Shown: positions 1-64,000 of the stretch, piece after piece
How the letters are laid out: every line of letters starts with the position of its first letter
Numbering within the stretch: position 1 is the first letter of the stretch
NCBI RefSeq assembly: GCF_000190375.1
Contig: NZ_AEWG01000155.1
Location: forward strand, 1 to 64,000
Direction: 5' to 3'
Length of the DNA stretch: 64,000 bases
From: Rubrivivax benzoatilyticus JA2 = ATCC BAA-35
Lineage (GTDB): Bacteria; Pseudomonadota; Gammaproteobacteria; Burkholderiales; Burkholderiaceae_C
Position numbers and translations under genes: made by a program
Notes under the pieces: model-generated
What the model was told of the DNA's origin: nothing
Database searches by the model: none
Seen by the model: only the letters and a program-made list of their open reading frames with translations

Positions 1-828
1 GCGGCCCAGCGACATCGCGGCGCCGTTCTGCTCCTTCACCGCAGCCAGGTAGGCCAGATACGTCCACTGCACCGCTTCACGCGCGTTCTGCGCCGGGCGG
101 CCGAGGTCGAAGCCGTACTTGGCGCCCATGACCTTGAGTTCCTCCAGCGCGCGGCCCTGCTCGGAGAGCTCCTCGCGCAGGCGCAGCACGTCTTCGCTGA
201 AGTCGCGGCTGTCCAGGTCGCGGTATTCCTGCTGCTTGAACTTGCGCAGCGCGTCGACGCCGTACAGCGCCACGCGGCGGTAGTCGCCGATGATGCGGCC
301 GCGGCCGTAGGCGTCGGGCAGGCCGGTCAGGATGGCCGACTTGCGCGCCTTGGAGATCTCGGTCGAGTAGACGTCGAAGACGCCCTGGTTGTGGCTCTTG
401 CGGTACTTGGTCCAGATCTCGTCGACCGTCGGGTCGCTCTCGAAGCCGTAGGCCTTCAGGCCCGACTGGACCATGCGCAGACCGCCGTTGGGCATGATCG
501 CGCGCTTGAGCGGGGCGTCCGTCTGCAGGCCGACGATCAGTTCCAGACCCTGGTCGATGTAACCCGCGTCGTGCGCCACGATCGTCGACGGGCGGTCGGT
601 CGACACGTCCAGCACGCCCTTGGCCTGCTCCTGCTTGAGCAGCTCGGAGAGCTTCTTCCACAGCGCCAGCGTGCGCGTCGTCGGGCCTTCGAGGAAGGCG
701 CTCGTGCCGGCGTACGGGGTGTAGTTCTTCTGGATGAAGTCGCGGACGTCGACGGCGGTTTCCCAACGACCGCCGGCGAAGCCCTCCCAAGGGTTGGCAC
801 GGCTGCTGACGATGGTCATGGTGTTCAT
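1..828 (-). CDS. pflB: Formate C-acetyltransferase (pyruvate formate-lyase), N-terminal part
   Basis: This is the first 276 codons of a pyruvate formate-lyase, which cleaves pyruvate with CoA to acetyl-CoA and formate in anaerobic fermentation. The gene runs off the left edge of the window, so the catalytic Cys pair and the C-terminal glycyl-radical loop are not visible. The N-terminal signatures are very clear: WEGFAGGRW, VRDFIQKNYTPYAG, SHDAGYI-like AHDAGYI, IVGLQTDAPLKRAI, RKSHNQGVFDVYS and LTGLPDAYGRGRIIGDYRRV. The start ATG at 828-826 follows an AAGGAA Shine-Dalgarno; a second in-frame ATG lies three codons on. The gene is last in a minus-strand series (aldolase, porin, MFS, pflB), but a strong hairpin and about 140 bp separate it from the MFS gene, so it is probably transcribed on its own. 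No convincing FNR site was seen in the gap. Confidence 0.95.
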   Translation of the reverse strand, partial: MNTMTIVSSRANPWEGFAGGRWETAVDVRDFIQKNYTPYAGTSAFLEGPTTRTLALWKKLSELLKQEQAKGVLDVSTDRPSTIVAHDAGYIDQGLELIVGLQTDAPLKRAIMPNGGLRMVQSGLKAYGFESDPTVDEIWTKYRKSHNQGVFDVYSTEISKARKSAILTGLPDAYGRGRIIGDYRRVALYGVDALRKFKQQEYRDLDSRDFSEDVLRLREELSEQGRALEELKVMGAKYGFDLGRPAQNAREAVQWTYLAYLAAVKEQNGAAMSLGR

Positions 829-928
829 CTGGGTTCCTTGAAAACGAATTGGGCGGGTGGCCGTCTCCGTCAGGTCCCGGCCGGGTGGGCCGCAGACCAT
901 TGTTGTTCTTATTCGGGAATCAGGGGTA

Positions 929-952
929 CCGGCGCGGGTTCCCCCGCGCCGG
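929..952 (-). terminator. GC-rich hairpin after the MFS gene
   Basis: A perfect 10-bp stem (CCGGCGCGGG / CCCGCGCCGG) with loop TTCC lies 18 bp downstream of the MFS stop codon and upstream of pflB. There is no strong U-tract on the minus strand, so termination could be partial. Confidence 0.55.
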
Positions 953-969
953 CTGATCTCGGCCCGGGA

Positions 970-2424
970 TCAGGGCGAGATCTCTTCGAGCGAGCGGTTG
1001 GCCGTCTCGATCATCTGGCGCGCCGCGATCAGACCGATGACGGTCATCGCCGCGAACATGCCGAACACCGTCGCGATGCCGTAGCCGGTGAGCACGAAAC
1101 CCACCACCGCCGGCGCCGTGGCCGAGGCCGCCCGCAGCCACGAGGTGGCCAGGCCGGTGCCGATGGCCCGCATGCGCGTCGGATAGATCTCCGGCGTGTA
1201 CAGGTACAGCAGCACGGTGGTCGTGCCCATCACCGCGTAGGCCGTCGATCCGAGCAGCATCACCGACCAGGCGCTCTTGGCGCCGAGGAAAGCCAGCGTG
1301 GCGAGCAGCACGCCGCAGACGATGAAGCTGCCGATGGCCCAGCGGCGGCGGCCGATGCGGTCGACGAACAGCGCGCAGACCAGCACCGCGCAGACGCTCA
1401 GCACGTTGCTCAGCGAAGCCATGCGCAGCGCTTCCTGCAGCGGCAGGTGGTAGACCGTCTTGTAGAGCGTCGGCAGCCAGTTGTTGATGCCGTTGGCGAC
1501 GAAGTACGAAGACGCCCACAACACCCAGACGACCAGCGTGCGCGGCCGGTAGACCACCGAGAACAGTTCCTTCCAGGAGGCCTTGTTCTGCTTGCCGATG
1601 CCGTCGGCGAGGCCAGCCACGCGCTGCTCGATCTGCGCAGCGTCGTGCTTCTCGTCCAGACTGCGCTTGGGCGTCGCGGCCTCGACCTGCCGGATCACAC
1701 GCTCGGCGTCCTGCAGCCGGCCCTTGCCGACCAGCCAGCGCGGCGACTCCGGCAGACGCATCATGAACATCAGGATGACGACGCCCGGGATGCCGCCGAC
1801 GAGGAACAGGTATTCCCAGCCGAAACGCGGCACGACGAAGGCGCCCACCTGTGCCGCGGCCAGCAGGCCCAGCGGGAAGATCAGCTCGTAGAGCACGAAG
1901 AAACGCCCGCGGCCCTTGGCCTGCGACAGCTCGTTGATGTAGGTCGCCGCCACCGGCACCTCGCCGCCGACGCCGATGCCCTGCAGCAGGCGCAGCAGGA
2001 ACAGCACCTCGTAGTTGCCGGCGAAGGCGCAGGCGATGCTCATCACCGACATCACGCCGACCGCGGTGGAGATCGCCGGCACGCGGCCGTAGCGTTCACC
2101 GACCCAGCCGAAGAGCAGCGCACCGACCACCTGGCCGATGTAGCCGGCGGCGATCAGCAGGCCGACCTGGCCGGGCGAGAGGTGCCACAAGCCCACCAGT
2201 ACCGGCAGCACGAAGGCCAGCGACAGCGCGTCGAAGGCGTCGAAGAAGGTGGCGCTGCCCATGATCACACGGGCCTTGGTGTGCCAGCGGCAGAACGGCA
2301 CGTTCTCCAGCCGGAACAGCAGTTGCGCACGGGCGCGCGCCGAAGGCGTCGCGGCGGGGGAGCTCGCCGCCGGCGCGGCGTCGGCGATGCCGCCCGGAAT
2401 GGGCAGCGTGGAAGAGTCATTCAT
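970..2424 (-). CDS. MFS transporter (sugar/organic-acid porter type)
   Basis: A 484-residue inner-membrane secondary transporter of the major facilitator superfamily, predicted to have 12 helices. It shows the conserved loop motif GWVGERYGRVP after helix 2 and the mirror motif DRIGRRRWAIG in the second half, with PESPRWLVGKGR at the central loop. These are typical of the sugar-porter/AAHS-like branch that moves sugars or aromatic/organic acids with protons. The N-terminus carries an extra hydrophilic stretch of about 40 residues rich in Ala/Ser. The porin gene ends 12 bp upstream, so the two are very likely cotranscribed, and with the DapA-like enzyme they suggest uptake and cleavage of one substrate. 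The substrate cannot be read from sequence. Confidence 0.85.
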   Translation of the reverse strand: MNDSSTLPIPGGIADAAPAASSPAATPSARARAQLLFRLENVPFCRWHTKARVIMGSATFFDAFDALSLAFVLPVLVGLWHLSPGQVGLLIAAGYIGQVVGALLFGWVGERYGRVPAISTAVGVMSVMSIACAFAGNYEVLFLLRLLQGIGVGGEVPVAATYINELSQAKGRGRFFVLYELIFPLGLLAAAQVGAFVVPRFGWEYLFLVGGIPGVVILMFMMRLPESPRWLVGKGRLQDAERVIRQVEAATPKRSLDEKHDAAQIEQRVAGLADGIGKQNKASWKELFSVVYRPRTLVVWVLWASSYFVANGINNWLPTLYKTVYHLPLQEALRMASLSNVLSVCAVLVCALFVDRIGRRRWAIGSFIVCGVLLATLAFLGAKSAWSVMLLGSTAYAVMGTTTVLLYLYTPEIYPTRMRAIGTGLATSWLRAASATAPAVVGFVLTGYGIATVFGMFAAMTVIGLIAARQMIETANRSLEEISP

Positions 2425-2435
2425 GTCGACGGCTC

Positions 2436-3569
2436 CTAGAAGTCCTGGCGCATGCCGAGCTCGAAGCCCGTGGAGCGCTGGCCGCCGAAGTAGTTGGCCG
2501 CGGTGGCGACGCCGCTGGTGGCGGGACCGCCGGCGATGGCGAAGCTGGCTCCGCCCTGGTTGCTGAGGCGCGCTGCGTGAGCGTACAGCGCGGTGCGCTT
2601 GGACAGCGCGTAGACATAGCCGACGCCGAGCAGCGTCGCGTCGTTGGCGCTCAGCGCGTCGGTGGCGCCGGTCTGGTCGGCGCGCAGCACGGACAGCTTC
2701 AGCTGCCCGGCCCCCATCGGAACCGAGACCCCGAACAGGCTGTTGACGGTGGTGTCGCTGCCGTAGGCCCAGCGGCGCTGGGCGAGGCTGAAGCGGGCGA
2801 AGCCAGCGTCGTAGCCGACACCCCAGACGCGGTCGGTGAAGCGCTCCTCGGCGGCGGCGTTGCGCACCGTGAACTGCGAGGCGCCGAGCTGCCAGGCGCC
2901 CTGCGCCCAGCCGAGGCGGAAACCGTCACCCTTGGTTTGCCCGGCACCGGCCGAGCCGCCCTCGCCTGCGGTGGCGATCAGCGCACCGTTGAAGCCGCCG
3001 AGACCGCCCGGCAGGATGTATTCGACGGCATTGGCCACGCGCAGCGTCGGGTTCTGCGATGCGCCGGCGGCATTGCTGCCGAAGGCCTGGCCCAGAGCCC
3101 GCGAGCCGTAGACCGAGCGGAAGGTGTTGGCGCCGGCGATGCCCAGCGTCGCGAACGGGTCCATCGAGTTCCAGACCAGCTGCGTCGGCACCCAGTCGCG
3201 GCCCATGCGCATCTCACCGTAGCGCTGGTGCGTCAGGCCGATGGTGGCGCGGCGGTCCCAGAACGGCGAGTTCGCCGCGCCGCTGTCGGCAAGGATGGTG
3301 CCGTCCAGGAAGAAGCCGGCGCTCAAGCCGCCGCCCAGGTCTTCCCGGCCGCGGATGACGAGCTTGCTGGTGGTGTTGGCACCGCTGACGACCGAGTTCA
3401 TCGAACCGAGGTCACCGTTGCGCACATGGCGGGTGGCGAGGTCGAGCGTGCCGCCCAGGGTGACCTGGGCATCTGCGGCACCGGCGGCCAGCGCGAGCAC
3501 GCACAGCGTGCCGGCGGCCCGGGCCGCCGCTGGCGGCGAGCGCCAGGCGGGGAGCGGGAAGCTTGTCAT
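2436..3569 (-). CDS. Gram-negative trimeric porin
   Basis: A 377-residue general porin of the Burkholderiales type (Gram_neg_porin/OmpC-like). It has a signal peptide with core GTLCVLALAAGAADA and likely cleavage before QVTLGG. The mature protein starts with the usual QVTLGGTLDLATRHV strand, has the L3-type region RMGRDWVPTQLVWNSMDPF, and ends in an aromatic residue (GMRQDF) as needed for outer-membrane insertion. It gives passive diffusion of small solutes across the outer membrane. The MFS gene follows after 12 bp and the DapA-like gene precedes it by 188 bp, so it probably serves uptake of the substrate of that enzyme. The start ATG at 3569 was chosen because it directly precedes the signal sequence. 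Confidence 0.9.
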   Translation of the reverse strand: MTSFPLPAWRSPPAAARAAGTLCVLALAAGAADAQVTLGGTLDLATRHVRNGDLGSMNSVVSGANTTSKLVIRGREDLGGGLSAGFFLDGTILADSGAANSPFWDRRATIGLTHQRYGEMRMGRDWVPTQLVWNSMDPFATLGIAGANTFRSVYGSRALGQAFGSNAAGASQNPTLRVANAVEYILPGGLGGFNGALIATAGEGGSAGAGQTKGDGFRLGWAQGAWQLGASQFTVRNAAAEERFTDRVWGVGYDAGFARFSLAQRRWAYGSDTTVNSLFGVSVPMGAGQLKLSVLRADQTGATDALSANDATLLGVGYVYALSKRTALYAHAARLSNQGGASFAIAGGPATSGVATAANYFGGQRSTGFELGMRQDF

Positions 3570-3713
3570 GGTCTATCTCTCTCATGGCTCGGCGAGATAG
3601 CGCCACCCGCTGTGCGCGCGGGCTTACTGCGATGCGCCAGTCTCCGCCGTATGGGTCTCGTTCTGGTTCTGGCCGATCGTGACGATCGTGGGCGATGCAG
3701 GCTCGCGGTGGCG

Positions 3714-3751
3714 GGCAGGCGGGGCGGCGCGAGCCGGCAGCCCCGCCTGCC
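3714..3751 (-). terminator. 12-bp stem hairpin after the DapA-like gene
   Basis: An inverted repeat with a perfect 12-bp stem (arms 3714-3725 and 3740-3751; core CAGGCGGGGC / GCCCCGCCTG) starts 7 bp downstream of the DapA-family stop codon. It would separate that gene from the porin gene. No U-run follows. Confidence 0.55.
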
Positions 3752-3757
3752 AGGGGC

Positions 3758-4687
3758 TTAGCGCACCCGGCCGAGGCCGGCGGCGGCCATCGCGGCGGCG
3801 ATCTCGTGCTCGGCGCCCGGGGCCAGCGGCAGCAGCGGCGAACGCACGGCGGCGTGCTCGAGGATGCCGCGCGCGACCAGCGCCCACTTCAGCGCGACCG
3901 AGCCTTCCATGTGCGAACCGCGGTGGTAGACGTTGGCCGTGACCGGCAGCAGGCGGTCGTGCAGTTCACGCGCCTTCTTGTAGTCCTTGGCCTTGCCGGC
4001 GGCGATCATCTCGACCAGCAGTTCCGGGGCGATGCAGCCGTAGCCGACCAGCGCGCCGTCGACGTCGAACATCGTGTGCAGCAGGTATTCGTCGTGGCAG
4101 GTCAGGATCTGCAGGTCCGGACGTTCCTTGCGGATGACGGGGATCTCACGGTCCCAGCGCTTCATGTTGCGCACGCCGTTCTTCATCGCGAAGACGCCCG
4201 GCAGCGCGGCGATCTCGAGCTGGGTTTCCAGGTCGTACGTGCACTTGGTGACGTCCGGGTACTGGAACAGGATCAGCGGCAGGCCGCTGGCTTCGTAGAC
4301 GGCCTTGTACTTGTCCTGCGGCGCGCCCTTCTGGTAGCCGAAACGCAGCCAGCCGTGCGAGGGGTAGAGCAGACCGGCCGAAGCGCCGGCCTTGACGGCG
4401 CGCTTGGCTTCCTCGGCAGCGACCTGCGTGCCTTCGAGCGTGATGCCGGCAATGATCGGGAGCTTGTCGCCGACCGACTCGCGGAAGGCTTCGATGACGC
4501 GGCACTGCTCGTCGCGTTCCAGGAAGGTGCCTTCGCCGGCGTGGCCCAGCACGGTCAGGCTCTTGACGCCCGGCACGCTGGCCAGCCAGCTGCCCAGGCG
4601 CTGGATCGCGGCGTAATCCACCGCGCCGTCCTGGGTGAAGGGGGTGACGGGAGCCGGGTTCAGGCCTCGCAGATCGATCGCATTCAT
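3758..4687 (-). CDS. Dihydrodipicolinate synthase-family aldolase/lyase
   Basis: A 309-residue TIM-barrel class I aldolase of the DapA/NanA family. Visible family features are APVTPFTQDGAVDY at the N-terminus, VLGHAGEGTFLERDEQCRVIE (the GTTGE-loop equivalent), and FAMKNGVRN with the Schiff-base Lys. The usual Tyr of the YNxP motif is replaced: here the stretch is LILFQYPD, with Phe at that place. The protein is therefore unlikely to be the housekeeping DapA. Its setting beside a porin, an MFS transporter and a divergent LysR gene points to catabolism of a 2-keto acid or a hydroxy-acid substrate. The C-terminus is longer and Ala-rich compared with DapA. The substrate is unknown. Confidence 0.85.
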   Translation of the reverse strand: MNAIDLRGLNPAPVTPFTQDGAVDYAAIQRLGSWLASVPGVKSLTVLGHAGEGTFLERDEQCRVIEAFRESVGDKLPIIAGITLEGTQVAAEEAKRAVKAGASAGLLYPSHGWLRFGYQKGAPQDKYKAVYEASGLPLILFQYPDVTKCTYDLETQLEIAALPGVFAMKNGVRNMKRWDREIPVIRKERPDLQILTCHDEYLLHTMFDVDGALVGYGCIAPELLVEMIAAGKAKDYKKARELHDRLLPVTANVYHRGSHMEGSVALKWALVARGILEHAAVRSPLLPLAPGAEHEIAAAMAAAGLGRVR

Positions 4688-4731
4688 GTCTGTTTCCTTT
4701 CAGCTAAGGGGTTGCGATGGAGGCCACTGTA

Positions 4732-4765
4732 GGAATTGTCGCGATATCTTCATAGATACAATTCC
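4732..4765. promoter_or_regulatory. Nested palindromic operator between aldolase and LysR genes
   Basis: Outer arms GGAATTGT (4732-4739) and ACAATTCC (4758-4765) are perfect 8-bp complements. Nested inside is TATCT (4745-4749) / AGATA (4754-4758) with a 4-nt centre. The site lies between two divergent starts (4687 minus, 4821 plus), in an unusually AT-rich patch. It is the expected place for the LysR-type regulator to bind. The spacing does not match a strict T-N11-A site. Confidence 0.6.
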
Positions 4766-4820
4766 GAGCTTTCAGAGTTGCCGCTACAGGCAAACCTAAG
4801 ACTGGGTCGGAGACAGGGTC

Positions 4821-5771
4821 ATGAACGTCGCGATGGTGCGTTTGTTCCTGGAGGTGGCCGAGGCCGGCGGCATCAGCAAGGTGGCCGCGCGGCGGCAGAC
4901 CGTGCAGTCGCACATCAGCCGCCAGATCACCGAGTTCGAGGCGGTGTGCGGCGGGCCGCTGTTCCGCCGCACCGGCCGCGGCGTGGTGCTCACCGAGCTG
5001 GGCGCACGCGCCGCGGTGCGGCTGCGCGCCTGGCTGCACGAGACCGAGCAGCTGGCGCAGGACCTGCGCGCCGACGCCGGCCAGCTGCTGGGCCAGGTGC
5101 GGCTGGGCATCATCCCGTCGGCCGCGCACCCGCTGCTGACGCGGCTGCACGAGCGCCTGGAAGTGGCCCAGCCGGGCATCCAGCTCGACATCGCCGAAGC
5201 CCAGGGCACCGAGCTGGACGCGATGCTGGACAGCGGCGCCGTCGACCTGGCGATCCTGATCCGCTTCCGCAAACCGGCCGGCGGCGAGGAGATCCCGCTG
5301 TGCGTGGCCCAGACCTATCTCGTCAGCGCACCCGGCGACGAGCTGACGCGCCAGCCGACGGTGCCGTTCTCGCGTCTGGACGGGCTGCCGCTGGTGCTGC
5401 CGCGCCGGCCCAGCCACTGGCGCAGCGCGCTGGACGACGCCGCGCGCGGCCTGGGATTCCAGCTGCGTGCGGTGCTCGAGGCCGACTCGCTGACGGTGCA
5501 GCGCGAACTGGTGGCGCGCGGCAGCGGCCGCCGGCTGTACTCGGTGCTGGGCCCCTACTCCATCACCAACGACCTGAAGATCGGCCGCCTGCAGGCCAGC
5601 CGCCTGGTGCAGCCCGACCTGCGCCGCCACCTGGCGCTGGCGCTGCCGCGGCACGGCAAGCTGTCACCGCCCTGCCGCGTGGTGGCCCAGACCATCCAGG
5701 AGCTGGTCGCCTCCTGGGGCGGGCACATCACCGACGAGCCGCTGGACGACGAGCTGCTGGGCGCCCGCTGA
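4821..5771 (+). CDS. LysR-family transcriptional regulator
   Basis: A 316-residue LTTR. The N-terminal winged HTH (residues about 3-62) reads MVRLFLEVAEAGGISKVAARRQTVQSHISRQITEFE and is followed by LFRRTGRGVVLTELG, the usual wing. The rest is a periplasmic-binding-protein-like effector domain (from about residue 90). It is divergent from the DapA-like/porin/MFS series and separated from it by a nested palindrome, so it most likely controls that pathway and itself. The ATG at 4821 has no strong Shine-Dalgarno. A GC-rich hairpin follows the stop codon. Confidence 0.9.
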   Translation: MNVAMVRLFLEVAEAGGISKVAARRQTVQSHISRQITEFEAVCGGPLFRRTGRGVVLTELGARAAVRLRAWLHETEQLAQDLRADAGQLLGQVRLGIIPSAAHPLLTRLHERLEVAQPGIQLDIAEAQGTELDAMLDSGAVDLAILIRFRKPAGGEEIPLCVAQTYLVSAPGDELTRQPTVPFSRLDGLPLVLPRRPSHWRSALDDAARGLGFQLRAVLEADSLTVQRELVARGSGRRLYSVLGPYSITNDLKIGRLQASRLVQPDLRRHLALALPRHGKLSPPCRVVAQTIQELVASWGGHITDEPLDDELLGAR

Positions 5772-5774
5772 GCC

Positions 5775-5793
5775 GACGGCCGCCGCGGCCGTC
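5775..5793 (+). terminator. Hairpin after the LysR gene
   Basis: A perfect 7-bp stem, GACGGCC (5775-5781) and GGCCGTC (5787-5793), lies 4 bp after the LysR stop and is followed by TTGA. It separates LysR from the tryptophanase leader. Confidence 0.5.
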
Positions 5794-5868
5794 TTGACCG
5801 CCGGGCGAAGTCGAGCAAAATCCGCCCCGCAACCCCTTTGGGCGCTGAGCGCGGTCCGGCATTTCCGG

Positions 5869-5936
5869 GCAACCGCAGCGCATCGGCCCCATCGCGCAAC
5901 GGTTGCCGCGGGAGTACGGGGCCGTACTGGAGCCCC
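5869..5936 (+). promoter_or_regulatory. Structured leader of the tryptophanase gene
   Basis: Two hairpins can form just before the tnaA-like start: GCAACCG (5869-5875) with CGGTTGC (5900-5906), and AGTACGG (5913-5919) with CCGTACT (5922-5928). The latter ends at the GGAG Shine-Dalgarno (5929-5932), 8 nt before the ATG. GGGGC (5918-5922) can alternatively pair with GCCCC (5932-5936), which would reach the ribosome-binding site. There is no ATG-started leader peptide like E. coli TnaC. A regulatory role is inference. Confidence 0.35.
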
Positions 5937-5940
5937 TTGG

Positions 5941-7311
5941 ATGAAAACCATCATCGAGCCCTTCCGCATCAAGTCGGTCGAACCGATCCGCCTGACGACC
6001 CGCGAAGAGCGCCAGCAACACCTCGCCGCCACCGGCTACAACCTCTTCGGCCTGCCCTCGGAGGCGGTGCTGATCGACCTGCTGACCGACTCCGGCACCG
6101 GGGCGATGTCCTCGCTGCAGTGGGCCGCGGTGATGCGCGGCGACGAGAGCTACGCCGGCAGCCCCAGCTTCTACCGCTTCGAGGCGGCGGTGAAACACCT
6201 GATGCCGTTCAGGCACGTCATCCCGACGCACCAGGGCCGAGCGGCCGAGGCGATCCTGTTCTCGATCTTCGGCGGCGCCGGCCGGCGCATCCCGTCGAAC
6301 ACGCACTTCGACACGACGCGCGGCAACATCGAGGCCTCGGGCGCGATCGGCGACGACCTCGTCATCGCCGAAGGCCGTGACCCGCGCAGCGAGCACCCGT
6401 TCAAGGGCAACATGGACCTGGAGCGGCTGGAGGCCTACCTACAGCAGCACGGCGCCGAGGTGCCGCTGGTGATGATCACGATCACCAACAACGCCGGCGG
6501 CGGCCAGCCGGTGAGCCTGGCCAACATCCGCGCCGTCGCCGAGCTGGCGCACCGCCACGGCAAGCCCTTCGTCATCGACGGCTGCCGCTTTGCCGAGAAC
6601 GCCTGGTTCATCAAGTCGCGCGAGCCGGGCCAGGGAGAGCGCTCGATCGAGGACATCGTGCGCGACTGCTTCGCGGTGGCCGACGGCATGACGATGAGCG
6701 CCAAGAAGGACGCCTTCGGCAACATCGGCGGCTGGCTGGCGCTGAACGACGACGCGCTCGCCGAGCAGGCGCGCCAGCACCTGATCCGCACCGAAGGTTT
6801 CCCGACCTACGGCGGCCTGGCCGGGCGCGACCTGGACGCGCTGGCGCAGGGGCTGCGCGAGATCGTCGACGAGGACTACCTGCGCTACCGCATCCGCACC
6901 AACGCCTACATCGTCGAGCGCCTGGACGCGATGGGCATCCCGGTCGTCAAGCCGGCCGGCGGCCACGCGGTGTTCGTCGACGCACGCGCCTGGCTGTCGC
7001 ACATCGCGCCGCTGCAGTACCCGGGCCAGGCGCTGTCCGTGGCGCTGTACGAGACGGCCGGCATCCGCAGCTGCGAGATCGGCACGGTGATGTTCGGCCG
7101 CCAGCCCGACGGCAGCGAAAAGCCCGCGGCGATGGACCTGGTGCGCCTGGCCTTCCCGCGCCGCACCTACACCCAGAGCCACGCCGACTACGTCGTCGAG
7201 GCCTTCGAGGAGGTCGCGGCCGCCAAGGACCGACTCGCCGGCTACCGCATCGTCAGCGAGCCCAGGCTGATGCGGCACTTCACCTGCCGGTTCGAGAAGC
7301 TGGGCGCGTGA
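5941..7311 (+). CDS. tnaA: Tryptophanase (aromatic amino acid beta-eliminating lyase)
   Basis: A 456-residue PLP enzyme that splits L-tryptophan to indole, pyruvate and ammonia. The family signature is seen throughout: [57 protein letters not shown], and the PLP lysine in MSAKKDAFG (second Lys, about residue 256). Three places favour tryptophanase over tyrosine phenol-lyase: [19 protein letters not shown] (no Arg where the phenol-lyase has its phenol-binding Arg), and the C-terminal RHFTCRF with His in place of Phe. An in-frame TTG extension upstream to 5794 is possible but lacks family similarity, and the GGAG site sets the ATG. A 10-bp stem terminator follows. No tryptophan permease gene is adjacent. 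Confidence 0.88.
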
Positions 7312-7318
7312 TCGGGCA

Positions 7319-7348
7319 GGCCCCTCCCCCGGCTCGGCGGGAGGGGCC
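7319..7348 (+). terminator. Strong hairpin after tnaA
   Basis: A perfect 10-bp stem, GGCCCCTCCC (7319-7328) with GGGAGGGGCC (7339-7348), starts 8 bp after the tryptophanase stop codon. No U-run follows. Confidence 0.6.
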
Positions 7349-7405
7349 TCGCTGCGAGACAGCCCGCATGCGCTGACGGCCGCTTGCACCGTACCATCGA
7401 CGGCG

Positions 7406-10861
<3,456 letters not shown>

Positions 10862-11167
10862 GCGGCGCTCGCGCGCCGGCGTCCGATCCGGCGTCTGGAA
10901 ATCCAGCCTGATGACTTCGCGTCCTTCGGCGGGCAGGGATCGTTGCCGTAAGAATCACGGGCCCGGATGCGCCCATCCTGCCCGCGGATCAGCAGTTCGC
11001 CCTGTCCCTGCTGAGCCATCTGCCGCCCGGCCTGGATGGCCTGGACCTGGGTGTCGAACACCTGCGTCGCCCGCTGCCCGCCTTCGCGCAGCGTGCCCCA
11101 GCCGTTGTCGCGTTGGACGACATGAACGTTGTTCCGGTTAGCCGTCACGAACCTCCAATCGGAGAAG

Positions 11168-11217
11168 TTGACGCGATGCAGTTTACAAAACAAAATTCAT
11201 ATGATCTATTTGTAAAC
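11168..11217 (+). promoter_or_regulatory. Promoter and inverted-repeat operator of the XRE-ImmA/PIN operon
   Basis: Arms GTTTACAAA (11181-11189) and TTTGTAAAC (11209-11217) are a perfect 9-bp inverted repeat with a 19-bp AT-rich spacer, in sharp contrast to the GC-rich surroundings. A candidate -35 TTGACG (11168-11173) and -10 CAAAAT (11191-11196) with 17-bp spacing place the left arm between the hexamers and the right arm near the transcription start. This layout suits autorepression by the HTH protein starting at 11238. Confidence 0.6.
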
Positions 11218-11237
11218 CCAAGGCCGCGGAGAACACC

Positions 11238-12305
11238 ATGATCGGAAACCGACTCAAGAGGGCGCGAGAGGCTCTCGGGTTGTCACTGCGCGAGCTGGAA
11301 GCGGCCATCCAGGGGCAAGTCTCGGCGCAGGCCATCGGCAAGTACGAACGCGACGAGATGATGCCCAGCTCCACGATCCTGCTTGCGTTGGCCAAGGCCC
11401 TGCGCGTCTCGCCCGAGTACCTGCTGAGCGAGCGTGAGATCGAGCTGACGGGCGTGGACTTTCGCAAGGCGCCGCATGCCGGCATCAAGGAGGAGCGCGC
11501 CGTGCGGGCGTCCGTGCTGGATCAGGTCGAGCGCTACCTGGAACTGGAAGAGCTGCTGCCCGGCGTGGAGCAGCCCTGGGCGGCCCTTGAAGACGAGGCG
11601 TTCGACATCGCACGCGTCGAAGACGCGGAACAGGCCGCGGACGCCTTGCGCCGCCTGTGGAAGCTGGGCATCGATCCGATCCCCTTCATGGCCGAACTGC
11701 TGGAAGACAAGGGCGTCAAGGTGATCGCCCTGGACCTGCCGGAGAACGTGTCGGGCTCCAAGGCGTTCGTGCAGCGACCCGATCGCCAGGACGTCCCCGT
11801 CATCGTGGTGAATCAGGGCCACAACGGCGAGCGGCAGCGGTTCACGCTGGCCCACGAACTGGCGCATCTGGTGCTGCGCTTCAGCGGCCTCAGCGACGCC
11901 GAGCAGGAGAAAGCCGCCGACCGCTTTGCCGGCGCGTTCCTGATGGCCCGCGACATGGTGCTCAGGCTGCTGGGCCCGCACCGGACGTCGATCTCGATCG
12001 GCGAGCTGGCCGAGCTGAAGAAGCTGTTCAAGGTCAGCATCGCGTCACTGGCGGTGCGATGTGCCCAACTGGGGATCATCACCAAGGCGGTCTACGGCCG
12101 CCTGTGGGCCCAGATCCGGGATCTGGGCTGGAACAGCCAGGCCTCCGGTGAGCCGGGCATGCTGATGCCCGAAGTGCCGCTGCGCATGGAGCGCCTGTGT
12201 CTGCGCGCCGTCGCCGAAGGCGCCATCTCGGAGGCTCGGGCGGCCGAACTGCTGCGCATCAGCGTGCGCGAACTGGACCGCCGGCTGGCGGGGCAGCCTG
12301 GCTGA
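11238..12305 (+). CDS. XRE-HTH / ImmA-IrrE metallopeptidase fusion protein
   Basis: A 355-residue protein with an N-terminal XRE-type helix-turn-helix (about 1-65: MIGNRLKRAREALGLSLRELE, QAIGKYERDEMMPSSTILLALAKAL) and a C-terminal peptidase M78/COG2856 domain with zinc motif HELAH at about residue 208 and a downstream conserved acid (EQEKAADRFAGAFLM). Such proteins bind DNA and are thought to be inactivated, or to cleave a partner, on stress. The gene is followed after 6 bp by a PIN-domain gene, a pairing known from predicted toxin-antitoxin-like cassettes. A perfect inverted repeat overlaps its promoter. It acts in the cytoplasm. Confidence 0.9.
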   Translation: MIGNRLKRAREALGLSLRELEAAIQGQVSAQAIGKYERDEMMPSSTILLALAKALRVSPEYLLSEREIELTGVDFRKAPHAGIKEERAVRASVLDQVERYLELEELLPGVEQPWAALEDEAFDIARVEDAEQAADALRRLWKLGIDPIPFMAELLEDKGVKVIALDLPENVSGSKAFVQRPDRQDVPVIVVNQGHNGERQRFTLAHELAHLVLRFSGLSDAEQEKAADRFAGAFLMARDMVLRLLGPHRTSISIGELAELKKLFKVSIASLAVRCAQLGIITKAVYGRLWAQIRDLGWNSQASGEPGMLMPEVPLRMERLCLRAVAEGAISEARAAELLRISVRELDRRLAGQPG

Positions 12306-12311
12306 CCGACC

Positions 12312-12806
12312 ATGATCATCCTGGTCTCGGACACATCCGTCCTGATCGACCTGGAGCGGGGCGGGCTCCTGGAGCCTGCCTTCTCCTGCGACCTGACGAT
12401 GGTGGTGCCGGACCTTCTGTTTGCCCGCGAACTGGAGGCAGAGAACGGCCCCTTGCTGCGCACGCTCGGCCTGGGCGTCGTGGCGCTGAACCCCGACGAA
12501 GTCGACTTCGCACAGCAGCTTCGCAAGCTGCGCCCCGGTCTCTCGCTGCCGGACTGCTTCGCCCTCAGCTGCGCCCGACGCCAGGGCCACGCCCTGGTTT
12601 CGGGCGACAAGCTGCTGCGGGCCGAGGCCCAGGCGCGCCACTGCGTCGTCTACGGCTTGCTGTGGGTGCTGGATCAGATGGAAGCATCAGGCAAGGTCGG
12701 GGCCGCGACGCTCCATGAGGGCCTTTCGCGGATCTGGAATCACCCGCGGCGGCGGCTGCCCAAGGCCGAGGTGATGGAGCGACTTCAGCGCTGGTCGTGT
12801 GGCTGA
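12312..12806 (+). CDS. PIN-like domain protein (putative RNase partner)
   Basis: A 164-residue PIN-like nuclease domain. Acidic residues at the expected places are Asp in VSDTSVLIDLERGG (strand 1), Glu in FARELEAEN (helix 2), Asp in SLPDCFALSCARRQG and Asp in LVSGDKLLRAEA. PIN proteins are Mg-dependent endoribonucleases and frequent toxins. The start lies 6 bp after the XRE-ImmA gene, so the two are probably translated from one mRNA, and the upstream protein would be the control or antidote partner. Its RNA target is unknown. Confidence 0.75.
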   Translation: MIILVSDTSVLIDLERGGLLEPAFSCDLTMVVPDLLFARELEAENGPLLRTLGLGVVALNPDEVDFAQQLRKLRPGLSLPDCFALSCARRQGHALVSGDKLLRAEAQARHCVVYGLLWVLDQMEASGKVGAATLHEGLSRIWNHPRRRLPKAEVMERLQRWSCG

Positions 12807-12890
12807 CAGCTGGCGGTGCCGGCGCAGCCGCTCAGGAGCTGCAGCGGCAGCACATGCGCAGCCCGCTCCGCGACGCCACCTGAGTGACCA

Positions 12891-13916
12891 TCACCCGGCC
12901 CGGATCCCCGGCGTTCCGTCAGCAGCCTCCCGGGACGCGACCGCAAGCCCGACAGCCTCCTCGACGATCCGGTGTGCCGGCATCGCGAGGAGCCGCCGGT
13001 CCTCGGGTCTTTGCCTGCAAGCCTTCATCTGCTCGCACAGCGTGGCTCTCGCCCGCTTGAAGTGACGCGCGACCGACGCGGCGGGACACAGCGACACGTC
13101 CACGGCCAGGCAAGCCACCAGCGCCCGGCCGCGTACGCCGATCGAGCCCGGCACGTCGGCGAGGCGCTCCACGCCCCGAAGGCCGAGCCTGGCGAGAAGC
13201 CAGCGCTCCAGGATGCGCAAGGCTCCGTCGATCCCGTCTGCCCCGGCAGCGGCCACGAGCGCTGCCGCGGCCCCGCGCACCTGGCGCGACATCCGCGGCA
13301 GCGGGCCGACCGTTCCGACGGCGAGTGCCAAGCCGCGGGACAACTCCCACTGGCGCATCTCCATGGCGTACGGTCTTCCGGCCAGCCAAGCACGCAACGC
13401 CGCGCGCGCGGCCGGCACCTCGTCACCGAACAACGCGAGCTGCGGTCTCGCGTCGAAGCCCATCGCCCGCCGCAAGCCCAGGGTCGTTCGCAGCGCCGAG
13501 TGCGGGTAGTAGGCGGGAGCGGTGCAAAGGCCCAGCGCGACCGGACGCCACGCGAGCATGCGTAGCTCGGTGCGCAAGGCGTCGAGGGAGCCGACCCGGT
13601 GGGCCCGGAAAGGACCGGCAAAGACCGGCCCGCGCACCGACATGACGTCCCGCACCCACCGCGCCACGATGCTGGAGACGGCACGGGCCACGGCGCCCGG
13701 CGAGTCGCCTGCCGGCAGCTTCGACAGCACGTGGATCTCGGTCGGGGCCAGCAGATAGTCGACCAGCACCCGGTCTCGCTGCGCATGAGCGTCGAGGAGC
13801 CGGCACCGGATGCGCTCAGCCAGCGCCCCGCCAGCGATCAGGTCGTGCCCCGCCACGGCCTGCCAGCAGATATGCCAGGTCGTCGTGGACGCGGAGACAG
13901 GAGCCGGGGGGTCCAT
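12891..13916 (-). CDS. Degenerate REP-associated (Y1/HUH-type) transposase relative
   Basis: A 341-residue protein whose first half follows the RAYT/TnpA_REP layout: WHICWQAVAGHDLI at the place of the first strand, VDYLLAPTEIHVLSKLPAGDSPGAVARAVSSIVARW at the place of YVLMPNHVHLL, then GPVFAGPFRAHRV and the helix with WRPVALGLCTAPAYYPHSALR. The HUH motif is broken (EIHVL instead of HVHLL), and no catalytic Tyr is evident at the usual place. The second half (about 250-320) looks like a DnaA-type HTH (VACLAVDVSLCPAASVARHFKRARATL). It is probably non-transposing and may be a DNA-binding relic or a domesticated protein. It is divergent from the lasso precursor gene. Family assignment is from motif layout only. 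Confidence 0.55.
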   Translation of the reverse strand: MDPPAPVSASTTTWHICWQAVAGHDLIAGGALAERIRCRLLDAHAQRDRVLVDYLLAPTEIHVLSKLPAGDSPGAVARAVSSIVARWVRDVMSVRGPVFAGPFRAHRVGSLDALRTELRMLAWRPVALGLCTAPAYYPHSALRTTLGLRRAMGFDARPQLALFGDEVPAARAALRAWLAGRPYAMEMRQWELSRGLALAVGTVGPLPRMSRQVRGAAAALVAAAGADGIDGALRILERWLLARLGLRGVERLADVPGSIGVRGRALVACLAVDVSLCPAASVARHFKRARATLCEQMKACRQRPEDRRLLAMPAHRIVEEAVGLAVASREAADGTPGIRAG

Positions 13917-14236
13917 GACCGCTTGACGATCCAGCGGCCCAGGACCTCACCCCCAACATCGAAGCAGCGCGCCCGGCGTTCGGTCGCATGGCGCCGGCAG
14001 GCGTTCCGGACCAGGCCGCCACCGAACGGCAGCAGCGTCGCAGCGGAAACGCCGCCCGCCGGTCCCCGGCGAGCTTGCCCCAAGAGAGGGTGCGCCGCGG
14101 CCTTCGGCGAGTCGACCGAACGCTTCACGGCAGGCCGAAATTTCATTGTCCTGACATCGAAGGCCGTCCTACCTTGCCCCGGCCGGAAGCGATACGCCAA
14201 CGGCAGCCCCCGTCATCCAACCTCAAGGAGTGCGTC
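13917..14236 (+). promoter_or_regulatory. 320-bp non-coding region with likely lasso-operon promoter
   Basis: No convincing gene lies here. A weak sigma-70-like promoter can be drawn: -35 TTGTCC (14146-14151), 18-bp spacer, -10 TACCTT (14170-14175), about 60 bp before the precursor ATG. The local sequence GAAATTTCATTGTCC is the only AT-rich patch. A Shine-Dalgarno AAGGAG (14225-14230) lies 6 nt before the precursor start. The left part would also hold the promoter of the divergent transposase relative. Confidence 0.4.
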
Positions 14237-14356
14237 ATGGACGAAGAGACCGAACTGGACATCGTCGACCTGGGCGATGCGAAGGACACGACCAAGGGCA
14301 TCCTGCTGCCGGGCAGCGAGGACAACGTGACGATGCCCGGCCGGCAGATCGCCTGA
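14237..14356 (+). CDS. Lasso peptide precursor
   Basis: A 39-codon gene. The leader is MDEETELDIVDLGDAKDTTK and the predicted core is GILLPGSEDNVTMPGRQIA (19 residues, DNA from 14297). The Thr at position -2 (T-K before Gly1) is the hallmark needed by lasso leader peptidases, and a core starting with Gly and holding an acid at position 7-9 is needed for the macrolactam. Here Glu8 or Asp9 can form the isopeptide bond with Gly1, giving an 8- or 9-residue ring and a 10- or 11-residue tail with Met13, Arg16 and Gln17 as possible plugs. The leader is acidic with a hydrophobic LDIVDLG stretch for recognition-element binding. The start is fixed by AAGGAG 6 nt upstream. B and C genes follow on the same strand. 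The S-E-D-N stretch recalls rubrivinodin from Rubrivivax as I remember it, but the core differs. Confidence 0.9.
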   Translation: MDEETELDIVDLGDAKDTTKGILLPGSEDNVTMPGRQIA

Positions 14357-14441
14357 GCCGAAGCCGCCACCCCGGCGCAAAGCTGCTTGCTTCGCCAGCG
14401 AGCTTGGCGCCGGGCCCTGGTCCGTCATGGCAAGGGCACGC

Positions 14442-15161
14442 ATGAACAGCGCCCTCTGTCTTGCGCCGCACGTTCGCGCCTGCGCCTGCGAGGGGCAGGT
14501 CATCCTGCTGGACTTGCGGCGCAGTCGCTACCTGGGCGTGCCCGGTGCGCGCTTCGCGCGTCTGGCGCCCTTCGTCCGAGGTTGGCCACAGGCCACCGAG
14601 ACGCCGCAGGCCGCGACGCTGACGCCGTCCGAGGTCGAGGCACTGGCTGCCCCGCTGTTGCGGCACGGCCTGGTGACCGCGGGCGCGGCTCCGCCGGTTG
14701 CGCGGCAGCCGCTGCCGGAGGCGAACGAGTCGCTGAACGCCGACGAACTGATCACGGCGGCGCGGTTGGCACCGGCCCGCGCCCTTCGCATCGCCAGCGC
14801 CTGCACCTCGGCGGCGCTGCGCCTGCGCTGGCAATCGCTCGACACCATCGCCGCTCGCCTGGTCGCTCGGCGCCGCCGACCCGCGGCGGAACGCGCCCGA
14901 CCGGGCGAGCCCGCGCAGTTGCGTGAGGCGGTTGCCGCCTACCTTCGTCTTCGGCCCCTGCTGCTCACGGCGCAGGACCGTTGCCTGCACGACTCTCTGT
15001 CGCTGGCCGGTTTCCTGGCGTCCGAGGGCTGGTTTCCGCATTGGGTCATCGGCGTGACCGCACGCCCCTTCGCCGCCCATGCCTGGGTACAGAGTGACGG
15101 CCTGGTGCTGAGCGACCTGCACGAGAACGTGCGCCGCTACACCCCCATCCTGGTCGCATGA
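14442..15161 (+). CDS. Lasso peptide maturation protein B (B1-B2 fusion)
   Basis: A 239-residue fused protein. Residues about 1-85 resemble a PqqD-like recognition element that binds the leader (MNSALCLAPHVRACACEGQ, VILLDLRRSRYLGVPG). Residues about 130-239 are the transglutaminase-fold peptidase that removes the leader: catalytic Cys181 in DRCLHDSLSLAGFL, His213 in PFAAHAWVQ and Asp225 in VLSDLHENV. In many systems B1 and B2 are separate; proteobacterial clusters often have this fusion. The ATG at 14442 is preferred over the in-frame ATG at 14427 because AAGGG (14432-14436) lies 5 nt upstream. It follows the precursor by 85 bp and precedes the cyclase by 21 bp. Confidence 0.9.
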   Translation: MNSALCLAPHVRACACEGQVILLDLRRSRYLGVPGARFARLAPFVRGWPQATETPQAATLTPSEVEALAAPLLRHGLVTAGAAPPVARQPLPEANESLNADELITAARLAPARALRIASACTSAALRLRWQSLDTIAARLVARRRRPAAERARPGEPAQLREAVAAYLRLRPLLLTAQDRCLHDSLSLAGFLASEGWFPHWVIGVTARPFAAHAWVQSDGLVLSDLHENVRRYTPILVA

Positions 15162-15182
15162 CCGCGTCGCGGAGCAAGCGCC

Positions 15183-17000
15183 TTGTTCCGCTACCTCGCG
15201 CTGGTCTGGGACGACGATGCGGCCGCATCACGCGCGGCCGCGCGCCGTCTGGCACAGCATCTGGACAGCAAGCGCGCGTGGCAGACCGCGCTGCGAACGA
15301 ACGGGCTGTCGGTGTTCGTCACCGGGGCAGATGCGTCGGGCAACGGGGTGTACACACTGCCATCCGAACGGGGTGTGGTCCTCGGCCGGCTGTTCCGCAG
15401 AGGCGTCGACGAGAAAGCCCTCGTCCATCACGGACCGCTCGAACCGGAAGACGCCGAAGGTGTCCTGCAGCGCGGAAGCCATGGCTTGGTCACCGACTGG
15501 TGGGGGCGCTACGTCGCTTTTCTGAAAGCGGCGGACGGCACCACGACCGTCCTGCGTGACCCGGCCGGCACCCTGCCCTGCTTCGCGCTGGAACACGAGG
15601 GCGTGCAGATCGTGTTCTCCTGGCTGGAGGACCTCCTCGCCCTGCCCGGGCTGCCGCTGCCGCCGATCGCCTGGGAGCGGCTGCCTGCGCATCTCCAGTT
15701 CGGCGAACTCGGCAACCAGCTCACGTTGCTGGATGGCGTCGAACGTCTGCTCCCCGGGGAGGCGCTCCACATCGGCCGCGCAGGCCGGCGAAGCGAACGC
15801 GTCTGGAACGCTCTGAGCTTCGCAGGCTCGCCACTCGACGACGACCCGGCGCGGCTGGCACCGCTCGTTCGCGACACCGTCCGCCACTGCGCACGGTCCT
15901 GGGCCGAGGGGCAGCACCGCATCCTGCTGCGCCTGTCAGGCGGCCTCGACTCCTCGATCCTGGCCTGCAGCCTGGCCTGCGGCGGCACACCGGCCGACAT
16001 CCTGTGCGTGAACTACCACTCGCCGGGCGCCGACACCGACGAGCGGCGCTACGCGCGCCAGGCCGCGCGGCATGCCGGACTCGAGCTGATCGAGTGCGAG
16101 CGCGACGACGCCTACCGGCTCGAACGGGTCTTGAACGTGGCGCTGACGCCCTCGCCCGCCACCTACGTCGGCCGCATGGCCGCAGCCGCGCTTGACGCCG
16201 ATCTGAGCCAGCGCCATCAGGCGCCTTCGCTGTTCACCGGGGCAGGCGGCGACCAGCTGTTCTTCGAGCTTCGCACCTGGTGGCCGGCGGCCGACTTCCT
16301 GTCACTGCGCGGCGCCGGCCCAGGGCTGACGCACGCGATGCTGGACGCCGCGCGCCTGGCCAGGCTGTCCGTCTGGCAGACGGCGTCGCTCGCGCTCCGC
16401 GTGCGCATGGGGCGCGCTGCGGGCACGGACGCCTTGTCCTGGCCACTCGCGCTGATGGCCGGCGACGCGCTGGAGGCCGCTGCGGCCGCGCGCTACACGC
16501 ACCCTCTGCTGAGCACGGCCACCACGCTGCCGATCGGCAAGCTCAACCACCTGCGCATGCTGCTGCACCCGATCGGCTACTACGACCCTTACGAACGCGA
16601 GCGCGCGCCGGACGTGGTCAACCCGCTGCTGTCGCAGCCGCTGATCGAGCTTTGCCTGCGGCTGCCGACGTACCGGCTCACGCAGGGCGGGCGGGGCCGT
16701 GCGCTGGTCCGCCAGGCCTTCGCATGCGACCTGCCGCCGGAAATCGCCGCCAGGCGATCCAAAGGCAGCATCGAGGACCACCTGAGAACCGTGCTCGCGC
16801 GCAACCTCCGGTGGGTGCGCGAAGTGCTGCTCGACGGCGAACTCGTCGCACACGGCCTGCTCGACCGCCAGAGGGTCGAAGCCGCGCTGTCTGACAGGCC
16901 GCAGGCGGCCACCGTGCACGTGACCGAGATCCACGGCCACGTCGCCGTCGAAGCCTGGCTGCGACGCTGGCGCAGCATCGCAAACAGACATGCCGCGTGA
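15183..17000 (+). CDS. Lasso peptide cyclase C (asparagine synthetase-like)
   Basis: A 605-residue member of the asparagine synthetase B family. The N-terminal half is the glutaminase-like fold but begins MFRYLALVW with no catalytic Cys2, as in McjC-type cyclases. The C-terminal half has the ATP-pyrophosphatase loop LRLSGGLDSSILA (about residues 250-260). It adenylates the side chain of the ring acid and joins it to Gly1 of the core. The start is a TTG: an in-frame stop lies at 15159-15161 and no ATG or GTG lies between, while GGAG (15171-15174) sits 8 nt before TTG. Its stop codon ends at the base next to the stop of the convergent isopeptidase gene. Confidence 0.9.
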   Translation: MFRYLALVWDDDAAASRAAARRLAQHLDSKRAWQTALRTNGLSVFVTGADASGNGVYTLPSERGVVLGRLFRRGVDEKALVHHGPLEPEDAEGVLQRGSHGLVTDWWGRYVAFLKAADGTTTVLRDPAGTLPCFALEHEGVQIVFSWLEDLLALPGLPLPPIAWERLPAHLQFGELGNQLTLLDGVERLLPGEALHIGRAGRRSERVWNALSFAGSPLDDDPARLAPLVRDTVRHCARSWAEGQHRILLRLSGGLDSSILACSLACGGTPADILCVNYHSPGADTDERRYARQAARHAGLELIECERDDAYRLERVLNVALTPSPATYVGRMAAAALDADLSQRHQAPSLFTGAGGDQLFFELRTWWPAADFLSLRGAGPGLTHAMLDAARLARLSVWQTASLALRVRMGRAAGTDALSWPLALMAGDALEAAAAARYTHPLLSTATTLPIGKLNHLRMLLHPIGYYDPYERERAPDVVNPLLSQPLIELCLRLPTYRLTQGGRGRALVRQAFACDLPPEIAARRSKGSIEDHLRTVLARNLRWVREVLLDGELVAHGLLDRQRVEAALSDRPQAATVHVTEIHGHVAVEAWLRRWRSIANRHAA

Positions 17001-19391
17001 CTACGGCCCCGCCTGCACCCGCTCGCAGCGCGGGCGGCGCTCGTCGGCGCCGCGCAGCTCGGCCATCTGGCGCCAGCGCGTGTACTGCTGCTCCAGCGTC
17101 TGCGCCGTCTCGCCCTTCAGCACCGGGTCGTGCCGTTCCTCGCCGAGCAGCCAGAAGCGGTACCAGTCCACGTTGCCTTGCAGCGAAATCATGCGTTCGC
17201 TGGGCCGCGACAGCGAGTGCGTGCCGTCGGGGATGACGACCATCTCGGCCGGCTTGTACTGGCGGCGCAGCAGCGCATAGATGTCCCAGTTGTTCAGCAC
17301 CCAGGGCCCGTAGGTCTCGATGCGCAGCGCGGCGCGCACGCAGTCGGTGTGCAGCGCCGGGTCGTTGCGCACCCAGTCGCGCAGCGTGTTGCCGAAGGCG
17401 GAGCCGCCGTTGATCGCCTCCTTGCGCGTCAGCATGTTGTCGCCGGCGCCGTAGGTCACGGCGACCGAGAACAGCGTGTTGGCATCCCCGTCCAGCAAGG
17501 TCGCCGCACGGATCCGCGTGTCGGTGAAGGTCAGCAGGTTCAGCGCCCGCTCGCCGGTCGCGCTCCAGCCCATCAGGCCGATGCGCTCGGCGTCGACCAG
17601 CCCTTCGCCCACCAGCGCGTCGATTGCGCCGCGCACCCCGTCGGCAAAGGCGTCGACACCGCCGCGCTCGTTCGTCGGGCGGCCGGTGCTGGGCCCCAGC
17701 GGCAGCGCCAGCACCAGCAAACCCTCGCGGAGGAAGGCCCGGCCCGCGAAGCCGCTGCTGACGCCGTCGGCGATGTTCGCGCCATCCAGGTAGAAGCGGT
17801 CGGTGGCGAAGCCGTAGGTCTGGATGACGAGCGGATAGCGCTTTCCTGCCACAAACCCCGCGGGGAGCAGCAGGCCACCATCCCATTGGCGGCCCTTGGC
17901 ATCTCGCCACGTGTAGGGCTTGGCGACGCCCCAGGTCTCGGCCGAATAGCCGGGGTTCAGGTGGGTCAGCCGCACGCTCTGGCCGGCCGCGGTAGTCGCC
18001 CAGACGTCGGGCGGCTGATTCAAGGCCTGGTCCAGGCGCAGCGACACCCCCTGCAAACCGCCGGCGGCTGCGGGCGCGCGGTCGAGCTCCTTCCAGCGCC
18101 CGTCGGGCGTGCGCTCGAACCAGCGGCGTTGCGTGCCGTCGATCGCCACGAAGGCATCGTGCGACCCCGGCACCGGATAGGCCGCGTCCAGACGCCCTTG
18201 CAGGCTGGCGATGACTTCCAGGCGCCCGGTGTCGGGCCAGTACTCGACCAGATGCGACCCGCTGCCCCGGCCGGCAGACAAGGGCAGATGCGTGCCGGCG
18301 ATCACGACGGACTTGCCGCCGCGCTGCCACAGCCGGTCCGAGCGCGTCTGCCCGACACCCGGGTAGGCGTCGTCCGGTGCGTCGACCACGGCCTGCTCGT
18401 GCCCGTCCGCGAGGCGATACGCCACCAGCCGCCGGGCCACGTAGCTCCTGGGGCGGGAGAAGTAGCCGATCGGGTCCATGCCCAGCGACGGCCCGGCCAG
18501 CCGGGCCAGTTCGCCCACCAGCGGGTACTCGTCCGCCCACGCCAGCTGCCGCTCCGGCTCGTAGCGCGGCAGCAGCGCCCAGCGGCCGTCGGGCGAAATG
18601 CTCACGCCCGGCGGCTGGCTGCTGCTCTCGGGGAAGACCGGCCCCAACGGCCGCGCCTGCCGCCCGCCGTCGCGCGAGGCCACGAAGTAGCGGTACTGCC
18701 GGTCCTGCGCGCGCATGTCGCCCTGCCCGAACTTGATCGACCAGAACGACTGGTTGCCGACGACGACGCTGCGCGCGCCGGTGGGCAACGGCGGCTTCGG
18801 GATCTGGGCGACGTACACCACCTGGCGCAGGTCGTCCGAGACGGCAAAAGACACGATCGGCAAGGTCTCGCTCGTCAGTGCGGCCAGACGGCCGGTGCCG
18901 ACGTCGACGCGATACACCTGGTCCAGGCCGTCGTCGACGCGGCCGCGGAACACCAGCGTCTCGGGCCCGACCCAGCGCACGTCCCGGATCGCCGGGTCGA
19001 GGTACGAAGAGTCGCGGCGGGCGGCGATCGTCAGCACGGTGCGCGGCTCTGCGGGCCGCTGCGCCTGCAGGCGTTGCGGGTCCAGGTCCAGCAGCAGGAT
19101 GCGAAAGAGGTTGCGGTCGGTCGCCATTTCGGCCGTGCGCGTGACGATGAACGCACGGCGGCCGTCCGGCGAAACCTGCGTCTGCAGCGCGTCGGCATCG
19201 CTGTTGCGCGGCTGCTCGATGCGGGTGAACTCGACGAGGTCCTGAACCGTGGGCCCGATCCTTTCCGCGGAACGGCAGGCGCTGACCACGGCCATGCCGA
19301 ACATGAGGATCAGAACCCAGCGCAGCAGCCCGGTGACCAGGCACTCGCCCGGACGCTCCAGCCAGCGGCGCGCAAGAGGCATGAATTGCAT
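17001..19391 (-). CDS. S9-family peptidase, predicted lasso peptide isopeptidase
   Basis: A 796-residue prolyl-oligopeptidase-like protein: a beta-propeller N-terminal part with TolB/DPP-like repeats (QVSPDGRRAFIV, SISPDGRWALLP) and a C-terminal alpha/beta-hydrolase with nucleophile Ser610 in GWSATGE and His725 in PDGTHSL. In proteobacterial lasso clusters this family cleaves the isopeptide bond and linearises the peptide. The N-terminus has a hydrophobic stretch ending VVSAC (Cys39), which fits a lipobox, so a lipoprotein facing the periplasm is possible, although the n-region is long. It is convergent to the cyclase gene with no gap and heads toward the same side as the TonB receptor set (102 bp from it). 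Confidence 0.85.
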   Translation of the reverse strand: MQFMPLARRWLERPGECLVTGLLRWVLILMFGMAVVSACRSAERIGPTVQDLVEFTRIEQPRNSDADALQTQVSPDGRRAFIVTRTAEMATDRNLFRILLLDLDPQRLQAQRPAEPRTVLTIAARRDSSYLDPAIRDVRWVGPETLVFRGRVDDGLDQVYRVDVGTGRLAALTSETLPIVSFAVSDDLRQVVYVAQIPKPPLPTGARSVVVGNQSFWSIKFGQGDMRAQDRQYRYFVASRDGGRQARPLGPVFPESSSQPPGVSISPDGRWALLPRYEPERQLAWADEYPLVGELARLAGPSLGMDPIGYFSRPRSYVARRLVAYRLADGHEQAVVDAPDDAYPGVGQTRSDRLWQRGGKSVVIAGTHLPLSAGRGSGSHLVEYWPDTGRLEVIASLQGRLDAAYPVPGSHDAFVAIDGTQRRWFERTPDGRWKELDRAPAAAGGLQGVSLRLDQALNQPPDVWATTAAGQSVRLTHLNPGYSAETWGVAKPYTWRDAKGRQWDGGLLLPAGFVAGKRYPLVIQTYGFATDRFYLDGANIADGVSSGFAGRAFLREGLLVLALPLGPSTGRPTNERGGVDAFADGVRGAIDALVGEGLVDAERIGLMGWSATGERALNLLTFTDTRIRAATLLDGDANTLFSVAVTYGAGDNMLTRKEAINGGSAFGNTLRDWVRNDPALHTDCVRAALRIETYGPWVLNNWDIYALLRRQYKPAEMVVIPDGTHSLSRPSERMISLQGNVDWYRFWLLGEERHDPVLKGETAQTLEQQYTRWRQMAELRGADERRPRCERVQAGP

Positions 19392-19492
19392 TCGGATATT
19401 TCCTATCGAAGACGGCCAGGCCCGGGCGGCCGCCGTTGCGGCGCCACCAGAGGCTGGGAGTGAAGAGGGAAGAAAGCGGGCGCGCCGCGGCG

Positions 19493-22387
19493 CTACCAGG
19501 CCACCGAGAGCCGGGCGCTGGCATAGCGCCCACGCCAGTCGGCCTGGGTGGGGTCGTAGAACGGCGCCGTCTCGACGAACTCCGGCGCCCGATCGGTCAC
19601 GTTGACGATGCCTAGCGACAGGGTGGCGCCGTTGGCCATCGCGCCGGAGACCCAGCCCAGCCGGACCAGGTCGAGACTGGCGTTCAGGTCGTGGGTCCAG
19701 GTGTCGCCCAGCCGCCGCTGGCTGGTGCCCGCGTCCTTGTAGGCGCCGAGGTAGCGGCTGGTGAGGCCGACGCCCCAGCCGCCGCGGCTGAACGCCGCCG
19801 AAAGCCGCCCCTTCCAGGCCGGTGCCCAGAAGTCGTAGAAGCGCCGCCCCAGGCGGTCATCGGCCGGCGCCGCGGGCGACAGGACCACGCGGTACTCGCG
19901 GGCGCGTGTGGCGCTGGCGGCCAGCGTCCAGGTGCCGTCCAGCGCCCGCCAGGCGTGCGCGGCCTCGACGTCGACGCCGGAGGTGTCGACACCGCCGTAG
20001 TTGACCTCGGCCCAGGCCACGCGCGTGATCGGCCCGGGCACGCCGCCGGTGGACGGGCCGCGCGTCACGATGCCGGGGAACAGGCTCTCGTTGTCCACCA
20101 GCACCTGCGGATACACCAGGCCGATCAACCCGTCGATGCGCACGCGCCAGGCCGTCACGCCCAGCCGCGTGCCCAGCGTTCCGTCGGGCTCCCACACCGC
20201 CCCGAGCGTCTGCGCCTTGCCGCGTTCGGGCCCCAGGGCCGGATTGGTGCTGCGGACCACCTCGCCGCCGGCCACCGGCTCGCCACCGCGTGCCGGGTCC
20301 ACCAGCCCGAAGGCTTCCGAAGGAAAGCTCTGGTCGGGCACGTTCGTCTGCAGCAGCGTCGGCGGCTTGAACGACGTGGCCGTCGACGCGCGCAGCAGCA
20401 GCGTGCGTGACGGCCGCACTTCGAGCCCCGCCTGGTAGGTACCCGCCGAGCCGAAGTCGCTGTAGCGGTCGCGGCGCGCGGCCACCGTCAGCGCCGCCAG
20501 ATCCCAGCCCTGCCCGACCCCGGGCGCCGCGCGCAGCAGCGGCGCACGCAACTCGGCATACGCCGCGCGCTGCGTGCGTTCGGCCTCTATGGGCTGCGCC
20601 CCCGGGATCGTCGTGTCGTAGCGGTCGCGACCCGTCTCGACCCCGGCGATCGCCTCCAGCGGCCCCGCCGGCAGCCGCAGCAACGGCCCGCGCACGAAGC
20701 CACCCAACTGGTCGTGCCGGCCGTGGTTGGTGCGAAGAGTCTCCGGCCAGATGCGGCGCAGCAGCTCGTCGCTGGCGGCGCGGCCGGTGGTGAACGGGTC
20801 GAGCGCGGTGTCGGCCGAGGCACTGGCCAGCGCCGCCGCGCGTGCGGCGGGATCGGCGCTGACGCCCGAGGTGCGGCTGTCGCCGCTGTCGCGCGAGGTG
20901 GAGCCCGTGGCCTCGAAGTCCCAGCCGCCCGGCAAGTCACCGCGCAGGCCGACCAGGGCCCGCGTGTAGCGGCTGCGGCGCTCCGAGCTCTGCGCGCCGT
21001 TCTCGGCCCCCAGCGCGCCCGTCACGCGCACGTCCACGCCGAACGGGTTGTAGTGGTTGCTCGCCGGCACCAGGACGTTGTTGAGCATCAGCGCCGCTTC
21101 GTCGGACCAGAGCCGGTCTTCGGTGCGCGTCAGCTCGCCGAAGAGCGACCAGCCGCCGGCGAACACCCGCTCGCCGCTGGCGTGCAGGCCCAGCGTCTCC
21201 GACCCGTGGATCAGCGTGTAGCCCAGGCCCGTGGCCTGCGCGCTGCAGAGGTTGGCCACGCCGGCGGACGGCACGAAGTCGGCCACCGTCAACGGCTGGC
21301 CGGCGGGCAGCGACGGAATGCCGGCAACGCTGGAACCCAGGCCCGGCAACGGGCTGCCGTCGGCGCTGCTGACGGTGCCCGGCACGCAGGCGCGTGTGCG
21401 CTGGTCGGTGCCGCCGTAGCGCCGGTAGTCGGCGTCGCGGAAGAACGAACGCTCGGCCATCGTCAGCGGCGAGCGCCTGGAGTACGAGCCCAGCACCAGG
21501 AACGAGCTGTTCTCGCCATGGCCGCCGCCGGCCAGCGACAGGCTGCCGTCGCGGGTGCCTTGGGCAGAGCCCAGGCGCGCGTCCAGCGCCATGCCGTCGA
21601 TCGACTTCTTCAGGATCACGTTGACGACGCCGGCCAGCGCGTCGCCGCCGTACACGGCCGAAGAGCCGACCGGCAGCACCTCGATGCGCTCCACCGCCGA
21701 CAGCGGGATCAGGTTGAGGTTGAAGTAGTTGCCCGAGGACATGCCCACGGCCTGCACGCGGCGGCCGTTGATCAGCGTGAGCGTGGAGCCCAGCGGCAGG
21801 CCGCGCAGCTGCACGGTGCCCTGGCCGCCCGTGGCGCCGAAAGAGCCCTCGCCTGCCGCCACCGAGACCTCGCTGAGGCTGCTGAGAAAGCGCTCCAGCG
21901 TCGGCTGCCCGCTGTTCTGGATGTCTTTGGCCGTGTACGTGTTGACCGGCACCGGGCCTTCGGTGGCGATGCGCTTGAGCCGCGACCCGGTGACCTCGAT
22001 CTTCTCGGCCGACGCCGGCAGCCCGCCCGCCGGGGCCGCCGCCGGTTTGACCACGATGGCGCCGTCCGGCATGACCTCGGCCGCCAGGCCCGAGCCTTCG
22101 AGGGCACGCGTGATCGCCTCGACGGCCGACAAACGGCCCGATACGGCGCGCGCGGTCTTGCCGTCGACGACGCCCGGATCGAAAAGCACCGACGCGCCCG
22201 TCTGCCGCGCGATGGACCGCAGCGCGTCGGCCAGCGCCTGCGCCGGCTGTTCGACCACGTGCCGCGACGGCGCGGGCGGCTCGGCGGCAGCCGCCACGCC
22301 GTGCGCCGCGCACACGAGCAGGGCCAGGGCCTGGGCAGCCAGGGGCGGGCGGCGGCGGGCCGCCATGGCGGGTAGCTGGAATCGCAT
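19493..22387 (-). CDS. TonB-dependent receptor with STN signalling domain
   Basis: A 964-residue outer-membrane transporter. A signal peptide (ALALLVCAAHGVAAAA) is followed by a secretin/TonB short N-terminal (STN) domain (about 45-105, QALADALRSIARQTGASVLFDPG). Next come a TonB box region (KIEVTGSRLKR), a plug (about 140-245: GQGTVQLRGLPLGSTLTLINGRRV, VGSSAVYGGDALAGVVNVILKK) and a 22-strand barrel ending RLSVAW. The STN domain marks it as a signal-transducing receptor working with the adjacent FecR and ECF sigma factor. Place and type fit import of the lasso peptide made by the cluster. The start has AAGG about 7 nt upstream. 78 bp separate it from fecR. Confidence 0.92.
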   Translation of the reverse strand: MRFQLPAMAARRRPPLAAQALALLVCAAHGVAAAAEPPAPSRHVVEQPAQALADALRSIARQTGASVLFDPGVVDGKTARAVSGRLSAVEAITRALEGSGLAAEVMPDGAIVVKPAAAPAGGLPASAEKIEVTGSRLKRIATEGPVPVNTYTAKDIQNSGQPTLERFLSSLSEVSVAAGEGSFGATGGQGTVQLRGLPLGSTLTLINGRRVQAVGMSSGNYFNLNLIPLSAVERIEVLPVGSSAVYGGDALAGVVNVILKKSIDGMALDARLGSAQGTRDGSLSLAGGGHGENSSFLVLGSYSRRSPLTMAERSFFRDADYRRYGGTDQRTRACVPGTVSSADGSPLPGLGSSVAGIPSLPAGQPLTVADFVPSAGVANLCSAQATGLGYTLIHGSETLGLHASGERVFAGGWSLFGELTRTEDRLWSDEAALMLNNVLVPASNHYNPFGVDVRVTGALGAENGAQSSERRSRYTRALVGLRGDLPGGWDFEATGSTSRDSGDSRTSGVSADPAARAAALASASADTALDPFTTGRAASDELLRRIWPETLRTNHGRHDQLGGFVRGPLLRLPAGPLEAIAGVETGRDRYDTTIPGAQPIEAERTQRAAYAELRAPLLRAAPGVGQGWDLAALTVAARRDRYSDFGSAGTYQAGLEVRPSRTLLLRASTATSFKPPTLLQTNVPDQSFPSEAFGLVDPARGGEPVAGGEVVRSTNPALGPERGKAQTLGAVWEPDGTLGTRLGVTAWRVRIDGLIGLVYPQVLVDNESLFPGIVTRGPSTGGVPGPITRVAWAEVNYGGVDTSGVDVEAAHAWRALDGTWTLAASATRAREYRVVLSPAAPADDRLGRRFYDFWAPAWKGRLSAAFSRGGWGVGLTSRYLGAYKDAGTSQRRLGDTWTHDLNASLDLVRLGWVSGAMANGATLSLGIVNVTDRAPEFVETAPFYDPTQADWRGRYASARLSVAW

Positions 22388-22465
22388 CTCGTGACCTTCT
22401 GGCGTTGCCGTTGGGGGGACAACCAGATGACGAGAAAGTCCAATACTGGACTCAACGTGATTTCG

Positions 22466-23524
22466 CTACTGAGCTTTGGACAACTCCACTCGTCCCGCCT
22501 GCTCCTGCACCCGCAGGCCGTGCAAAACCGCCACTGCATGGGCGAAGCCGGCGGAGTCCCCGGTGCGATAGACGCCGCTGACACGCAAACCGGCCAGGCC
22601 CGTCGGCTGCAGCAGCACGATCGGCGTTCGGCTGTAGCGGTTCATCTCGGCCACCGCGTCGGCAAGAGAGCTGTCGTCGAACACGGCCTCGCTGTGCTTC
22701 CAGGCGACGACCTGGTCCATATTCGGCCGGTCGCGCTCGGCCTTGGCGCGGTGGTCGGGCCCGGCCGCCGCCGCGGAAAGCCGCACACGGTCACCCGCCA
22801 CCATCGGCACCGCGGCCGGCGGCGCCAGCCCGCCGGCACCGGCCACCGGCTGCAGCGCCACCTGGCCTTCGATCAGCGTCACGGCCAGCGTGTCCTGTCC
22901 ACCCGGCTGCGGCCCGGCGAAGCGCACCGCGAACACCGTGCCCAGCGCCACCACTTCGCTGCCGCCCGCACGCACGACGAAGGGCCGCCGCGCGTCCTTC
23001 GCCACTTCGAACAAGGCCTCGCCGTTCTGGAGGGCCACCTCCCGGCGCTGCGGGCCCAGCGCGACACGCACGCGCGTATCGGTGTTCAGCGTCATGCGCG
23101 AGCCGTCGTCCAGCACCACGAGCTGCTGTTCGCCGACGCCGGTGAAGTAGAGCCCGCGGTCACGCCAGTGCTGGTAGCCCACGCCGCCGGCCAGCACGGC
23201 CACCCCCAACGCCGCCGCCGACGCCCAACGCACGGGGCCCAGGCGCCAGCGGCCGCCGCCGCGCGAACGTTCTGCCGAAGCCGCAAAGGCGCTGGCCAGC
23301 GTGACGCCGGGCACGCTCTGCCAGGTGTCGGTGCAACGCTCGAACGCTTCGCGATGGGCGGCGGAGCGCTGCTGCCAGGCCAGGCATTCCAGCTCCATCT
23401 GCCGGCTGCGCTGCGGCCCATGCAGCCGCGCCACCCAGACAGCGGCCTCGGCGGCGATCTCGGGCGTCACCCGGGGCGGGGAGCCCGGTGTTCCGTGGCC
23501 CGCGGCGGCGGGCGGCTGACCCAT
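22466..23524 (-). CDS. FecR-family anti-sigma/sigma regulator
   Basis: A 352-residue inner-membrane protein. The cytoplasmic N-terminal part has the DUF4880-like helix (ITPEIAAEAAVWVARL-like, AAHREAFERCTDTWQ), a single TM segment lies at about residues 100-117 (WASAAALGVAVLAGGVGY), and the periplasmic FecR domain follows (VVLDDGSRMTLNTDTRVRVAL, GEALFEVAKDARRPFVV). It would carry the signal from the STN domain of the receptor to the sigma factor. The ATG at 23524 lies 2 bp after the sigma stop codon; the longer in-frame ORF to 23695 is only overlap with the sigma gene. Confidence 0.92.
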   Translation of the reverse strand: MGQPPAAAGHGTPGSPPRVTPEIAAEAAVWVARLHGPQRSRQMELECLAWQQRSAAHREAFERCTDTWQSVPGVTLASAFAASAERSRGGGRWRLGPVRWASAAALGVAVLAGGVGYQHWRDRGLYFTGVGEQQLVVLDDGSRMTLNTDTRVRVALGPQRREVALQNGEALFEVAKDARRPFVVRAGGSEVVALGTVFAVRFAGPQPGGQDTLAVTLIEGQVALQPVAGAGGLAPPAAVPMVAGDRVRLSAAAAGPDHRAKAERDRPNMDQVVAWKHSEAVFDDSSLADAVAEMNRYSRTPIVLLQPTGLAGLRVSGVYRTGDSAGFAHAVAVLHGLRVQEQAGRVELSKAQ

Positions 23525-23526
23525 GT

Positions 23527-24006
23527 TTACCAACCCTCCATCCAGGCCGTGAGCAGCAGCGTGGCCTTGGCGATGTGCTTCTCCACCGCGCTGACGCTCA
23601 CGCCGTGCTGCGTGGCGATCTGCTGGTAGCTCATGCCGTCCACACGGTTGGCCAGGAAGATAACGCGCGTCTTGTCGTTCAGGCGCCCCAGGCAAACGCC
23701 GAGGCGCGCCACGCGTTCACGCGACAGCAGCACCGCCTCTGCGCTGGGCGTGCGGTCGACGAGCACCACGTCGTCCAGCGCCACCTCTTCGCCCCGCGCC
23801 AGGCGCGAGCGGTGGGCGTCGATGGACAGGTTGAGCGCCACGCGCATCAGGAACGCCTCGGGCTCGTCGACCGCCTGCTCGCGCCGGTAACATTCCAGCC
23901 GCACCCAGGCTTCCTGCACCAGGTCGTCGGCGTCCTGCTCCGTGCGGCCACGGCGCATCAAGGCCGATCTGACGCGGGAGATGACGCCTTGCCAGTTCTT
24001 CACCAT
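23527..24006 (-). CDS. ECF sigma factor (FecI-like)
   Basis: A 159-residue sigma-70 family factor of the extracytoplasmic-function type. Region 2 includes EQDADDLVQEAWVRLECY and FLMRVALNLSIDAHR; region 4 includes LNDKTRVIFLANRVDGMSYQQIATQHGVSVSAVEKHIAKA. It would direct RNA polymerase to the receptor operon and possibly to the lasso genes. ATG at 24006 gives the normal FecI start (MVKNWQGVI); the ORF extends 63 codons further but that part is only the antisense shadow of the neighbour. Order sigma-fecR-receptor on one strand is the classical cell-surface signalling layout. Confidence 0.92.
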   Translation of the reverse strand: MVKNWQGVISRVRSALMRRGRTEQDADDLVQEAWVRLECYRREQAVDEPEAFLMRVALNLSIDAHRSRLARGEEVALDDVVLVDRTPSAEAVLLSRERVARLGVCLGRLNDKTRVIFLANRVDGMSYQQIATQHGVSVSAVEKHIAKATLLLTAWMEGW

Positions 24007-24037
24007 CCGGGCTCCGCGAACAGAAAGCGCCGACCGT

Positions 24038-24838
24038 TCAGCCGCCGAGCGCAACACCCCTGAAGGGCGAGACCTCCAGAAGGGGGCGCTGCGCGCGGGT
24101 GGCCGTGGACCGGGCGGCGTCGAACCGGCGTTGCGCGCGCGCCAGCGCCGTTTGCACGAAGGACGGCGCTGCGCTGGGGTCGGCAACACCACCATGCCGA
24201 GCGAGCGCCCTGCCGACGCTCAGATGGAGCGAAGTTGCACGAGCATCCCCCCGAAGGACCTCCCTCCGAAGGGTGGGTGCCAGCGACCACAACAGCCGTC
24301 CCTGGTCCAGGGCGAGGCGCCAGTCCGTCACGAGCGCCGGGTAGCGGGCGGCCCAGCGGCTGGACTCGAACGCGGAGATGGACTGTTGGGCGGCCTGGCT
24401 GGAGCCGGCTTGCAGGATGGCGACCAGGTGGTTCTTCACCGGCGCGCGGTCGCGTGGCTGCACTTGTCGGACGCTGCGGTCCAGGAGTGTGGCGAACGAC
24501 GGCAGCGGTGAGGTACCGGGGAACTGCGTCCGCAACTCCTCACCGAAGGCCGTCGGGTTGTCGGTGACGGCGAAGCGGATGCGTTCGAGGCCGCGGTGGC
24601 AGATGTCAGCCAGGATCTGGCGGCAGGCCTGTCGCCCGGACTCGGGTGCGAGCCAGATACCAAGGATCTCGGATCCATCACGACGGCTGCCGATCCACCA
24701 ATGCACCGCGCCGCAGCGGTCACCACCGTAAAGCAGATGGTGGACGGGCGCGCAGTGGACATAGGCAGCGACATAGCTGCGGCACAGCGTCAAGCCCGCT
24801 CGCGCACCTTCATCACGTCGTCCGTTGCTCCAGTTCAC
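24038..24838 (-). pseudogene. IS256-family (mutator) transposase remnant
   Basis: An open frame of 266 codons resembles the middle of IS256-type transposases: EILGIWLAPESGRQACRQILADICHRGLERIRFAVTDNPTAF corresponds to the region holding the second catalytic Asp (AVTD). Then come VKNHLVAILQAGSSQAAQQSISAFESSRWAARYPALVTDWR and a degraded LWSLAPTLRREV, where IS256 enzymes have FPPEIRR. The first catalytic Asp region and the TTNAIESLN motif with the Glu are missing, so it cannot be active. No terminal inverted repeats were found. It lies 31 bp upstream of the ECF sigma gene on the same strand and marks the border between the lasso cluster and the defence island. Confidence 0.6.
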
Positions 24839-24875
24839 GGTGCCCTCCGGGACCCATTAATGTGGATGATCGTCC

Positions 24876-25157
24876 GTGGTGCTATCAACGTCAAGCCTCG
24901 ACGATGCCCGGGTGCCTCGCCCGTCACCCCGCCACGCCCAAGCACCCGAACTGGTTGCGTTCGGTGCTGCCGTGCGCGAACGGCGACTGGCACTCGGCCT
25001 CTCCCAGGAGGCGCTCGCACACGCGGCCGGCATCGATCGCTCGTACATGAGCAGCGTCGAACGAGGCGGCCAGAACGTCGGGCTGGTGCTCGCGGCTCAG
25101 ATCGCGCGTGCGCTCGACATCAAGCTGGCTGAGCTCGCGGCCGCCTCAGGCCTGTAG
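24876..25157 (+). CDS. Small XRE-family HTH regulator
   Basis: A 93-codon frame whose last 65 residues are a Cro/C1-type HTH: LVAFGAAVRERRLALGLSQEALAHAAGIDRSYMSSVERGGQNVGLVLAAQIARALDIKLAELA. The size and form are like C-proteins of restriction-modification systems. The start is unsure: the longest frame opens with GTG at 24876, and a GTG about 12 codons in is an alternative; neither has a clear Shine-Dalgarno. It stands 283 bp before the defence operon on the same strand and may control it. Confidence 0.65.
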   Translation: MVLSTSSLDDARVPRPSPRHAQAPELVAFGAAVRERRLALGLSQEALAHAAGIDRSYMSSVERGGQNVGLVLAAQIARALDIKLAELAAASGL

Positions 25158-25440
25158 CTTTGACGGGCCAGTGAACTGGCAAACAACTCGAAGGCAAGCG
25201 TGCCTACCGCATCCACCGCACCGACACTTCGGGAGGCTGCCGCTCGGCAGAGCGCAGTAGCCCTGCGCTGGACGACGCGCTGAGCCGTGAATTGGACAGA
25301 CTGGACCTAGCTCTAAGGCACATCTGAAGCCGCTCAAGCGCAGTGCCTGAAGACGTCCACGTGGGCGCGACTCGTCCCGCCGGAGAGCTGGGGGCACCCT
25401 GCTGACTGCAGTACATTCGCATCACGATGAAGAGGACGCC
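25158..25440 (+). promoter_or_regulatory. Leader/promoter region of the defence operon
   Basis: No gene is seen in these 283 bp. Base composition is less GC-rich than the neighbours. A possible -10 TACATT lies about 30 bp before the RHH gene, with a GAGGA Shine-Dalgarno before the ATG at 25441. No clear -35 was found. The operon promoter is expected here. Confidence 0.35.
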
Positions 25441-25641
25441 ATGGCAGCGAGCAAGACCGCCACATTGACGCTGCGCATCGAGCCCGAGATCAAGCAGGCA
25501 CTGCAGCGTGCCGCCGAACTGGAGCACCGGTCGATCGCGAACATGATCGAGGTGCTCATCCGCGATCACTGCAAAGCCAAGGGCATCGCCACGGACGCCT
25601 CGACTAACAACAAACCTGCGGCCAAGGGAGCCACTTCGTGA
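25441..25641 (+). CDS. Ribbon-helix-helix DNA-binding protein
   Basis: A 66-residue RHH/CopG-like protein: the strand TATLTLRIEPEIKQALQRAAELEHRSIANMIEVLIRDHCKAKG has the typical beta-strand, helix, Ser-Ile-Ala-N turn, helix pattern. The last 15 residues are a loose tail. Its stop codon overlaps the GTG start of the DUF499 gene (GTGA), so the two are translationally coupled. It is probably the local repressor of the defence operon, the first gene of which it is. Confidence 0.85.
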   Translation: MAASKTATLTLRIEPEIKQALQRAAELEHRSIANMIEVLIRDHCKAKGIATDASTNNKPAAKGATS

Positions 25642-28600
25642 TCAAGACCGTCAGACAGGCATGCCGCTTCAACGCGGTGATCCACGACTACCGGATGAGC
25701 CAGGGCATCGAGAACCTAGCCGAGCTGATCCGGGACGAAGGGGATGGGCGGGAGTTCTTCTCGCGCAACTTCGTCACCCACGGGATGGCTCAGCTATTCC
25801 GTGAAGGCTTGCTGCGCCTATCGGGAAAGTCGGATCAGGCGGTCTTCGAGCTGACCCAGGCCATGGGCGGCGGTAAGACGCACATGATGATCGCGCTGGG
25901 GCTGCTGGCACGCCACCCGCACCTGCGCCAGGAGGTGCTGCCCGCCGATCTGAAGGACCGAATCGAAATCGGACAGGCCCGCATTGCCGCCTTCAACGGC
26001 CGCAACACCCCTGACAACTACATCTGGGGTGACATCGCGACGCAGCTGGGCAGATCCGAAGCCATCAAGCCCTACTGGGCCAACGGACCGAGATCCGTCG
26101 ACCAGCAGAAGTGGAAGGAGATCATCGGCGAGGAGCCCACCCTGATCCTTCTGGACGAGCTGCCGCCCTATCTTGATAACGCCAGCACCCAGGTCTTCGG
26201 GCAGGGAACGCTTGCCAACATGGTGGTGTTCTCTCTGGCCAGCTTGATGAGCGCGGCACTGGAGCTGCCCAACTGCTGCATCGTCGTCGCGAACCTTTCG
26301 GGCAGCTACCAGGCGCAAACCAAGGCACTGGCCGACGCGATCTCCAACCTCCAGCAGGAGACTCGCCGGCAAGCGATGACCATCACCCCGGTACAGCTGG
26401 CCGGCAACGAGATCTACGAGATCCTCAAGACGCGCCTCATCGACGAGATGCCAAGCGAGCGCGTCATCGCCGACGTGGCCGAGGAGTACGCGCAGCAGGT
26501 CAAGAAGGCCGAGGACGCCGGCTACGTCGTCGCGGCCAGCATCGAGCAGCTCGCAGAGCAGGTGCGCGAGACCTATCCTTTCCACCCGTCGTTCAAGCAC
26601 TTGGTCGCCTTGTTCAAGGAGAACGAGGGCTTCCGGCAGACCCGCGGCCTGATGCAGTTCACCGCACGCCTGCTGAAGAGCGTGGCGCTGCGCGAGAACG
26701 ACGACGTCCACCTCATCGGGGCCCAGCACCTTGCGCTCAACGACGATCAGGTACGTGACGAGATCGAGCGCATCGCCCCCAAGTTGCTGCCGGCTGTCAC
26801 GCGGGACATCGCCGACAAAGGCAATGCCATCGCCGAGACTATCGACGCCGAGCTTGATACCGATGCATCGCGCCAGGTGATGACGCTGCTGCTGGCTTCT
26901 TCGCTGTCGCGCGCAGTGGGCGGGCGTATCGGTCTGTCGGAGAGCGAGGTCATCGAGTTCCTCGCCGCGCCCGGCCGCAAGCCCGACGAGTTCCTGCAAG
27001 CGCTGCAGCGGCTGCGCGAGCTGGCCTGGTACCTGCACCGCGAAGATCAGCGTCTCTTCGTCAAGGAGACCGAGAACCTCTCGCGTCAGATCGAGCGCAA
27101 CGCCAAGGAGGTGCCGCAGCCCAAGATCGACCAAGCGCTGATCAACCGGCTAACCGGCATCCTGCAGCCGGAGAGACGCCAGGCGTACCAGGACGTGCAG
27201 GTGCTGCCTCGCCTCGACGAGATTCGCCTGAGCGGCCCGCGCACCCTCATCGTCATCAAGCCGGACGGCAAGGTCCCACCCAGCGAACTCCAGAACTTTT
27301 TCGACTACCAGCAGGAGAAGAACAACCTGTTGGTGTTGACGGGGCAGGACAGCCACATGGCTGACGCCGTCGAGGAACGATTGCGCGAGCTGTACGCCAT
27401 TGAGCAGATCCACAAGCGCTTGAAGGCGGGAGACACCCTGTTCGAGGAGGCGCGAGACCGCCTCGAGGAGGCCGAAGATCGGTTCTCCAAAGCGCTCTCC
27501 GCCGCCTACAACCGGGTCTACTTCCCGAGCACCGATCCCATCGACGGGCGGCACTTCCTGGCCAACGTCACCATCGACAACGGTCTCAAGCTCGGCAAGG
27601 GCGAGCAGTCCGCCGAGGCGCAGATCGAAACGCTGCTTGCCAGCCCGCGCGCCAACTACAAGTTGGCCGCCAACCTCACCGACAGCTTCGGCGAGTATTT
27701 CGCCATGGCAGAAGAGGTTCTGTGGCCCTCGGGCAAGGACAACCGCCGCACGCCCTGGAAGGACGTGGTGGCACGCGCCAAAAGCAACCCCGACTGGCCC
27801 TGGATGCCCGGGTCAGGTGGTATGGACACGCTGAAGGCCGAGGCCCTGAAGCAAGGGCGGTGGCGCCTGGGCGAAGACGGGTATGTCGAGAAGGGCCCGT
27901 TCCCGAAGGACAAGACCACGGTCAACGTCTTGGTCGTCGGCAGCCAGCCGGACACGGGCGCCACCATCCTGAGCCTCACGCCGCGTCACGCGGGCGAAAG
28001 CCCGGTGGTGGTCTACGCCACGCGCCCCGAGGGGCTGGTCAAGGGGCAATCCATCGACGATCTCGACAGCTTCACCACGACGGAAGGCACGCTGTACTTC
28101 CTGGCCCGCGACACCACCGGCAACTACGAAACCGGCAAGCCCGTTCGCTGGACTGCCGAGTTGAAGATCCGCCATCAGGTGGAGCCGGCCGCCGACAAGC
28201 GCCGCGTCACGCTGGCGTGCACGCCCAAGGCCACGACGCTGAACTACACGCTGGACGGCTCCAACCCGCGCGACGGCCTGCCTTACGAGGGGCCATTCGA
28301 GATCGGCGCCGCCGCGGCCCGACTACTCGTCTACGCCTGCGCTGGTGAGGCCAACAAGACGGCCGACTTCCAGATCCCAGCCAGCGGCGACAAGACCGTC
28401 CAGATCAACGACACCAAGCCCGTCAAGCTGCAGCCCAAGCGCATCGGACTGGACACCACCGACCGCGTGTTTGGCGTCATCAACCGCTTTCGCGACCAGC
28501 CCGGCACGCTCTTCAAGGGCGTGCGCATCGAGATCGGCGAAGGCGAGAAGACCGTGACCGTTCGCTTCCAGGAGCGCGAGGTCACTGCCAACGTGATCGA

Positions 28601-28763
28601 GGGCGTGATCAACAGCCTGCGCCAGCTGCTGGCCGAAGACCAGGCGCCGGTGGTCGTGAACATCAGCGACGGCGCCCACTTCGACACCGGCTTCGCAGCC
28701 AAGGAGTTCGCCAAGCTGGTGGGCCTGGAGCTGAAGCCTGGCGACGTGCTCCAGGAGGCCTGA
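25638..28763 (+). CDS. DUF499 P-loop ATPase (anti-phage associated)
   Basis: A 1041-residue COG1483/DUF499 protein with Walker A QAMGGGKTHMM at about residue 75 and Walker B TLILLDELPPYL at about 167-178, followed by a long helical part. Near the C-terminus (about 855-885) is a chitobiase-like fold signature, LNYTLDGSNPRDG...YEGPFEIG. Large ATPases of this family are found in defence islands beside DUF1156 methyltransferases and helicases, and they resemble the ATPases of BREX-like systems. The start is GTG at 25638, overlapping the stop of the RHH gene. It is the largest subunit and probably the ATP-driven core of the system. The mechanism is unknown. Confidence 0.9.
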   Translation: MIKTVRQACRFNAVIHDYRMSQGIENLAELIRDEGDGREFFSRNFVTHGMAQLFREGLLRLSGKSDQAVFELTQAMGGGKTHMMIALGLLARHPHLRQEVLPADLKDRIEIGQARIAAFNGRNTPDNYIWGDIATQLGRSEAIKPYWANGPRSVDQQKWKEIIGEEPTLILLDELPPYLDNASTQVFGQGTLANMVVFSLASLMSAALELPNCCIVVANLSGSYQAQTKALADAISNLQQETRRQAMTITPVQLAGNEIYEILKTRLIDEMPSERVIADVAEEYAQQVKKAEDAGYVVAASIEQLAEQVRETYPFHPSFKHLVALFKENEGFRQTRGLMQFTARLLKSVALRENDDVHLIGAQHLALNDDQVRDEIERIAPKLLPAVTRDIADKGNAIAETIDAELDTDASRQVMTLLLASSLSRAVGGRIGLSESEVIEFLAAPGRKPDEFLQALQRLRELAWYLHREDQRLFVKETENLSRQIERNAKEVPQPKIDQALINRLTGILQPERRQAYQDVQVLPRLDEIRLSGPRTLIVIKPDGKVPPSELQNFFDYQQEKNNLLVLTGQDSHMADAVEERLRELYAIEQIHKRLKAGDTLFEEARDRLEEAEDRFSKALSAAYNRVYFPSTDPIDGRHFLANVTIDNGLKLGKGEQSAEAQIETLLASPRANYKLAANLTDSFGEYFAMAEEVLWPSGKDNRRTPWKDVVARAKSNPDWPWMPGSGGMDTLKAEALKQGRWRLGEDGYVEKGPFPKDKTTVNVLVVGSQPDTGATILSLTPRHAGESPVVVYATRPEGLVKGQSIDDLDSFTTTEGTLYFLARDTTGNYETGKPVRWTAELKIRHQVEPAADKRRVTLACTPKATTLNYTLDGSNPRDGLPYEGPFEIGAAAARLLVYACAGEANKTADFQIPASGDKTVQINDTKPVKLQPKRIGLDTTDRVFGVINRFRDQPGTLFKGVRIEIGEGEKTVTVRFQEREVTANVIEGVINSLRQLLAEDQAPVVVNISDGAHFDTGFAAKEFAKLVGLELKPGDVLQEA

Positions 28764-28767
28764 ACCC

Positions 28768-29430
28768 ATGACCAAGGCCAGGATCACCCGCGCCGCCGCG
28801 GCGCCGGACGCCAACGCCGCGGCTCCCGCGGCGGCGGACGTGCGCCCGACCCTGGGCTTCGGTGTGCCTGCCACGTCGGACCCACACCACTTCAAGGTAA
28901 TCGTCCCGCGCAGCAACACCGCCCCCGTGCAGGTGAGCGAGTACCTCGGCCTGCAGGCCTTGAGCAGCGAACACTCGGTGATCGACCGGTGCGTGCTCGA
29001 CCGAGCACGCTGGACGGCCATCCGCGCCGAAGTGCAGCGTGCCTTCAATGCCCGCCTCAGCGCACACGACCTCAGGCCAGGAGCGTGGAAGACCGGCGAC
29101 AACCCGGTCGACCGGCTGCTTGGCAGGGAGCTGTGCGTGCTCGTGTGGGCCGTCGAGCAGATGGAGATGGAGAAGATCCCCGTTGCCGTGCGCAACTGGC
29201 TGGCGCTGCGGCCGGAGGAGCGTTGGTGGCTGTTCGGCATGACCGCGATGAGCACGGGTGGCATAGGCGACGGCTGTAAGGGATGGCGGCTGGCACTGCG
29301 CCACGCGCTGGGCGACGTGGCGCAGAGCGAGCTGCTGTCACCCCGCTCGCGGCGCGGCGCGGCAGCAAGCGCGAGCGGGATCGCAGGGGAACGCCCCACC
29401 CTGGATTTGTTCGGTGACGGCACGGCATGA
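28768..29430 (+). CDS. DUF3780 protein (anti-phage associated)
   Basis: A 220-residue protein with the DUF3780 pattern: PTLGFGVPATSDPHHFKVIVPR, then NTAPVQVSEYLGL, RELCVLVWAVEQ and RNWLALRPEERWWLFGMTA. The first 25 residues are Ala-rich and probably disordered, and the C-terminus also looks disordered and ends ERPTLDLFGDGTA. The family occurs almost only between DUF499 and DUF1156 genes, but no activity is known to me. It starts 4 bp after DUF499 and overlaps the next gene by ATGA. Confidence 0.85.
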   Translation: MTKARITRAAAAPDANAAAPAAADVRPTLGFGVPATSDPHHFKVIVPRSNTAPVQVSEYLGLQALSSEHSVIDRCVLDRARWTAIRAEVQRAFNARLSAHDLRPGAWKTGDNPVDRLLGRELCVLVWAVEQMEMEKIPVAVRNWLALRPEERWWLFGMTAMSTGGIGDGCKGWRLALRHALGDVAQSELLSPRSRRGAAASASGIAGERPTLDLFGDGTA

Positions 29431-31382
29431 CCGCCCAGGACCTGCTCGAACGCCTGCAACTGCTCGACGAAACCGAGCGCATCGAAGCCAAAGCCGGCTC
29501 CGACGTGGGCAAGTCGGTCATGGAGACCGTGTGCGCCTTCGCCAATGAGCCCGCCATGGGTGGCGGCTGGCTGCTGCTGGGCGTGGTACGCGAAGAACTG
29601 GCGCTCTTCCCCGGCTACACGGTGGAAGGCGTAGAGCAGCCGGAGCGCGTGGGAGCCGAACTCGCCACCCAGGCGGCAAGCATGTTCAACCAGCCCGTGC
29701 GGCTGGAGGTGCGTACCGAGCAACTCGAAGGCAAAGTAGTGCTGTCGGTCTTCGTGCCCGAGGCGGCGCCGCAGGACAAGCCGGTCTACCTGAAGGCCCA
29801 AGGCCTGCCACGCGGCGCGTTCCGCCGCATCGGCAGCACCGACCAGCGCTGCACCGAGGACGACCTGATCGCGCTGTATCAGGCTCGCCAGGTGGAGAGC
29901 TTCGACTCCGGCCTGGTGCCCGACACCACGGTCGACGACCTGTCTCCCGAAGCCATCGCCGACTACCGCGTTGCCCGCCGCGAGGCAAACCCCGACGCCG
30001 AAGAGCTGCGCTGGTCCGACGACGAGTTGCTGCAGGCGCTGGGCGCCGTTCGTCGCAATGCGCAGGGGGCTTGGCAGCCCACCGTGGCTGGCCTCGTGCT
30101 GCTGGGCAAGCCCGTAGCGCTGCGCCGATGCTTCCCGATGACGCGCGTGGATTACATCCGCGTGCCCGGCCGCGACTGGGTGCCGGACCCGGACCGCCGA
30201 TTCGACACCGTCGAACTGCGCGACCCCTTGTTCCGCCTGATCCGCCGAGCGCAGGCCGCCATCCTGGACGACCTGCCCAAGGCCTTCGGGCTGGCCGAAG
30301 GCGAACTGCAGCGGCAGGACAGCCCGCTGGTACCGCAGCGCGTGATCCGCGAGGCCGTCGTCAATGCGCTGATGCACCGCAGCTACCGGCAGCAGGCGCC
30401 GGTACAGATCATCCGCTACAGCAACCGGCTGGAGATTCGTAACCCGGGCTTCTCGCTCAAGTCGCCCGAGCATCTGGGCGAACCGGGCTCGGTGCCGCGC
30501 AACCCCAAGGTGGCCGCCGCGCTGTACGACACCCGCTTTGCGGAGACGAAGGGCAGCGGCGTGCGCGTCATGCGCGACATCTGTGAACGCGCCGGCCTGG
30601 CGCCACCGCTGTTCGAGTCGGACCGGGGGCAGGACCAGTTCACGCTGCGGCTGTTCTTCCACCATTTTCTGGGGCCGGACGACCTGGCGTGGCTGGCGCG
30701 GTTCAAGGAGCTTCAGCTCTCCGAGGCCGAAGCCCGGGCACTGGTGGTGGCACGCGAGGCCGGCGCCATGGACAACCAGACCTATCGCGAGATCAACAAG
30801 GTGGACACCCTGGCCGCCAGCAAGGCCCTGCGCCGCCTGCGCGCCGCCGGCCTCTTCACCCAGAAAGATCGTGGCTCGGCCACCTGGTATCAGCCCACCG
30901 CCCGGATGCTGGGCCGCAATGACCTGGATGACGGCAAGGACGGCGCTGCCCAGAGCACCGGCGAACTTACTGCCCAAGGCGCTGGCGGTGCCGGCTTGTC
31001 TAGTAACCCCCTCGGCTTATCTAGCAACCCTGGCGCCTTGTCTAGCAACCTCGGATCCCAGGACAGTAACCCTCGCCAGCCTGAAGCTCGGGATGACCCG
31101 CTGGCCGACCCGCGCCGCCAGGCCCTGCTGAACGAGCTGCCCGGCGGCCTGGCCGCCCGGGTGGGCGCCATCGGCCAGCGTCGCCCGCCGCAGGAGGTGC
31201 AAGACCTGGTGGTGGCGCTCTGCGGACTGCGCCCCTGGCGGGCCGAGGAGATCGCGGCCCTGCTGGGCCGCAACGCCGAGACCGTGCGCCAGAACTACCT
31301 GCGCCCCCTGCTGCGCGCCGGCCGGATCGCCATGACCCGGCCCGACAAACCCAATGACCCGGACCAGGCCTACCGCGCCTGA
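29427..31382 (+). CDS. AlbA_2/Schlafen-type ATP-binding protein with winged-helix tail
   Basis: A 651-residue protein. Residues about 5-135 form an AlbA_2 (Schlafen/divergent AAA-4) domain: DETERIEAKAGSDVGKSVMETVCAFANEPAMGGGWLLLGV. Residues about 300-410 form an HATPase_c_4 domain (VIREAVVNALMHRSYRQQAPVQIIRY, LEIRNPGFSL, KGSGVRVMRDICERAGL). A winged helix follows (about 420-485, MDNQTYREINKVDTLAASKALRRL). A linker with 7-residue LSSN repeats separates it from a second winged helix (about 565-640, EIAALLGRNAETVRQNYL). This is the layout of COG2865 proteins, here part of the defence operon; it may regulate or act as a nuclease-like effector. The start overlaps the DUF3780 stop. Confidence 0.88.
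   Translation: MTAQDLLERLQLLDETERIEAKAGSDVGKSVMETVCAFANEPAMGGGWLLLGVVREELALFPGYTVEGVEQPERVGAELATQAASMFNQPVRLEVRTEQLEGKVVLSVFVPEAAPQDKPVYLKAQGLPRGAFRRIGSTDQRCTEDDLIALYQARQVESFDSGLVPDTTVDDLSPEAIADYRVARREANPDAEELRWSDDELLQALGAVRRNAQGAWQPTVAGLVLLGKPVALRRCFPMTRVDYIRVPGRDWVPDPDRRFDTVELRDPLFRLIRRAQAAILDDLPKAFGLAEGELQRQDSPLVPQRVIREAVVNALMHRSYRQQAPVQIIRYSNRLEIRNPGFSLKSPEHLGEPGSVPRNPKVAAALYDTRFAETKGSGVRVMRDICERAGLAPPLFESDRGQDQFTLRLFFHHFLGPDDLAWLARFKELQLSEAEARALVVAREAGAMDNQTYREINKVDTLAASKALRRLRAAGLFTQKDRGSATWYQPTARMLGRNDLDDGKDGAAQSTGELTAQGAGGAGLSSNPLGLSSNPGALSSNLGSQDSNPRQPEARDDPLADPRRQALLNELPGGLAARVGAIGQRRPPQEVQDLVVALCGLRPWRAEEIAALLGRNAETVRQNYLRPLLRAGRIAMTRPDKPNDPDQAYRA
30996..31079 (+). repeat. Four 21-bp in-frame repeats encoding LSSN-type heptads
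   Basis: Within the AlbA_2 gene a 21-bp unit repeats about four times with decay, giving LSSNPLG, LSSNPGA, LSSNLGS and QDSNPRQ. The DNA core is TTGTCTAGTAAC and close variants. It encodes a flexible linker between two winged helices, and unit number may vary between strains without loss of frame. Confidence 0.7.
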
Positions 31383-31391
31383 AGCCGCCGC

Positions 31392-34367
31392 ATGACCAAC
31401 CGTCCCTCCCTTACCCCTGGCGCACTGCGCGACGCGCCTGCCTTGATTGAGTCAGTCTTTCCCGCGCAAAAGGTGTCGTTCGAAGCACAGCGGGAGCGCA
31501 AGGCACAGGCTAGCCAGACCCTTACGGCCCTCGGATCGTTCTGGAAGGGCCGCAAACCGTTGATCCTGGTGCGCGCTGTTGTCCTTGGTGCGCTGCTGCC
31601 GGCCACCGACGATGCCGAGCAGGATCTCGAAATCTTCGAGCGGCTGATGGCCTTCGACGCAGAGGGCCTGGCCCGCCGCGCCCTGGCCAACAACGCTTTC
31701 AACGTCGAGACGTTGCAAAGGCTCATCCCGATCAACGATCCCGAACGCTACTTCAGCACCTCGGGATGGCGTCGTGACATCGGGCTGGCCGAGAAGCTAG
31801 AGCTGTACCGCCCGGCCATCGCCACCTTCGGCAGCTACGAAGAAAAGGCCGCGCTGTGCAAGCGGCCGGAAGAAGTCGATGCCGATTGGCTCTATGAGCC
31901 GGTCTGGCCCGTGGTCAACCGGCACTACGCGCACCTCGGCATTCAGGCGCACTCCGTCGATCAACTCGTCGAACAACTCGGCATGCTGCGGTACGGGCGC
32001 CGACCCCGGGTTGGCGACACGTTCAGCGGCGGCGGCTCAATCCCGTTCGAAGCCGCACGGCTGGGCTGCGACGTTTACGCGTCGGACCTGAACCCTCTGG
32101 CCTGCATGCTGACATGGGGTACGTTCAACATAATCGGCGCCACGCCGGAACAACAACGCCGCATCAAGCGCGCCCAACAGGCGGTGACGCTCGCCGTGGA
32201 GCGAGAGATCAAGACCCAGGGCATCGAACACGATGCCGCGGGCAACCGCATCAAGGCGCTACTGCATTGCCTGGAAACTCGATGCCCCGAGACAGGCTGG
32301 ATGGTCCCCATGTCCACCACCTGGATCGTGTCCAAGATCCGCGGCACGATCGCGCGGCTGGAGCCGGACCGCGCCAACAGGCGCTTCAACATACGCATCG
32401 TCAGTGGCGTCACGCCAGAAGAGCTGGCGGCGGCATCCGAAGGCACGATCCAGTCGGGCCATCTGGTGTATGAGCTGGATGGGCGCACCTATCGCACGCC
32501 AGTCAAGACCTTGCGTGGCGACTACCGACAAGCAGATGGAACCGCAGGGAATCGACTCCGGCCATGGGGATGCTCGGACATCAAGCCCCGGGCGGACGAC
32601 ATCCTGCAGGAACGCCTCTTCGCCATTCAGTGGGTCAAGCATGACACGGTGGATGCTGGCCGCCAGGAAACCTACTTTGCTGAGCCGACCGCGGCCGACC
32701 TGGAGCGGGAGCGCAAGGTTGAGGAGATCGTCTGTGCCAATCTAGAACGGTGGCAGCGTGAAGGTCTCGTCCCGGACATGCCCATCGAGCCCGGCGATGA
32801 GACCGGGCGACTAATTCGAGAGCGTGGTTGGACCCACTGGCACCACCTCTACATGCCGCGGCAGCTGTACTACGCGGCGCTCGTAGCCGAGGCCATCAGA
32901 GCGCAACCCACAGAGGTCGCTAACGTCCTGCAGTTCGATCGCATGTTCCTCGCCGACAAGTCGGCCAAACTCTCTCAGTGGCGCCTGGGTTCGCCAGGTC
33001 GTCCAGGAAGAGCGCCTTCAGCGGACGGCGTAGAGCACGTTTTCTACAACCAGGCCCTGAATGTTTTCTATAACTATGGCGTTCGCGGGTTTCAACAGAT
33101 GAGGCCCGGCGAGTCGGTCAGATACCGACACAGCTTGGTGTCCGGCCGCGCAGAGGTCGCTACGCATGAAGCGTCCCAAGTCGCGACTAGTGCGGATCTT
33201 TGGGTTACCGATCCGCCCTACGCTGACGCGGTCCATTACCACGAGATCACAGAGTTCTTCATCGCGTGGCTGCGACGTAATCCGCCCGCACCCTTCAACG
33301 AGTGGGTCTGGGACTCCAGGCGCGCGCTGGCCATCCAAGGCTCGGGCGAAGACTTCCGCCGCAACATGGTGGCGGCCTACACCGCGATGGCGACACACAT
33401 GCCCGACAACGGCATGCAGTGCGTGATGTTCACGCACCAGGACACCGGCGTCTGGAGCGACCTGGTCGGCATATTCTGGGCCGCGGGGCTGCAGGTGGTG
33501 GCGGCCTGGTACATCGCCACCGAGACCACGTCCGAGCTGAAGAAGGGCGGCTACGTGCAGGGCACTGTGACGCTGATGCTGCGCAAGCGCCCGGCAGGCG
33601 AGCGGCAGGCCTTCAAGCAGCGCCTGTTGCCGGCCGTGCGACAGGAGGTGGAGCGTCAGATCAGGACCATGATGCACCTGAACACGTCGGTGACGGCTCA
33701 CCACGGCGAGCCCGTGTTCAACGACTCGGACCTGCAGATGGCCGGCTACGCCGCCGCGCTGAAAGTACTGACCGCCTACACCCACATCGGCGGCGAGGAC
33801 GTCACCAGCTTCGCGCTGCGCCCGCGTGTGAAGGGCGAGGTCACGGTGGTGGACGAGATCGTGCAACAGGCCGCCGAAGCAGCCAGCAACCTGTTGGTGC
33901 CCGAAGGCCTCGCCGCCGACACCTGGGGCAAACTGGCCGGCATCGAGCGCTTCGTGCTGCGCATGATGGACATGGAGACCACAGGCGCGCGCAAGCTGGA
34001 CAACTACCAGAACTTCGCCAAAGCCTTCCGTGTGCAGGACTACAGCCGGGTGATGGCCAGCATGGCGCCCAACGAAGCCCGGCTGAAGCGGGTGACCGAG
34101 TTTGCCTCGCGCGATCTCACCGACAGCACCGAACTGGGCGCCACGCGCCTGGGCCGGTTGATCATCGCATTGCAGCAGATGCGCGCCGACGTGGAGCCGC
34201 CAACCATCATCAGCCAGTTGCAGGCCGAGATGCCCGACTTCCTGGAAGCCCGCCCGCTGCTGGTGGACCTGCTGGCCTTCGTGGAACGCAAGGCTCCCGA
34301 GGCCGACGTGCGCGGGGCCGCCGAGGTGCTGGGTGCCCGGCTGAAGAACCAGCGCTTCGGGGTCTGA
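31392..34367 (+). CDS. DUF1156 adenine-specific DNA methyltransferase
   Basis: A 991-residue COG1743-type N6-adenine methyltransferase. The N-terminal DUF1156 region reads ALIESVFPAQKVSFEAQRERKAQAS. SAM motif I is DTFSGGGSIPFEAARLGCDVYASDLNP (about 207-235), and catalytic motif IV is DPPY in WVTDPPYADAVHYHEITEFF (about residue 606). The long central insert (250-600) and the roughly 250-residue C-terminal helical part are usual for the family. It would methylate host DNA so that the system spares it, or set the activity state of the complex. It starts 9 bp after the AlbA_2 gene. Confidence 0.92.
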   Translation: MTNRPSLTPGALRDAPALIESVFPAQKVSFEAQRERKAQASQTLTALGSFWKGRKPLILVRAVVLGALLPATDDAEQDLEIFERLMAFDAEGLARRALANNAFNVETLQRLIPINDPERYFSTSGWRRDIGLAEKLELYRPAIATFGSYEEKAALCKRPEEVDADWLYEPVWPVVNRHYAHLGIQAHSVDQLVEQLGMLRYGRRPRVGDTFSGGGSIPFEAARLGCDVYASDLNPLACMLTWGTFNIIGATPEQQRRIKRAQQAVTLAVEREIKTQGIEHDAAGNRIKALLHCLETRCPETGWMVPMSTTWIVSKIRGTIARLEPDRANRRFNIRIVSGVTPEELAAASEGTIQSGHLVYELDGRTYRTPVKTLRGDYRQADGTAGNRLRPWGCSDIKPRADDILQERLFAIQWVKHDTVDAGRQETYFAEPTAADLERERKVEEIVCANLERWQREGLVPDMPIEPGDETGRLIRERGWTHWHHLYMPRQLYYAALVAEAIRAQPTEVANVLQFDRMFLADKSAKLSQWRLGSPGRPGRAPSADGVEHVFYNQALNVFYNYGVRGFQQMRPGESVRYRHSLVSGRAEVATHEASQVATSADLWVTDPPYADAVHYHEITEFFIAWLRRNPPAPFNEWVWDSRRALAIQGSGEDFRRNMVAAYTAMATHMPDNGMQCVMFTHQDTGVWSDLVGIFWAAGLQVVAAWYIATETTSELKKGGYVQGTVTLMLRKRPAGERQAFKQRLLPAVRQEVERQIRTMMHLNTSVTAHHGEPVFNDSDLQMAGYAAALKVLTAYTHIGGEDVTSFALRPRVKGEVTVVDEIVQQAAEAASNLLVPEGLAADTWGKLAGIERFVLRMMDMETTGARKLDNYQNFAKAFRVQDYSRVMASMAPNEARLKRVTEFASRDLTDSTELGATRLGRLIIALQQMRADVEPPTIISQLQAEMPDFLEARPLLVDLLAFVERKAPEADVRGAAEVLGARLKNQRFGV

Positions 34368-34379
34368 GGGAGAACGAGA

Positions 34380-34799
34380 ATGCAGGCTGACTTTCTGGAT
34401 GCCCATCTGCGTCACTGGGACGACGCGGAGCAGCTTTTGCACGCTCAGCGATGGGCAAACGCCGATCATCTATACGGATTTGCTGCGGAGTGCGGACTGA
34501 AGCGCCTGATGTTGGCGTTCGGCATGCCCTATGACCCAGTCAAGAACCGCCCCCAGAACGAGAAAGACCGGAGGCACGCAGACGAGGTTTGGACCCGATT
34601 CGAAAGCTACCGAAGCGGCTCCGTCCTAGGTGCAGGATACGTTCCCGCCATCGTCGGGAACCCCTTCTCGCAGTGGACAGCTTCTCAGCGATATGCACAT
34701 CACAGCAACTTCGATCAGACGCGCGCCAACGGCCACCGAGCCGGGGCGGAAGCGGTGCGCACGCTGGTACTAAAGGCTCAACAGGAAGGACTGTTCTGA
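34380..34799 (+). CDS. Small helical protein, possibly HEPN-like
   Basis: A 139-residue, mostly helical protein: QADFLDAHLRHWDDAEQLL, then NADHLYGFAAECGLKRLMLAFG and, near the C-terminus, SQWTASQRYAHHSNF. The pattern of an N-terminal helix pair with a buried acidic/basic pair and a late R-Y-x-H-H resembles HEPN proteins, which are often RNases or toxin partners, but the canonical Rx4-6H is not present. I do not firmly recognise it. It starts 12 bp after the methyltransferase and ends 1 bp before the KGGVGR ATPase gene, so it belongs to the nested module. Confidence 0.6.
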   Translation: MQADFLDAHLRHWDDAEQLLHAQRWANADHLYGFAAECGLKRLMLAFGMPYDPVKNRPQNEKDRRHADEVWTRFESYRSGSVLGAGYVPAIVGNPFSQWTASQRYAHHSNFDQTRANGHRAGAEAVRTLVLKAQQEGLF

Positions 34800-34800
34800 G

Positions 34801-36093
34801 ATGACCACCTTTGATCGGATCCTCCCCATTGCTCAACAGGTCTTTGCCGCCAACGCAGAGGCGATTCGGCGGCTGCCGTGGTTGCTGGTCAATCGCGACT
34901 TGAACGGGCGGGTACGCCTGATCGCCCCGGAGTCCGCTTCTCAGGATGAAGCCCAGCGCGCTGCGGTTAAGGATCTATATCAGTCCCTTGCCGCCGAACT
35001 TGGCCCGCATGCTTACCCGACGGACGCAGGGGTCCTTTTTGAAGAGCAGCCGGAGCACGCTTACCAAGGCGCTCTGCCGTTTGGTCTTCCGGGCTTCGAT
35101 AACGTCATGGTACTGGATCGCCTAGCGACGGATACCCGCTGGGAGAGCATTGCAAATGTAGCGAACGGCGCGCCGCGGTTCGTCTTCTTCTCTATCAAGG
35201 GCGGCGTCGGACGCTCCACCGCCTTGGCGGCCAGCGCCTGGTCGCTGGCGAGACAGGGCAGGCGAGTGATGGTGCTGGATCTGGATCTGGAATCCCCCGG
35301 TCTGTCTAGCGCGCTCCTGCCCAGCGAGCGTCAGCCGATCTACGGGATTACCGACTGGCTCGTAGAAGATCTTGTGGAGAACGGCGACGCATTGCTGGCG
35401 GACATGTTCGCAACCAGTGATCTATTGACAGCCGGCCCAATCTATCTGGTACCCGCTCACGGTCGAGAACCCGGCGAGTACGTCTCAAAACTGGGCCGCG
35501 TGTGGATGCCCAAGATCTGCGGGCCCGCAGAGCGTCAGTCTTGGGCAGAACGCCTGAATCGACTGATCAGTCGCCTCGAGCATCAGCACCGGCCCGATGT
35601 AATTCTCATCGACTCACGTGCAGGCATCGACGAAGTAGCTGCAGCCTGCGTGACAGATCTTGGCGCACATACGGTCTTCATGTTTGCCATCCAGGGCCAG
35701 CAGACTTGGACCGGCTATAAGTCGCTATTCGCTCACTGGCAACAGCGCGGGGTCATACGTCAAATTCGGAGTCGCCTGCAGCTCGTCGCCGGATTGGTTC
35801 CCGACGACGAGCGACGAAGCGAATATCTCGGCGCACTTAGAGCGGACGCTTATAGACTCTTCGAAGAAACTTATGATGAGGCCGCCCCCGGCGAGATCGG
35901 CGACTGGAGCTTCGAAGAGGACGACGACGATGCACCGCACTCACCGTTGGCAATCCGTTGGAACCGTGGCTGGTACGGATTGCTTAGCCTTCAGCAAAGG
36001 ATGCTGCAGGTTGACGAGACCGAGGTGACGACTGTCTATGGTGCTTTGCAGAAATACTTTGACGGCGCCCTCAATACGGAATTCAGCAAATGA
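34801..36093 (+). CDS. KGGVGR-motif ParA/MinD-like ATPase
   Basis: A 430-residue deviant Walker ATPase. The P-loop is FFSIKGGVGRSTALAASAWSLA (about residues 130-150), in which the Lys-Thr/Ser of ParA is changed to GVGRST; then VMVLDLDLESPGLSSALL and VILIDSRAGIDEVAAACVTDLG follow as the A' and Walker B regions. The roughly 120-residue N-terminal extension is not known. It overlaps the next gene by ATGA and follows the small HEPN-like gene by 1 bp. Proteins with this motif are found in several defence islands; their role is unclear. Codon use is more AT-rich than in the flanking defence genes. Confidence 0.85.
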   Translation: MTTFDRILPIAQQVFAANAEAIRRLPWLLVNRDLNGRVRLIAPESASQDEAQRAAVKDLYQSLAAELGPHAYPTDAGVLFEEQPEHAYQGALPFGLPGFDNVMVLDRLATDTRWESIANVANGAPRFVFFSIKGGVGRSTALAASAWSLARQGRRVMVLDLDLESPGLSSALLPSERQPIYGITDWLVEDLVENGDALLADMFATSDLLTAGPIYLVPAHGREPGEYVSKLGRVWMPKICGPAERQSWAERLNRLISRLEHQHRPDVILIDSRAGIDEVAAACVTDLGAHTVFMFAIQGQQTWTGYKSLFAHWQQRGVIRQIRSRLQLVAGLVPDDERRSEYLGALRADAYRLFEETYDEAAPGEIGDWSFEEDDDDAPHSPLAIRWNRGWYGLLSLQQRMLQVDETEVTTVYGALQKYFDGALNTEFSK

Positions 36094-37526
36094 TTGATCC
36101 CAACTCCGTTCGCGAAGCGATCATCGAGGCCCCTTTCGAGCTTGACAACAAGGGAGAGACCCCTCACCCCGGAACTCTGTACATCCCACTGGCTCATAGA
36201 AAGGCCCTGGCGCGAGAAGCCACGCTGGTGGTCGGCGCCCGCGGCGTCGGCAAATCATTTTGGACTTCTGCGTTGAGCAACGACGCGCTTCGGAACCAGA
36301 TTGGCGCCTCGGTGCAGGACCTGGTCAACACGGATGTCCGCGTCGGCTTCGCAGTCAACTCGAATCTCGACGCCTATCCCGACCGCGCAACGTTCCGGCA
36401 ACTACTATGCCTCGGCAAAGAGCCAGAAACAGTATGGAAGTCTGTAGTTCTGCGCTGGCTGGCGGAAGTTGTCAACCACGCCATTCCCAGGGCGTCGTGG
36501 ACCGAGACAGCACAATGGGTCGCCAACAATCCAGAGTCTTTCGCACGAATTGCAGAAGCAGCCGATACCAAGCTCGCTGAACAGGGTCGATTCGGGCTCA
36601 TTGTCTTCGACGCGATGGACCGAACGAGCGCAGACTGGGATGAGATGAACCGCATCGTCCGCGACGTCCTGCAAGTCGCGCTCTGGATGCGAGGATTTTC
36701 TCAACTTCGAGCAAAGGTCTTTCTCAGACCGGATCAACTAGACCGCTCAAAAACCAATTTCGTTGATGCCTCCAAGATTCTGAGTACGCGAGTCGATCTG
36801 ACCTGGGATCGCAGCGACCTTCATGCGATGATGTGGCAACGCCTCATCAACGCCGCCGAATGCTATGGCGAGAATATTCGGACGTTGGTCTCCTCCGCGC
36901 TACCGCCAAGTGAGGCACTAAAGAACGAGGGAAGCGCGTGGAAGCTGCCGACCGCGCTCGCATCCGAAGCACCTCATCAGCGCCGCCTATTCGAGCTTCT
37001 GGCCGGCGACAAGATGGGCAAAGATGCAAGACGCGGGGTGCCATACGTATGGAGCGTCAGCCACCTGGCAGACGGACACGGATGGACGTCCCCGAGGTCA
37101 TTTCTGGCCGCAATACACGGCGCCGCGGAGGACAGCCGCAAGCGCTATGGCGAGCATCCACTGCCGCTTCACTACGAGAGCATCAAGCGCGGCATTCAAA
37201 AGGCCTCAAAAATTAGAGTTGAACAGGTGGCAGAAGATGATTCTTGGGTCCCCGAGGTGATGGCCCCCCTGAAAGACCGCAACGTGCCATCGGACTACGA
37301 GACCATACGACAGCAATGGGAGAGCGCATTTCCCAACGGTCCTTCGGACCTTCACTCTGAACACCTTCCCCCTCAGCATCGGGAGAAGGGCTGGGATGGC
37401 GTTCGACTTGATCTGGAAAGACTAGGCATCTTGGTCACGCGAAGGGATGGGCGAGTCGACATGCCCGACCTGTACCGGGTCGGCTTCGGCTTGGGACGCA
37501 GAGGCGGCGTGCGGCCGGGACACTGA
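36090..37526 (+). CDS. P-loop NTPase of unknown family, partner of the KGGVGR ATPase
   Basis: A 478-residue protein with Walker A TLVVGARGVGKSFWTSAL at about residue 45-60 and a likely Walker B FGLIVFDAMDRTS at about 168-178, followed by a sensor-like KVFLRPDQLDRS. The second half shows no domain I recognise. The coupling (ATGA overlap) to the KGGVGR gene suggests that both proteins work together, perhaps as sensor and effector. Its base composition is lower in G+C than the genes on either side, like the two genes before it. It ends 7 bp before the PLD-helicase gene. Confidence 0.75.
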   Translation: MIDPNSVREAIIEAPFELDNKGETPHPGTLYIPLAHRKALAREATLVVGARGVGKSFWTSALSNDALRNQIGASVQDLVNTDVRVGFAVNSNLDAYPDRATFRQLLCLGKEPETVWKSVVLRWLAEVVNHAIPRASWTETAQWVANNPESFARIAEAADTKLAEQGRFGLIVFDAMDRTSADWDEMNRIVRDVLQVALWMRGFSQLRAKVFLRPDQLDRSKTNFVDASKILSTRVDLTWDRSDLHAMMWQRLINAAECYGENIRTLVSSALPPSEALKNEGSAWKLPTALASEAPHQRRLFELLAGDKMGKDARRGVPYVWSVSHLADGHGWTSPRSFLAAIHGAAEDSRKRYGEHPLPLHYESIKRGIQKASKIRVEQVAEDDSWVPEVMAPLKDRNVPSDYETIRQQWESAFPNGPSDLHSEHLPPQHREKGWDGVRLDLERLGILVTRRDGRVDMPDLYRVGFGLGRRGGVRPGH

Positions 37527-37533
37527 GTCAAGG

Positions 37534-40269
37534 ATGTCGATCCGGCGCTTCTCGTCGCGCACGCACCGGCTGGATAGCAGCTTTCTGCTGGAGCACCTGA
37601 AAGGCGCACGCAGCTACACGCGCATCGCGGGCTACTTCACCAGCTCGCTGTTCGAGGTGGCGCACGAGCTGCTGGAAGACATTCCGCAGGTTCGTATCGT
37701 CTGCAACGTCGACATCCACCCCGACGACCTGAAGGTTGCCCAGCTGCGCGAGGCGCGCATGATGGGCCGCTGGAACGAGAAGGCCATCGAGGCCGAGGCG
37801 CTGCTGAACCGCGACCGCTATCGCCGTTTGGATGCCTTCCTGCAGCGGCACGGCCAGGCGGTGCGCGTGGCACCCGACAGCGTGTGCGGCTTCGTGCACG
37901 GCAAGGCCGGAGTCATCGAGCTGGCTGATGGACGCAAGCTGGGCTTCATCGGCTCGATGAACGAAACCCGCAGCGGCTGGCAGCGCCACTACGAGATCCT
38001 GTGGGAAGACGAATCACCCGAGGGAGTGGCCTGGATCGAGAGCGAGTTCGAGTTCCTATGGAACGCTGCGCGCCCACTGCCCGAGGCGGTGATCCGCGAA
38101 GTGCACCGACGCGGCTACCGCCGCGAGGTGGTGTTCGACGAAATCGAGGACGACGGCGACGTGGCGCCGGCTGCGCTGGTCGAGTCTCCGCTGTACCGCG
38201 AGGGACTGGCGCTCCAGCCGTGGCAGCAGGGCTTCGTCAGCGAGTGCCTGCACCACTATCAGCTGCACAAAGTGGTGCGCCTGTTGCTGGCCGATGAAGT
38301 CGGCCTGGGCAAGACGCTGTCGCTGGGAACCGCGGCGCTGACACTGTGCCTGCTAGCCGACCGCGAACAGCAAGCGCGGCGACCCGTAGTGATCTTTGCC
38401 CCGGCCACGCTGTGCGAGCAGTGGCAGACCGAGATGCTGGACAAGCTGGGCATCCCGTGCGCGCGCTGGGACACTTTGCACAAGGTGTGGCTCGACGATC
38501 AGGATCGCGCCATCTCGCCGGCAGGCCGAGAGCACATCGCGCGCTGCCCGCTGCGCATCGGTATCGTCTCGACTGGGTTGATGATGCGGCAGTCGGTTGA
38601 GAAGCAGCATCTGCTGGGCCTGCGCTTCGGCCTGGTGATCCTGGACGAGGCGCACAAGGCCCGCACCCGGCGAGGCTTCGGTGTTGACGCGGGCACGCCC
38701 AACGAGTTGCTGGCCTTCATGCGCGAGATCGCGGCCCGGTCGGAGCATGTGCTACTGGGCACCGCGACGCCCATCCAGACTCAACCGCAGGACCTCTGGG
38801 ATCTGATCGGCATCCTGCACCAGGGGCGCGGCAACTTCGTGTTGGGGAACGAACTCGCAGCCTGGCACCGGGCCGAAGCGGTGCTGGAGATTCTGTCGGG
38901 TCGGCAGGAGGTGACCTCCGCCGAGCACGCTTGGGAGCTGTTGCGGTCACCTCTGCCGCTGGTGGACGCCACGCGCGAACCGCGCGCAAGGCGACTGTTC
39001 AGCGCGATCCGCCAGGATCTGGGGCTGGTCAACGGCGAGAGCCAGACTGCCCGGTCACTGGCAGACCTGAGCGTAGACACCCGCGAGATCCTGGAAGACG
39101 AGCTGCACCGGCAGGTGTCGGGCGCCACCTTCTTCCAGCGCGAGAACGCCTTGGTGCGTCATGTGGTGCTGCGCAAACGCGTCAGCCTGGAAGACGCAGG
39201 CCTGCTGACACGGGTGGGCGTGGATGTGCATCCCGACCGACAGCTCGTCCGTGAGCCCCAGGGCTTCGACGCGTTGTTCGAGGCCAAGGCGCTGCGCACC
39301 AGCGAGGACTTCCGAGAGGCGTACCGTGAGGCCCGCGCCTTCGGCAAAGCACTGAGCAAGCGTGGCGGCGGGGGGTTCATGAAGAACCTGGTCGAGCAGC
39401 GCATTTGCTCGTCCATCCACGCTGGCCTGAACACGGTGCGAGCGCTGCTGCAAGGCCAGACCCTGAGCGAGGAGAAAGACGAGGGCTACGCAGAACTGGC
39501 CGTTGATACAAGCAACGAGCGCGAAGCCCTGGAACGGCTGCTGAACCGGCTGGAGCGGATCGATGCCGACCCCAAACTCGCCGCATTGCTGTACTACCTG
39601 GACCGCGAGAAGTGGCTGGAGCTCGGCGTGATTGTCTTCAGCCAGTACTACGACACCGCACGCTGGTTGGCAGAACAGCTTGCCCGACGCTACCCAGCCG
39701 AAGCGATCGGTCTGTACGCAGGTGCCGGACGCAGCCGGCTCTACCAGCGCGGCGACAGCGTGTCGTGCGAACGCGAGACGCTCAAGAAGATGGTGGCCGA
39801 GCACCAGATCCGGATCATGGTGGCCACGGATGCCGCCTGCGAGGGCCTGAATCTGCAGACCCTGGGCACGCTGGTGAACGTTGACTTGCCTTGGAATCCG
39901 ACGCGGCTGGAACAGCGCATCGGCCGCATCAAGCGCTTTGGCCAGAAGCGCGACACCGTTGACATGCTCAACTTGGTCAACGAGCAAACCGTCGACGAGA
40001 AGATCTACGACCGCCTCTCGGAGCGCATGCGCGACCGCTACGACCTCTTCGGTTCCATTCCGGACACCATCAAGGACGAGTGGATCGACGACATCGAGGC
40101 GCTGGGCGAAAAGATGGACGAGTACATCAATGCCCAGCGCGAGGCCACCGGCTTCGATCTCCGCTACACGGCGACGATGCAATCGCCCGAGAAGGACTGG
40201 CGTGAATGCGTCGCCGTGCTTTCAAGGCGCGACTTCGCGACCCTCATGGCCAGCGCCTGGACGTCGTAG
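37534..40269 (+). CDS. PLD-SNF2 helicase (anti-phage associated)
   Basis: A 911-residue fusion. The N-terminal phospholipase D-like domain (about 1-170) has one HGK half-motif (CGFVHGKAGVIE) and GFIGSMNETRSGW. A SNF2/superfamily 2 helicase follows: Walker A LADEVGLGKTLSLG at about 256, LVILDEAHKAR at about 370, GTATPIQTQPQDL, and C-terminal IMVATDAACEGLNLQ with RLEQRIGRIKRFGQKRD at about 790. It would translocate on or remodel invading DNA and may cleave it with the PLD part. The ATG at 37534 was chosen because the frame further upstream only overlaps the previous gene. It is the last gene of the island; glmS ends 67 bp beyond. Confidence 0.9.
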   Translation: MSIRRFSSRTHRLDSSFLLEHLKGARSYTRIAGYFTSSLFEVAHELLEDIPQVRIVCNVDIHPDDLKVAQLREARMMGRWNEKAIEAEALLNRDRYRRLDAFLQRHGQAVRVAPDSVCGFVHGKAGVIELADGRKLGFIGSMNETRSGWQRHYEILWEDESPEGVAWIESEFEFLWNAARPLPEAVIREVHRRGYRREVVFDEIEDDGDVAPAALVESPLYREGLALQPWQQGFVSECLHHYQLHKVVRLLLADEVGLGKTLSLGTAALTLCLLADREQQARRPVVIFAPATLCEQWQTEMLDKLGIPCARWDTLHKVWLDDQDRAISPAGREHIARCPLRIGIVSTGLMMRQSVEKQHLLGLRFGLVILDEAHKARTRRGFGVDAGTPNELLAFMREIAARSEHVLLGTATPIQTQPQDLWDLIGILHQGRGNFVLGNELAAWHRAEAVLEILSGRQEVTSAEHAWELLRSPLPLVDATREPRARRLFSAIRQDLGLVNGESQTARSLADLSVDTREILEDELHRQVSGATFFQRENALVRHVVLRKRVSLEDAGLLTRVGVDVHPDRQLVREPQGFDALFEAKALRTSEDFREAYREARAFGKALSKRGGGGFMKNLVEQRICSSIHAGLNTVRALLQGQTLSEEKDEGYAELAVDTSNEREALERLLNRLERIDADPKLAALLYYLDREKWLELGVIVFSQYYDTARWLAEQLARRYPAEAIGLYAGAGRSRLYQRGDSVSCERETLKKMVAEHQIRIMVATDAACEGLNLQTLGTLVNVDLPWNPTRLEQRIGRIKRFGQKRDTVDMLNLVNEQTVDEKIYDRLSERMRDRYDLFGSIPDTIKDEWIDDIEALGEKMDEYINAQREATGFDLRYTATMQSPEKDWRECVAVLSRRDFATLMASAWTS

Positions 40270-40336
40270 CAGCGCCGAGAGCGGCTTTGGCACACGGACT
40301 CCGTGAAATTGGGTTGGGAACCAGGCTGCGCCGCCC

Positions 40337-42187
<1,851 letters not shown>

Positions 42188-42341
42188 GGGTTCAACCTTT
42201 CGTACTTCGGTGGCGGGATGCTAGGCCGGGGCGGATGAAGTTTTCGTTCATTGATGGCGTGATCGTGAACGATTCACCCACACGAATGAGGCATCAGCAT
42301 TTTCTTTCGCTACTTAACATCGGATGGCATATCCTTTCGTC

Positions 42342-42815
42342 ATGGATCTCGACGCCACCGACTACCGCCTGCTCGAGCTGCTGCAGGACGACGCCTCGCT
42401 GTCCAACCAGGCGCTCGCCGAACGTGCCCACACCTCGCCGGCGACGGCGCTGCGGCGCGTGCGGCGGCTGGTCGACGGCGGCGTCATCGAGCGCCGCGTC
42501 GCGCTGCTCTCGCCCGAACGCCTGGGCGCCGGGCTGACGGCGCTGGTGGAGATCACGCTGGACCGCCAGGGCGCCGAGCACCTGGACGCCTTCGAGGCCC
42601 GTGTCGCCGGCGACGCCGCGGTGCAGCAGTGCTACCGCGTGTCGCCGGGGCCGGACTTCGTGCTCGTCGTGCACGCCGCCGACATGGCCGGCTACCACGC
42701 GCTGGTGCAGCGCCTGTTCACGCAGGACGCCAACGTGCGCAACGTGAAGGCTTTCTTCAGCGTCAAGCGCGCCAAGTTCGACCCGCGGCTGCCGCTGCCG
42801 GCGCCGGCGCGCTGA
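42342..42815 (+). CDS. Lrp/AsnC-family transcriptional regulator
   Basis: A 157-residue regulator: an N-terminal HTH (MDLDATDYRLLELLQDDASLSNQALAERAHTSPATALRRVRRL) and a C-terminal RAM/AsnC ligand domain (VEITLDRQGAEHLDAFEARV, CYRVSPGPDFVLVVHAADM). Such proteins bind amino acids and control their metabolism. ATG at 42342 gives the usual start; an ATG six codons earlier is also in frame. The neighbour glmS is divergent, with about 150 AT-richer bases between them that may hold its operator. Confidence 0.9.
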   Translation: MDLDATDYRLLELLQDDASLSNQALAERAHTSPATALRRVRRLVDGGVIERRVALLSPERLGAGLTALVEITLDRQGAEHLDAFEARVAGDAAVQQCYRVSPGPDFVLVVHAADMAGYHALVQRLFTQDANVRNVKAFFSVKRAKFDPRLPLPAPAR

Positions 42816-42891
42816 GCGCCAAGCACCCGCGGCGCAGCGGACAAAGCGCGCTCGCTAGAGTGCGCGCGTCACCACCCGCTGCCACCGCCCG

Positions 42892-43866
42892 ATGAACACC
42901 GCCGACACCCGCGCCGTCCTGACGATCGCCCTGCTCGCCGCCTTCGCCGACGGCCGCAAGCACGAACGCGAGCGTGAACAGATCCGCCGCATCGCCGAAG
43001 GCCTGGCGCAGGACGCGGCGGTCGACCTACCGTCGCTGGTGCAGGACGTGCTGCTCAAGCGTGTGGACGTGGCCGCGGCCGCCGCCGCGCTGAGCAGCGC
43101 CGACGCGCGCCAGCTGGCCTACGAGATGGCGGTGGGCGTCTGCGACGCCGACGGCACGCAGAGCGATGCCGAGCGCGCCTTCCTCGCCGACCTGGCGCGT
43201 CGTCTCGGCCTCGACGACGGCGAGGCCGGCGCCTACGCGGCGCAGGCCGAGACGCTGGCGTCGGCGGACGTCGCCGGCGAGGTGGTGGAGACGGCTGCGC
43301 CGACGGCCGCGGCGGACACCGTGGCGCGCCCGGCCCGGCCCGCGGTCGACGAGGCCGAGCTCGACCGCGCGATCCTCAACGCCGCGATCTTGAACGGCGC
43401 GCTGGAGCTGCTGCCGGAGTCGCTGTCGACGCTGGCCATCATCCCGCTGCAGATGAAGCTGGTGCACCGCGTCGGCCTGGCCTACGGCTACCCGCTGGAC
43501 AGCGGCCACGTGAAGGACTTCCTGGCCACCGCCGGCGTGGGCCTCACCTCGCAGTACCTGGAACAGGCCGGGCGCAAGCTGCTGGGCGGCCTGCTCGGGC
43601 GCGTCGGCGGCGGGCTGCTCGGCGGCCTGGGCAAGCAGGCCGTCAGCTCAGGGCTGAGCTTCGCGACGACCTGGGCGCTGGGCCAGGTCGCCAAGCGTTA
43701 CTACGCCGGCGGGCGCACCTTCTCCACCGAGATGCTGCGCAGCACCTACACCGAGCTGCTGCAGCAGGCGCGCGGCATGCAGAGCCAGTACGCGCCGCAG
43801 ATCCAGCAGCAGGCGCGCACGCTGGACGTGCAGAAGGTGATGGCGATGGTGCGCGGGGGGCGGTGA
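42892..43866 (+). CDS. TerB-like / DUF697 protein
   Basis: A 324-residue protein. Residues about 1-130 look like a TerB (tellurite-resistance, DUF533-like) helical domain: VLTIALLAAFADGRKHEREREQIRRIAEGL and AVGVCDADGTQSDAERAFLADLARRLGL repeat the acidic helix pattern, perhaps metal binding. The C-terminal half (about 165-300) has a DUF697-like membrane-associated region: LAIIPLQMKLVHRVGLAYGY, then Gly-rich LLGGLLGRVGGGLLGGLGKQ. Function is not known. It probably sits at the inner membrane. Confidence 0.65.
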   Translation: MNTADTRAVLTIALLAAFADGRKHEREREQIRRIAEGLAQDAAVDLPSLVQDVLLKRVDVAAAAAALSSADARQLAYEMAVGVCDADGTQSDAERAFLADLARRLGLDDGEAGAYAAQAETLASADVAGEVVETAAPTAAADTVARPARPAVDEAELDRAILNAAILNGALELLPESLSTLAIIPLQMKLVHRVGLAYGYPLDSGHVKDFLATAGVGLTSQYLEQAGRKLLGGLLGRVGGGLLGGLGKQAVSSGLSFATTWALGQVAKRYYAGGRTFSTEMLRSTYTELLQQARGMQSQYAPQIQQQARTLDVQKVMAMVRGGR

Positions 43867-43869
43867 GGC

Positions 43870-43931
43870 CAGGAAGGCTTGAAGCCTGGGGTCAGAAGCC
43901 TGGAAGCCTGGGGAAGCCTGGAAGCCTGGGG
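43870..43931 (+). repeat. Tandem GAAGCCTGG short repeats
   Basis: Directly after the TerB-like gene the nonamer GAAGCCTGG occurs about five times within 60 bp with GGGTCA or GG between the copies, leading into the first 28-bp palindrome. It looks like slippage or repeated REP-like insertion. Confidence 0.6.
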
Positions 43932-43955
43932 TCAGGTCCCTCAGGACCTGACCCC
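43928..43955. repeat. 28-bp palindrome copy A
   Basis: Arms GGGGTCAGGTCC and GGACCTGACCCC with loop CTCA. Perfect 12-bp stem. Member of the dispersed family described in the findings; can act as a bidirectional terminator between the TerB-like gene and rlmI. Confidence 0.85.
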
Positions 43956-43997
43956 GAGCAGCCTCGAGCAGCCACTGGTGCGCGGCCGCTGAAGTCT

Positions 43998-44025
43998 GGG
44001 GTCAGGTCCTGCGGGACCTGACCCC
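43998..44025. repeat. 28-bp palindrome copy B
   Basis: Arms GGGGTCAGGTCC and GGACCTGACCCC with loop TGCG. The flanking GCGGCCGCTGAA occurs before it (about 43982) and after it (about 44029), so the repeat unit is larger than the palindrome. Confidence 0.85.
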
Positions 44026-44047
44026 GAGCGGCCGCTGAACGCCGGCG

Positions 44048-45229
44048 CTACTGCCTGACGATCGCCAGCCCCTTCAGGTACTCGCCTTCGGGGAAGAACA
44101 GCGTCGTCGGGTGGTCGGGCGTGCCTTCCAGCCGGGCCAGGATCGCGCCGTCGACACCGGCGTCCATCGCCGCGCCGGCGACGATCTTGTGGAACAGGTC
44201 GGCGCTGATGCCGCCCGAGCAGCTGAAGGTCAGCAGCAGCCCGCCCGGCTCCAGCAGCTTCAGCGCCAGGCGGTTGATGTCCTTGTAGGCGCGCGACGCG
44301 CGCTCGGCGTGCGCCGCGGTGGGCGCGAACTTCGGCGGGTCGAGCACGATGGCGTCGTAACGCTGCCCCGCCTTCAGCTCATCGCGCAGGAACTGGTTGA
44401 CGTCGGCGTCCTGCGTGCGGCTGCGCGCGGCGTCGAAGCCGTTCAGCTCGACGTGGGCCTGCACCCGCTCCAGCGCCGGCGCCGACGAGTCGATGCTGGT
44501 GACGTGGCGCGCACCGCCGGCCAGCGCCGCGACGCTGAAGCCGCCGGTGTAGCAGAAGCAGTTCAGCACACGCTGGGCGCCCTGCTGGCGCACCAGCTCG
44601 GCAAAACGCGCGCGGTTGTCGCGCTGGTCGAGATAGAAGCCGGTCTTGTGGCCGGTGGCCACGTCCAGCGTCAGCTTCCAGCCGTGTTCGCGGATCGTCA
44701 CCTCGGTGCCGCCGCCGCCGCGCAGCCAGCCGGTCACCGGCTCCAGGCCTTCGAGCGAACGCACGCTGGCGTCGGAGCGTTCGTACAGGCCGCGCGCGCC
44801 GGTCTGCGCCATCAGCGCGTCGGCGATCACGTCCTTCCAGCGCACGCTGCCCACCGACAGGAACTGCACCGACAGCAGGTCGCCGTAGCGGTCGACGACG
44901 AGGCCCGGCAGGCCGTCGGCTTCGCCGTGGATCAAGCGCACGCCGTCGCTGGCCACCGGCAGACGCGCACGCAGCGCGAGCGCACGCGCGATGCGGCGCT
45001 GGAAGAAGTCGGCGTCGATGCGTTCGCTGGCCTCGAAGCTCCAGGCGCGCACGCGGATCGTCGAGTTCGGGCTGTAAGCACCCCAGGCGAGGAAGCTGCC
45101 GTCGGCGGCATCCACCCGCACGGTCTCGCCGGCGTCGGCCTTGCCTTTTTCGATGCTGCCCTGGAACACCCAGGGGTGGCGGCGCTGCAGCGAGCGCTCC
45201 TTGCCTTCGCGCAGTCGGATCGTTTTCAT
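44048..45229 (-). CDS. rlmI: 23S rRNA m5C1962 methyltransferase (RlmI family)
   Basis: A 393-residue class I SAM methyltransferase with an N-terminal PUA domain (IRLREGKERSLQRRHPWVFQGSI). SAM motif I follows VLNCFCYTGGFSVAAL, then the DPPKFAP motif and the catalytic Cys in LTFSCSGGIS. It modifies cytosine 1962 of 23S rRNA in the well-studied relatives. Both flanks hold GGGGTCAGGTC palindromes (two on each side), which may terminate its transcript and that of xerC. Confidence 0.9.
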   Translation of the reverse strand: MKTIRLREGKERSLQRRHPWVFQGSIEKGKADAGETVRVDAADGSFLAWGAYSPNSTIRVRAWSFEASERIDADFFQRRIARALALRARLPVASDGVRLIHGEADGLPGLVVDRYGDLLSVQFLSVGSVRWKDVIADALMAQTGARGLYERSDASVRSLEGLEPVTGWLRGGGGTEVTIREHGWKLTLDVATGHKTGFYLDQRDNRARFAELVRQQGAQRVLNCFCYTGGFSVAALAGGARHVTSIDSSAPALERVQAHVELNGFDAARSRTQDADVNQFLRDELKAGQRYDAIVLDPPKFAPTAAHAERASRAYKDINRLALKLLEPGGLLLTFSCSGGISADLFHKIVAGAAMDAGVDGAILARLEGTPDHPTTLFFPEGEYLKGLAIVRQ

Positions 45230-45303
45230 GGGCGCGATTGTCGCCGCGCCCTGAAGAACGGGGTCAGAGGAACGGGGTCAGGTCTCGGAGGAACGGGAGG
45301 AAC

Positions 45304-45331
45304 GGGGTCAGGTCTCGTGAGACCTGACCCC
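45304..45331. repeat. 28-bp palindrome copy C
   Basis: Arms GGGGTCAGGTCT and AGACCTGACCCC, loop CGTG. A single left arm lies just before it at about 45274, and a shorter GGGGTCAG at about 45260, so several partial copies are stacked here. Confidence 0.85.
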
Positions 45332-45357
45332 TGACGGCCGCTGAAGAGCGGAAGAAC

Positions 45358-45385
45358 GGGGTCAGGTCTTGCGAGACCTGACCCC
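45358..45385. repeat. 28-bp palindrome copy D
   Basis: Arms GGGGTCAGGTCT and AGACCTGACCCC, loop TGCG. It lies 32 bp before the xerC stop codon region, between xerC and rlmI. GGCCGCTGAAGA sits between copies C and D, again linking the same flank with the palindrome. Confidence 0.85.
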
Positions 45386-45416
45386 AGACCGCCGACCCCA
45401 GACCGCCGGCGCGGCC

Positions 45417-46358
45417 TCAGCCGCCTTCGGGCGTCTTGCGTTTGGCGCGCGGATGCGCGGCGTCGTAGGCTCTGGCAAGGTGCTGGAAGTCGAGCTGGGT
45501 GTAGACCTGGGTCGTCGAGATGCTGGCGTGGCCCAGCAGCTCCTGCACCGCGCGCAGGTCGCCGCTGCTCTGCAGCAGATGGCTGGCATAGCTGTGGCGC
45601 AGCATGTGCGGGTGCACGTGCGTCGGCAGCCCGGCCTGCAGTGCGATCTGCTTCAAGCGCGCGCGCAGCGCGCCTTGCGACAGGCGTTCGCCACGCCGGC
45701 TGACGAAGAGCGCCGGCTCGCCGGCCGCGGCCAGTTGCCCTCGCACCGCCAGCCAGGCGGCCAGCGCCTCCAGCGCCTTCGCGCCCACCGGCACGCTGCG
45801 GCGCTTGCGGCCCTTGCCGAGCACGTGGGCGCTGGCGTCTTCGGCGTCGATCCAGCCGGCGGCGCCGGCCGACGGTGCGAGGTCCAGCGCCAGCAGCTCG
45901 CCGATGCGCAGCCCGCAGCCGTAGAGCAGCTCGACGATCGCGTGGTCGCGTGCCGCCAGGCGGGCGTCGCCGTCTTCGTTCTCGTGTTCGGCCAGCGCGA
46001 CGGCCTGGTCGACCGGCAGCGCCTTGGGCAGCGGCTTGCCGGTCTTGGGCGCCTTCAGGCCGTCGACCGGATTCGCCGGCACCAGCCCTTCGCGGCCCCA
46101 CCAGCGGTACAGCCCGCGCCAGGCCGACAGCACCAGCGCGATGCTGCGCGGCGCGAGGCCGGCGGTGCGCAGCTGCGCCATCCAGCGGCGCACATGGTGC
46201 GGCTGGGCGGCGCGCAGTTCGACACCGTCGGCTGCGGCCGAGGCCGCCAGCCGGCCGAGGGCGTCGCGGTACAGCGCCAGCGTGCGCGGCGCCAGCCGCC
46301 GCTCGACGCCCAGGTGGTCCAGCCAGCGCTGCACGTCGTCGGGCAGCGTGGCGTCCAT
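45417..46358 (-). CDS. xerC: Tyrosine recombinase XerC
   Basis: A 313-residue site-specific recombinase that resolves chromosome dimers at dif with XerD. The N-terminal SAM-like core-binding domain is followed by the catalytic domain: Arg in YGCGLRIGELLAL, Lys region GKGRKRRSVPVG, HPHMLRHSYASHLLQSSGD (His-x-x-Arg), LGHASISTTQVYT with the Tyr nucleophile. It is the fifth gene of the conserved order lpxL-lpxL-dapF-DUF484-xerC (8 bp after DUF484). Confidence 0.95.
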   Translation of the reverse strand: MDATLPDDVQRWLDHLGVERRLAPRTLALYRDALGRLAASAAADGVELRAAQPHHVRRWMAQLRTAGLAPRSIALVLSAWRGLYRWWGREGLVPANPVDGLKAPKTGKPLPKALPVDQAVALAEHENEDGDARLAARDHAIVELLYGCGLRIGELLALDLAPSAGAAGWIDAEDASAHVLGKGRKRRSVPVGAKALEALAAWLAVRGQLAAAGEPALFVSRRGERLSQGALRARLKQIALQAGLPTHVHPHMLRHSYASHLLQSSGDLRAVQELLGHASISTTQVYTQLDFQHLARAYDAAHPRAKRKTPEGG

Positions 46359-46366
46359 CGCCGGGC

Positions 46367-47032
46367 TCAGGCCGTCAGACGCGAGAGAGCCGCTCCCGCG
46401 GTATCACCGATGCGCACCAGGAACTCGGTGCCCATGTCGGCGCTGTAGCGCGTCGGGTCGGGCGAGCCCAGGATCAGCAGGCCGAAGCTGCCGGCCGCGC
46501 CGCGCAGCGGGATCAGCGCCACCGAGGCGATGGCGCCCGGCTCGGGCAGCCAGCTCACGGCCTCGAAACCGGCGTTCACGCCGCAGTACGGCTGCGACAG
46601 GCTGTCGGCGAAGCTCTTCACGTCGTCGCTGACCGGCTCGCTGAAGCGCTGGCCTTCGTGCGCCGGGGCGACGTTCCACAGCCGCAGCGCGGCCTGCGGG
46701 ATCATGAACTGGTGCTGCAGCTCGTCGACCAGAACCGCGGGCAGCGCGGCGGCGTCGGCGGTGACGAGCAGCGCGCGTGTCCAGCGGTGCAGGCGTTCGG
46801 CGATGCCGACGTTCTCCTGGCTGTGCCGGATCATCTCGACGATGCGCATCTCCAGGCCCTTGATGCGGTCGCGCAGCATTTCCATCTGCCGCTCCTGCAG
46901 CGAGACGGCGCGCTGGCCGTGCGGGCTGGTGAGCTGCACGCTGGACAGCAGCTCGGCGTGGCGCTCGAAGAAGCCGGGCGTGTTGGCCAGGTACTCGGCG
47001 ATGTCGTTCTCGGTGATGCCCTGGAGGTTCAC
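46367..47032 (-). CDS. DUF484 family protein
   Basis: A 221-residue protein of the DUF484 (GAF-like) family, regularly encoded between dapF and xerC. Markers: [53 protein letters not shown] and the GAF-like [21 protein letters not shown]. Function unknown. The start is GTG at 47032, overlapping the dapF stop codon (GTGA); a longer frame to 47653 is only the dapF antisense shadow in another frame. Confidence 0.9.
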
Positions 47033-47874
47033 AGCTCGATTTCTCCTTCGAAGACGGTCACGGCAGGGCCGGTCATCAGCACCGAGGCGCTGTCGTCGGG
47101 CCACTCGATCAGCAGGTCGCCGCCGCGCGCGTGCACCTCGACACGGCGGTCCAGCCAGCCCAGGCGGATGCCGGCGACGACCGCGGCGCAGGCGCCGGTG
47201 CCGCAGGCCAGCGTCTCGCCGGCGTCGCGTTCGTAGACACGCAGCTTGACCTCGCTGCGCGACAAGACCTGCAGGAAGCCGGCGTTGACGCGGCGCGGGA
47301 AGCGCGCATGGCTTTCGACCCGCGGGCCGACGGCGGCCACCGGCGCGGCGTCGACGTCGGCTACACGCATCACCGCGTGCGGGTTGCCCATCGACAGCAC
47401 GGCGACCTCGACTCCGGCGTCGGCCAGCGGCCAGAGCTCGAAGCCGTTGACGAGGCGCGGCGTCAGCCCGCTGGCGTCGAAGGGCACACGCGCCAGGTCG
47501 AAGACGGGGCGGTTCATGTCGACACGCACGCGGCCGTCGGCGGCCAGCGACAGCTCGAGCAGGTTGTTGACGGTCTCGACGCGGATCGTCGTCTTGTCGG
47601 TCAGGCCGTGGTCGACGACGTAGCGCACGAAGCAGCGCGAGCCGTTGCCGCACTGCTCGACCTCGTCGCCGGTGTTGTTGAAGATGCGGTAGCGGAAGTC
47701 GACGCCGGGCGTCGTGCTGCGCTCGATGACGAGGATCTGGTCGGCGCCGACGCCGAAGCGGCGGTCACCCAGCCGGCGGATCTGCTCGCGCGACAGCGCC
47801 AGCGGCGCGCCGGTGGCGTCGAGCACGACGAAGTCGTTGCCGGCGCCGTGCATCTTGGTGAAGCGCAGTCGCAT
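47029..47874 (-). CDS. dapF: Diaminopimelate epimerase
   Basis: A 281-residue enzyme that converts LL- to meso-diaminopimelate for lysine and peptidoglycan. [19 protein letters not shown] opens the protein; the two catalytic Cys are in [11 protein letters not shown] and [13 protein letters not shown], and [16 protein letters not shown]-like [11 protein letters not shown] is intact. It follows the lipid A acyltransferase gene after 7 bp and overlaps DUF484 by GTGA, so all are cotranscribed. Confidence 0.97.
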
Positions 47875-47881
47875 CGGCGGA

Positions 47882-48772
47882 TTATCGCTTCGTGTACAGC
47901 CCGGGCTCGCCCTCGGGGCGGGTCTTGAACCGCTTGTGCACCCAGAGGTACTGCGACGGGTTGCGCACGACCTCGCTCTCGATCCACTCGTTCATGCGCC
48001 GGGCGTCGGCCTCGGCGTCGTCGCTGGGCCAGTCGGTGAACGGGGGCAGGAAACGCACGCGGTAGCCGGCACCGCCGGGCAGGAACTCGGCGACCACCGG
48101 CTGCACCGTCATCTTCAGCCCGCGCGCCATCTTCGACGGCGCCGTCAGCGTCGCCGCCGGCACGCCGAAGAACGGCACGAACACCGCCTCGCGGCGGCCG
48201 AAGTCCATGTCGGGCAGGTTGAAGAAGGCCGCGCCGCGTTTGACGGCACGCACCAGCGGCAGCGCGCTCTCCTGGCGCGAGAACACCTCGCCGCGCCCGA
48301 AGCGCAGCCGCCCGGCGCGCATCGCCGCGTCCATCACCGCATTGCTCTGGCGCTGGTAGATCGAGGCCACCCAGCGCTGCTGGAACAGCTGCGTGGCGGC
48401 GCCGGCGACGTCCAGCGCCAGGAAGTGCGGCACCAGCCACATCACCGGGCGCTCGCTCTCGTCGGCCAGTTGCACCTGGCCTTCGACGTGGATCAGGCGC
48501 TTCAGGCGCTCGGGGCTGGCGTACCAGAGCAGGCCGCGTTCGATGAGGCTGCGGCCGAGCCAGCCGAAGTGCTCGCGCGCGATGCGCTCGCGCTCGGCGG
48601 CGGGCTTGTCGGGGAAACACAGCTCCAGGTTGCGCAGCGCGATGCGCCGGCGCGAGCCGGCGAGGCGGAAGAACAGGGCGCCGAGGCCGCGGCCGAGCGC
48701 GGCCTGCACCCCCAGCGGCAGCCAATGCAGCAACCAGACGAGCGCCAGCACGGCGCGGGACAGCAGAGTCAT
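47882..48772 (-). CDS. lpxL: Lysophospholipid/lipid A acyltransferase (LpxL type), second copy
   Basis: A 296-residue late acyltransferase of lipid A biosynthesis at the inner membrane. A membrane anchor ([20 protein letters not shown]) is followed by the family core: catalytic HX4D in [37 protein letters not shown] and [25 protein letters not shown]. The ATGA overlap with the first acyltransferase gene shows that both are made from one mRNA. Which of the two adds lauroyl and which myristoyl cannot be told. Confidence 0.92.
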
Positions 48773-49623
48773 GAGGACGCGCCGCTGCGCGGCGCCTTGT
48801 AGCGGTGGTAGCCCCACAGGTACTGCGTGGGCTTGAGGCGGATGACGGCTTCCATCGAGCGGTTGACGGCGATCGCACCCGCTTCGTCGCCGCCGTCCTC
48901 GGGCAGCGGCACCGGCATCGGCATCAGGCGCACCACGTAACCGGCACCACGCGGCAGGCGTTCGGCCCAGAGGATGGCCACCGCGGCGCCGGTCTGCTGC
49001 ACCAGGCGCGCGGCCAGCGTCATCGTGTAGGCGGGCTGGCCGAAGAACGGCGCCCAGACCCCCTGGCCTTCGGGCGGCACCTGGTCGGGCAGCAGGCCCA
49101 CGGTCTCGCCCTTCTTCAGCGCCCGCAGCATCTGGCGCACGCCGGCCAGCGTGGCCGGTGCGGTGGCCAGCGCCGGGCGCGCGCGTGCGGTCTCCTCCAG
49201 CTCGCGCAGCAGCTGCTTGCGCGCCGGGCGGTAGAGCACGGTCAGCGGCTGGCGCGCGCCGAAACGTTCGGCGTAGGCCTGGGCGGCGATCTCGAAGCTG
49301 CCCATGTGCGGCGTCAGCAGCACCAGGCCCTTGCCGCGGCCCAGCAGCGACTCCATCAGCTCGGCGCCTTCCCAGCGCACCGGGTCGGCGATCGGCTGCT
49401 CGCGCGGGCGCAGCCACAGGCGCGGCACCTCCATCACCAGGCGGCCGGCATCGGCCACCGCCTCGCGGCGCTCGGCCGCGGTCAGCCCGGCCAGCGCAGC
49501 ATTGGCGTCCAGGCGGCGGCGGTAGGACGGCGAAGCCCAGTAGACCAGCCAGCCAAGGAAAGCGCCCAGGACGTGGAGAAAACGCAAGGAACGGCGAGAC
49601 AGCCAGCGAACCAGGAAAAACAT
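48769..49623 (-). CDS. Lipid A biosynthesis acyltransferase, first copy
   Basis: A 284-residue paralogue of the next gene. N-terminal anchor (LRFLHVLGAFLGWLVYWAS), HX4E in LLTPHMGSFEIAAQA (Glu in place of the common Asp), LTVLYRPARKQLL and VGLLPDQVPPEGQGVWAPFFGQPAYTM. It opens the minus-strand acyltransferase-dapF operon and is divergent from metK across about 210 bp. Confidence 0.9.
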   Translation of the reverse strand: MFFLVRWLSRRSLRFLHVLGAFLGWLVYWASPSYRRRLDANAALAGLTAAERREAVADAGRLVMEVPRLWLRPREQPIADPVRWEGAELMESLLGRGKGLVLLTPHMGSFEIAAQAYAERFGARQPLTVLYRPARKQLLRELEETARARPALATAPATLAGVRQMLRALKKGETVGLLPDQVPPEGQGVWAPFFGQPAYTMTLAARLVQQTGAAVAILWAERLPRGAGYVVRLMPMPVPLPEDGGDEAGAIAVNRSMEAVIRLKPTQYLWGYHRYKAPRSGASS

Positions 49624-49836
49624 GCTTGTATGATCCGGCCGTCGCCGAGTTAACAGGACAACTTGCGGGGCGACGCGGGAGCCGAAGGATACCGAGGCCT
49701 CGCCGGGCGAGACGCCGCTTCGGGTGGTGTTGGCTCAACAAATCCGCTAAAGCGTTCGCCGCGGCTCCAGATGCATCTGACCCCGACGATCGCGAAGTCA
49801 GGGTTCGATAGACAGACAGACAGGAGCTTTTCAGCA

Positions 49837-51018
49837 GTGGCGAACGATTTCCTCTTCACCTCCGAATCCGTCTCCGAAGGCCATCCCGACAAGGTGGCCG
49901 ACCAGATCTCGGACGCGATCCTCGACGCGATCTTCAAGCAGGACCCGCGCAGCCGCGTGGCCGCCGAGACGCTGACCAACACCGGCCTCGTGGTGCTGGC
50001 CGGCGAGATCACGACCAACGCGCACGTCGACTACATCCAGGTCGCGCGCGACACGATCAAGCGCATCGGCTACGACAACACCGACTACGGCATCGACTAC
50101 AAGGGCTGTGCGGTGCTCGTCGCCTACGACAAGCAGAGCAACGACATCGCCCAGGGCGTGGACCACGCGTCCGACGACCACCTGAACACCGGCGCCGGCG
50201 ACCAGGGCCTGATGTTCGGCTACGCCTGCGACGAGACGCCCGAGCTGATGCCGGCGCCGATCTACTACGCGCACCGCCTCGTCGAGCGCCAGGCCGAGCT
50301 GCGCAAGAACGGCAAGCTGCCCTTCCTGCGCCCCGACGCCAAGAGCCAGGTGACGATGCGCTACGTCGACGGCAAGCCGCACTCGATCGACACCGTCGTG
50401 CTGTCGACCCAGCACCACCCCGACCAGAGCGAGACCGCCACCAAGCTGAAGGCCAGCTTCTACGAGGCCGTCATCGAGGAGATCATCAAGCCGGTGCTGC
50501 CCAAGGAATGGCTGCAGGACACGCGCTACCTGGTCAACCCGACCGGCCGCTTCGTCATCGGCGGCCCGCAAGGCGACTGCGGCCTGACCGGCCGCAAGAT
50601 CATCGTCGACACCTACGGCGGCGCCTGCCCGCACGGCGGTGGCGCGTTCTCGGGCAAGGACCCGTCCAAGGTCGACCGCTCGGCCGCCTACGCCGCGCGC
50701 TACGTCGCCAAGAACGTCGTCGCCGCCGGCCTGGCGCGCCAGTGCCAGGTGCAGGTCGCCTACGCGATCGGCGTCGCCAAGCCGATGAACATCACGGTCT
50801 ACACCGAAGGCACCGGCGTCATCTCCGACGCCGAGATCGCCAAGCTGGTCGAGACCCACTTCGACCTGCGTCCGAAGGGCATCATCCAGATGCTCGACCT
50901 GCTGCGCCCGATCTACGAGAAGACCGCCGCCTACGGCCACTTCGGCCGCGAAGAGCCGGAATTCACGTGGGAGCGCACGGATAAGGCTGCGGCGCTTCGC
51001 GCAGCCGCCGGGCTGTAA
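49837..51018 (+). CDS. metK: S-adenosylmethionine synthetase
   Basis: A 393-residue enzyme making SAM from methionine and ATP. Signature motifs: [32 protein letters not shown], and [23 protein letters not shown]. The start is GTG at 49837 ([10 protein letters not shown]), with AGGAG 10 nt upstream; the open frame upstream to 49663 has no family similarity. The 200-bp leader shared with the divergent acyltransferase operon has several GC stems, but I could not match a known SAM riboswitch class. The 3' end runs into palindrome copy E. Confidence 0.97.
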
Positions 51019-51049
51019 GCCCCGCCGCGGCAAGAGGGGTCAGGCAAGA

Positions 51050-51077
51050 GGGGTCAGGTCTCACGAGACCTGACCCC
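51050..51077. repeat. 28-bp palindrome copy E
   Basis: Arms GGGGTCAGGTCT and AGACCTGACCCC, loop CACG, 31 bp after the metK stop; a partial left arm AGGGGTCAGG precedes it. It is followed by AGCTTTTCG, so it may serve as a terminator. Confidence 0.85.
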
Positions 51078-51185
51078 AGCTTTTCGCGGACCTCCGCTGC
51101 ACCCGACGCCGGCCTCGCGCCGGCGTTTTCGTTGGCGCAGGAAAAGCGGCGGCGCTGCCGGGCTGCACGCCCCGCCGCGGCAAGA

Positions 51186-51213
51186 GGGGTCAGGTCTCAC
51201 AAGACCTGACCCC
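51186..51213. repeat. 28-bp palindrome copy F
   Basis: Arms GGGGTCAGGTCT and AGACCTGACCCC, loop CACA, between metK and the convergent purT. The 30 bp before it repeat the end of metK (see findings). Confidence 0.85.
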
Positions 51214-51234
51214 GGCCTTCCCGGCCTTCCCGAC

Positions 51235-52440
51235 TCAGGCCACCCGCGGCCGGACCTTCGACGCTGCGAGCTTGGCGCGTTCGCGCGCCGTGTCGACGTC
51301 GTCGGCGTGCACCAGCGCCACGCCCATGCGGCGCTTGCTGAAGCTCTCGGGCTTGCCGAACAGGCGCAGATCGCTGCCCGGCACGGCCAGCGCGTCGGCG
51401 ACGCCGTCGAAGACGATGCCGGCGGCGTCGACACCGCCGTAGACCACGGCGCTGGCGCCCGGGCTCTTCAGCGAGGCGTCGACCGGCAGGCCGAGGATGG
51501 CGCGCGCGTGCAGCTCGAACTCGTTCTGCCACTGCGTGGCCATCGTCACCATGCCGGTGTCGTGCGGCCGCGGGCTGACCTCGCTGAACCAGACCTGGTC
51601 GCCCTTGACGAAGAGCTCGACGCCGAACAGGCCCAGGCCGCCCAGGTCGTCGGTGATCTTCTTGGCGATGTCGCGCGAGGCGGCCAGCGCCGCCGGGCTC
51701 ATCGGATGCGGCTGCCAGCTCTCGACGTAGTCGCCGCTGACCTGGACGTGGCCGATCGGGTCGCAGAAATGCGTCTGCGGCTGGCCGTCGGCGCCCAGCG
51801 CGCGCACGGTGAGCTGGGTGATCTCGTAGTCGAAATCGATGAAGCCTTCGACGATGATGCGGCCGCCGGCGACACGGCCGCCGGCCATCGCGTAGTCCCA
51901 GGCCTTCTTCACGCCGTCGGGGCCGTCGATCTTGCTCTGACCCTTGCCGCTGGAACTCATCACCGGCTTGACGACGCAGGGATAGCCGATGCCGCCGTCG
52001 ATCGCGGCCTGCAGTTCTTCCAGCGAGTCGCAGAAGCGGTAGGGGCTGGTCGGCAGGCCCAGCGTCTCGGCGGCCAGGCGGCGGATGCCTTCGCGGTCCA
52101 TCGTCAGCCGCGCGGCGCGCGCCGTCGGGATGCAGCGGATGCGGCCTTCGGCCTCCAGCTGCTCGAGCACCGGTGTCGCGATGGCCTCGATCTCGGGCAC
52201 GACGAGCTGCGGCTTCTCGGCCTCGAGCAGCGCACGCAGCTGCTCCGGGTCGCTCATCGTGATCGTGCGCGCGTGGTGCGCGACCTGCTGGCCGGGCGCG
52301 TTCTCGTAGCGGTCGACGGCGATCGTCTCGACGCCCAGGCGCTGCAGCGCGATCAGCACCTCCTTGCCGAGTTCGCCGCTGCCCAGCAGCAGGACACGGG
52401 TGGCGGACGGGGACAGCGGCGTGCCGATGACGGTGCTCAT
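51235..52440 (-). CDS. purT: Formate-dependent phosphoribosylglycinamide formyltransferase
   Basis: A 401-residue ATP-grasp enzyme that formylates GAR with free formate and ATP in purine synthesis. [22 protein letters not shown] starts the N-domain, [17 protein letters not shown] is followed by the ATP-grasp core ([19 protein letters not shown]) and [26 protein letters not shown]. The ATG at 52440 begins the normal protein; the frame extends 17 codons upstream without similarity. It could use formate made by the pyruvate formate-lyase at the left end of the window (inference). Confidence 0.96.
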
Positions 52441-52578
52441 GACGGATGGGGCGGAAGTCGGACGGAGGGCCCGGATTGTCGCCGCAGGCATGCCGCGGGC
52501 CGCTTGTCGCGCGACACAACGCGACCTTTGCCCGGCTTTTCCCGCTCAACGACTTCGCCGGACAGCCGAAAGTCAGGC

Positions 52579-53076
52579 ATGGCCCACCTCGACGACCTCT
52601 TCGGCGCCCCGCTGCACGAGCACCGTGGCGACCGCCAGCACCGCTTCATGGAGTCGGCGGACATCAACATCGTCTTCCGCGAGCTGTTCCGCCCGCTGCA
52701 GGCCAACGTGCGCCGCGGCATGACCATCGAGGGCCAGCTGTACGGCATCGAGATGGACCCCTGCATCCCCGGCGAGCTGCTGGGCTCGACCTGGATCGCG
52801 CCGGTGGCCGGCACCGCGTCGGACCCGGAACGCCTGGCCGACAACGGCCTGCGCCGCGCGACGCTGGCCGAGCTGCTGGCCGAGCCGCGGCCCGAGGCGC
52901 TGTTCGTCTACGTCTGCGAACGCAAGATCAAGCGCCGCCCGGTGCTCTACGTCGAGCTGGCGTCCGAGGACGGCCAGTACGCCGCCGAGTACCCGATCCG
53001 CTCGGCGCGCGGCTGGCACCACCGCGAGCTGATCGAGGCGCCGTACCGCCGCCTGGGCCCGCTGGCGCTGGCCTGA
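52579..53076 (+). CDS. Conserved-looking hypothetical protein
   Basis: A 165-residue soluble protein that I do not recognise. It begins MAHLDDLFGAPLHEHRGDRQHRF, with RELFRPLQANVRRGM and GQLYGIEMDPCIPGELLGSTW in the middle and a basic CERKIKRRPVLYVELA strand near the C-terminus. No signal peptide or membrane segment. Codon use matches the host (GC-rich third positions), which supports a real gene. It ends at the base next to the stop of the convergent HAD gene. Confidence 0.7.
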   Translation: MAHLDDLFGAPLHEHRGDRQHRFMESADINIVFRELFRPLQANVRRGMTIEGQLYGIEMDPCIPGELLGSTWIAPVAGTASDPERLADNGLRRATLAELLAEPRPEALFVYVCERKIKRRPVLYVELASEDGQYAAEYPIRSARGWHHRELIEAPYRRLGPLALA

Positions 53077-53901
53077 TCAGCGCCCGAAGCCGGCGATCAC
53101 CGCCTGCGCGACCTCGGCGAAGCCGGCGCCGCGCTCGCCGCGCGTGATCCAGCGCGGCCAGGTGTGCAGCTGGGCGGCGAAACGCCGCAGGTTGGCGACG
53201 CCGACCGAACGCTCGAAGGCCCCGAACATCAGCTGGTCGTTGGTCGAGTCGCCGACGTAGACCCAGCGGTCGATCTCGCCGGCCAGCTCGCGGCCGTACA
53301 GCCGGCGCAGCATCCAGTGCGCCGCGCTCAGCTTGGTGTGCGTGCCGATCCAGCCGTTGACGTGGATCGAGCTGACGGTGGCGGTGAGGCCTTCGTCGCG
53401 CATCAGGCGCACGACGGTCTCGATCTGCGCCTCGTCCAGCCGGGCGAACTCGGAATGGTCGACGGCGATGTCGGTGACGCGGCCGTCGCTGTCGCGCGCC
53501 AGCGTCGCGCCCGGCACCTCGTGCAACACGCGCGCCGCGGCGGCGCGCAGGCGCTCGGCGTTGTGCACGCGTTCGGCCGCGGGCTGGGCGAACTCGACGC
53601 GGGCACCGTCGCCGTCGGGGATCAGCGCCGCGCCGCCGTTCTCGGCAACCATCGCGTCCAGCGGCCAGGCCCCCAGCAGCGGCAGGCACCAGCCCAGCGG
53701 CCGCCCGGTGATCGCGATCACCGGCACGCCGGCGGCACGCAGATCGGCCAGCGCGGCGGCGGCCGGCGCGTCGAGGCGGCCGTCGGCGGTCAGCGTGTCG
53801 TCGATGTCGGTGAAGACGCCGAGGCTGCCGTGAAGTGCGGCGGGAACGAGGTCGACGGCTTGACTCAAGATAATTGACAGCTCGGCTGGACGGTCGATCA
53901 T
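53077..53901 (-). CDS. HAD-superfamily phosphatase (sugar-phosphate type, HAD-IIB)
   Basis: A 274-residue HAD hydrolase. Motif I is GVFTDIDDTLTADG (both Asp), motif II is the Thr in VIAITGRPLGW, motif III the Lys in HTKLSAAHW, motif IV WVYVGDSTNDQLMF. The IIB-type cap suggests trehalose-, sucrose- or mannosyl-3-phosphoglycerate phosphatase-like activity; the exact substrate is not clear. It is divergent from ppk2 with only 30 bp between the starts. ATG at 53901 is the only start that gives the domain without a long foreign extension. Confidence 0.85.
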   Translation of the reverse strand: MIDRPAELSIILSQAVDLVPAALHGSLGVFTDIDDTLTADGRLDAPAAAALADLRAAGVPVIAITGRPLGWCLPLLGAWPLDAMVAENGGAALIPDGDGARVEFAQPAAERVHNAERLRAAAARVLHEVPGATLARDSDGRVTDIAVDHSEFARLDEAQIETVVRLMRDEGLTATVSSIHVNGWIGTHTKLSAAHWMLRRLYGRELAGEIDRWVYVGDSTNDQLMFGAFERSVGVANLRRFAAQLHTWPRWITRGERGAGFAEVAQAVIAGFGR

Positions 53902-53931
53902 GGGCAGGTCGAAACGTCGCGAGCGCGTCTC

Positions 53932-55095
53932 ATGGCCCAGGATTCTGCCGCAAGCCCCCCGCCCCCCAAGCCTGCGCGACGCCCCCGTCGCCCGCGTGCC
54001 GTCGCCAGCGGCGACACCGCGCCGACGCTGTCGGCGCCGGCCATCGAGGCCAGCGTCGTGCAGCGCGCCGCCGAGCGCCACCAGACCGCGACCGCGATGG
54101 CACTGAAGGACGTGCTGGCCGCGCACGCCAACGGCGATGCCGGCCCCGATGGCGAGTGGCTGCGCCAGATGCAGGCGCTGATCGCCGGCGCCTCGCCCGA
54201 CGAGGCCAAGGCGCTGCGCCGGCTGCTGTTCGCACGCGAGACCGTCGTCCCCGAGGGCGTCGACCCCGACCTCGAGCTGCGCCCCGGCTGGCGCGACGGC
54301 GGCTACCCGTACAAGAACCTGATGTCGCGGCGCAGCTACGAGCGCCAGAAGTACCGGCTGCAGGTCGAGCTGCTGAAGCTGCAGGCCTGGGTCAAGGAGA
54401 CCGGCCAGCGTGTCGTCATCCTGTTCGAGGGCCGCGACGCCGCCGGCAAGGGCGGCACGATCAAACGTTTCATGGAGCACCTGAACCCGCGCGGCGCGCG
54501 GGTCGTCGCGCTGGAGAAGCCCAGCGACGTCGAACGCGGCCAGTGGTACTTCCAGCGCTACATCCAGCACCTGCCGACGCGCGGCGAGATCGTGCTCTTC
54601 GACCGCAGCTGGTACAACCGCGCCGGCGTCGAACGCGTGATGGGCTTCTGCTCGGACAACGAGTACGACGAGTTCATGCGCCAGGCGCCGGAGTTCGAGC
54701 GCCATCTCGTGCGCAGCGGCGTGCACCTGTTCAAGTTCTGGTTCTCGGTCAGCCGCGACGAGCAGCGCCGCCGCTTCAAGGAGCGCCGCGCCCACCCGCT
54801 CAAGCAGTGGAAGCTGTCGCCGATCGACGTCGCCTCGCTGGACAAGTGGGACGACTACACCCGCGCCAAGGAGTCGATGTTCCTGCACACCGACACCTCG
54901 GACGCGCCGTGGATCGTCATCAAGTCGGATTGCAAGAAGCGCGCGCGCCTGAACGCGATGCGCTACCTGCTGCACCGCCTGCCGTACTCGAACAAGGACC
55001 TGCACACGCTTGGCACGGTCGACACGCTGCTCGTCGGGCGCGCGGCGATCGCCAGCTTCCGCGCGGACGAATTCACGCCGGCCGCCGACGCCTGA
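53932..55095 (+). CDS. ppk2: Polyphosphate kinase 2 family protein
   Basis: A 387-residue PPK2 enzyme that transfers phosphate between polyphosphate and nucleotides. Walker A VVILFEGRDAAGKGGTIKRFMEHLNPRG and Walker B/lid VLFDRSWYNRAGVERVMGFC are intact, with FWFSVSRDEQRRRFKERRAHPLKQWKLSPID near the end. Residues 1-95 are a Pro/Ala-rich extension plus a helical segment, longer than usual for class I enzymes. Downstream lies the ahcY riboswitch. Confidence 0.95.
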   Translation: MAQDSAASPPPPKPARRPRRPRAVASGDTAPTLSAPAIEASVVQRAAERHQTATAMALKDVLAAHANGDAGPDGEWLRQMQALIAGASPDEAKALRRLLFARETVVPEGVDPDLELRPGWRDGGYPYKNLMSRRSYERQKYRLQVELLKLQAWVKETGQRVVILFEGRDAAGKGGTIKRFMEHLNPRGARVVALEKPSDVERGQWYFQRYIQHLPTRGEIVLFDRSWYNRAGVERVMGFCSDNEYDEFMRQAPEFERHLVRSGVHLFKFWFSVSRDEQRRRFKERRAHPLKQWKLSPIDVASLDKWDDYTRAKESMFLHTDTSDAPWIVIKSDCKKRARLNAMRYLLHRLPYSNKDLHTLGTVDTLLVGRAAIASFRADEFTPAADA

Positions 55096-55141
55096 CCCCG
55101 GCCGCGGGCCGGCGCCGTTTCGCGCGCGGCCGGCCCGTGGC

Positions 55142-55147
55142 TACAAT
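55142..55147 (+). promoter_or_regulatory. -10 element of the ahcY promoter
   Basis: TACAAT at 55142-55147 differs by one base from TATAAT and lies 13 bp before the riboswitch. A weak -35-like TTTCGC lies 18 bp upstream. Transcription would start just before the aptamer. Confidence 0.6.
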
Positions 55148-55159
55148 CGCGCACCGTTT

Positions 55160-55229
55160 CCGAGGAGCGTTGCAACCTCACCCGCTTGAGGCCAGGCTCG
55201 GAAATCTCACCCCCATTGCAACTGCGCTC
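55160..55229 (+). ncRNA. S-adenosylhomocysteine (SAH) riboswitch
   Basis: Matches the SAH aptamer layout: CCGAGGAGCGTTGCAACC at 55160-55177, a hairpin (CCTCACCCGCTTGAGG), then CCAGGCTCGG ending at 55201. P1 is CCGAG/CTCGG. The downstream TTGCAACTGCGCTC forms the pseudoknot with GAGCGTTGCAA. It senses SAH and turns on the hydrolase gene. The aptamer lies 92 bp before the ahcY ATG, with the expression platform between. Confidence 0.9.
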
Positions 55230-55321
55230 ACCCGCTCGACTGACGTCGTGGGTGGTGGGCGATGCGCTTGAACCTCCCCTGACGCCTGCCGCGCGGGTTC
55301 CAACCGAACTGGAGCCCCGTG

Positions 55322-56758
<1,437 letters not shown>

Positions 56759-56766
56759 GCCCCCGC

Positions 56767-56810
56767 AGCGCCTTCGGCGCTCCCCCGCGGCCCGGCAGAG
56801 CCGGGTCGCG
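56767..56810 (+). terminator. Two hairpins between ahcY and metF
   Basis: AGCGCC-TTC-GGCGCT (56767-56781) and an 11-bp stem with one G-T pair around CCCGGC-AGA-GCCGGG (56786-56810). No U-run. They may lower read-through into metF rather than stop it. Confidence 0.45.
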
Positions 56811-56888
56811 GCGCTTGCTTGATGGGCCGCTGTTCCGCCAAGAGGCGGACACGGCCCGCTTCTCTCATGCCCGCCCGCGAGTTCGCCC

Positions 56889-57731
56889 ATGAGCACCACG
56901 CCCGTCAGCTTCGAGTTCTTCCCGCCGAACACGCCGGTCGGCGCGGACAAGCTGCGCACCGTCGTCCAGGATCTGGCGGCGGTGAACCCCGAGTTCTTCA
57001 GCGTCACCTACGGCGCCGGCGGCACGACGCGCGAGCGCACGCTGGACACCGTCAAGGCCATCGCCGCGATGGGCCACGAGGCCGCGCCGCACCTGTCCTG
57101 CGTCGGCAGCACCGAAGCCAACATCGCCGAGATCCTGGCCACCTACCGCGAGCAGGGCATCCGCCGCATCGTCGCGCTGCGCGGCGACCTGCCCAGCGGC
57201 ACCGCGACCGCGGGCGAGTTCCGCTATGCCAGCGAGCTCGTCGAGTTCATCCGCCGCACCCAGGGCGACGACTGGTTCATCGAGGTCGCCGCCTACCCCG
57301 AATACCACCCGCAGCAGCGTTACGCGCGCCGCGACCTCGAGCACTTCGCGAACAAGGTCGGCGCCGGCGCCAACTCGGCGATCACGCAGTTCTTCTTCAA
57401 CCCCGACGCCTACTTCCACTTCGTCGACGAGGTGCACAAGCTGGGCGTGCGTGTGCCCATCGTCCCGGGGATCATGCCGATCCACAACTACGCGCGCATC
57501 GCCCAGTTCGCCGCGCGCGACGGCATCGAGATCCCGCGCTGGGTGGCGCTGAAGATGGAAGGCTTCATGGACGACACCGCGTCGGTGCGCGCCTTCGGCA
57601 TCGAGGTCGTCACGCGGCTGTGCGAACGGCTCATCGCCGGCGGTGCTCCGGCGCTGCATTTCTATACGCTGAACCAGTCCTCGCTTTCGCTGGAGATCTG
57701 CCGCAGACTCGGCTTGGCTCAAGACGCCTGA
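56889..57731 (+). CDS. metF: Methylenetetrahydrofolate reductase
   Basis: A 280-residue FAD enzyme that reduces 5,10-methylene-THF to 5-methyl-THF, feeding methionine synthesis. PVSFEFFPPNTP opens the barrel; FSVTYGAGGTTRERTLDTV, RRIVALRGDLPSG, GANSAITQFFFNPDAYFHF, VPIVPGIMPIHNY and LHFYTLNQ follow. It is 130 bp downstream of ahcY on the same strand and so may share the SAH-controlled transcript, a known Burkholderiales layout. No clear Shine-Dalgarno. Confidence 0.96.
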   Translation: MSTTPVSFEFFPPNTPVGADKLRTVVQDLAAVNPEFFSVTYGAGGTTRERTLDTVKAIAAMGHEAAPHLSCVGSTEANIAEILATYREQGIRRIVALRGDLPSGTATAGEFRYASELVEFIRRTQGDDWFIEVAAYPEYHPQQRYARRDLEHFANKVGAGANSAITQFFFNPDAYFHFVDEVHKLGVRVPIVPGIMPIHNYARIAQFAARDGIEIPRWVALKMEGFMDDTASVRAFGIEVVTRLCERLIAGGAPALHFYTLNQSSLSLEICRRLGLAQDA

Positions 57732-57826
57732 CGTCGGTCAAGAGCAACACAAGAGCCGGCGGAACTGGTGTTTGCCCCTAGGGCTTTGCGCCAGCTCAAA
57801 GTTGACGTTTGCGCAGGCGCGCCAAA

Positions 57827-57853
57827 TTGATCCAGGCCATGTGGCCAGATCAA
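57827..57853 (+). promoter_or_regulatory. Inverted repeat before ompW
   Basis: TTGAT (57827-57831) and ATCAA (57849-57853) enclose GGCC-ATGT-GGCC. The ends resemble FNR/CRP-type half sites but the spacing is too long for a normal FNR box. It ends 6 nt before the GAGGAG ribosome-binding site and could be an RNA hairpin or an operator. Confidence 0.3.
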
Positions 57854-57871
57854 AAGCTGAGGAGTTTCTCC

Positions 57872-58474
57872 ATGTTCAAGCGCACCGCGCTCGCCCTCGT
57901 CGCCCTGTCGGCCGGTCTGGCCGCCCCGCTGGCCCAGGCCCAGGCCGACGACTCCGGCTCCTGGATCGTCCGCGGCCGCGCGCTGTACCTGGATCCGGCC
58001 AACAAGGGCACGGACCTGGACCTCAACGCCAACTCGAAGACGTTCCCGGAAGTGGACATCACCTACTTCTGGACGCCGAACCTGGCCACCGAGCTGATCC
58101 TGACCTACCCGCAGAAGCACGACGTGAAGGCCGGCAGCGCCAAGATCGGCACGCTGAAGCACCTGCCGCCGACGCTGACGCTGCAGTACCACTTCACCGG
58201 CCTGAACGGCTTCCGCCCGTACGTCGGCGCCGGCATCAACTACACCCGCTTCTCGAGCGTCGACCTCGACGTTCCCGGCGCGAAGATCGACAAGAACAGC
58301 TTCGGCGCGGCGCTGAACGTCGGCGTCGACGTTCCGCTGGGCGACGGCTGGCTGTTCAACGTCGACGTGAAGAAGGTCCAGATCCGCACCGACGTCTCGA
58401 TCGGCGGCACCGACCACGGCACCTTCAAGGTCGACCCGCTGCTCGTCGGCATCGGCATCGGCAAGCGCTTCTGA
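57872..58474 (+). CDS. ompW: OmpW-family outer membrane protein
   Basis: A 200-residue 8-strand barrel. Signal peptide MFKRTALALVALSAGLAAPLAQAQA, then SWIVRGRALYLDPANKG (usual OmpW N-terminus), the central EVDITYFWTPNLATELILTYPQKHDV and LPPTLTLQYHF, FRPYVGAGINYTRF, and terminal PLLVGIGIGKRF ending in Phe. It forms a narrow hydrophobic channel. Start at 57872 is set by GAGGAG 7 nt upstream; the open frame extends 21 codons further but lacks a signal there. Confidence 0.95.
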   Translation: MFKRTALALVALSAGLAAPLAQAQADDSGSWIVRGRALYLDPANKGTDLDLNANSKTFPEVDITYFWTPNLATELILTYPQKHDVKAGSAKIGTLKHLPPTLTLQYHFTGLNGFRPYVGAGINYTRFSSVDLDVPGAKIDKNSFGAALNVGVDVPLGDGWLFNVDVKKVQIRTDVSIGGTDHGTFKVDPLLVGIGIGKRF

Positions 58475-58486
58475 TGCCCCCCGCGA

Positions 58487-58503
58487 GCCCGGCCATGCCG
58501 GGC
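58487..58503. terminator. Hairpin after ompW
   Basis: GCCCGGC-CAT-GCCGGGC, 7-bp perfect stem 13 bp after the ompW stop. A second stem, GGAGGCCGCC (58531-58540) with GGCGGCCTCC (58546-58555), lies within the 3' end of the convergent protease gene and is followed by GCGTTT on the plus strand. Confidence 0.5.
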
Positions 58504-58518
58504 CGCGTGTCCAACGTC

Positions 58519-61191
58519 CTAGCGTTTCCAGGAGGCCGCCCGCGAGGCGGCCTCCGCGTTTGCAGCCCCCAGCGCCGACAGCAGGAAGTCCAGCCCGCTG
58601 CGGTCGCCGGTCAGGTCCACCGGGGTCAAGGTCGCGCCCAGCACCGGGTAGGCGCCGCAAGCCTCGCCGCTGGTGCAGAGGCTGCCGTCGTTGTCGTAGT
58701 CGCTGCCGGCGACGATCGCCACCGAAGACGAGCGCACGCCGTCGACGCGGTAGCGGTAGACGCCGCCGCTGGCGCGCACCAGGCCTCGCCGCACCACCTC
58801 CCGGGTCGCGGTGTCGTATACCAGCACGTAGATCGGGCCGATGTCGACGCCTGTCGTGGCGGCCAGCTTCTGCACGGCCAGCGTGACGCTCAGCGTGCGG
58901 CGGCTGGTCTGCACCGTGACCGTCGGCGTGTAGACGCCTGCGGCCAGGGCGTTGCGGTCCACCGTGACGCGGTAGCGGCCCAGGCCGGCCGCGTCCACCG
59001 CGACGGCGGCGACCGTCACCGCGACGCTGTCGGCCGCGACGCCGGTGACGGTCTCGTCGGTGGCGGCCGTGGCACGCACGACGAAGTCCAGGCCTGTGGT
59101 GGTGGTGCCGAAGTCCAGCGCCGACGGCTGCGTCTCCAGGACGCCCTGCGCCCCGGGCACGGCACCGCCGTTCTTCAGCGCCAGCGCTGCCCGCACCGCC
59201 TTGGCCGCGTTGACGATGCCCCAGCCGTAGGCGGTGTCGCGGCCGGCCGCCCCCTGATCGTCGCTCAGCTGCCCGGACTGCAGCAGCGCGTCCACCTCGT
59301 CGACCGTCAGCGCCGGGTGGACCCAGCGCATCAGCGCCAGCACGCCGGCGACGTGCGGCGTCGCCATCGAGGTGCCCTGGAAGGCGCCGTAGGTCGGCAC
59401 GCGCACGCCGCCGGCATCGAAGCCGGCCAGCGTGCTGTAGACGCCGTCGGGCAGGCCGCTGCCGGTGGTCGCGACGCGCATGTCGCCGCCGGGCGCGGCC
59501 AGCGCCACCTCGGCCCCGCCGTTGGCGTAGTAGGCCAGGCCGCGCTGCGCGTCGGTGGCCGTGACCGCGAGCACGCCGGCGCAGTTGGCGGGGTAGTTCA
59601 CCGCCGCCACCCGCCCGGCGTCGCGCGCCGAGTCGTTGCCGGCCGCCGCGACGACCAGCGTGCCCTGGGCCCGCACCTGGCCGAGCAGCGCGACGGTGGC
59701 GGCGTCGCAGGCAATGCCGGCGCCGCCCAGGCTGAGATTGGCGACGTCGGCGCGCCGCTCGGGCAACCGGCCCGAGTCGTTGGCCAGCCGCGCCGCGTAG
59801 CGCAGGCCCTGCAGGACGTCGTAGAACGTGCCCTCGCCACCCCGGCCGAGCACACGCAGCGGCATCACCAGCGCCATCGGCGCAACCCCGGCGACACCGT
59901 CGCCGTTGAAGCTGGCCGCGGCCACGGTGCCGGCAACGTGGGTGCCGTGGAACGACGGCTGCGACGCGGCGCTGCGCAGGTCGTCCGGGTCGGCATCGAG
60001 GCCGCCGCCGTCACCCGCCGAGGCCGGGTCCTGGATGAAGTCGTAGCCGGTGGTGATCTGGCCGGCGAAGTCGGGATGCTCGGCGACGATGCCGGTGTCC
60101 AGCACCGCGACGATCGGCCGCTGCGTCGGCTGCGGCTCGATGGCGACCAGCGTGTCCATCGCCGACGGCAGCGCGATCTGCTCGTAGTGCCAGCGCTGCA
60201 GCGAATAGCGCGGGTCGTCCGGCGGGAAACGGCCGACCAGCGCCGTGGCGCGCAGCGGGCGGTTGACGGTGACGTGATCGAAGGCCCCGCTCGCCGCCAG
60301 GCGCTTGGCGTACTGCAGCGTCTCGACCTGCAGCCGCGAGTCGGTGGACAGGCGGTCCATCCAGGCCGGGCGGCGCGCCTCACGCCAGGCCGCCTCGTCG
60401 GCGCCGGCCAGCGCGAGCAGGCCGCGGCGGCGGGTCTTCTCGTCGGCGGCCAGGGCCATCAGGCCGACCCGCCCGGGCGCCACGCCGCCTTCCAGCAGCG
60501 CCAGCCCGTGGGTCCGGGACAGCGCACCGGCGGCGTGCACGCGCGCGCTGCCGGCGTCCAGGCCGACGACGAGCTGCCCCGGCACGAGCGGCCCGGCACC
60601 GCCGGTGACCGTCGAGTTGAAGCACGCGCCGGAAGCCCCCGCCGCCGCGATGCGCAGGTTGTAGAGCGAACCGCCGGCGTAGGCGTCGACGAGCGCGACG
60701 TACTCGCCGGCCGCGCTGATGCGCACGCACTCGGACAGCGACACGCCGTTGGACACGCCGACCAGCAGGTACGAGTCGCCGTTGCGGCGGAAGACGTACA
60801 GGTCGAGGTCGTTGGTGGCGGAGTCGGCGGTGAAGTCCAGCTGCAGCGTCTGCCCGGCGGCCAGCGTCACGCGGAAGAAGTCGCCCGGATCGCCGCCGGC
60901 GCGGCTGGCGCCGGCGGGCCCGGCGCCGGCCAGGTTGACGGTGCCCATCACCTGGCTGGTGGCGGCGATCGGCTGCGCGCTGTCGGCGTCGTCGTTGGCA
61001 ACGCGGCGCTGGTTCGGGTCGTTGGTGTCGCCGTCGACGACGAGGTTGGACGACACCGACAGCGTGCCCTCCACCGCGTTCCCGCCGCCGCCGCCGCCAC
61101 CACCGCCGCAGGCGGACAGGACCGCCAGCACGACAGCCGCCAGGGCGGCAGACAGCGGGTGCAGCGCACGGTGGCGACCCAGTTGGCTCAT
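58519..61191 (-). CDS. S8 (subtilisin-like) serine protease, predicted lipoprotein
   Basis: An 890-residue protein. Signal peptide ALAAVVLAVLSAC with lipobox Cys28, followed by nine Gly. Then a pre-peptidase C-terminal-like beta domain (about 70-200, GDPGDFFRVTLAAGQTLQLDF), and the S8 catalytic domain with Asp in IVAVLDTGIVAEHPDF, His in SFHGTHVAGTVAA, Asn in VVAAAGNDSA and Ser in FQGTSMATPHVAG (about residue 640). The last 250 residues are Ig-like beta repeats. It is probably anchored to the outer membrane and acts on extracellular proteins. AGGAGT lies 5 nt before the ATG at 61191; the frame upstream is not signal-like. Confidence 0.92.
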   Translation of the reverse strand: MSQLGRHRALHPLSAALAAVVLAVLSACGGGGGGGGGNAVEGTLSVSSNLVVDGDTNDPNQRRVANDDADSAQPIAATSQVMGTVNLAGAGPAGASRAGGDPGDFFRVTLAAGQTLQLDFTADSATNDLDLYVFRRNGDSYLLVGVSNGVSLSECVRISAAGEYVALVDAYAGGSLYNLRIAAAGASGACFNSTVTGGAGPLVPGQLVVGLDAGSARVHAAGALSRTHGLALLEGGVAPGRVGLMALAADEKTRRRGLLALAGADEAAWREARRPAWMDRLSTDSRLQVETLQYAKRLAASGAFDHVTVNRPLRATALVGRFPPDDPRYSLQRWHYEQIALPSAMDTLVAIEPQPTQRPIVAVLDTGIVAEHPDFAGQITTGYDFIQDPASAGDGGGLDADPDDLRSAASQPSFHGTHVAGTVAAASFNGDGVAGVAPMALVMPLRVLGRGGEGTFYDVLQGLRYAARLANDSGRLPERRADVANLSLGGAGIACDAATVALLGQVRAQGTLVVAAAGNDSARDAGRVAAVNYPANCAGVLAVTATDAQRGLAYYANGGAEVALAAPGGDMRVATTGSGLPDGVYSTLAGFDAGGVRVPTYGAFQGTSMATPHVAGVLALMRWVHPALTVDEVDALLQSGQLSDDQGAAGRDTAYGWGIVNAAKAVRAALALKNGGAVPGAQGVLETQPSALDFGTTTTGLDFVVRATAATDETVTGVAADSVAVTVAAVAVDAAGLGRYRVTVDRNALAAGVYTPTVTVQTSRRTLSVTLAVQKLAATTGVDIGPIYVLVYDTATREVVRRGLVRASGGVYRYRVDGVRSSSVAIVAGSDYDNDGSLCTSGEACGAYPVLGATLTPVDLTGDRSGLDFLLSALGAANAEAASRAASWKR

Positions 61192-61264
61192 CGTGGACTC
61201 CTGCGACGCCCGGAAGACGTCTTCGTGGACGGGCCACCCGGCGCGGCGGGCGGCCGCACGGCGC

Positions 61265-61864
61265 TCAGATGTCGGGATGCTGCCAGTGCACGCCGTCCTC
61301 GGTGAGGACGACGTCCAGCGGCACGTCGTGCGGCTCGGCCTCGAGCCAGGGCACGAAGCCGTGGGCATAGGCGACGCCGACGGTCAGCGGCCGCGGCTGC
61401 AGCGTCGCCAGCGTGCGGTCGTAGAAACCGCCGCCGTAGCCCAGGCGCACGCCACCCGGGCCGAAACCGACGCAGGGCACGAGCAGCAGGCCGGGCTCGA
61501 ACTGCTCGGTGTCCTTGGGCTTGGGGATGCCGTAGGCGTCCTCTTCCATCGGGCAGCCCGGATACCAGACATGGAAACGCAGCTGCTTGGTCTCGCGGTC
61601 CATCACCGGCAGGCCGATGCGGCGGTCGGGCTCGGCCTCGCTCCAGCAGTACAGCGCCGGCAGCGCGTCGAACTCGCCCTTGATCGGCCAGTAGGCGCCG
61701 ATGGTGTTCTCGACGCGGCCGATGAGCCACACGCGCAGCACCTCCTGCAGATGCACCGAGCGCTGGTGGCGGTCGACCAGCGACTGCCGTTCGGCCTGGA
61801 GCTGGCGCCTCAGCGTCTTCTTGTCGCGGGAGGGCTGCAGCGGCAGCGGGAACGGCAGGTTCAT
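61265..61864 (-). CDS. 5-formyltetrahydrofolate cyclo-ligase
   Basis: A 199-residue member of the 5-FTHF cyclo-ligase (YgfA/MTHFS) family, which turns 5-formyl-THF into 5,10-methenyl-THF with ATP. Typical stretches: SRDKKTLRRQLQAERQSL, IGAYWPIKGEFD, and the substrate/ATP motif PGGVRLGYGGGFYDRTLA. ATG at 61864 begins the normal protein; the frame upstream to 62089 has no similarity. Confidence 0.93.
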   Translation of the reverse strand: MNLPFPLPLQPSRDKKTLRRQLQAERQSLVDRHQRSVHLQEVLRVWLIGRVENTIGAYWPIKGEFDALPALYCWSEAEPDRRIGLPVMDRETKQLRFHVWYPGCPMEEDAYGIPKPKDTEQFEPGLLLVPCVGFGPGGVRLGYGGGFYDRTLATLQPRPLTVGVAYAHGFVPWLEAEPHDVPLDVVLTEDGVHWQHPDI

Positions 61865-61962
61865 GACCTCCGATTGTGAGGCCTGGCGCCCGGCCAGCCT
61901 AGACGGGCGCGAGGCGTCCGGAGCCGTTCTCCGAGCGCTGAGGCGCGGCTTTCGGCGCCGAA

Positions 61963-62304
61963 TCAGGCGGCGTGCGCCGCGCCCCAGGGCGCGTGCCAGC
62001 GACCCGGACGCGCCAGACGGCGCGCCGGCGTCTTGCACGGTGCCTCGAGCAGTTCGACCTGCGCCGAGGGCCAGCCTTCGATGACCCACTCGCTGCCGGA
62101 GGGCAGTTCATGGCGCTGGCCGGCGTCCAGCCAGATGTCAGCCTCGTAGGGGCCGGCGCCGCTGCGCGTCAACCAGACGCGGCCTTCGGAGACCACCAGC
62201 CAGCGCGGCTGGTTCGCCGCCGGCACGCGCATCGCCATGGCCGGGCCGACGGCCCACTCCCACGGTGCGTTTTGATGCGGATTGCTCATGGCGGCTTGCG
62301 ACAT
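61963..62304 (-). CDS. DUF2917 domain protein
   Basis: A 113-residue protein with the DUF2917 pattern: PRWLVVSEGRVWLTRSGAGPYEADIWLDAGQRHELPSGSEWVIEGWPSAQVELLE. The family is small, beta-rich (cupin-like) and of unknown role; it is often divergent from a LysR gene, as here. ATG at 62304 or 62289 are both possible starts. Confidence 0.85.
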   Translation of the reverse strand: MSQAAMSNPHQNAPWEWAVGPAMAMRVPAANQPRWLVVSEGRVWLTRSGAGPYEADIWLDAGQRHELPSGSEWVIEGWPSAQVELLEAPCKTPARRLARPGRWHAPWGAAHAA

Positions 62305-62336
62305 CGCGGGCTCCAGGCTTTGACTTCCTGGCCTCT

Positions 62337-62395
62337 ATTTTCGGCAGCCCTAGGCCCGGGGTCCAATCGAAAATCTGCGCCGCATTGATAATCAA
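62337..62395. promoter_or_regulatory. Operator region between DUF2917 and LysR genes
   Basis: Inverted repeat ATTTTCG (62337-62343) and CGAAAAT (62368-62374), and a perfect palindrome TTGATAATCAA (62385-62395) 5 bp before the LysR ATG. Both are AT-rich islands in GC-rich DNA and probably bind the LysR product. Confidence 0.5.
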
Positions 62396-62400
62396 AGCGC

Positions 62401-63330
62401 ATGAATCGCCCACGCCAACGCCCACTGTCGATCGGCCCGCTGCGCGCCTTCGAGGCGGTCGCCCGCCGGCTCGGTTTTCGCGCCGCGGCCGACGAACTGC
62501 ACCTGTCACAGCCGGCGATCAGCCGTCAGATCCGCTCGCTGGAGGACGAGATCGGCGTGCCGCTGCTGCTGCGCGGCACGCGCCACGTCGAGCTGACCAG
62601 CGCCGGCGAGGCCTTGCTGCGCACCGTCGCGCCGCTGCTCGACCGCCTGGACGCCACCGTGCACCAGATCCGCGTCGCCCAGGGCCGGCGCCAGGTGAAC
62701 CTGACGACCTGGCCGTCGTTCGCGTCGATGTGGCTGCTGCCGCGGCTGCAGCAGTTCCAGCGCGAGCACCCGGGCATCGACATCCGGGTCTCGGCCACCG
62801 ACGCCATCGTCGAGCTCGACGACCCGGAGCTCGACCTCGCGCTGCGTTACTGCCACCCCGATGACGCGCCGCCGGGCTCGACGCCGATGTTCGGCGAGGT
62901 GCTGACGCCGGTGGCCAGCCCCGCGCTCGGCCCGCTCGCGCGCCCGGAGGACCTGGCGCCGATGACGCTGCTCGAGGAGGACTCGCAGCTGCCCAGCGTC
63001 GAGTACCTGAGCTGGCGCCACTGGCTCGCCGCCAAGGGCGTGCCCGACCTCGAGCCGCGCGGCTGGCTCTACCTGAACTACACCTACCAGCAGATCCAGG
63101 CCGCCACCGCCGGCCAGGGCGTGGCGCTGGCCCGGCTGGCGCTGGTGCGCGAGTCGCTGGAGCGCGGCGAGCTCGTCGAGCCCTTCGGTCCGGCCGGGCG
63201 GCTGCGCTCGCCGTTCGCCTACTGGCTGGTGCGCTGGCCGGCGCGGCGCGAGCGGCCCGAACTCGCCGCCTTCGAGGACTGGGTGCTCGAGCAGGCGCTC
63301 GCCACGCGGGCCGCGCTGGAGTCGGCCTGA
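62401..63330 (+). CDS. LysR-family regulator (GcvA type)
   Basis: A 309-residue LTTR. HTH: IGPLRAFEAVARRLGFRAAADELHLSQPAISRQIRSLEDEIGVPLLLRGTRHVELTSAGE. The effector domain has the GcvA-like TTWPSFASMWLLPRLQQFQREHPGIDIRV and DLALRYCHPDDAP. It is divergent from the DUF2917 gene with 96 bp between starts and probably controls that gene. The target pathway is unknown. Confidence 0.92.
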   Translation: MNRPRQRPLSIGPLRAFEAVARRLGFRAAADELHLSQPAISRQIRSLEDEIGVPLLLRGTRHVELTSAGEALLRTVAPLLDRLDATVHQIRVAQGRRQVNLTTWPSFASMWLLPRLQQFQREHPGIDIRVSATDAIVELDDPELDLALRYCHPDDAPPGSTPMFGEVLTPVASPALGPLARPEDLAPMTLLEEDSQLPSVEYLSWRHWLAAKGVPDLEPRGWLYLNYTYQQIQAATAGQGVALARLALVRESLERGELVEPFGPAGRLRSPFAYWLVRWPARRERPELAAFEDWVLEQALATRAALESA

Positions 63331-63378
63331 TCGCGCCGCGGGCCGACGGTTACTCACGATCCGCTAGATTCCGAGCCA

Positions 63379-64000
63379 TGACCGCCCTGCATCGCATCAT
63401 CCGCCGGGCCCCCGCGCGCACTGCCGCCGTCGCCGCGCTCGCGCTGGCTTTCGTGCTGCCGGCTGCCCGCGCGCAGACCGGCGACGACCTGATCCTCGAC
63501 GCCCGCGCCGCGGCGCAGAAGGGCGACCGCGCCCGGCTGTCGGCGCTGCGCACCGCAGCGCTGTTCGCGTCGCACCCGCTGGCGCCCTGGGTCGACTACT
63601 GGGACCTGTCGGGCCGGCTGCGCGAAGCCGACGCCACCGAGGTCGAGGCCTTCTACCGCCGCTGGAGCGGCCAGTACGTCGAGGACCGGCTGCGCAACGA
63701 CTGGCTGCTCGAACTCGGCAAGCGCCGCGACTGGGCGAACTTCGCCCGCGACGTGCCGCGCTTTCGCATGAACGACGACCGCGAGGTCACCTGCTACACG
63801 CGGCTGATCGAGCACCAGTCCGGGCGCGACGTGCGCCAGGCCGCGCTGGAAGCCTGGTACGCCCAGCGCGAGGCCGACGACGGCTGCACGCTGCTGGCGC
63901 AATCGATGTTCGCCGCCGGCCGCTTCAACGTCGACGACGTCTGGCAGCAGGCCCGCCTGGCCTTCGAGCTCGAGCGCCAGAACTCGGCACGCGGGCAGCG
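63379..64000 (+). CDS. Lytic murein transglycosylase, N-terminal part
   Basis: The first 207 codons of a periplasmic Slt70-like protein, cut by the right edge. Signal peptide VAALALAFVLPAARAQ, then a superhelical repeat region (ALFASHPLAPWVDYWDLSGRL, FYRRWSGQYVEDRLRNDWLLELGKRRDW, DVPRFRMNDDREVTCYTRLIE) typical of the U-domain. The catalytic SLT domain would lie beyond the window. TAGATT 10 bp before the ATG may be a -10 element. Confidence 0.85.

Follow-up and report, generated by a model that had tools for sequence, protein, structure and literature searches.

An isopeptidase-type lasso cluster with a new core peptide in Rubrivivax benzoatilyticus, and beside it a divergent gene of apparent REP-associated transposase descent

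The window, meaning the whole 64,000-nucleotide stretch of Rubrivivax benzoatilyticus JA2 DNA that was analyzed, carries genes for a lasso precursor, a B protein, a C protein, an isopeptidase, a TonB-dependent receptor, FecR and an ECF sigma factor, all present and uninterrupted. Together they add a new cluster to the lasso family that is marked by an isopeptidase. A preliminary description had placed a complete cluster of this type at positions 14237 to 24006, an assignment that gene families, folds and gene order support. The receptor, FecR and sigma genes lie next to the A-B-C-E genes as it claimed, and its right end is correct since FecR starts at 23524 and sigma at 24006. Its contents were sound for the genes it listed, but its left boundary was too narrow: the conserved locus begins at 12891, and an open reading frame on the minus strand (12891 to 13916) and a conserved control region had been missed. 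The features are as follows.

12891 to 13916, minus strand: candidate regulator of 341 amino acids, of the lineage of REP-associated tyrosine transposases (RAYT), divergent from the precursor; Glu-x-His replaces HUH; HTH-like C-terminus by eye
13917 to 14236, plus strand: divergent control region with CCGAAC at 14022 and 14116, a CTACCTT box at 14169 and an AAGGAG ribosome-binding site at 14225
14237 to 14356, plus strand: lasso precursor gene A, with a leader of 20 and a core of 19 amino acids (core at 14297 to 14353)
14427 to 15161, plus strand: B, RRE fused to a transglutaminase-like leader protease (Pfam, NCBIfam, fold match)
15183 to 17000, plus strand: C, asparagine-synthetase-like macrolactam cyclase, with a TTG start and SGGLDSS
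17001 to 19391, minus strand: E, lasso peptide isopeptidase of the S9 family, with invariant Ser610 and His725 (fold match)
19493 to 22387, minus strand: TonB-dependent receptor with an STN signaling domain (profile match)
22466 to 23524, minus strand: FecR-like anti-sigma factor (profile match)
23527 to 24006, minus strand: FecI-like ECF sigma factor (profile match)
24038 to 24838, minus strand: open frame derived from an IS256/mutator transposase, upstream of sigma and codirectional with it; membership uncertain

IS256/mutator-like open frames also occur upstream of sigma in four other loci. On the other side, a toxin-antitoxin-like pair (11238 to 12806) came into question as a component, because a passage of PMC10926693 places toxin-antitoxin genes in the rubrinodin cluster, and was left out because it had no match at an E value of 1e-4 in 25 related loci. 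The pair consists of an XRE/M78 peptidase and an open reading frame that appears PIN-like by eye, with no Pfam or PADLOC match.

B had been described as an RRE-transglutaminase fusion. Its protease part is established by profile (Transglut_core3 in Pfam, lasso B2 in NCBIfam), and the triad Cys186, His218 and Asp230 is invariant in 21/21 B proteins (21 of 24 rows, leaving out L031, L033 and L028, the last of which has a stop). The RRE is recognized by model and fold match, with a best E value of 0.015, while Pfam matches an RRE at the N-terminus of 0/21 members at an E value of 0.1. The AlphaFold model has a pLDDT of 88, and RRE chains, from lasso B1 or from other RiPP systems, make up five of its six best Foldseek matches, among them 5v1v (probability 1.00, E value of 0.015) and 6jx3 (probability 0.89), none reaching an E value of 0.001. 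The asparagine-synthetase-like cyclase was confirmed by both Pfam and NCBIfam. The assignment of an S9 isopeptidase is supported by fold, the first eight PDB matches of its model being SpI-IsoP and AtxE2 chains; it scores 119 bits against the NCBIfam model, under the 400-bit cut-off. Ser610 and His725 are invariant in 17/17 isopeptidases (L032, with a stop near the match start, was left out). The residue aligned with position 610 of the AtxE2 chain, which we take to be the acid of the catalytic triad, varies, being Trp here and Glu in 6/17. Since this counterpart is not conserved and model confidence in this region is very low (pLDDT of <50 at 696 to 698 and 700 to 706), alignment and model do not place the third catalytic residue.

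The 39-residue precursor with Thr at position -2 was found as described, with the leader MDEETELDIVDLGDAKDTTK followed by the core GILLPGSEDNVTMPGRQIA. It matches Pfam DUF5974 (5e-11) and the NCBIfam benenodin family (1.5e-12), each above cut-off, the leader motif LGDAKxxTxG is present in 20/20 aligned precursors, and the core has Gly1 and Asp/Glu within positions 7 to 9, which together with Thr at -2 mark a lasso-family precursor. For the 19-residue core minus water we compute an [M+H]+ of 1950.011 and an [M+2H]2+ of 975.509. The preliminary description had not recognized this core, and neither the literature searched nor one review table provided a match: no paper of the openly accessible literature searched contains GILLPGSED, the core is absent from the 62-peptide table of PMC12427821 (a table that also lacks rubrivinodin), and it differs from the core of each of the other 24 precursors detected in this analysis. 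The peptide is new while its kind is known, the family being already catalogued under the two profiles above, and the locus adds one core to a known lasso family. Searches with the precursor profile in the order (399 genomes) and the class (369) returned no precursor besides that of the window, so this subtype may not extend beyond its bacterial family, although sampling is thin.

Of 299 genomes of the family, 14 carry the cyclase, the window's own included, and two relatives, L019 (Schlegelella koreensis; core GILQPGSEENQSLPGRV) and L020 (Rubrivivax sp. MAG52; core GLVQPGIEDNPDLPGRVA), have the full set of seven genes, identically ordered and with 53 to 85% protein identity, and also share the RAYT-lineage gene. 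This recurrence rules out a chance assembly. What we observe is the gene content, its order, conserved active-site residues and co-occurrence, and the best explanation, which we hold with high confidence, is that these genes serve to produce and process a single class II lasso peptide belonging to the family with isopeptidases.

The closest characterized relative is apparently the rubrivinodin cluster, represented by L047 in genome G400, whose core GAPSLINSEDNPAFPQRV we take to be rubrivinodin. L047 shares with the window's cluster the order A-B-C followed by E-TonB-dependent receptor-FecR-sigma, the lack of an ABC exporter, a divergent RAYT-lineage gene and CCGAAC sites, the cyclases being 49 to 50% identical. 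The rubrivinodin producer is abbreviated R. gelatinosus in a passage of PMC7549694. The rubrinodin cluster (Xiu et al. 2022) resembles the window's cluster in its isopeptidase, TonB-dependent receptor and FecI/FecR (passages of PMC9266682 and PMC10926693) but has an ABC transporter (PMC9266682), which the window's cluster lacks. The astexin, sphingopyxin and benenodin clusters of Alphaproteobacteria likewise contain A, B, C, isopeptidase, TonB-dependent receptor and sigma/anti-sigma genes.

The two adjacent acids of the core, Glu8 and Asp9, had both been proposed for ring closure, correctly, and rings of 8 and 9 residues are both possible; as a passage of PMC13352647 on the caulosegnins indicates, one cluster can give both sizes. 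Our alignments slightly favor Glu8. In the register (S/A)E(D/E)N, Glu8 falls in a column that is invariant in 20/20, and the loop pattern E-D/E-N-x-x-x-P-x-R aligns with the L047 core, which has an extra residue ahead of E-D-N and thus Glu9 where the window has Glu8, only via Glu8. Closure at Asp9 is nevertheless quite possible, if somewhat below an even chance. An acid occupies position 9 in all 25 precursors found (21/21, then four later ones), and those without an acid at position 8 all have Glu at position 9, so that the norm of the family is probably a 9-residue ring. Against Asp9, the unambiguous predicted ring acids are all Glu, and Asp at position 9 is found only in the window's precursor, L020 and L024. 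The doubled acid makes this core a clean test of how the cyclase chooses ring size.

No ABC exporter lies between C and E in the window, whereas both L019 and L020 have one between C and the isopeptidase. The genome of the window gave 67 exporter matches, nearly all to the ATPase domain only, to which the C24 locus adds a weak 25% match over the membrane portion. When 21 of the 24 rows of the cyclase tree are scored for the exporter, it must have been gained or lost at least four times, and the window falls within a clade whose members have it. In the three unscored loci, L027, L029 and L050, the stretches examined (2460, 1295 and 915 nucleotides) showed no ABC signature. An exporter together with an isopeptidase was considered as a novel pairing and dismissed, as the rubrinodin cluster already has both according to a passage of PMC9266682.

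We infer the biochemical steps, uptake and signaling from these genes. The RRE of B would bind the leader and B would cleave after Lys20, and C would then join Glu8 (or Asp9) to the amine of Gly1, closing the ring about the tail threaded through it. Release from the cell would proceed without the cluster ABC exporter that the two nearest relatives have. Outside, the peptide would be recognized by the TonB-dependent receptor, which would signal via FecR to the ECF sigma factor, and the imported peptide would be linearized by the isopeptidase.

The divergent gene at 12891 to 13916, by its sequence, descends from RAYTs. Profile-profile comparison (hhalign) with RAYT-like groups gave probabilities of 81 to 95, and the protein matches NCBIfam NF047646 with 19.6 bits (E value of 6.5e-4), short of the 80-bit cut-off; this model matches 14/20 lasso-lineage members at an E value of 0.01 or better, the best at 2.1e-8. 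Unlike RAYT/TnpA-REP proteins, the lasso-tied lineage has Glu for the first His of HUH in 20/20 rows, while His-x-His is kept in 26/27 reference RAYT-like rows, of which 13 score above the cut-off for the family. In the alignment register, HxH corresponds to ExH and NPVRAG to RPVALG. No Tyr is among the invariant or 90%-conserved columns of the 20-row alignment, and the column richest in Tyr (15/20) precedes the HUH position; in the alignment with reference RAYTs, their Tyr fell in no single column with certainty. An HTH-like C-terminal segment is kept, as judged by eye from the alignments. The 20 rows leave out L034 (a near-copy of L048), L053 (an overlap of L021) and the later-found L081 to L083 copies. 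For reference, 30 loci were fetched and 27 kept, leaving out the fragments L106 and L109 and the too-short L108; strand was chosen partly by a loose HUH-like pattern, which may favor motif-bearing rows.

We propose that this protein is a repurposed DNA-binding regulator. It could instead be a passenger retained by chance or shared ancestry with no functional part, as transposase genes are frequent neighbors and the association was measured inside one bacterial family. The RAYT-lineage gene is present in 14/14 cyclase-carrying genomes, the window's own included, and in 0/285 of the others (Fisher, 2.6e-24, genome relatedness ignored). It adjoins the precursor in 23/26 clusters, and the genomes of the three others (L024, L027 and L036) have a copy elsewhere, which argues against a passenger, whereas G143 has a copy (L081) away from the cluster, evidence that the two are separable. 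At 70% identity to L019 the protein is conserved no better than the cyclase (70%; isopeptidase, 75%; receptor, 74%), but at 76% to L020 it exceeds FecR, receptor, isopeptidase, cyclase and B, and stays below sigma. On balance we regard a passenger as unlikely.

The repurposed regulator would most likely bind the shared upstream region at the CCGAAC sites and control the precursor operon. A proximal CCGAAC lies near -122 from the precursor in 25/26 clusters and a distal one in 22/26, and a YTA box follows the proximal site by 53 to 54 nucleotides in 24/25; a sigma-70 promoter scan found nothing on the precursor side. These sites could serve another regulator, such as a housekeeping factor or the ECF sigma encoded in the cluster, with the RAYT-lineage protein acting otherwise, for example by binding RNA or single-stranded DNA. 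The E. coli TnpA-REP works on single-stranded REP hairpins (a passage of PMC8266576), CCGAAC, a short sequence, has 57 occurrences in the window over the two strands, and L024, L027 and L036 retain it without an adjacent RAYT-lineage gene. Those same genomes carry the gene in trans, however, and the lineage has kept its HTH-like segment while losing the HUH motif, so we consider another regulator possible but on the doubtful side.

According to a passage of PMC9266682, clusters of the astexin, sphingopyxin and benenodin type have a GntR-like regulator before the precursor, a usual but not defining feature, and in the window and L047 the RAYT-lineage gene occupies its place. Our tentative reading, at just under an even chance, is that a RAYT HUH transposase lost its nuclease motif once, kept its HTH-like C-terminus and became the dedicated transcriptional regulator for an entire family of lasso clusters in betaproteobacteria, acting via the paired CCGAAC in the place of the alphaproteobacterial GntR, and in trans where no adjacent copy exists. 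If so, it would be a bacterial case of an HUH transposase turned gene regulator, and control by a disarmed transposase would give a handle on when such clusters switch on.

CCGAAC also occurs upstream of the sigma operon in several loci, in differing places and sometimes inside coding sequence, and these occurrences were not counted. The A-B hairpin is stable in the window, but 18 of 200 shuffles fold as well; in L019 and L020, 4 and 10 of 200 do.

The peptide encoded in the window adds a new member to a known lasso family. Its precursor, which carries Thr at -2 and has an AAGGAG site ahead of the ATG, scores over the cut-off with Pfam DUF5974 (5e-11) and with the NCBIfam benenodin lasso family (1.5e-12). 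Pfam and NCBIfam matches and gene positions bear out the preliminary description, which had claimed this Thr and, after the precursor, genes for a protease (B), cyclase (C), isopeptidase, receptor, FecR and sigma factor. The C and isopeptidase genes are convergent and abut at 17000/17001; FecR starts at 23524 and sigma at 24006, the right end of the extent first proposed (14237-24006), while the left end missed a divergent upstream gene of the RAYT (REP-associated tyrosine transposase) lineage.

12891-13916, minus strand: RAYT-lineage ORF, immediate upstream neighbour of the precursor and divergent from it
14237-14356: lasso precursor ORF, 20-residue leader and 19-residue core

From the named families, the leader would be recognised by the RRE, then cleaved off, and the core cyclised; isopeptide hydrolysis and signalling through receptor, FecR and sigma would be expected on the same grounds.

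Relatives of the RAYT-lineage gene adjoin the precursor in 23 of 26 clusters (21 distinct clusters, with the window counted and L053 duplicating L021, plus L082 and L083, found later). L024, L027 and L036 have no such gene adjacent, yet each of these genomes has a copy elsewhere. Cyclase matches at E 1e-30 or better were found in 14 of 299 genomes of the family, the window's own counted, and a protein search of the same genomes (E 1e-20 or better, at most seven candidates scored per genome) matched the RAYT-lineage protein in exactly these 14 and in none of the 285 without the cyclase (Fisher 2.6e-24, relatedness ignored). At 1e-60, 17 of 399 genomes from a larger, overlapping draw matched the cyclase, as did 5 of 81 within the genus (own counted), two of the five being <90% complete. 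Kinship within the genus search, together with the match of G408 to L020, makes Rubrivivax the probable genus of the window. The nearest cyclases, at 70% and 62% identity, are those of Schlegelella koreensis (L019) and Rubrivivax sp. MAG52 (L020); the RAYT-lineage protein is 76% identical to that of L020, where B reaches 53%, and with L019 it equals C at 70%, the isopeptidase (75%) and receptor (74%) being higher. Two further copies were seen: L081 (G143:C5), with no lasso genes found within 14 kb and the genome's lasso cluster on another contig, and, in the window's own genome, a partial copy with one stop (G000:C64:24441-24803; C-terminal third), with no lasso genes in the stretch examined.

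The match of the window protein to NCBIfam RAYT is weak (6.5e-4, below the cut-off), as are those of 14 of 20 aligned lasso-linked members (best 2.1e-8); Pfam Y1_Tnp matches two of the 20 weakly, and a PDB profile search gave no convincing match. Profile-profile comparison with three RAYT-like groups gave probabilities of 93.6, 80.8 and 95.5, and a quick tree with long branches placed the 20 lasso-linked proteins on one side of a branch (SH-aLRT 99) from 27 reference rows, 13 of which score over the RAYT family's cut-off. The HUH motif reads Glu-x-His in all 20 lasso-linked proteins and His-x-His in 26 of the 27 reference rows. None of the columns that are invariant or 90% conserved in the 20 is a Tyr, the richest Tyr column holding 15. 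We infer that the protein would be unable to cut the way RAYT does, because, according to PMC8266576, enzymes of this class need a catalytic Tyr as well as the HUH motif for cleavage. By eye, its C-terminus resembles a helix-turn-helix.

This tie to a disarmed RAYT-lineage gene is the reason for regarding the system as a variant. No statement of such a tie was found among the literature matches listed, the original rubrivinodin and rubrinodin papers being known by citation only; in the portions available, PMC4235733, PMC9062649 and PMC11006600 contain both lasso and transposase/IS200 terms with no link between them.

In 25 of 26 clusters, the region between the divergent genes carries CCGAAC 103 to 139 nt ahead of the scored start (for L047, a Met upstream of the likely start), against a chance expectation of 0.03 per cluster in the 65 positions scanned; the counts come from related, non-independent clusters, whose adjoining RAYT-lineage proteins are just 44-76% identical to the window's. 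A second CCGAAC lies farther upstream in 22 of 26, in 24 of 25 the first is followed by a YTAnnK box at a distance of 53 or 54 nt, and neither CCGAAC site was found in L031. As a new step, we propose that the RAYT-lineage protein may regulate at this region.

The core GAPSLINSEDNPAFPQRV encoded by G400 is, we assume, rubrivinodin. Its cluster (L047) has the same gene order as the window, likewise lacks an exporter and likewise carries the disarmed RAYT-lineage gene. An ABC transporter follows C in 15 of 21 scored clusters, and one occurs together with an isopeptidase in twelve loci.

Between C and isopeptidase in L019, L020, L022, L024, L026, L028, L030, L032, L034, L035, L048 and L049: ABC transporter, about 530-670 aa

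Exporter and isopeptidase together were already reported for rubrinodin in PMC9266682, and such clusters appear common in the family rather than one exception. The clade around the window carries exporters (support 98/97 and 100/100), so the exporter was most likely lost in the window's lineage. In the lasso cluster L027 (G223:C122), C is followed by the receptor gene, and the 16-kb contig yielded no isopeptidase.

Cys186, His218 and Asp230 of B are invariant among 21 aligned B proteins. Pfam finds the protease domain only; in the AlphaFold model (mean pLDDT 88) the N-terminus forms strands, then helices, and the top Foldseek match is 5v1v, TbiB1 with leader peptide (probability 1.00, E 0.015), with nothing at E 0.001 or better. 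The first eight chains matched by the isopeptidase model (pLDDT 79) are SpI-IsoP and AtxE2. All 17 aligned isopeptidases keep Ser610 and His725, and also Asp703 and Glu692. The residue aligned with position 610 of the AtxE2 chain, presumably the catalytic acid of AtxE2, is variable (Trp in the window, Glu in 6 of 17). PMC9266682 describes the triad as Ser-His-Glu/Asp. In the window enzyme the acid is not placed, because model pLDDT is <50 at 696-698 and 700-706. The N-terminus (19391 downwards) has a hydrophobic stretch and a lipobox-like VVSAC, relatives having Ala-rich signal-like ends; this hydrophobic N-terminus suggests an exported or membrane-anchored enzyme.

The two adjacent candidate ring acids first described are present in the core. 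All 21 precursors of a first set and four found later have an acid at position 9, which is Glu wherever position 8 lacks one; Glu8 plus Asp/Glu9 occurs in the window, L019, L020 and L024, and Glu8 plus Glu9 also in L035, L052 and L082, for which a comparison by eye with their relatives points to Glu9. MAFFT places Glu8 of the window in an invariant Glu column (20/20), with a ring one residue shorter. We favour Glu8 by a small margin; mass alone does not distinguish the ring sizes.

Three further features flank the locus.

11238-12806: XRE/ImmA-IrrE-like gene (M78; PADLOC RmrA), then a PIN-like ORF
24038-24838, minus strand: IS256/mutator transposase-derived open frame, first in line ahead of sigma
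25638-40266: large anti-phage island directly beyond the lasso locus, with DUF499, DUF3780, a Schlafen/AlbA-like protein, a DUF1156 methyltransferase, PDC-M28B and PDC-M28C candidates and a PLD-helicase

The genes at 11238-12806 resemble a toxin-antitoxin or defence pair; the PIN-like ORF gave no family match, and the pair had no match in 25 related loci. The transposase-derived frame covers only profile positions 182-316 of 379, with a modest codon-position signal, and may likewise be kept for a function, because similar frames (34-50% identity) precede sigma in L019, L020, L034 and L048.
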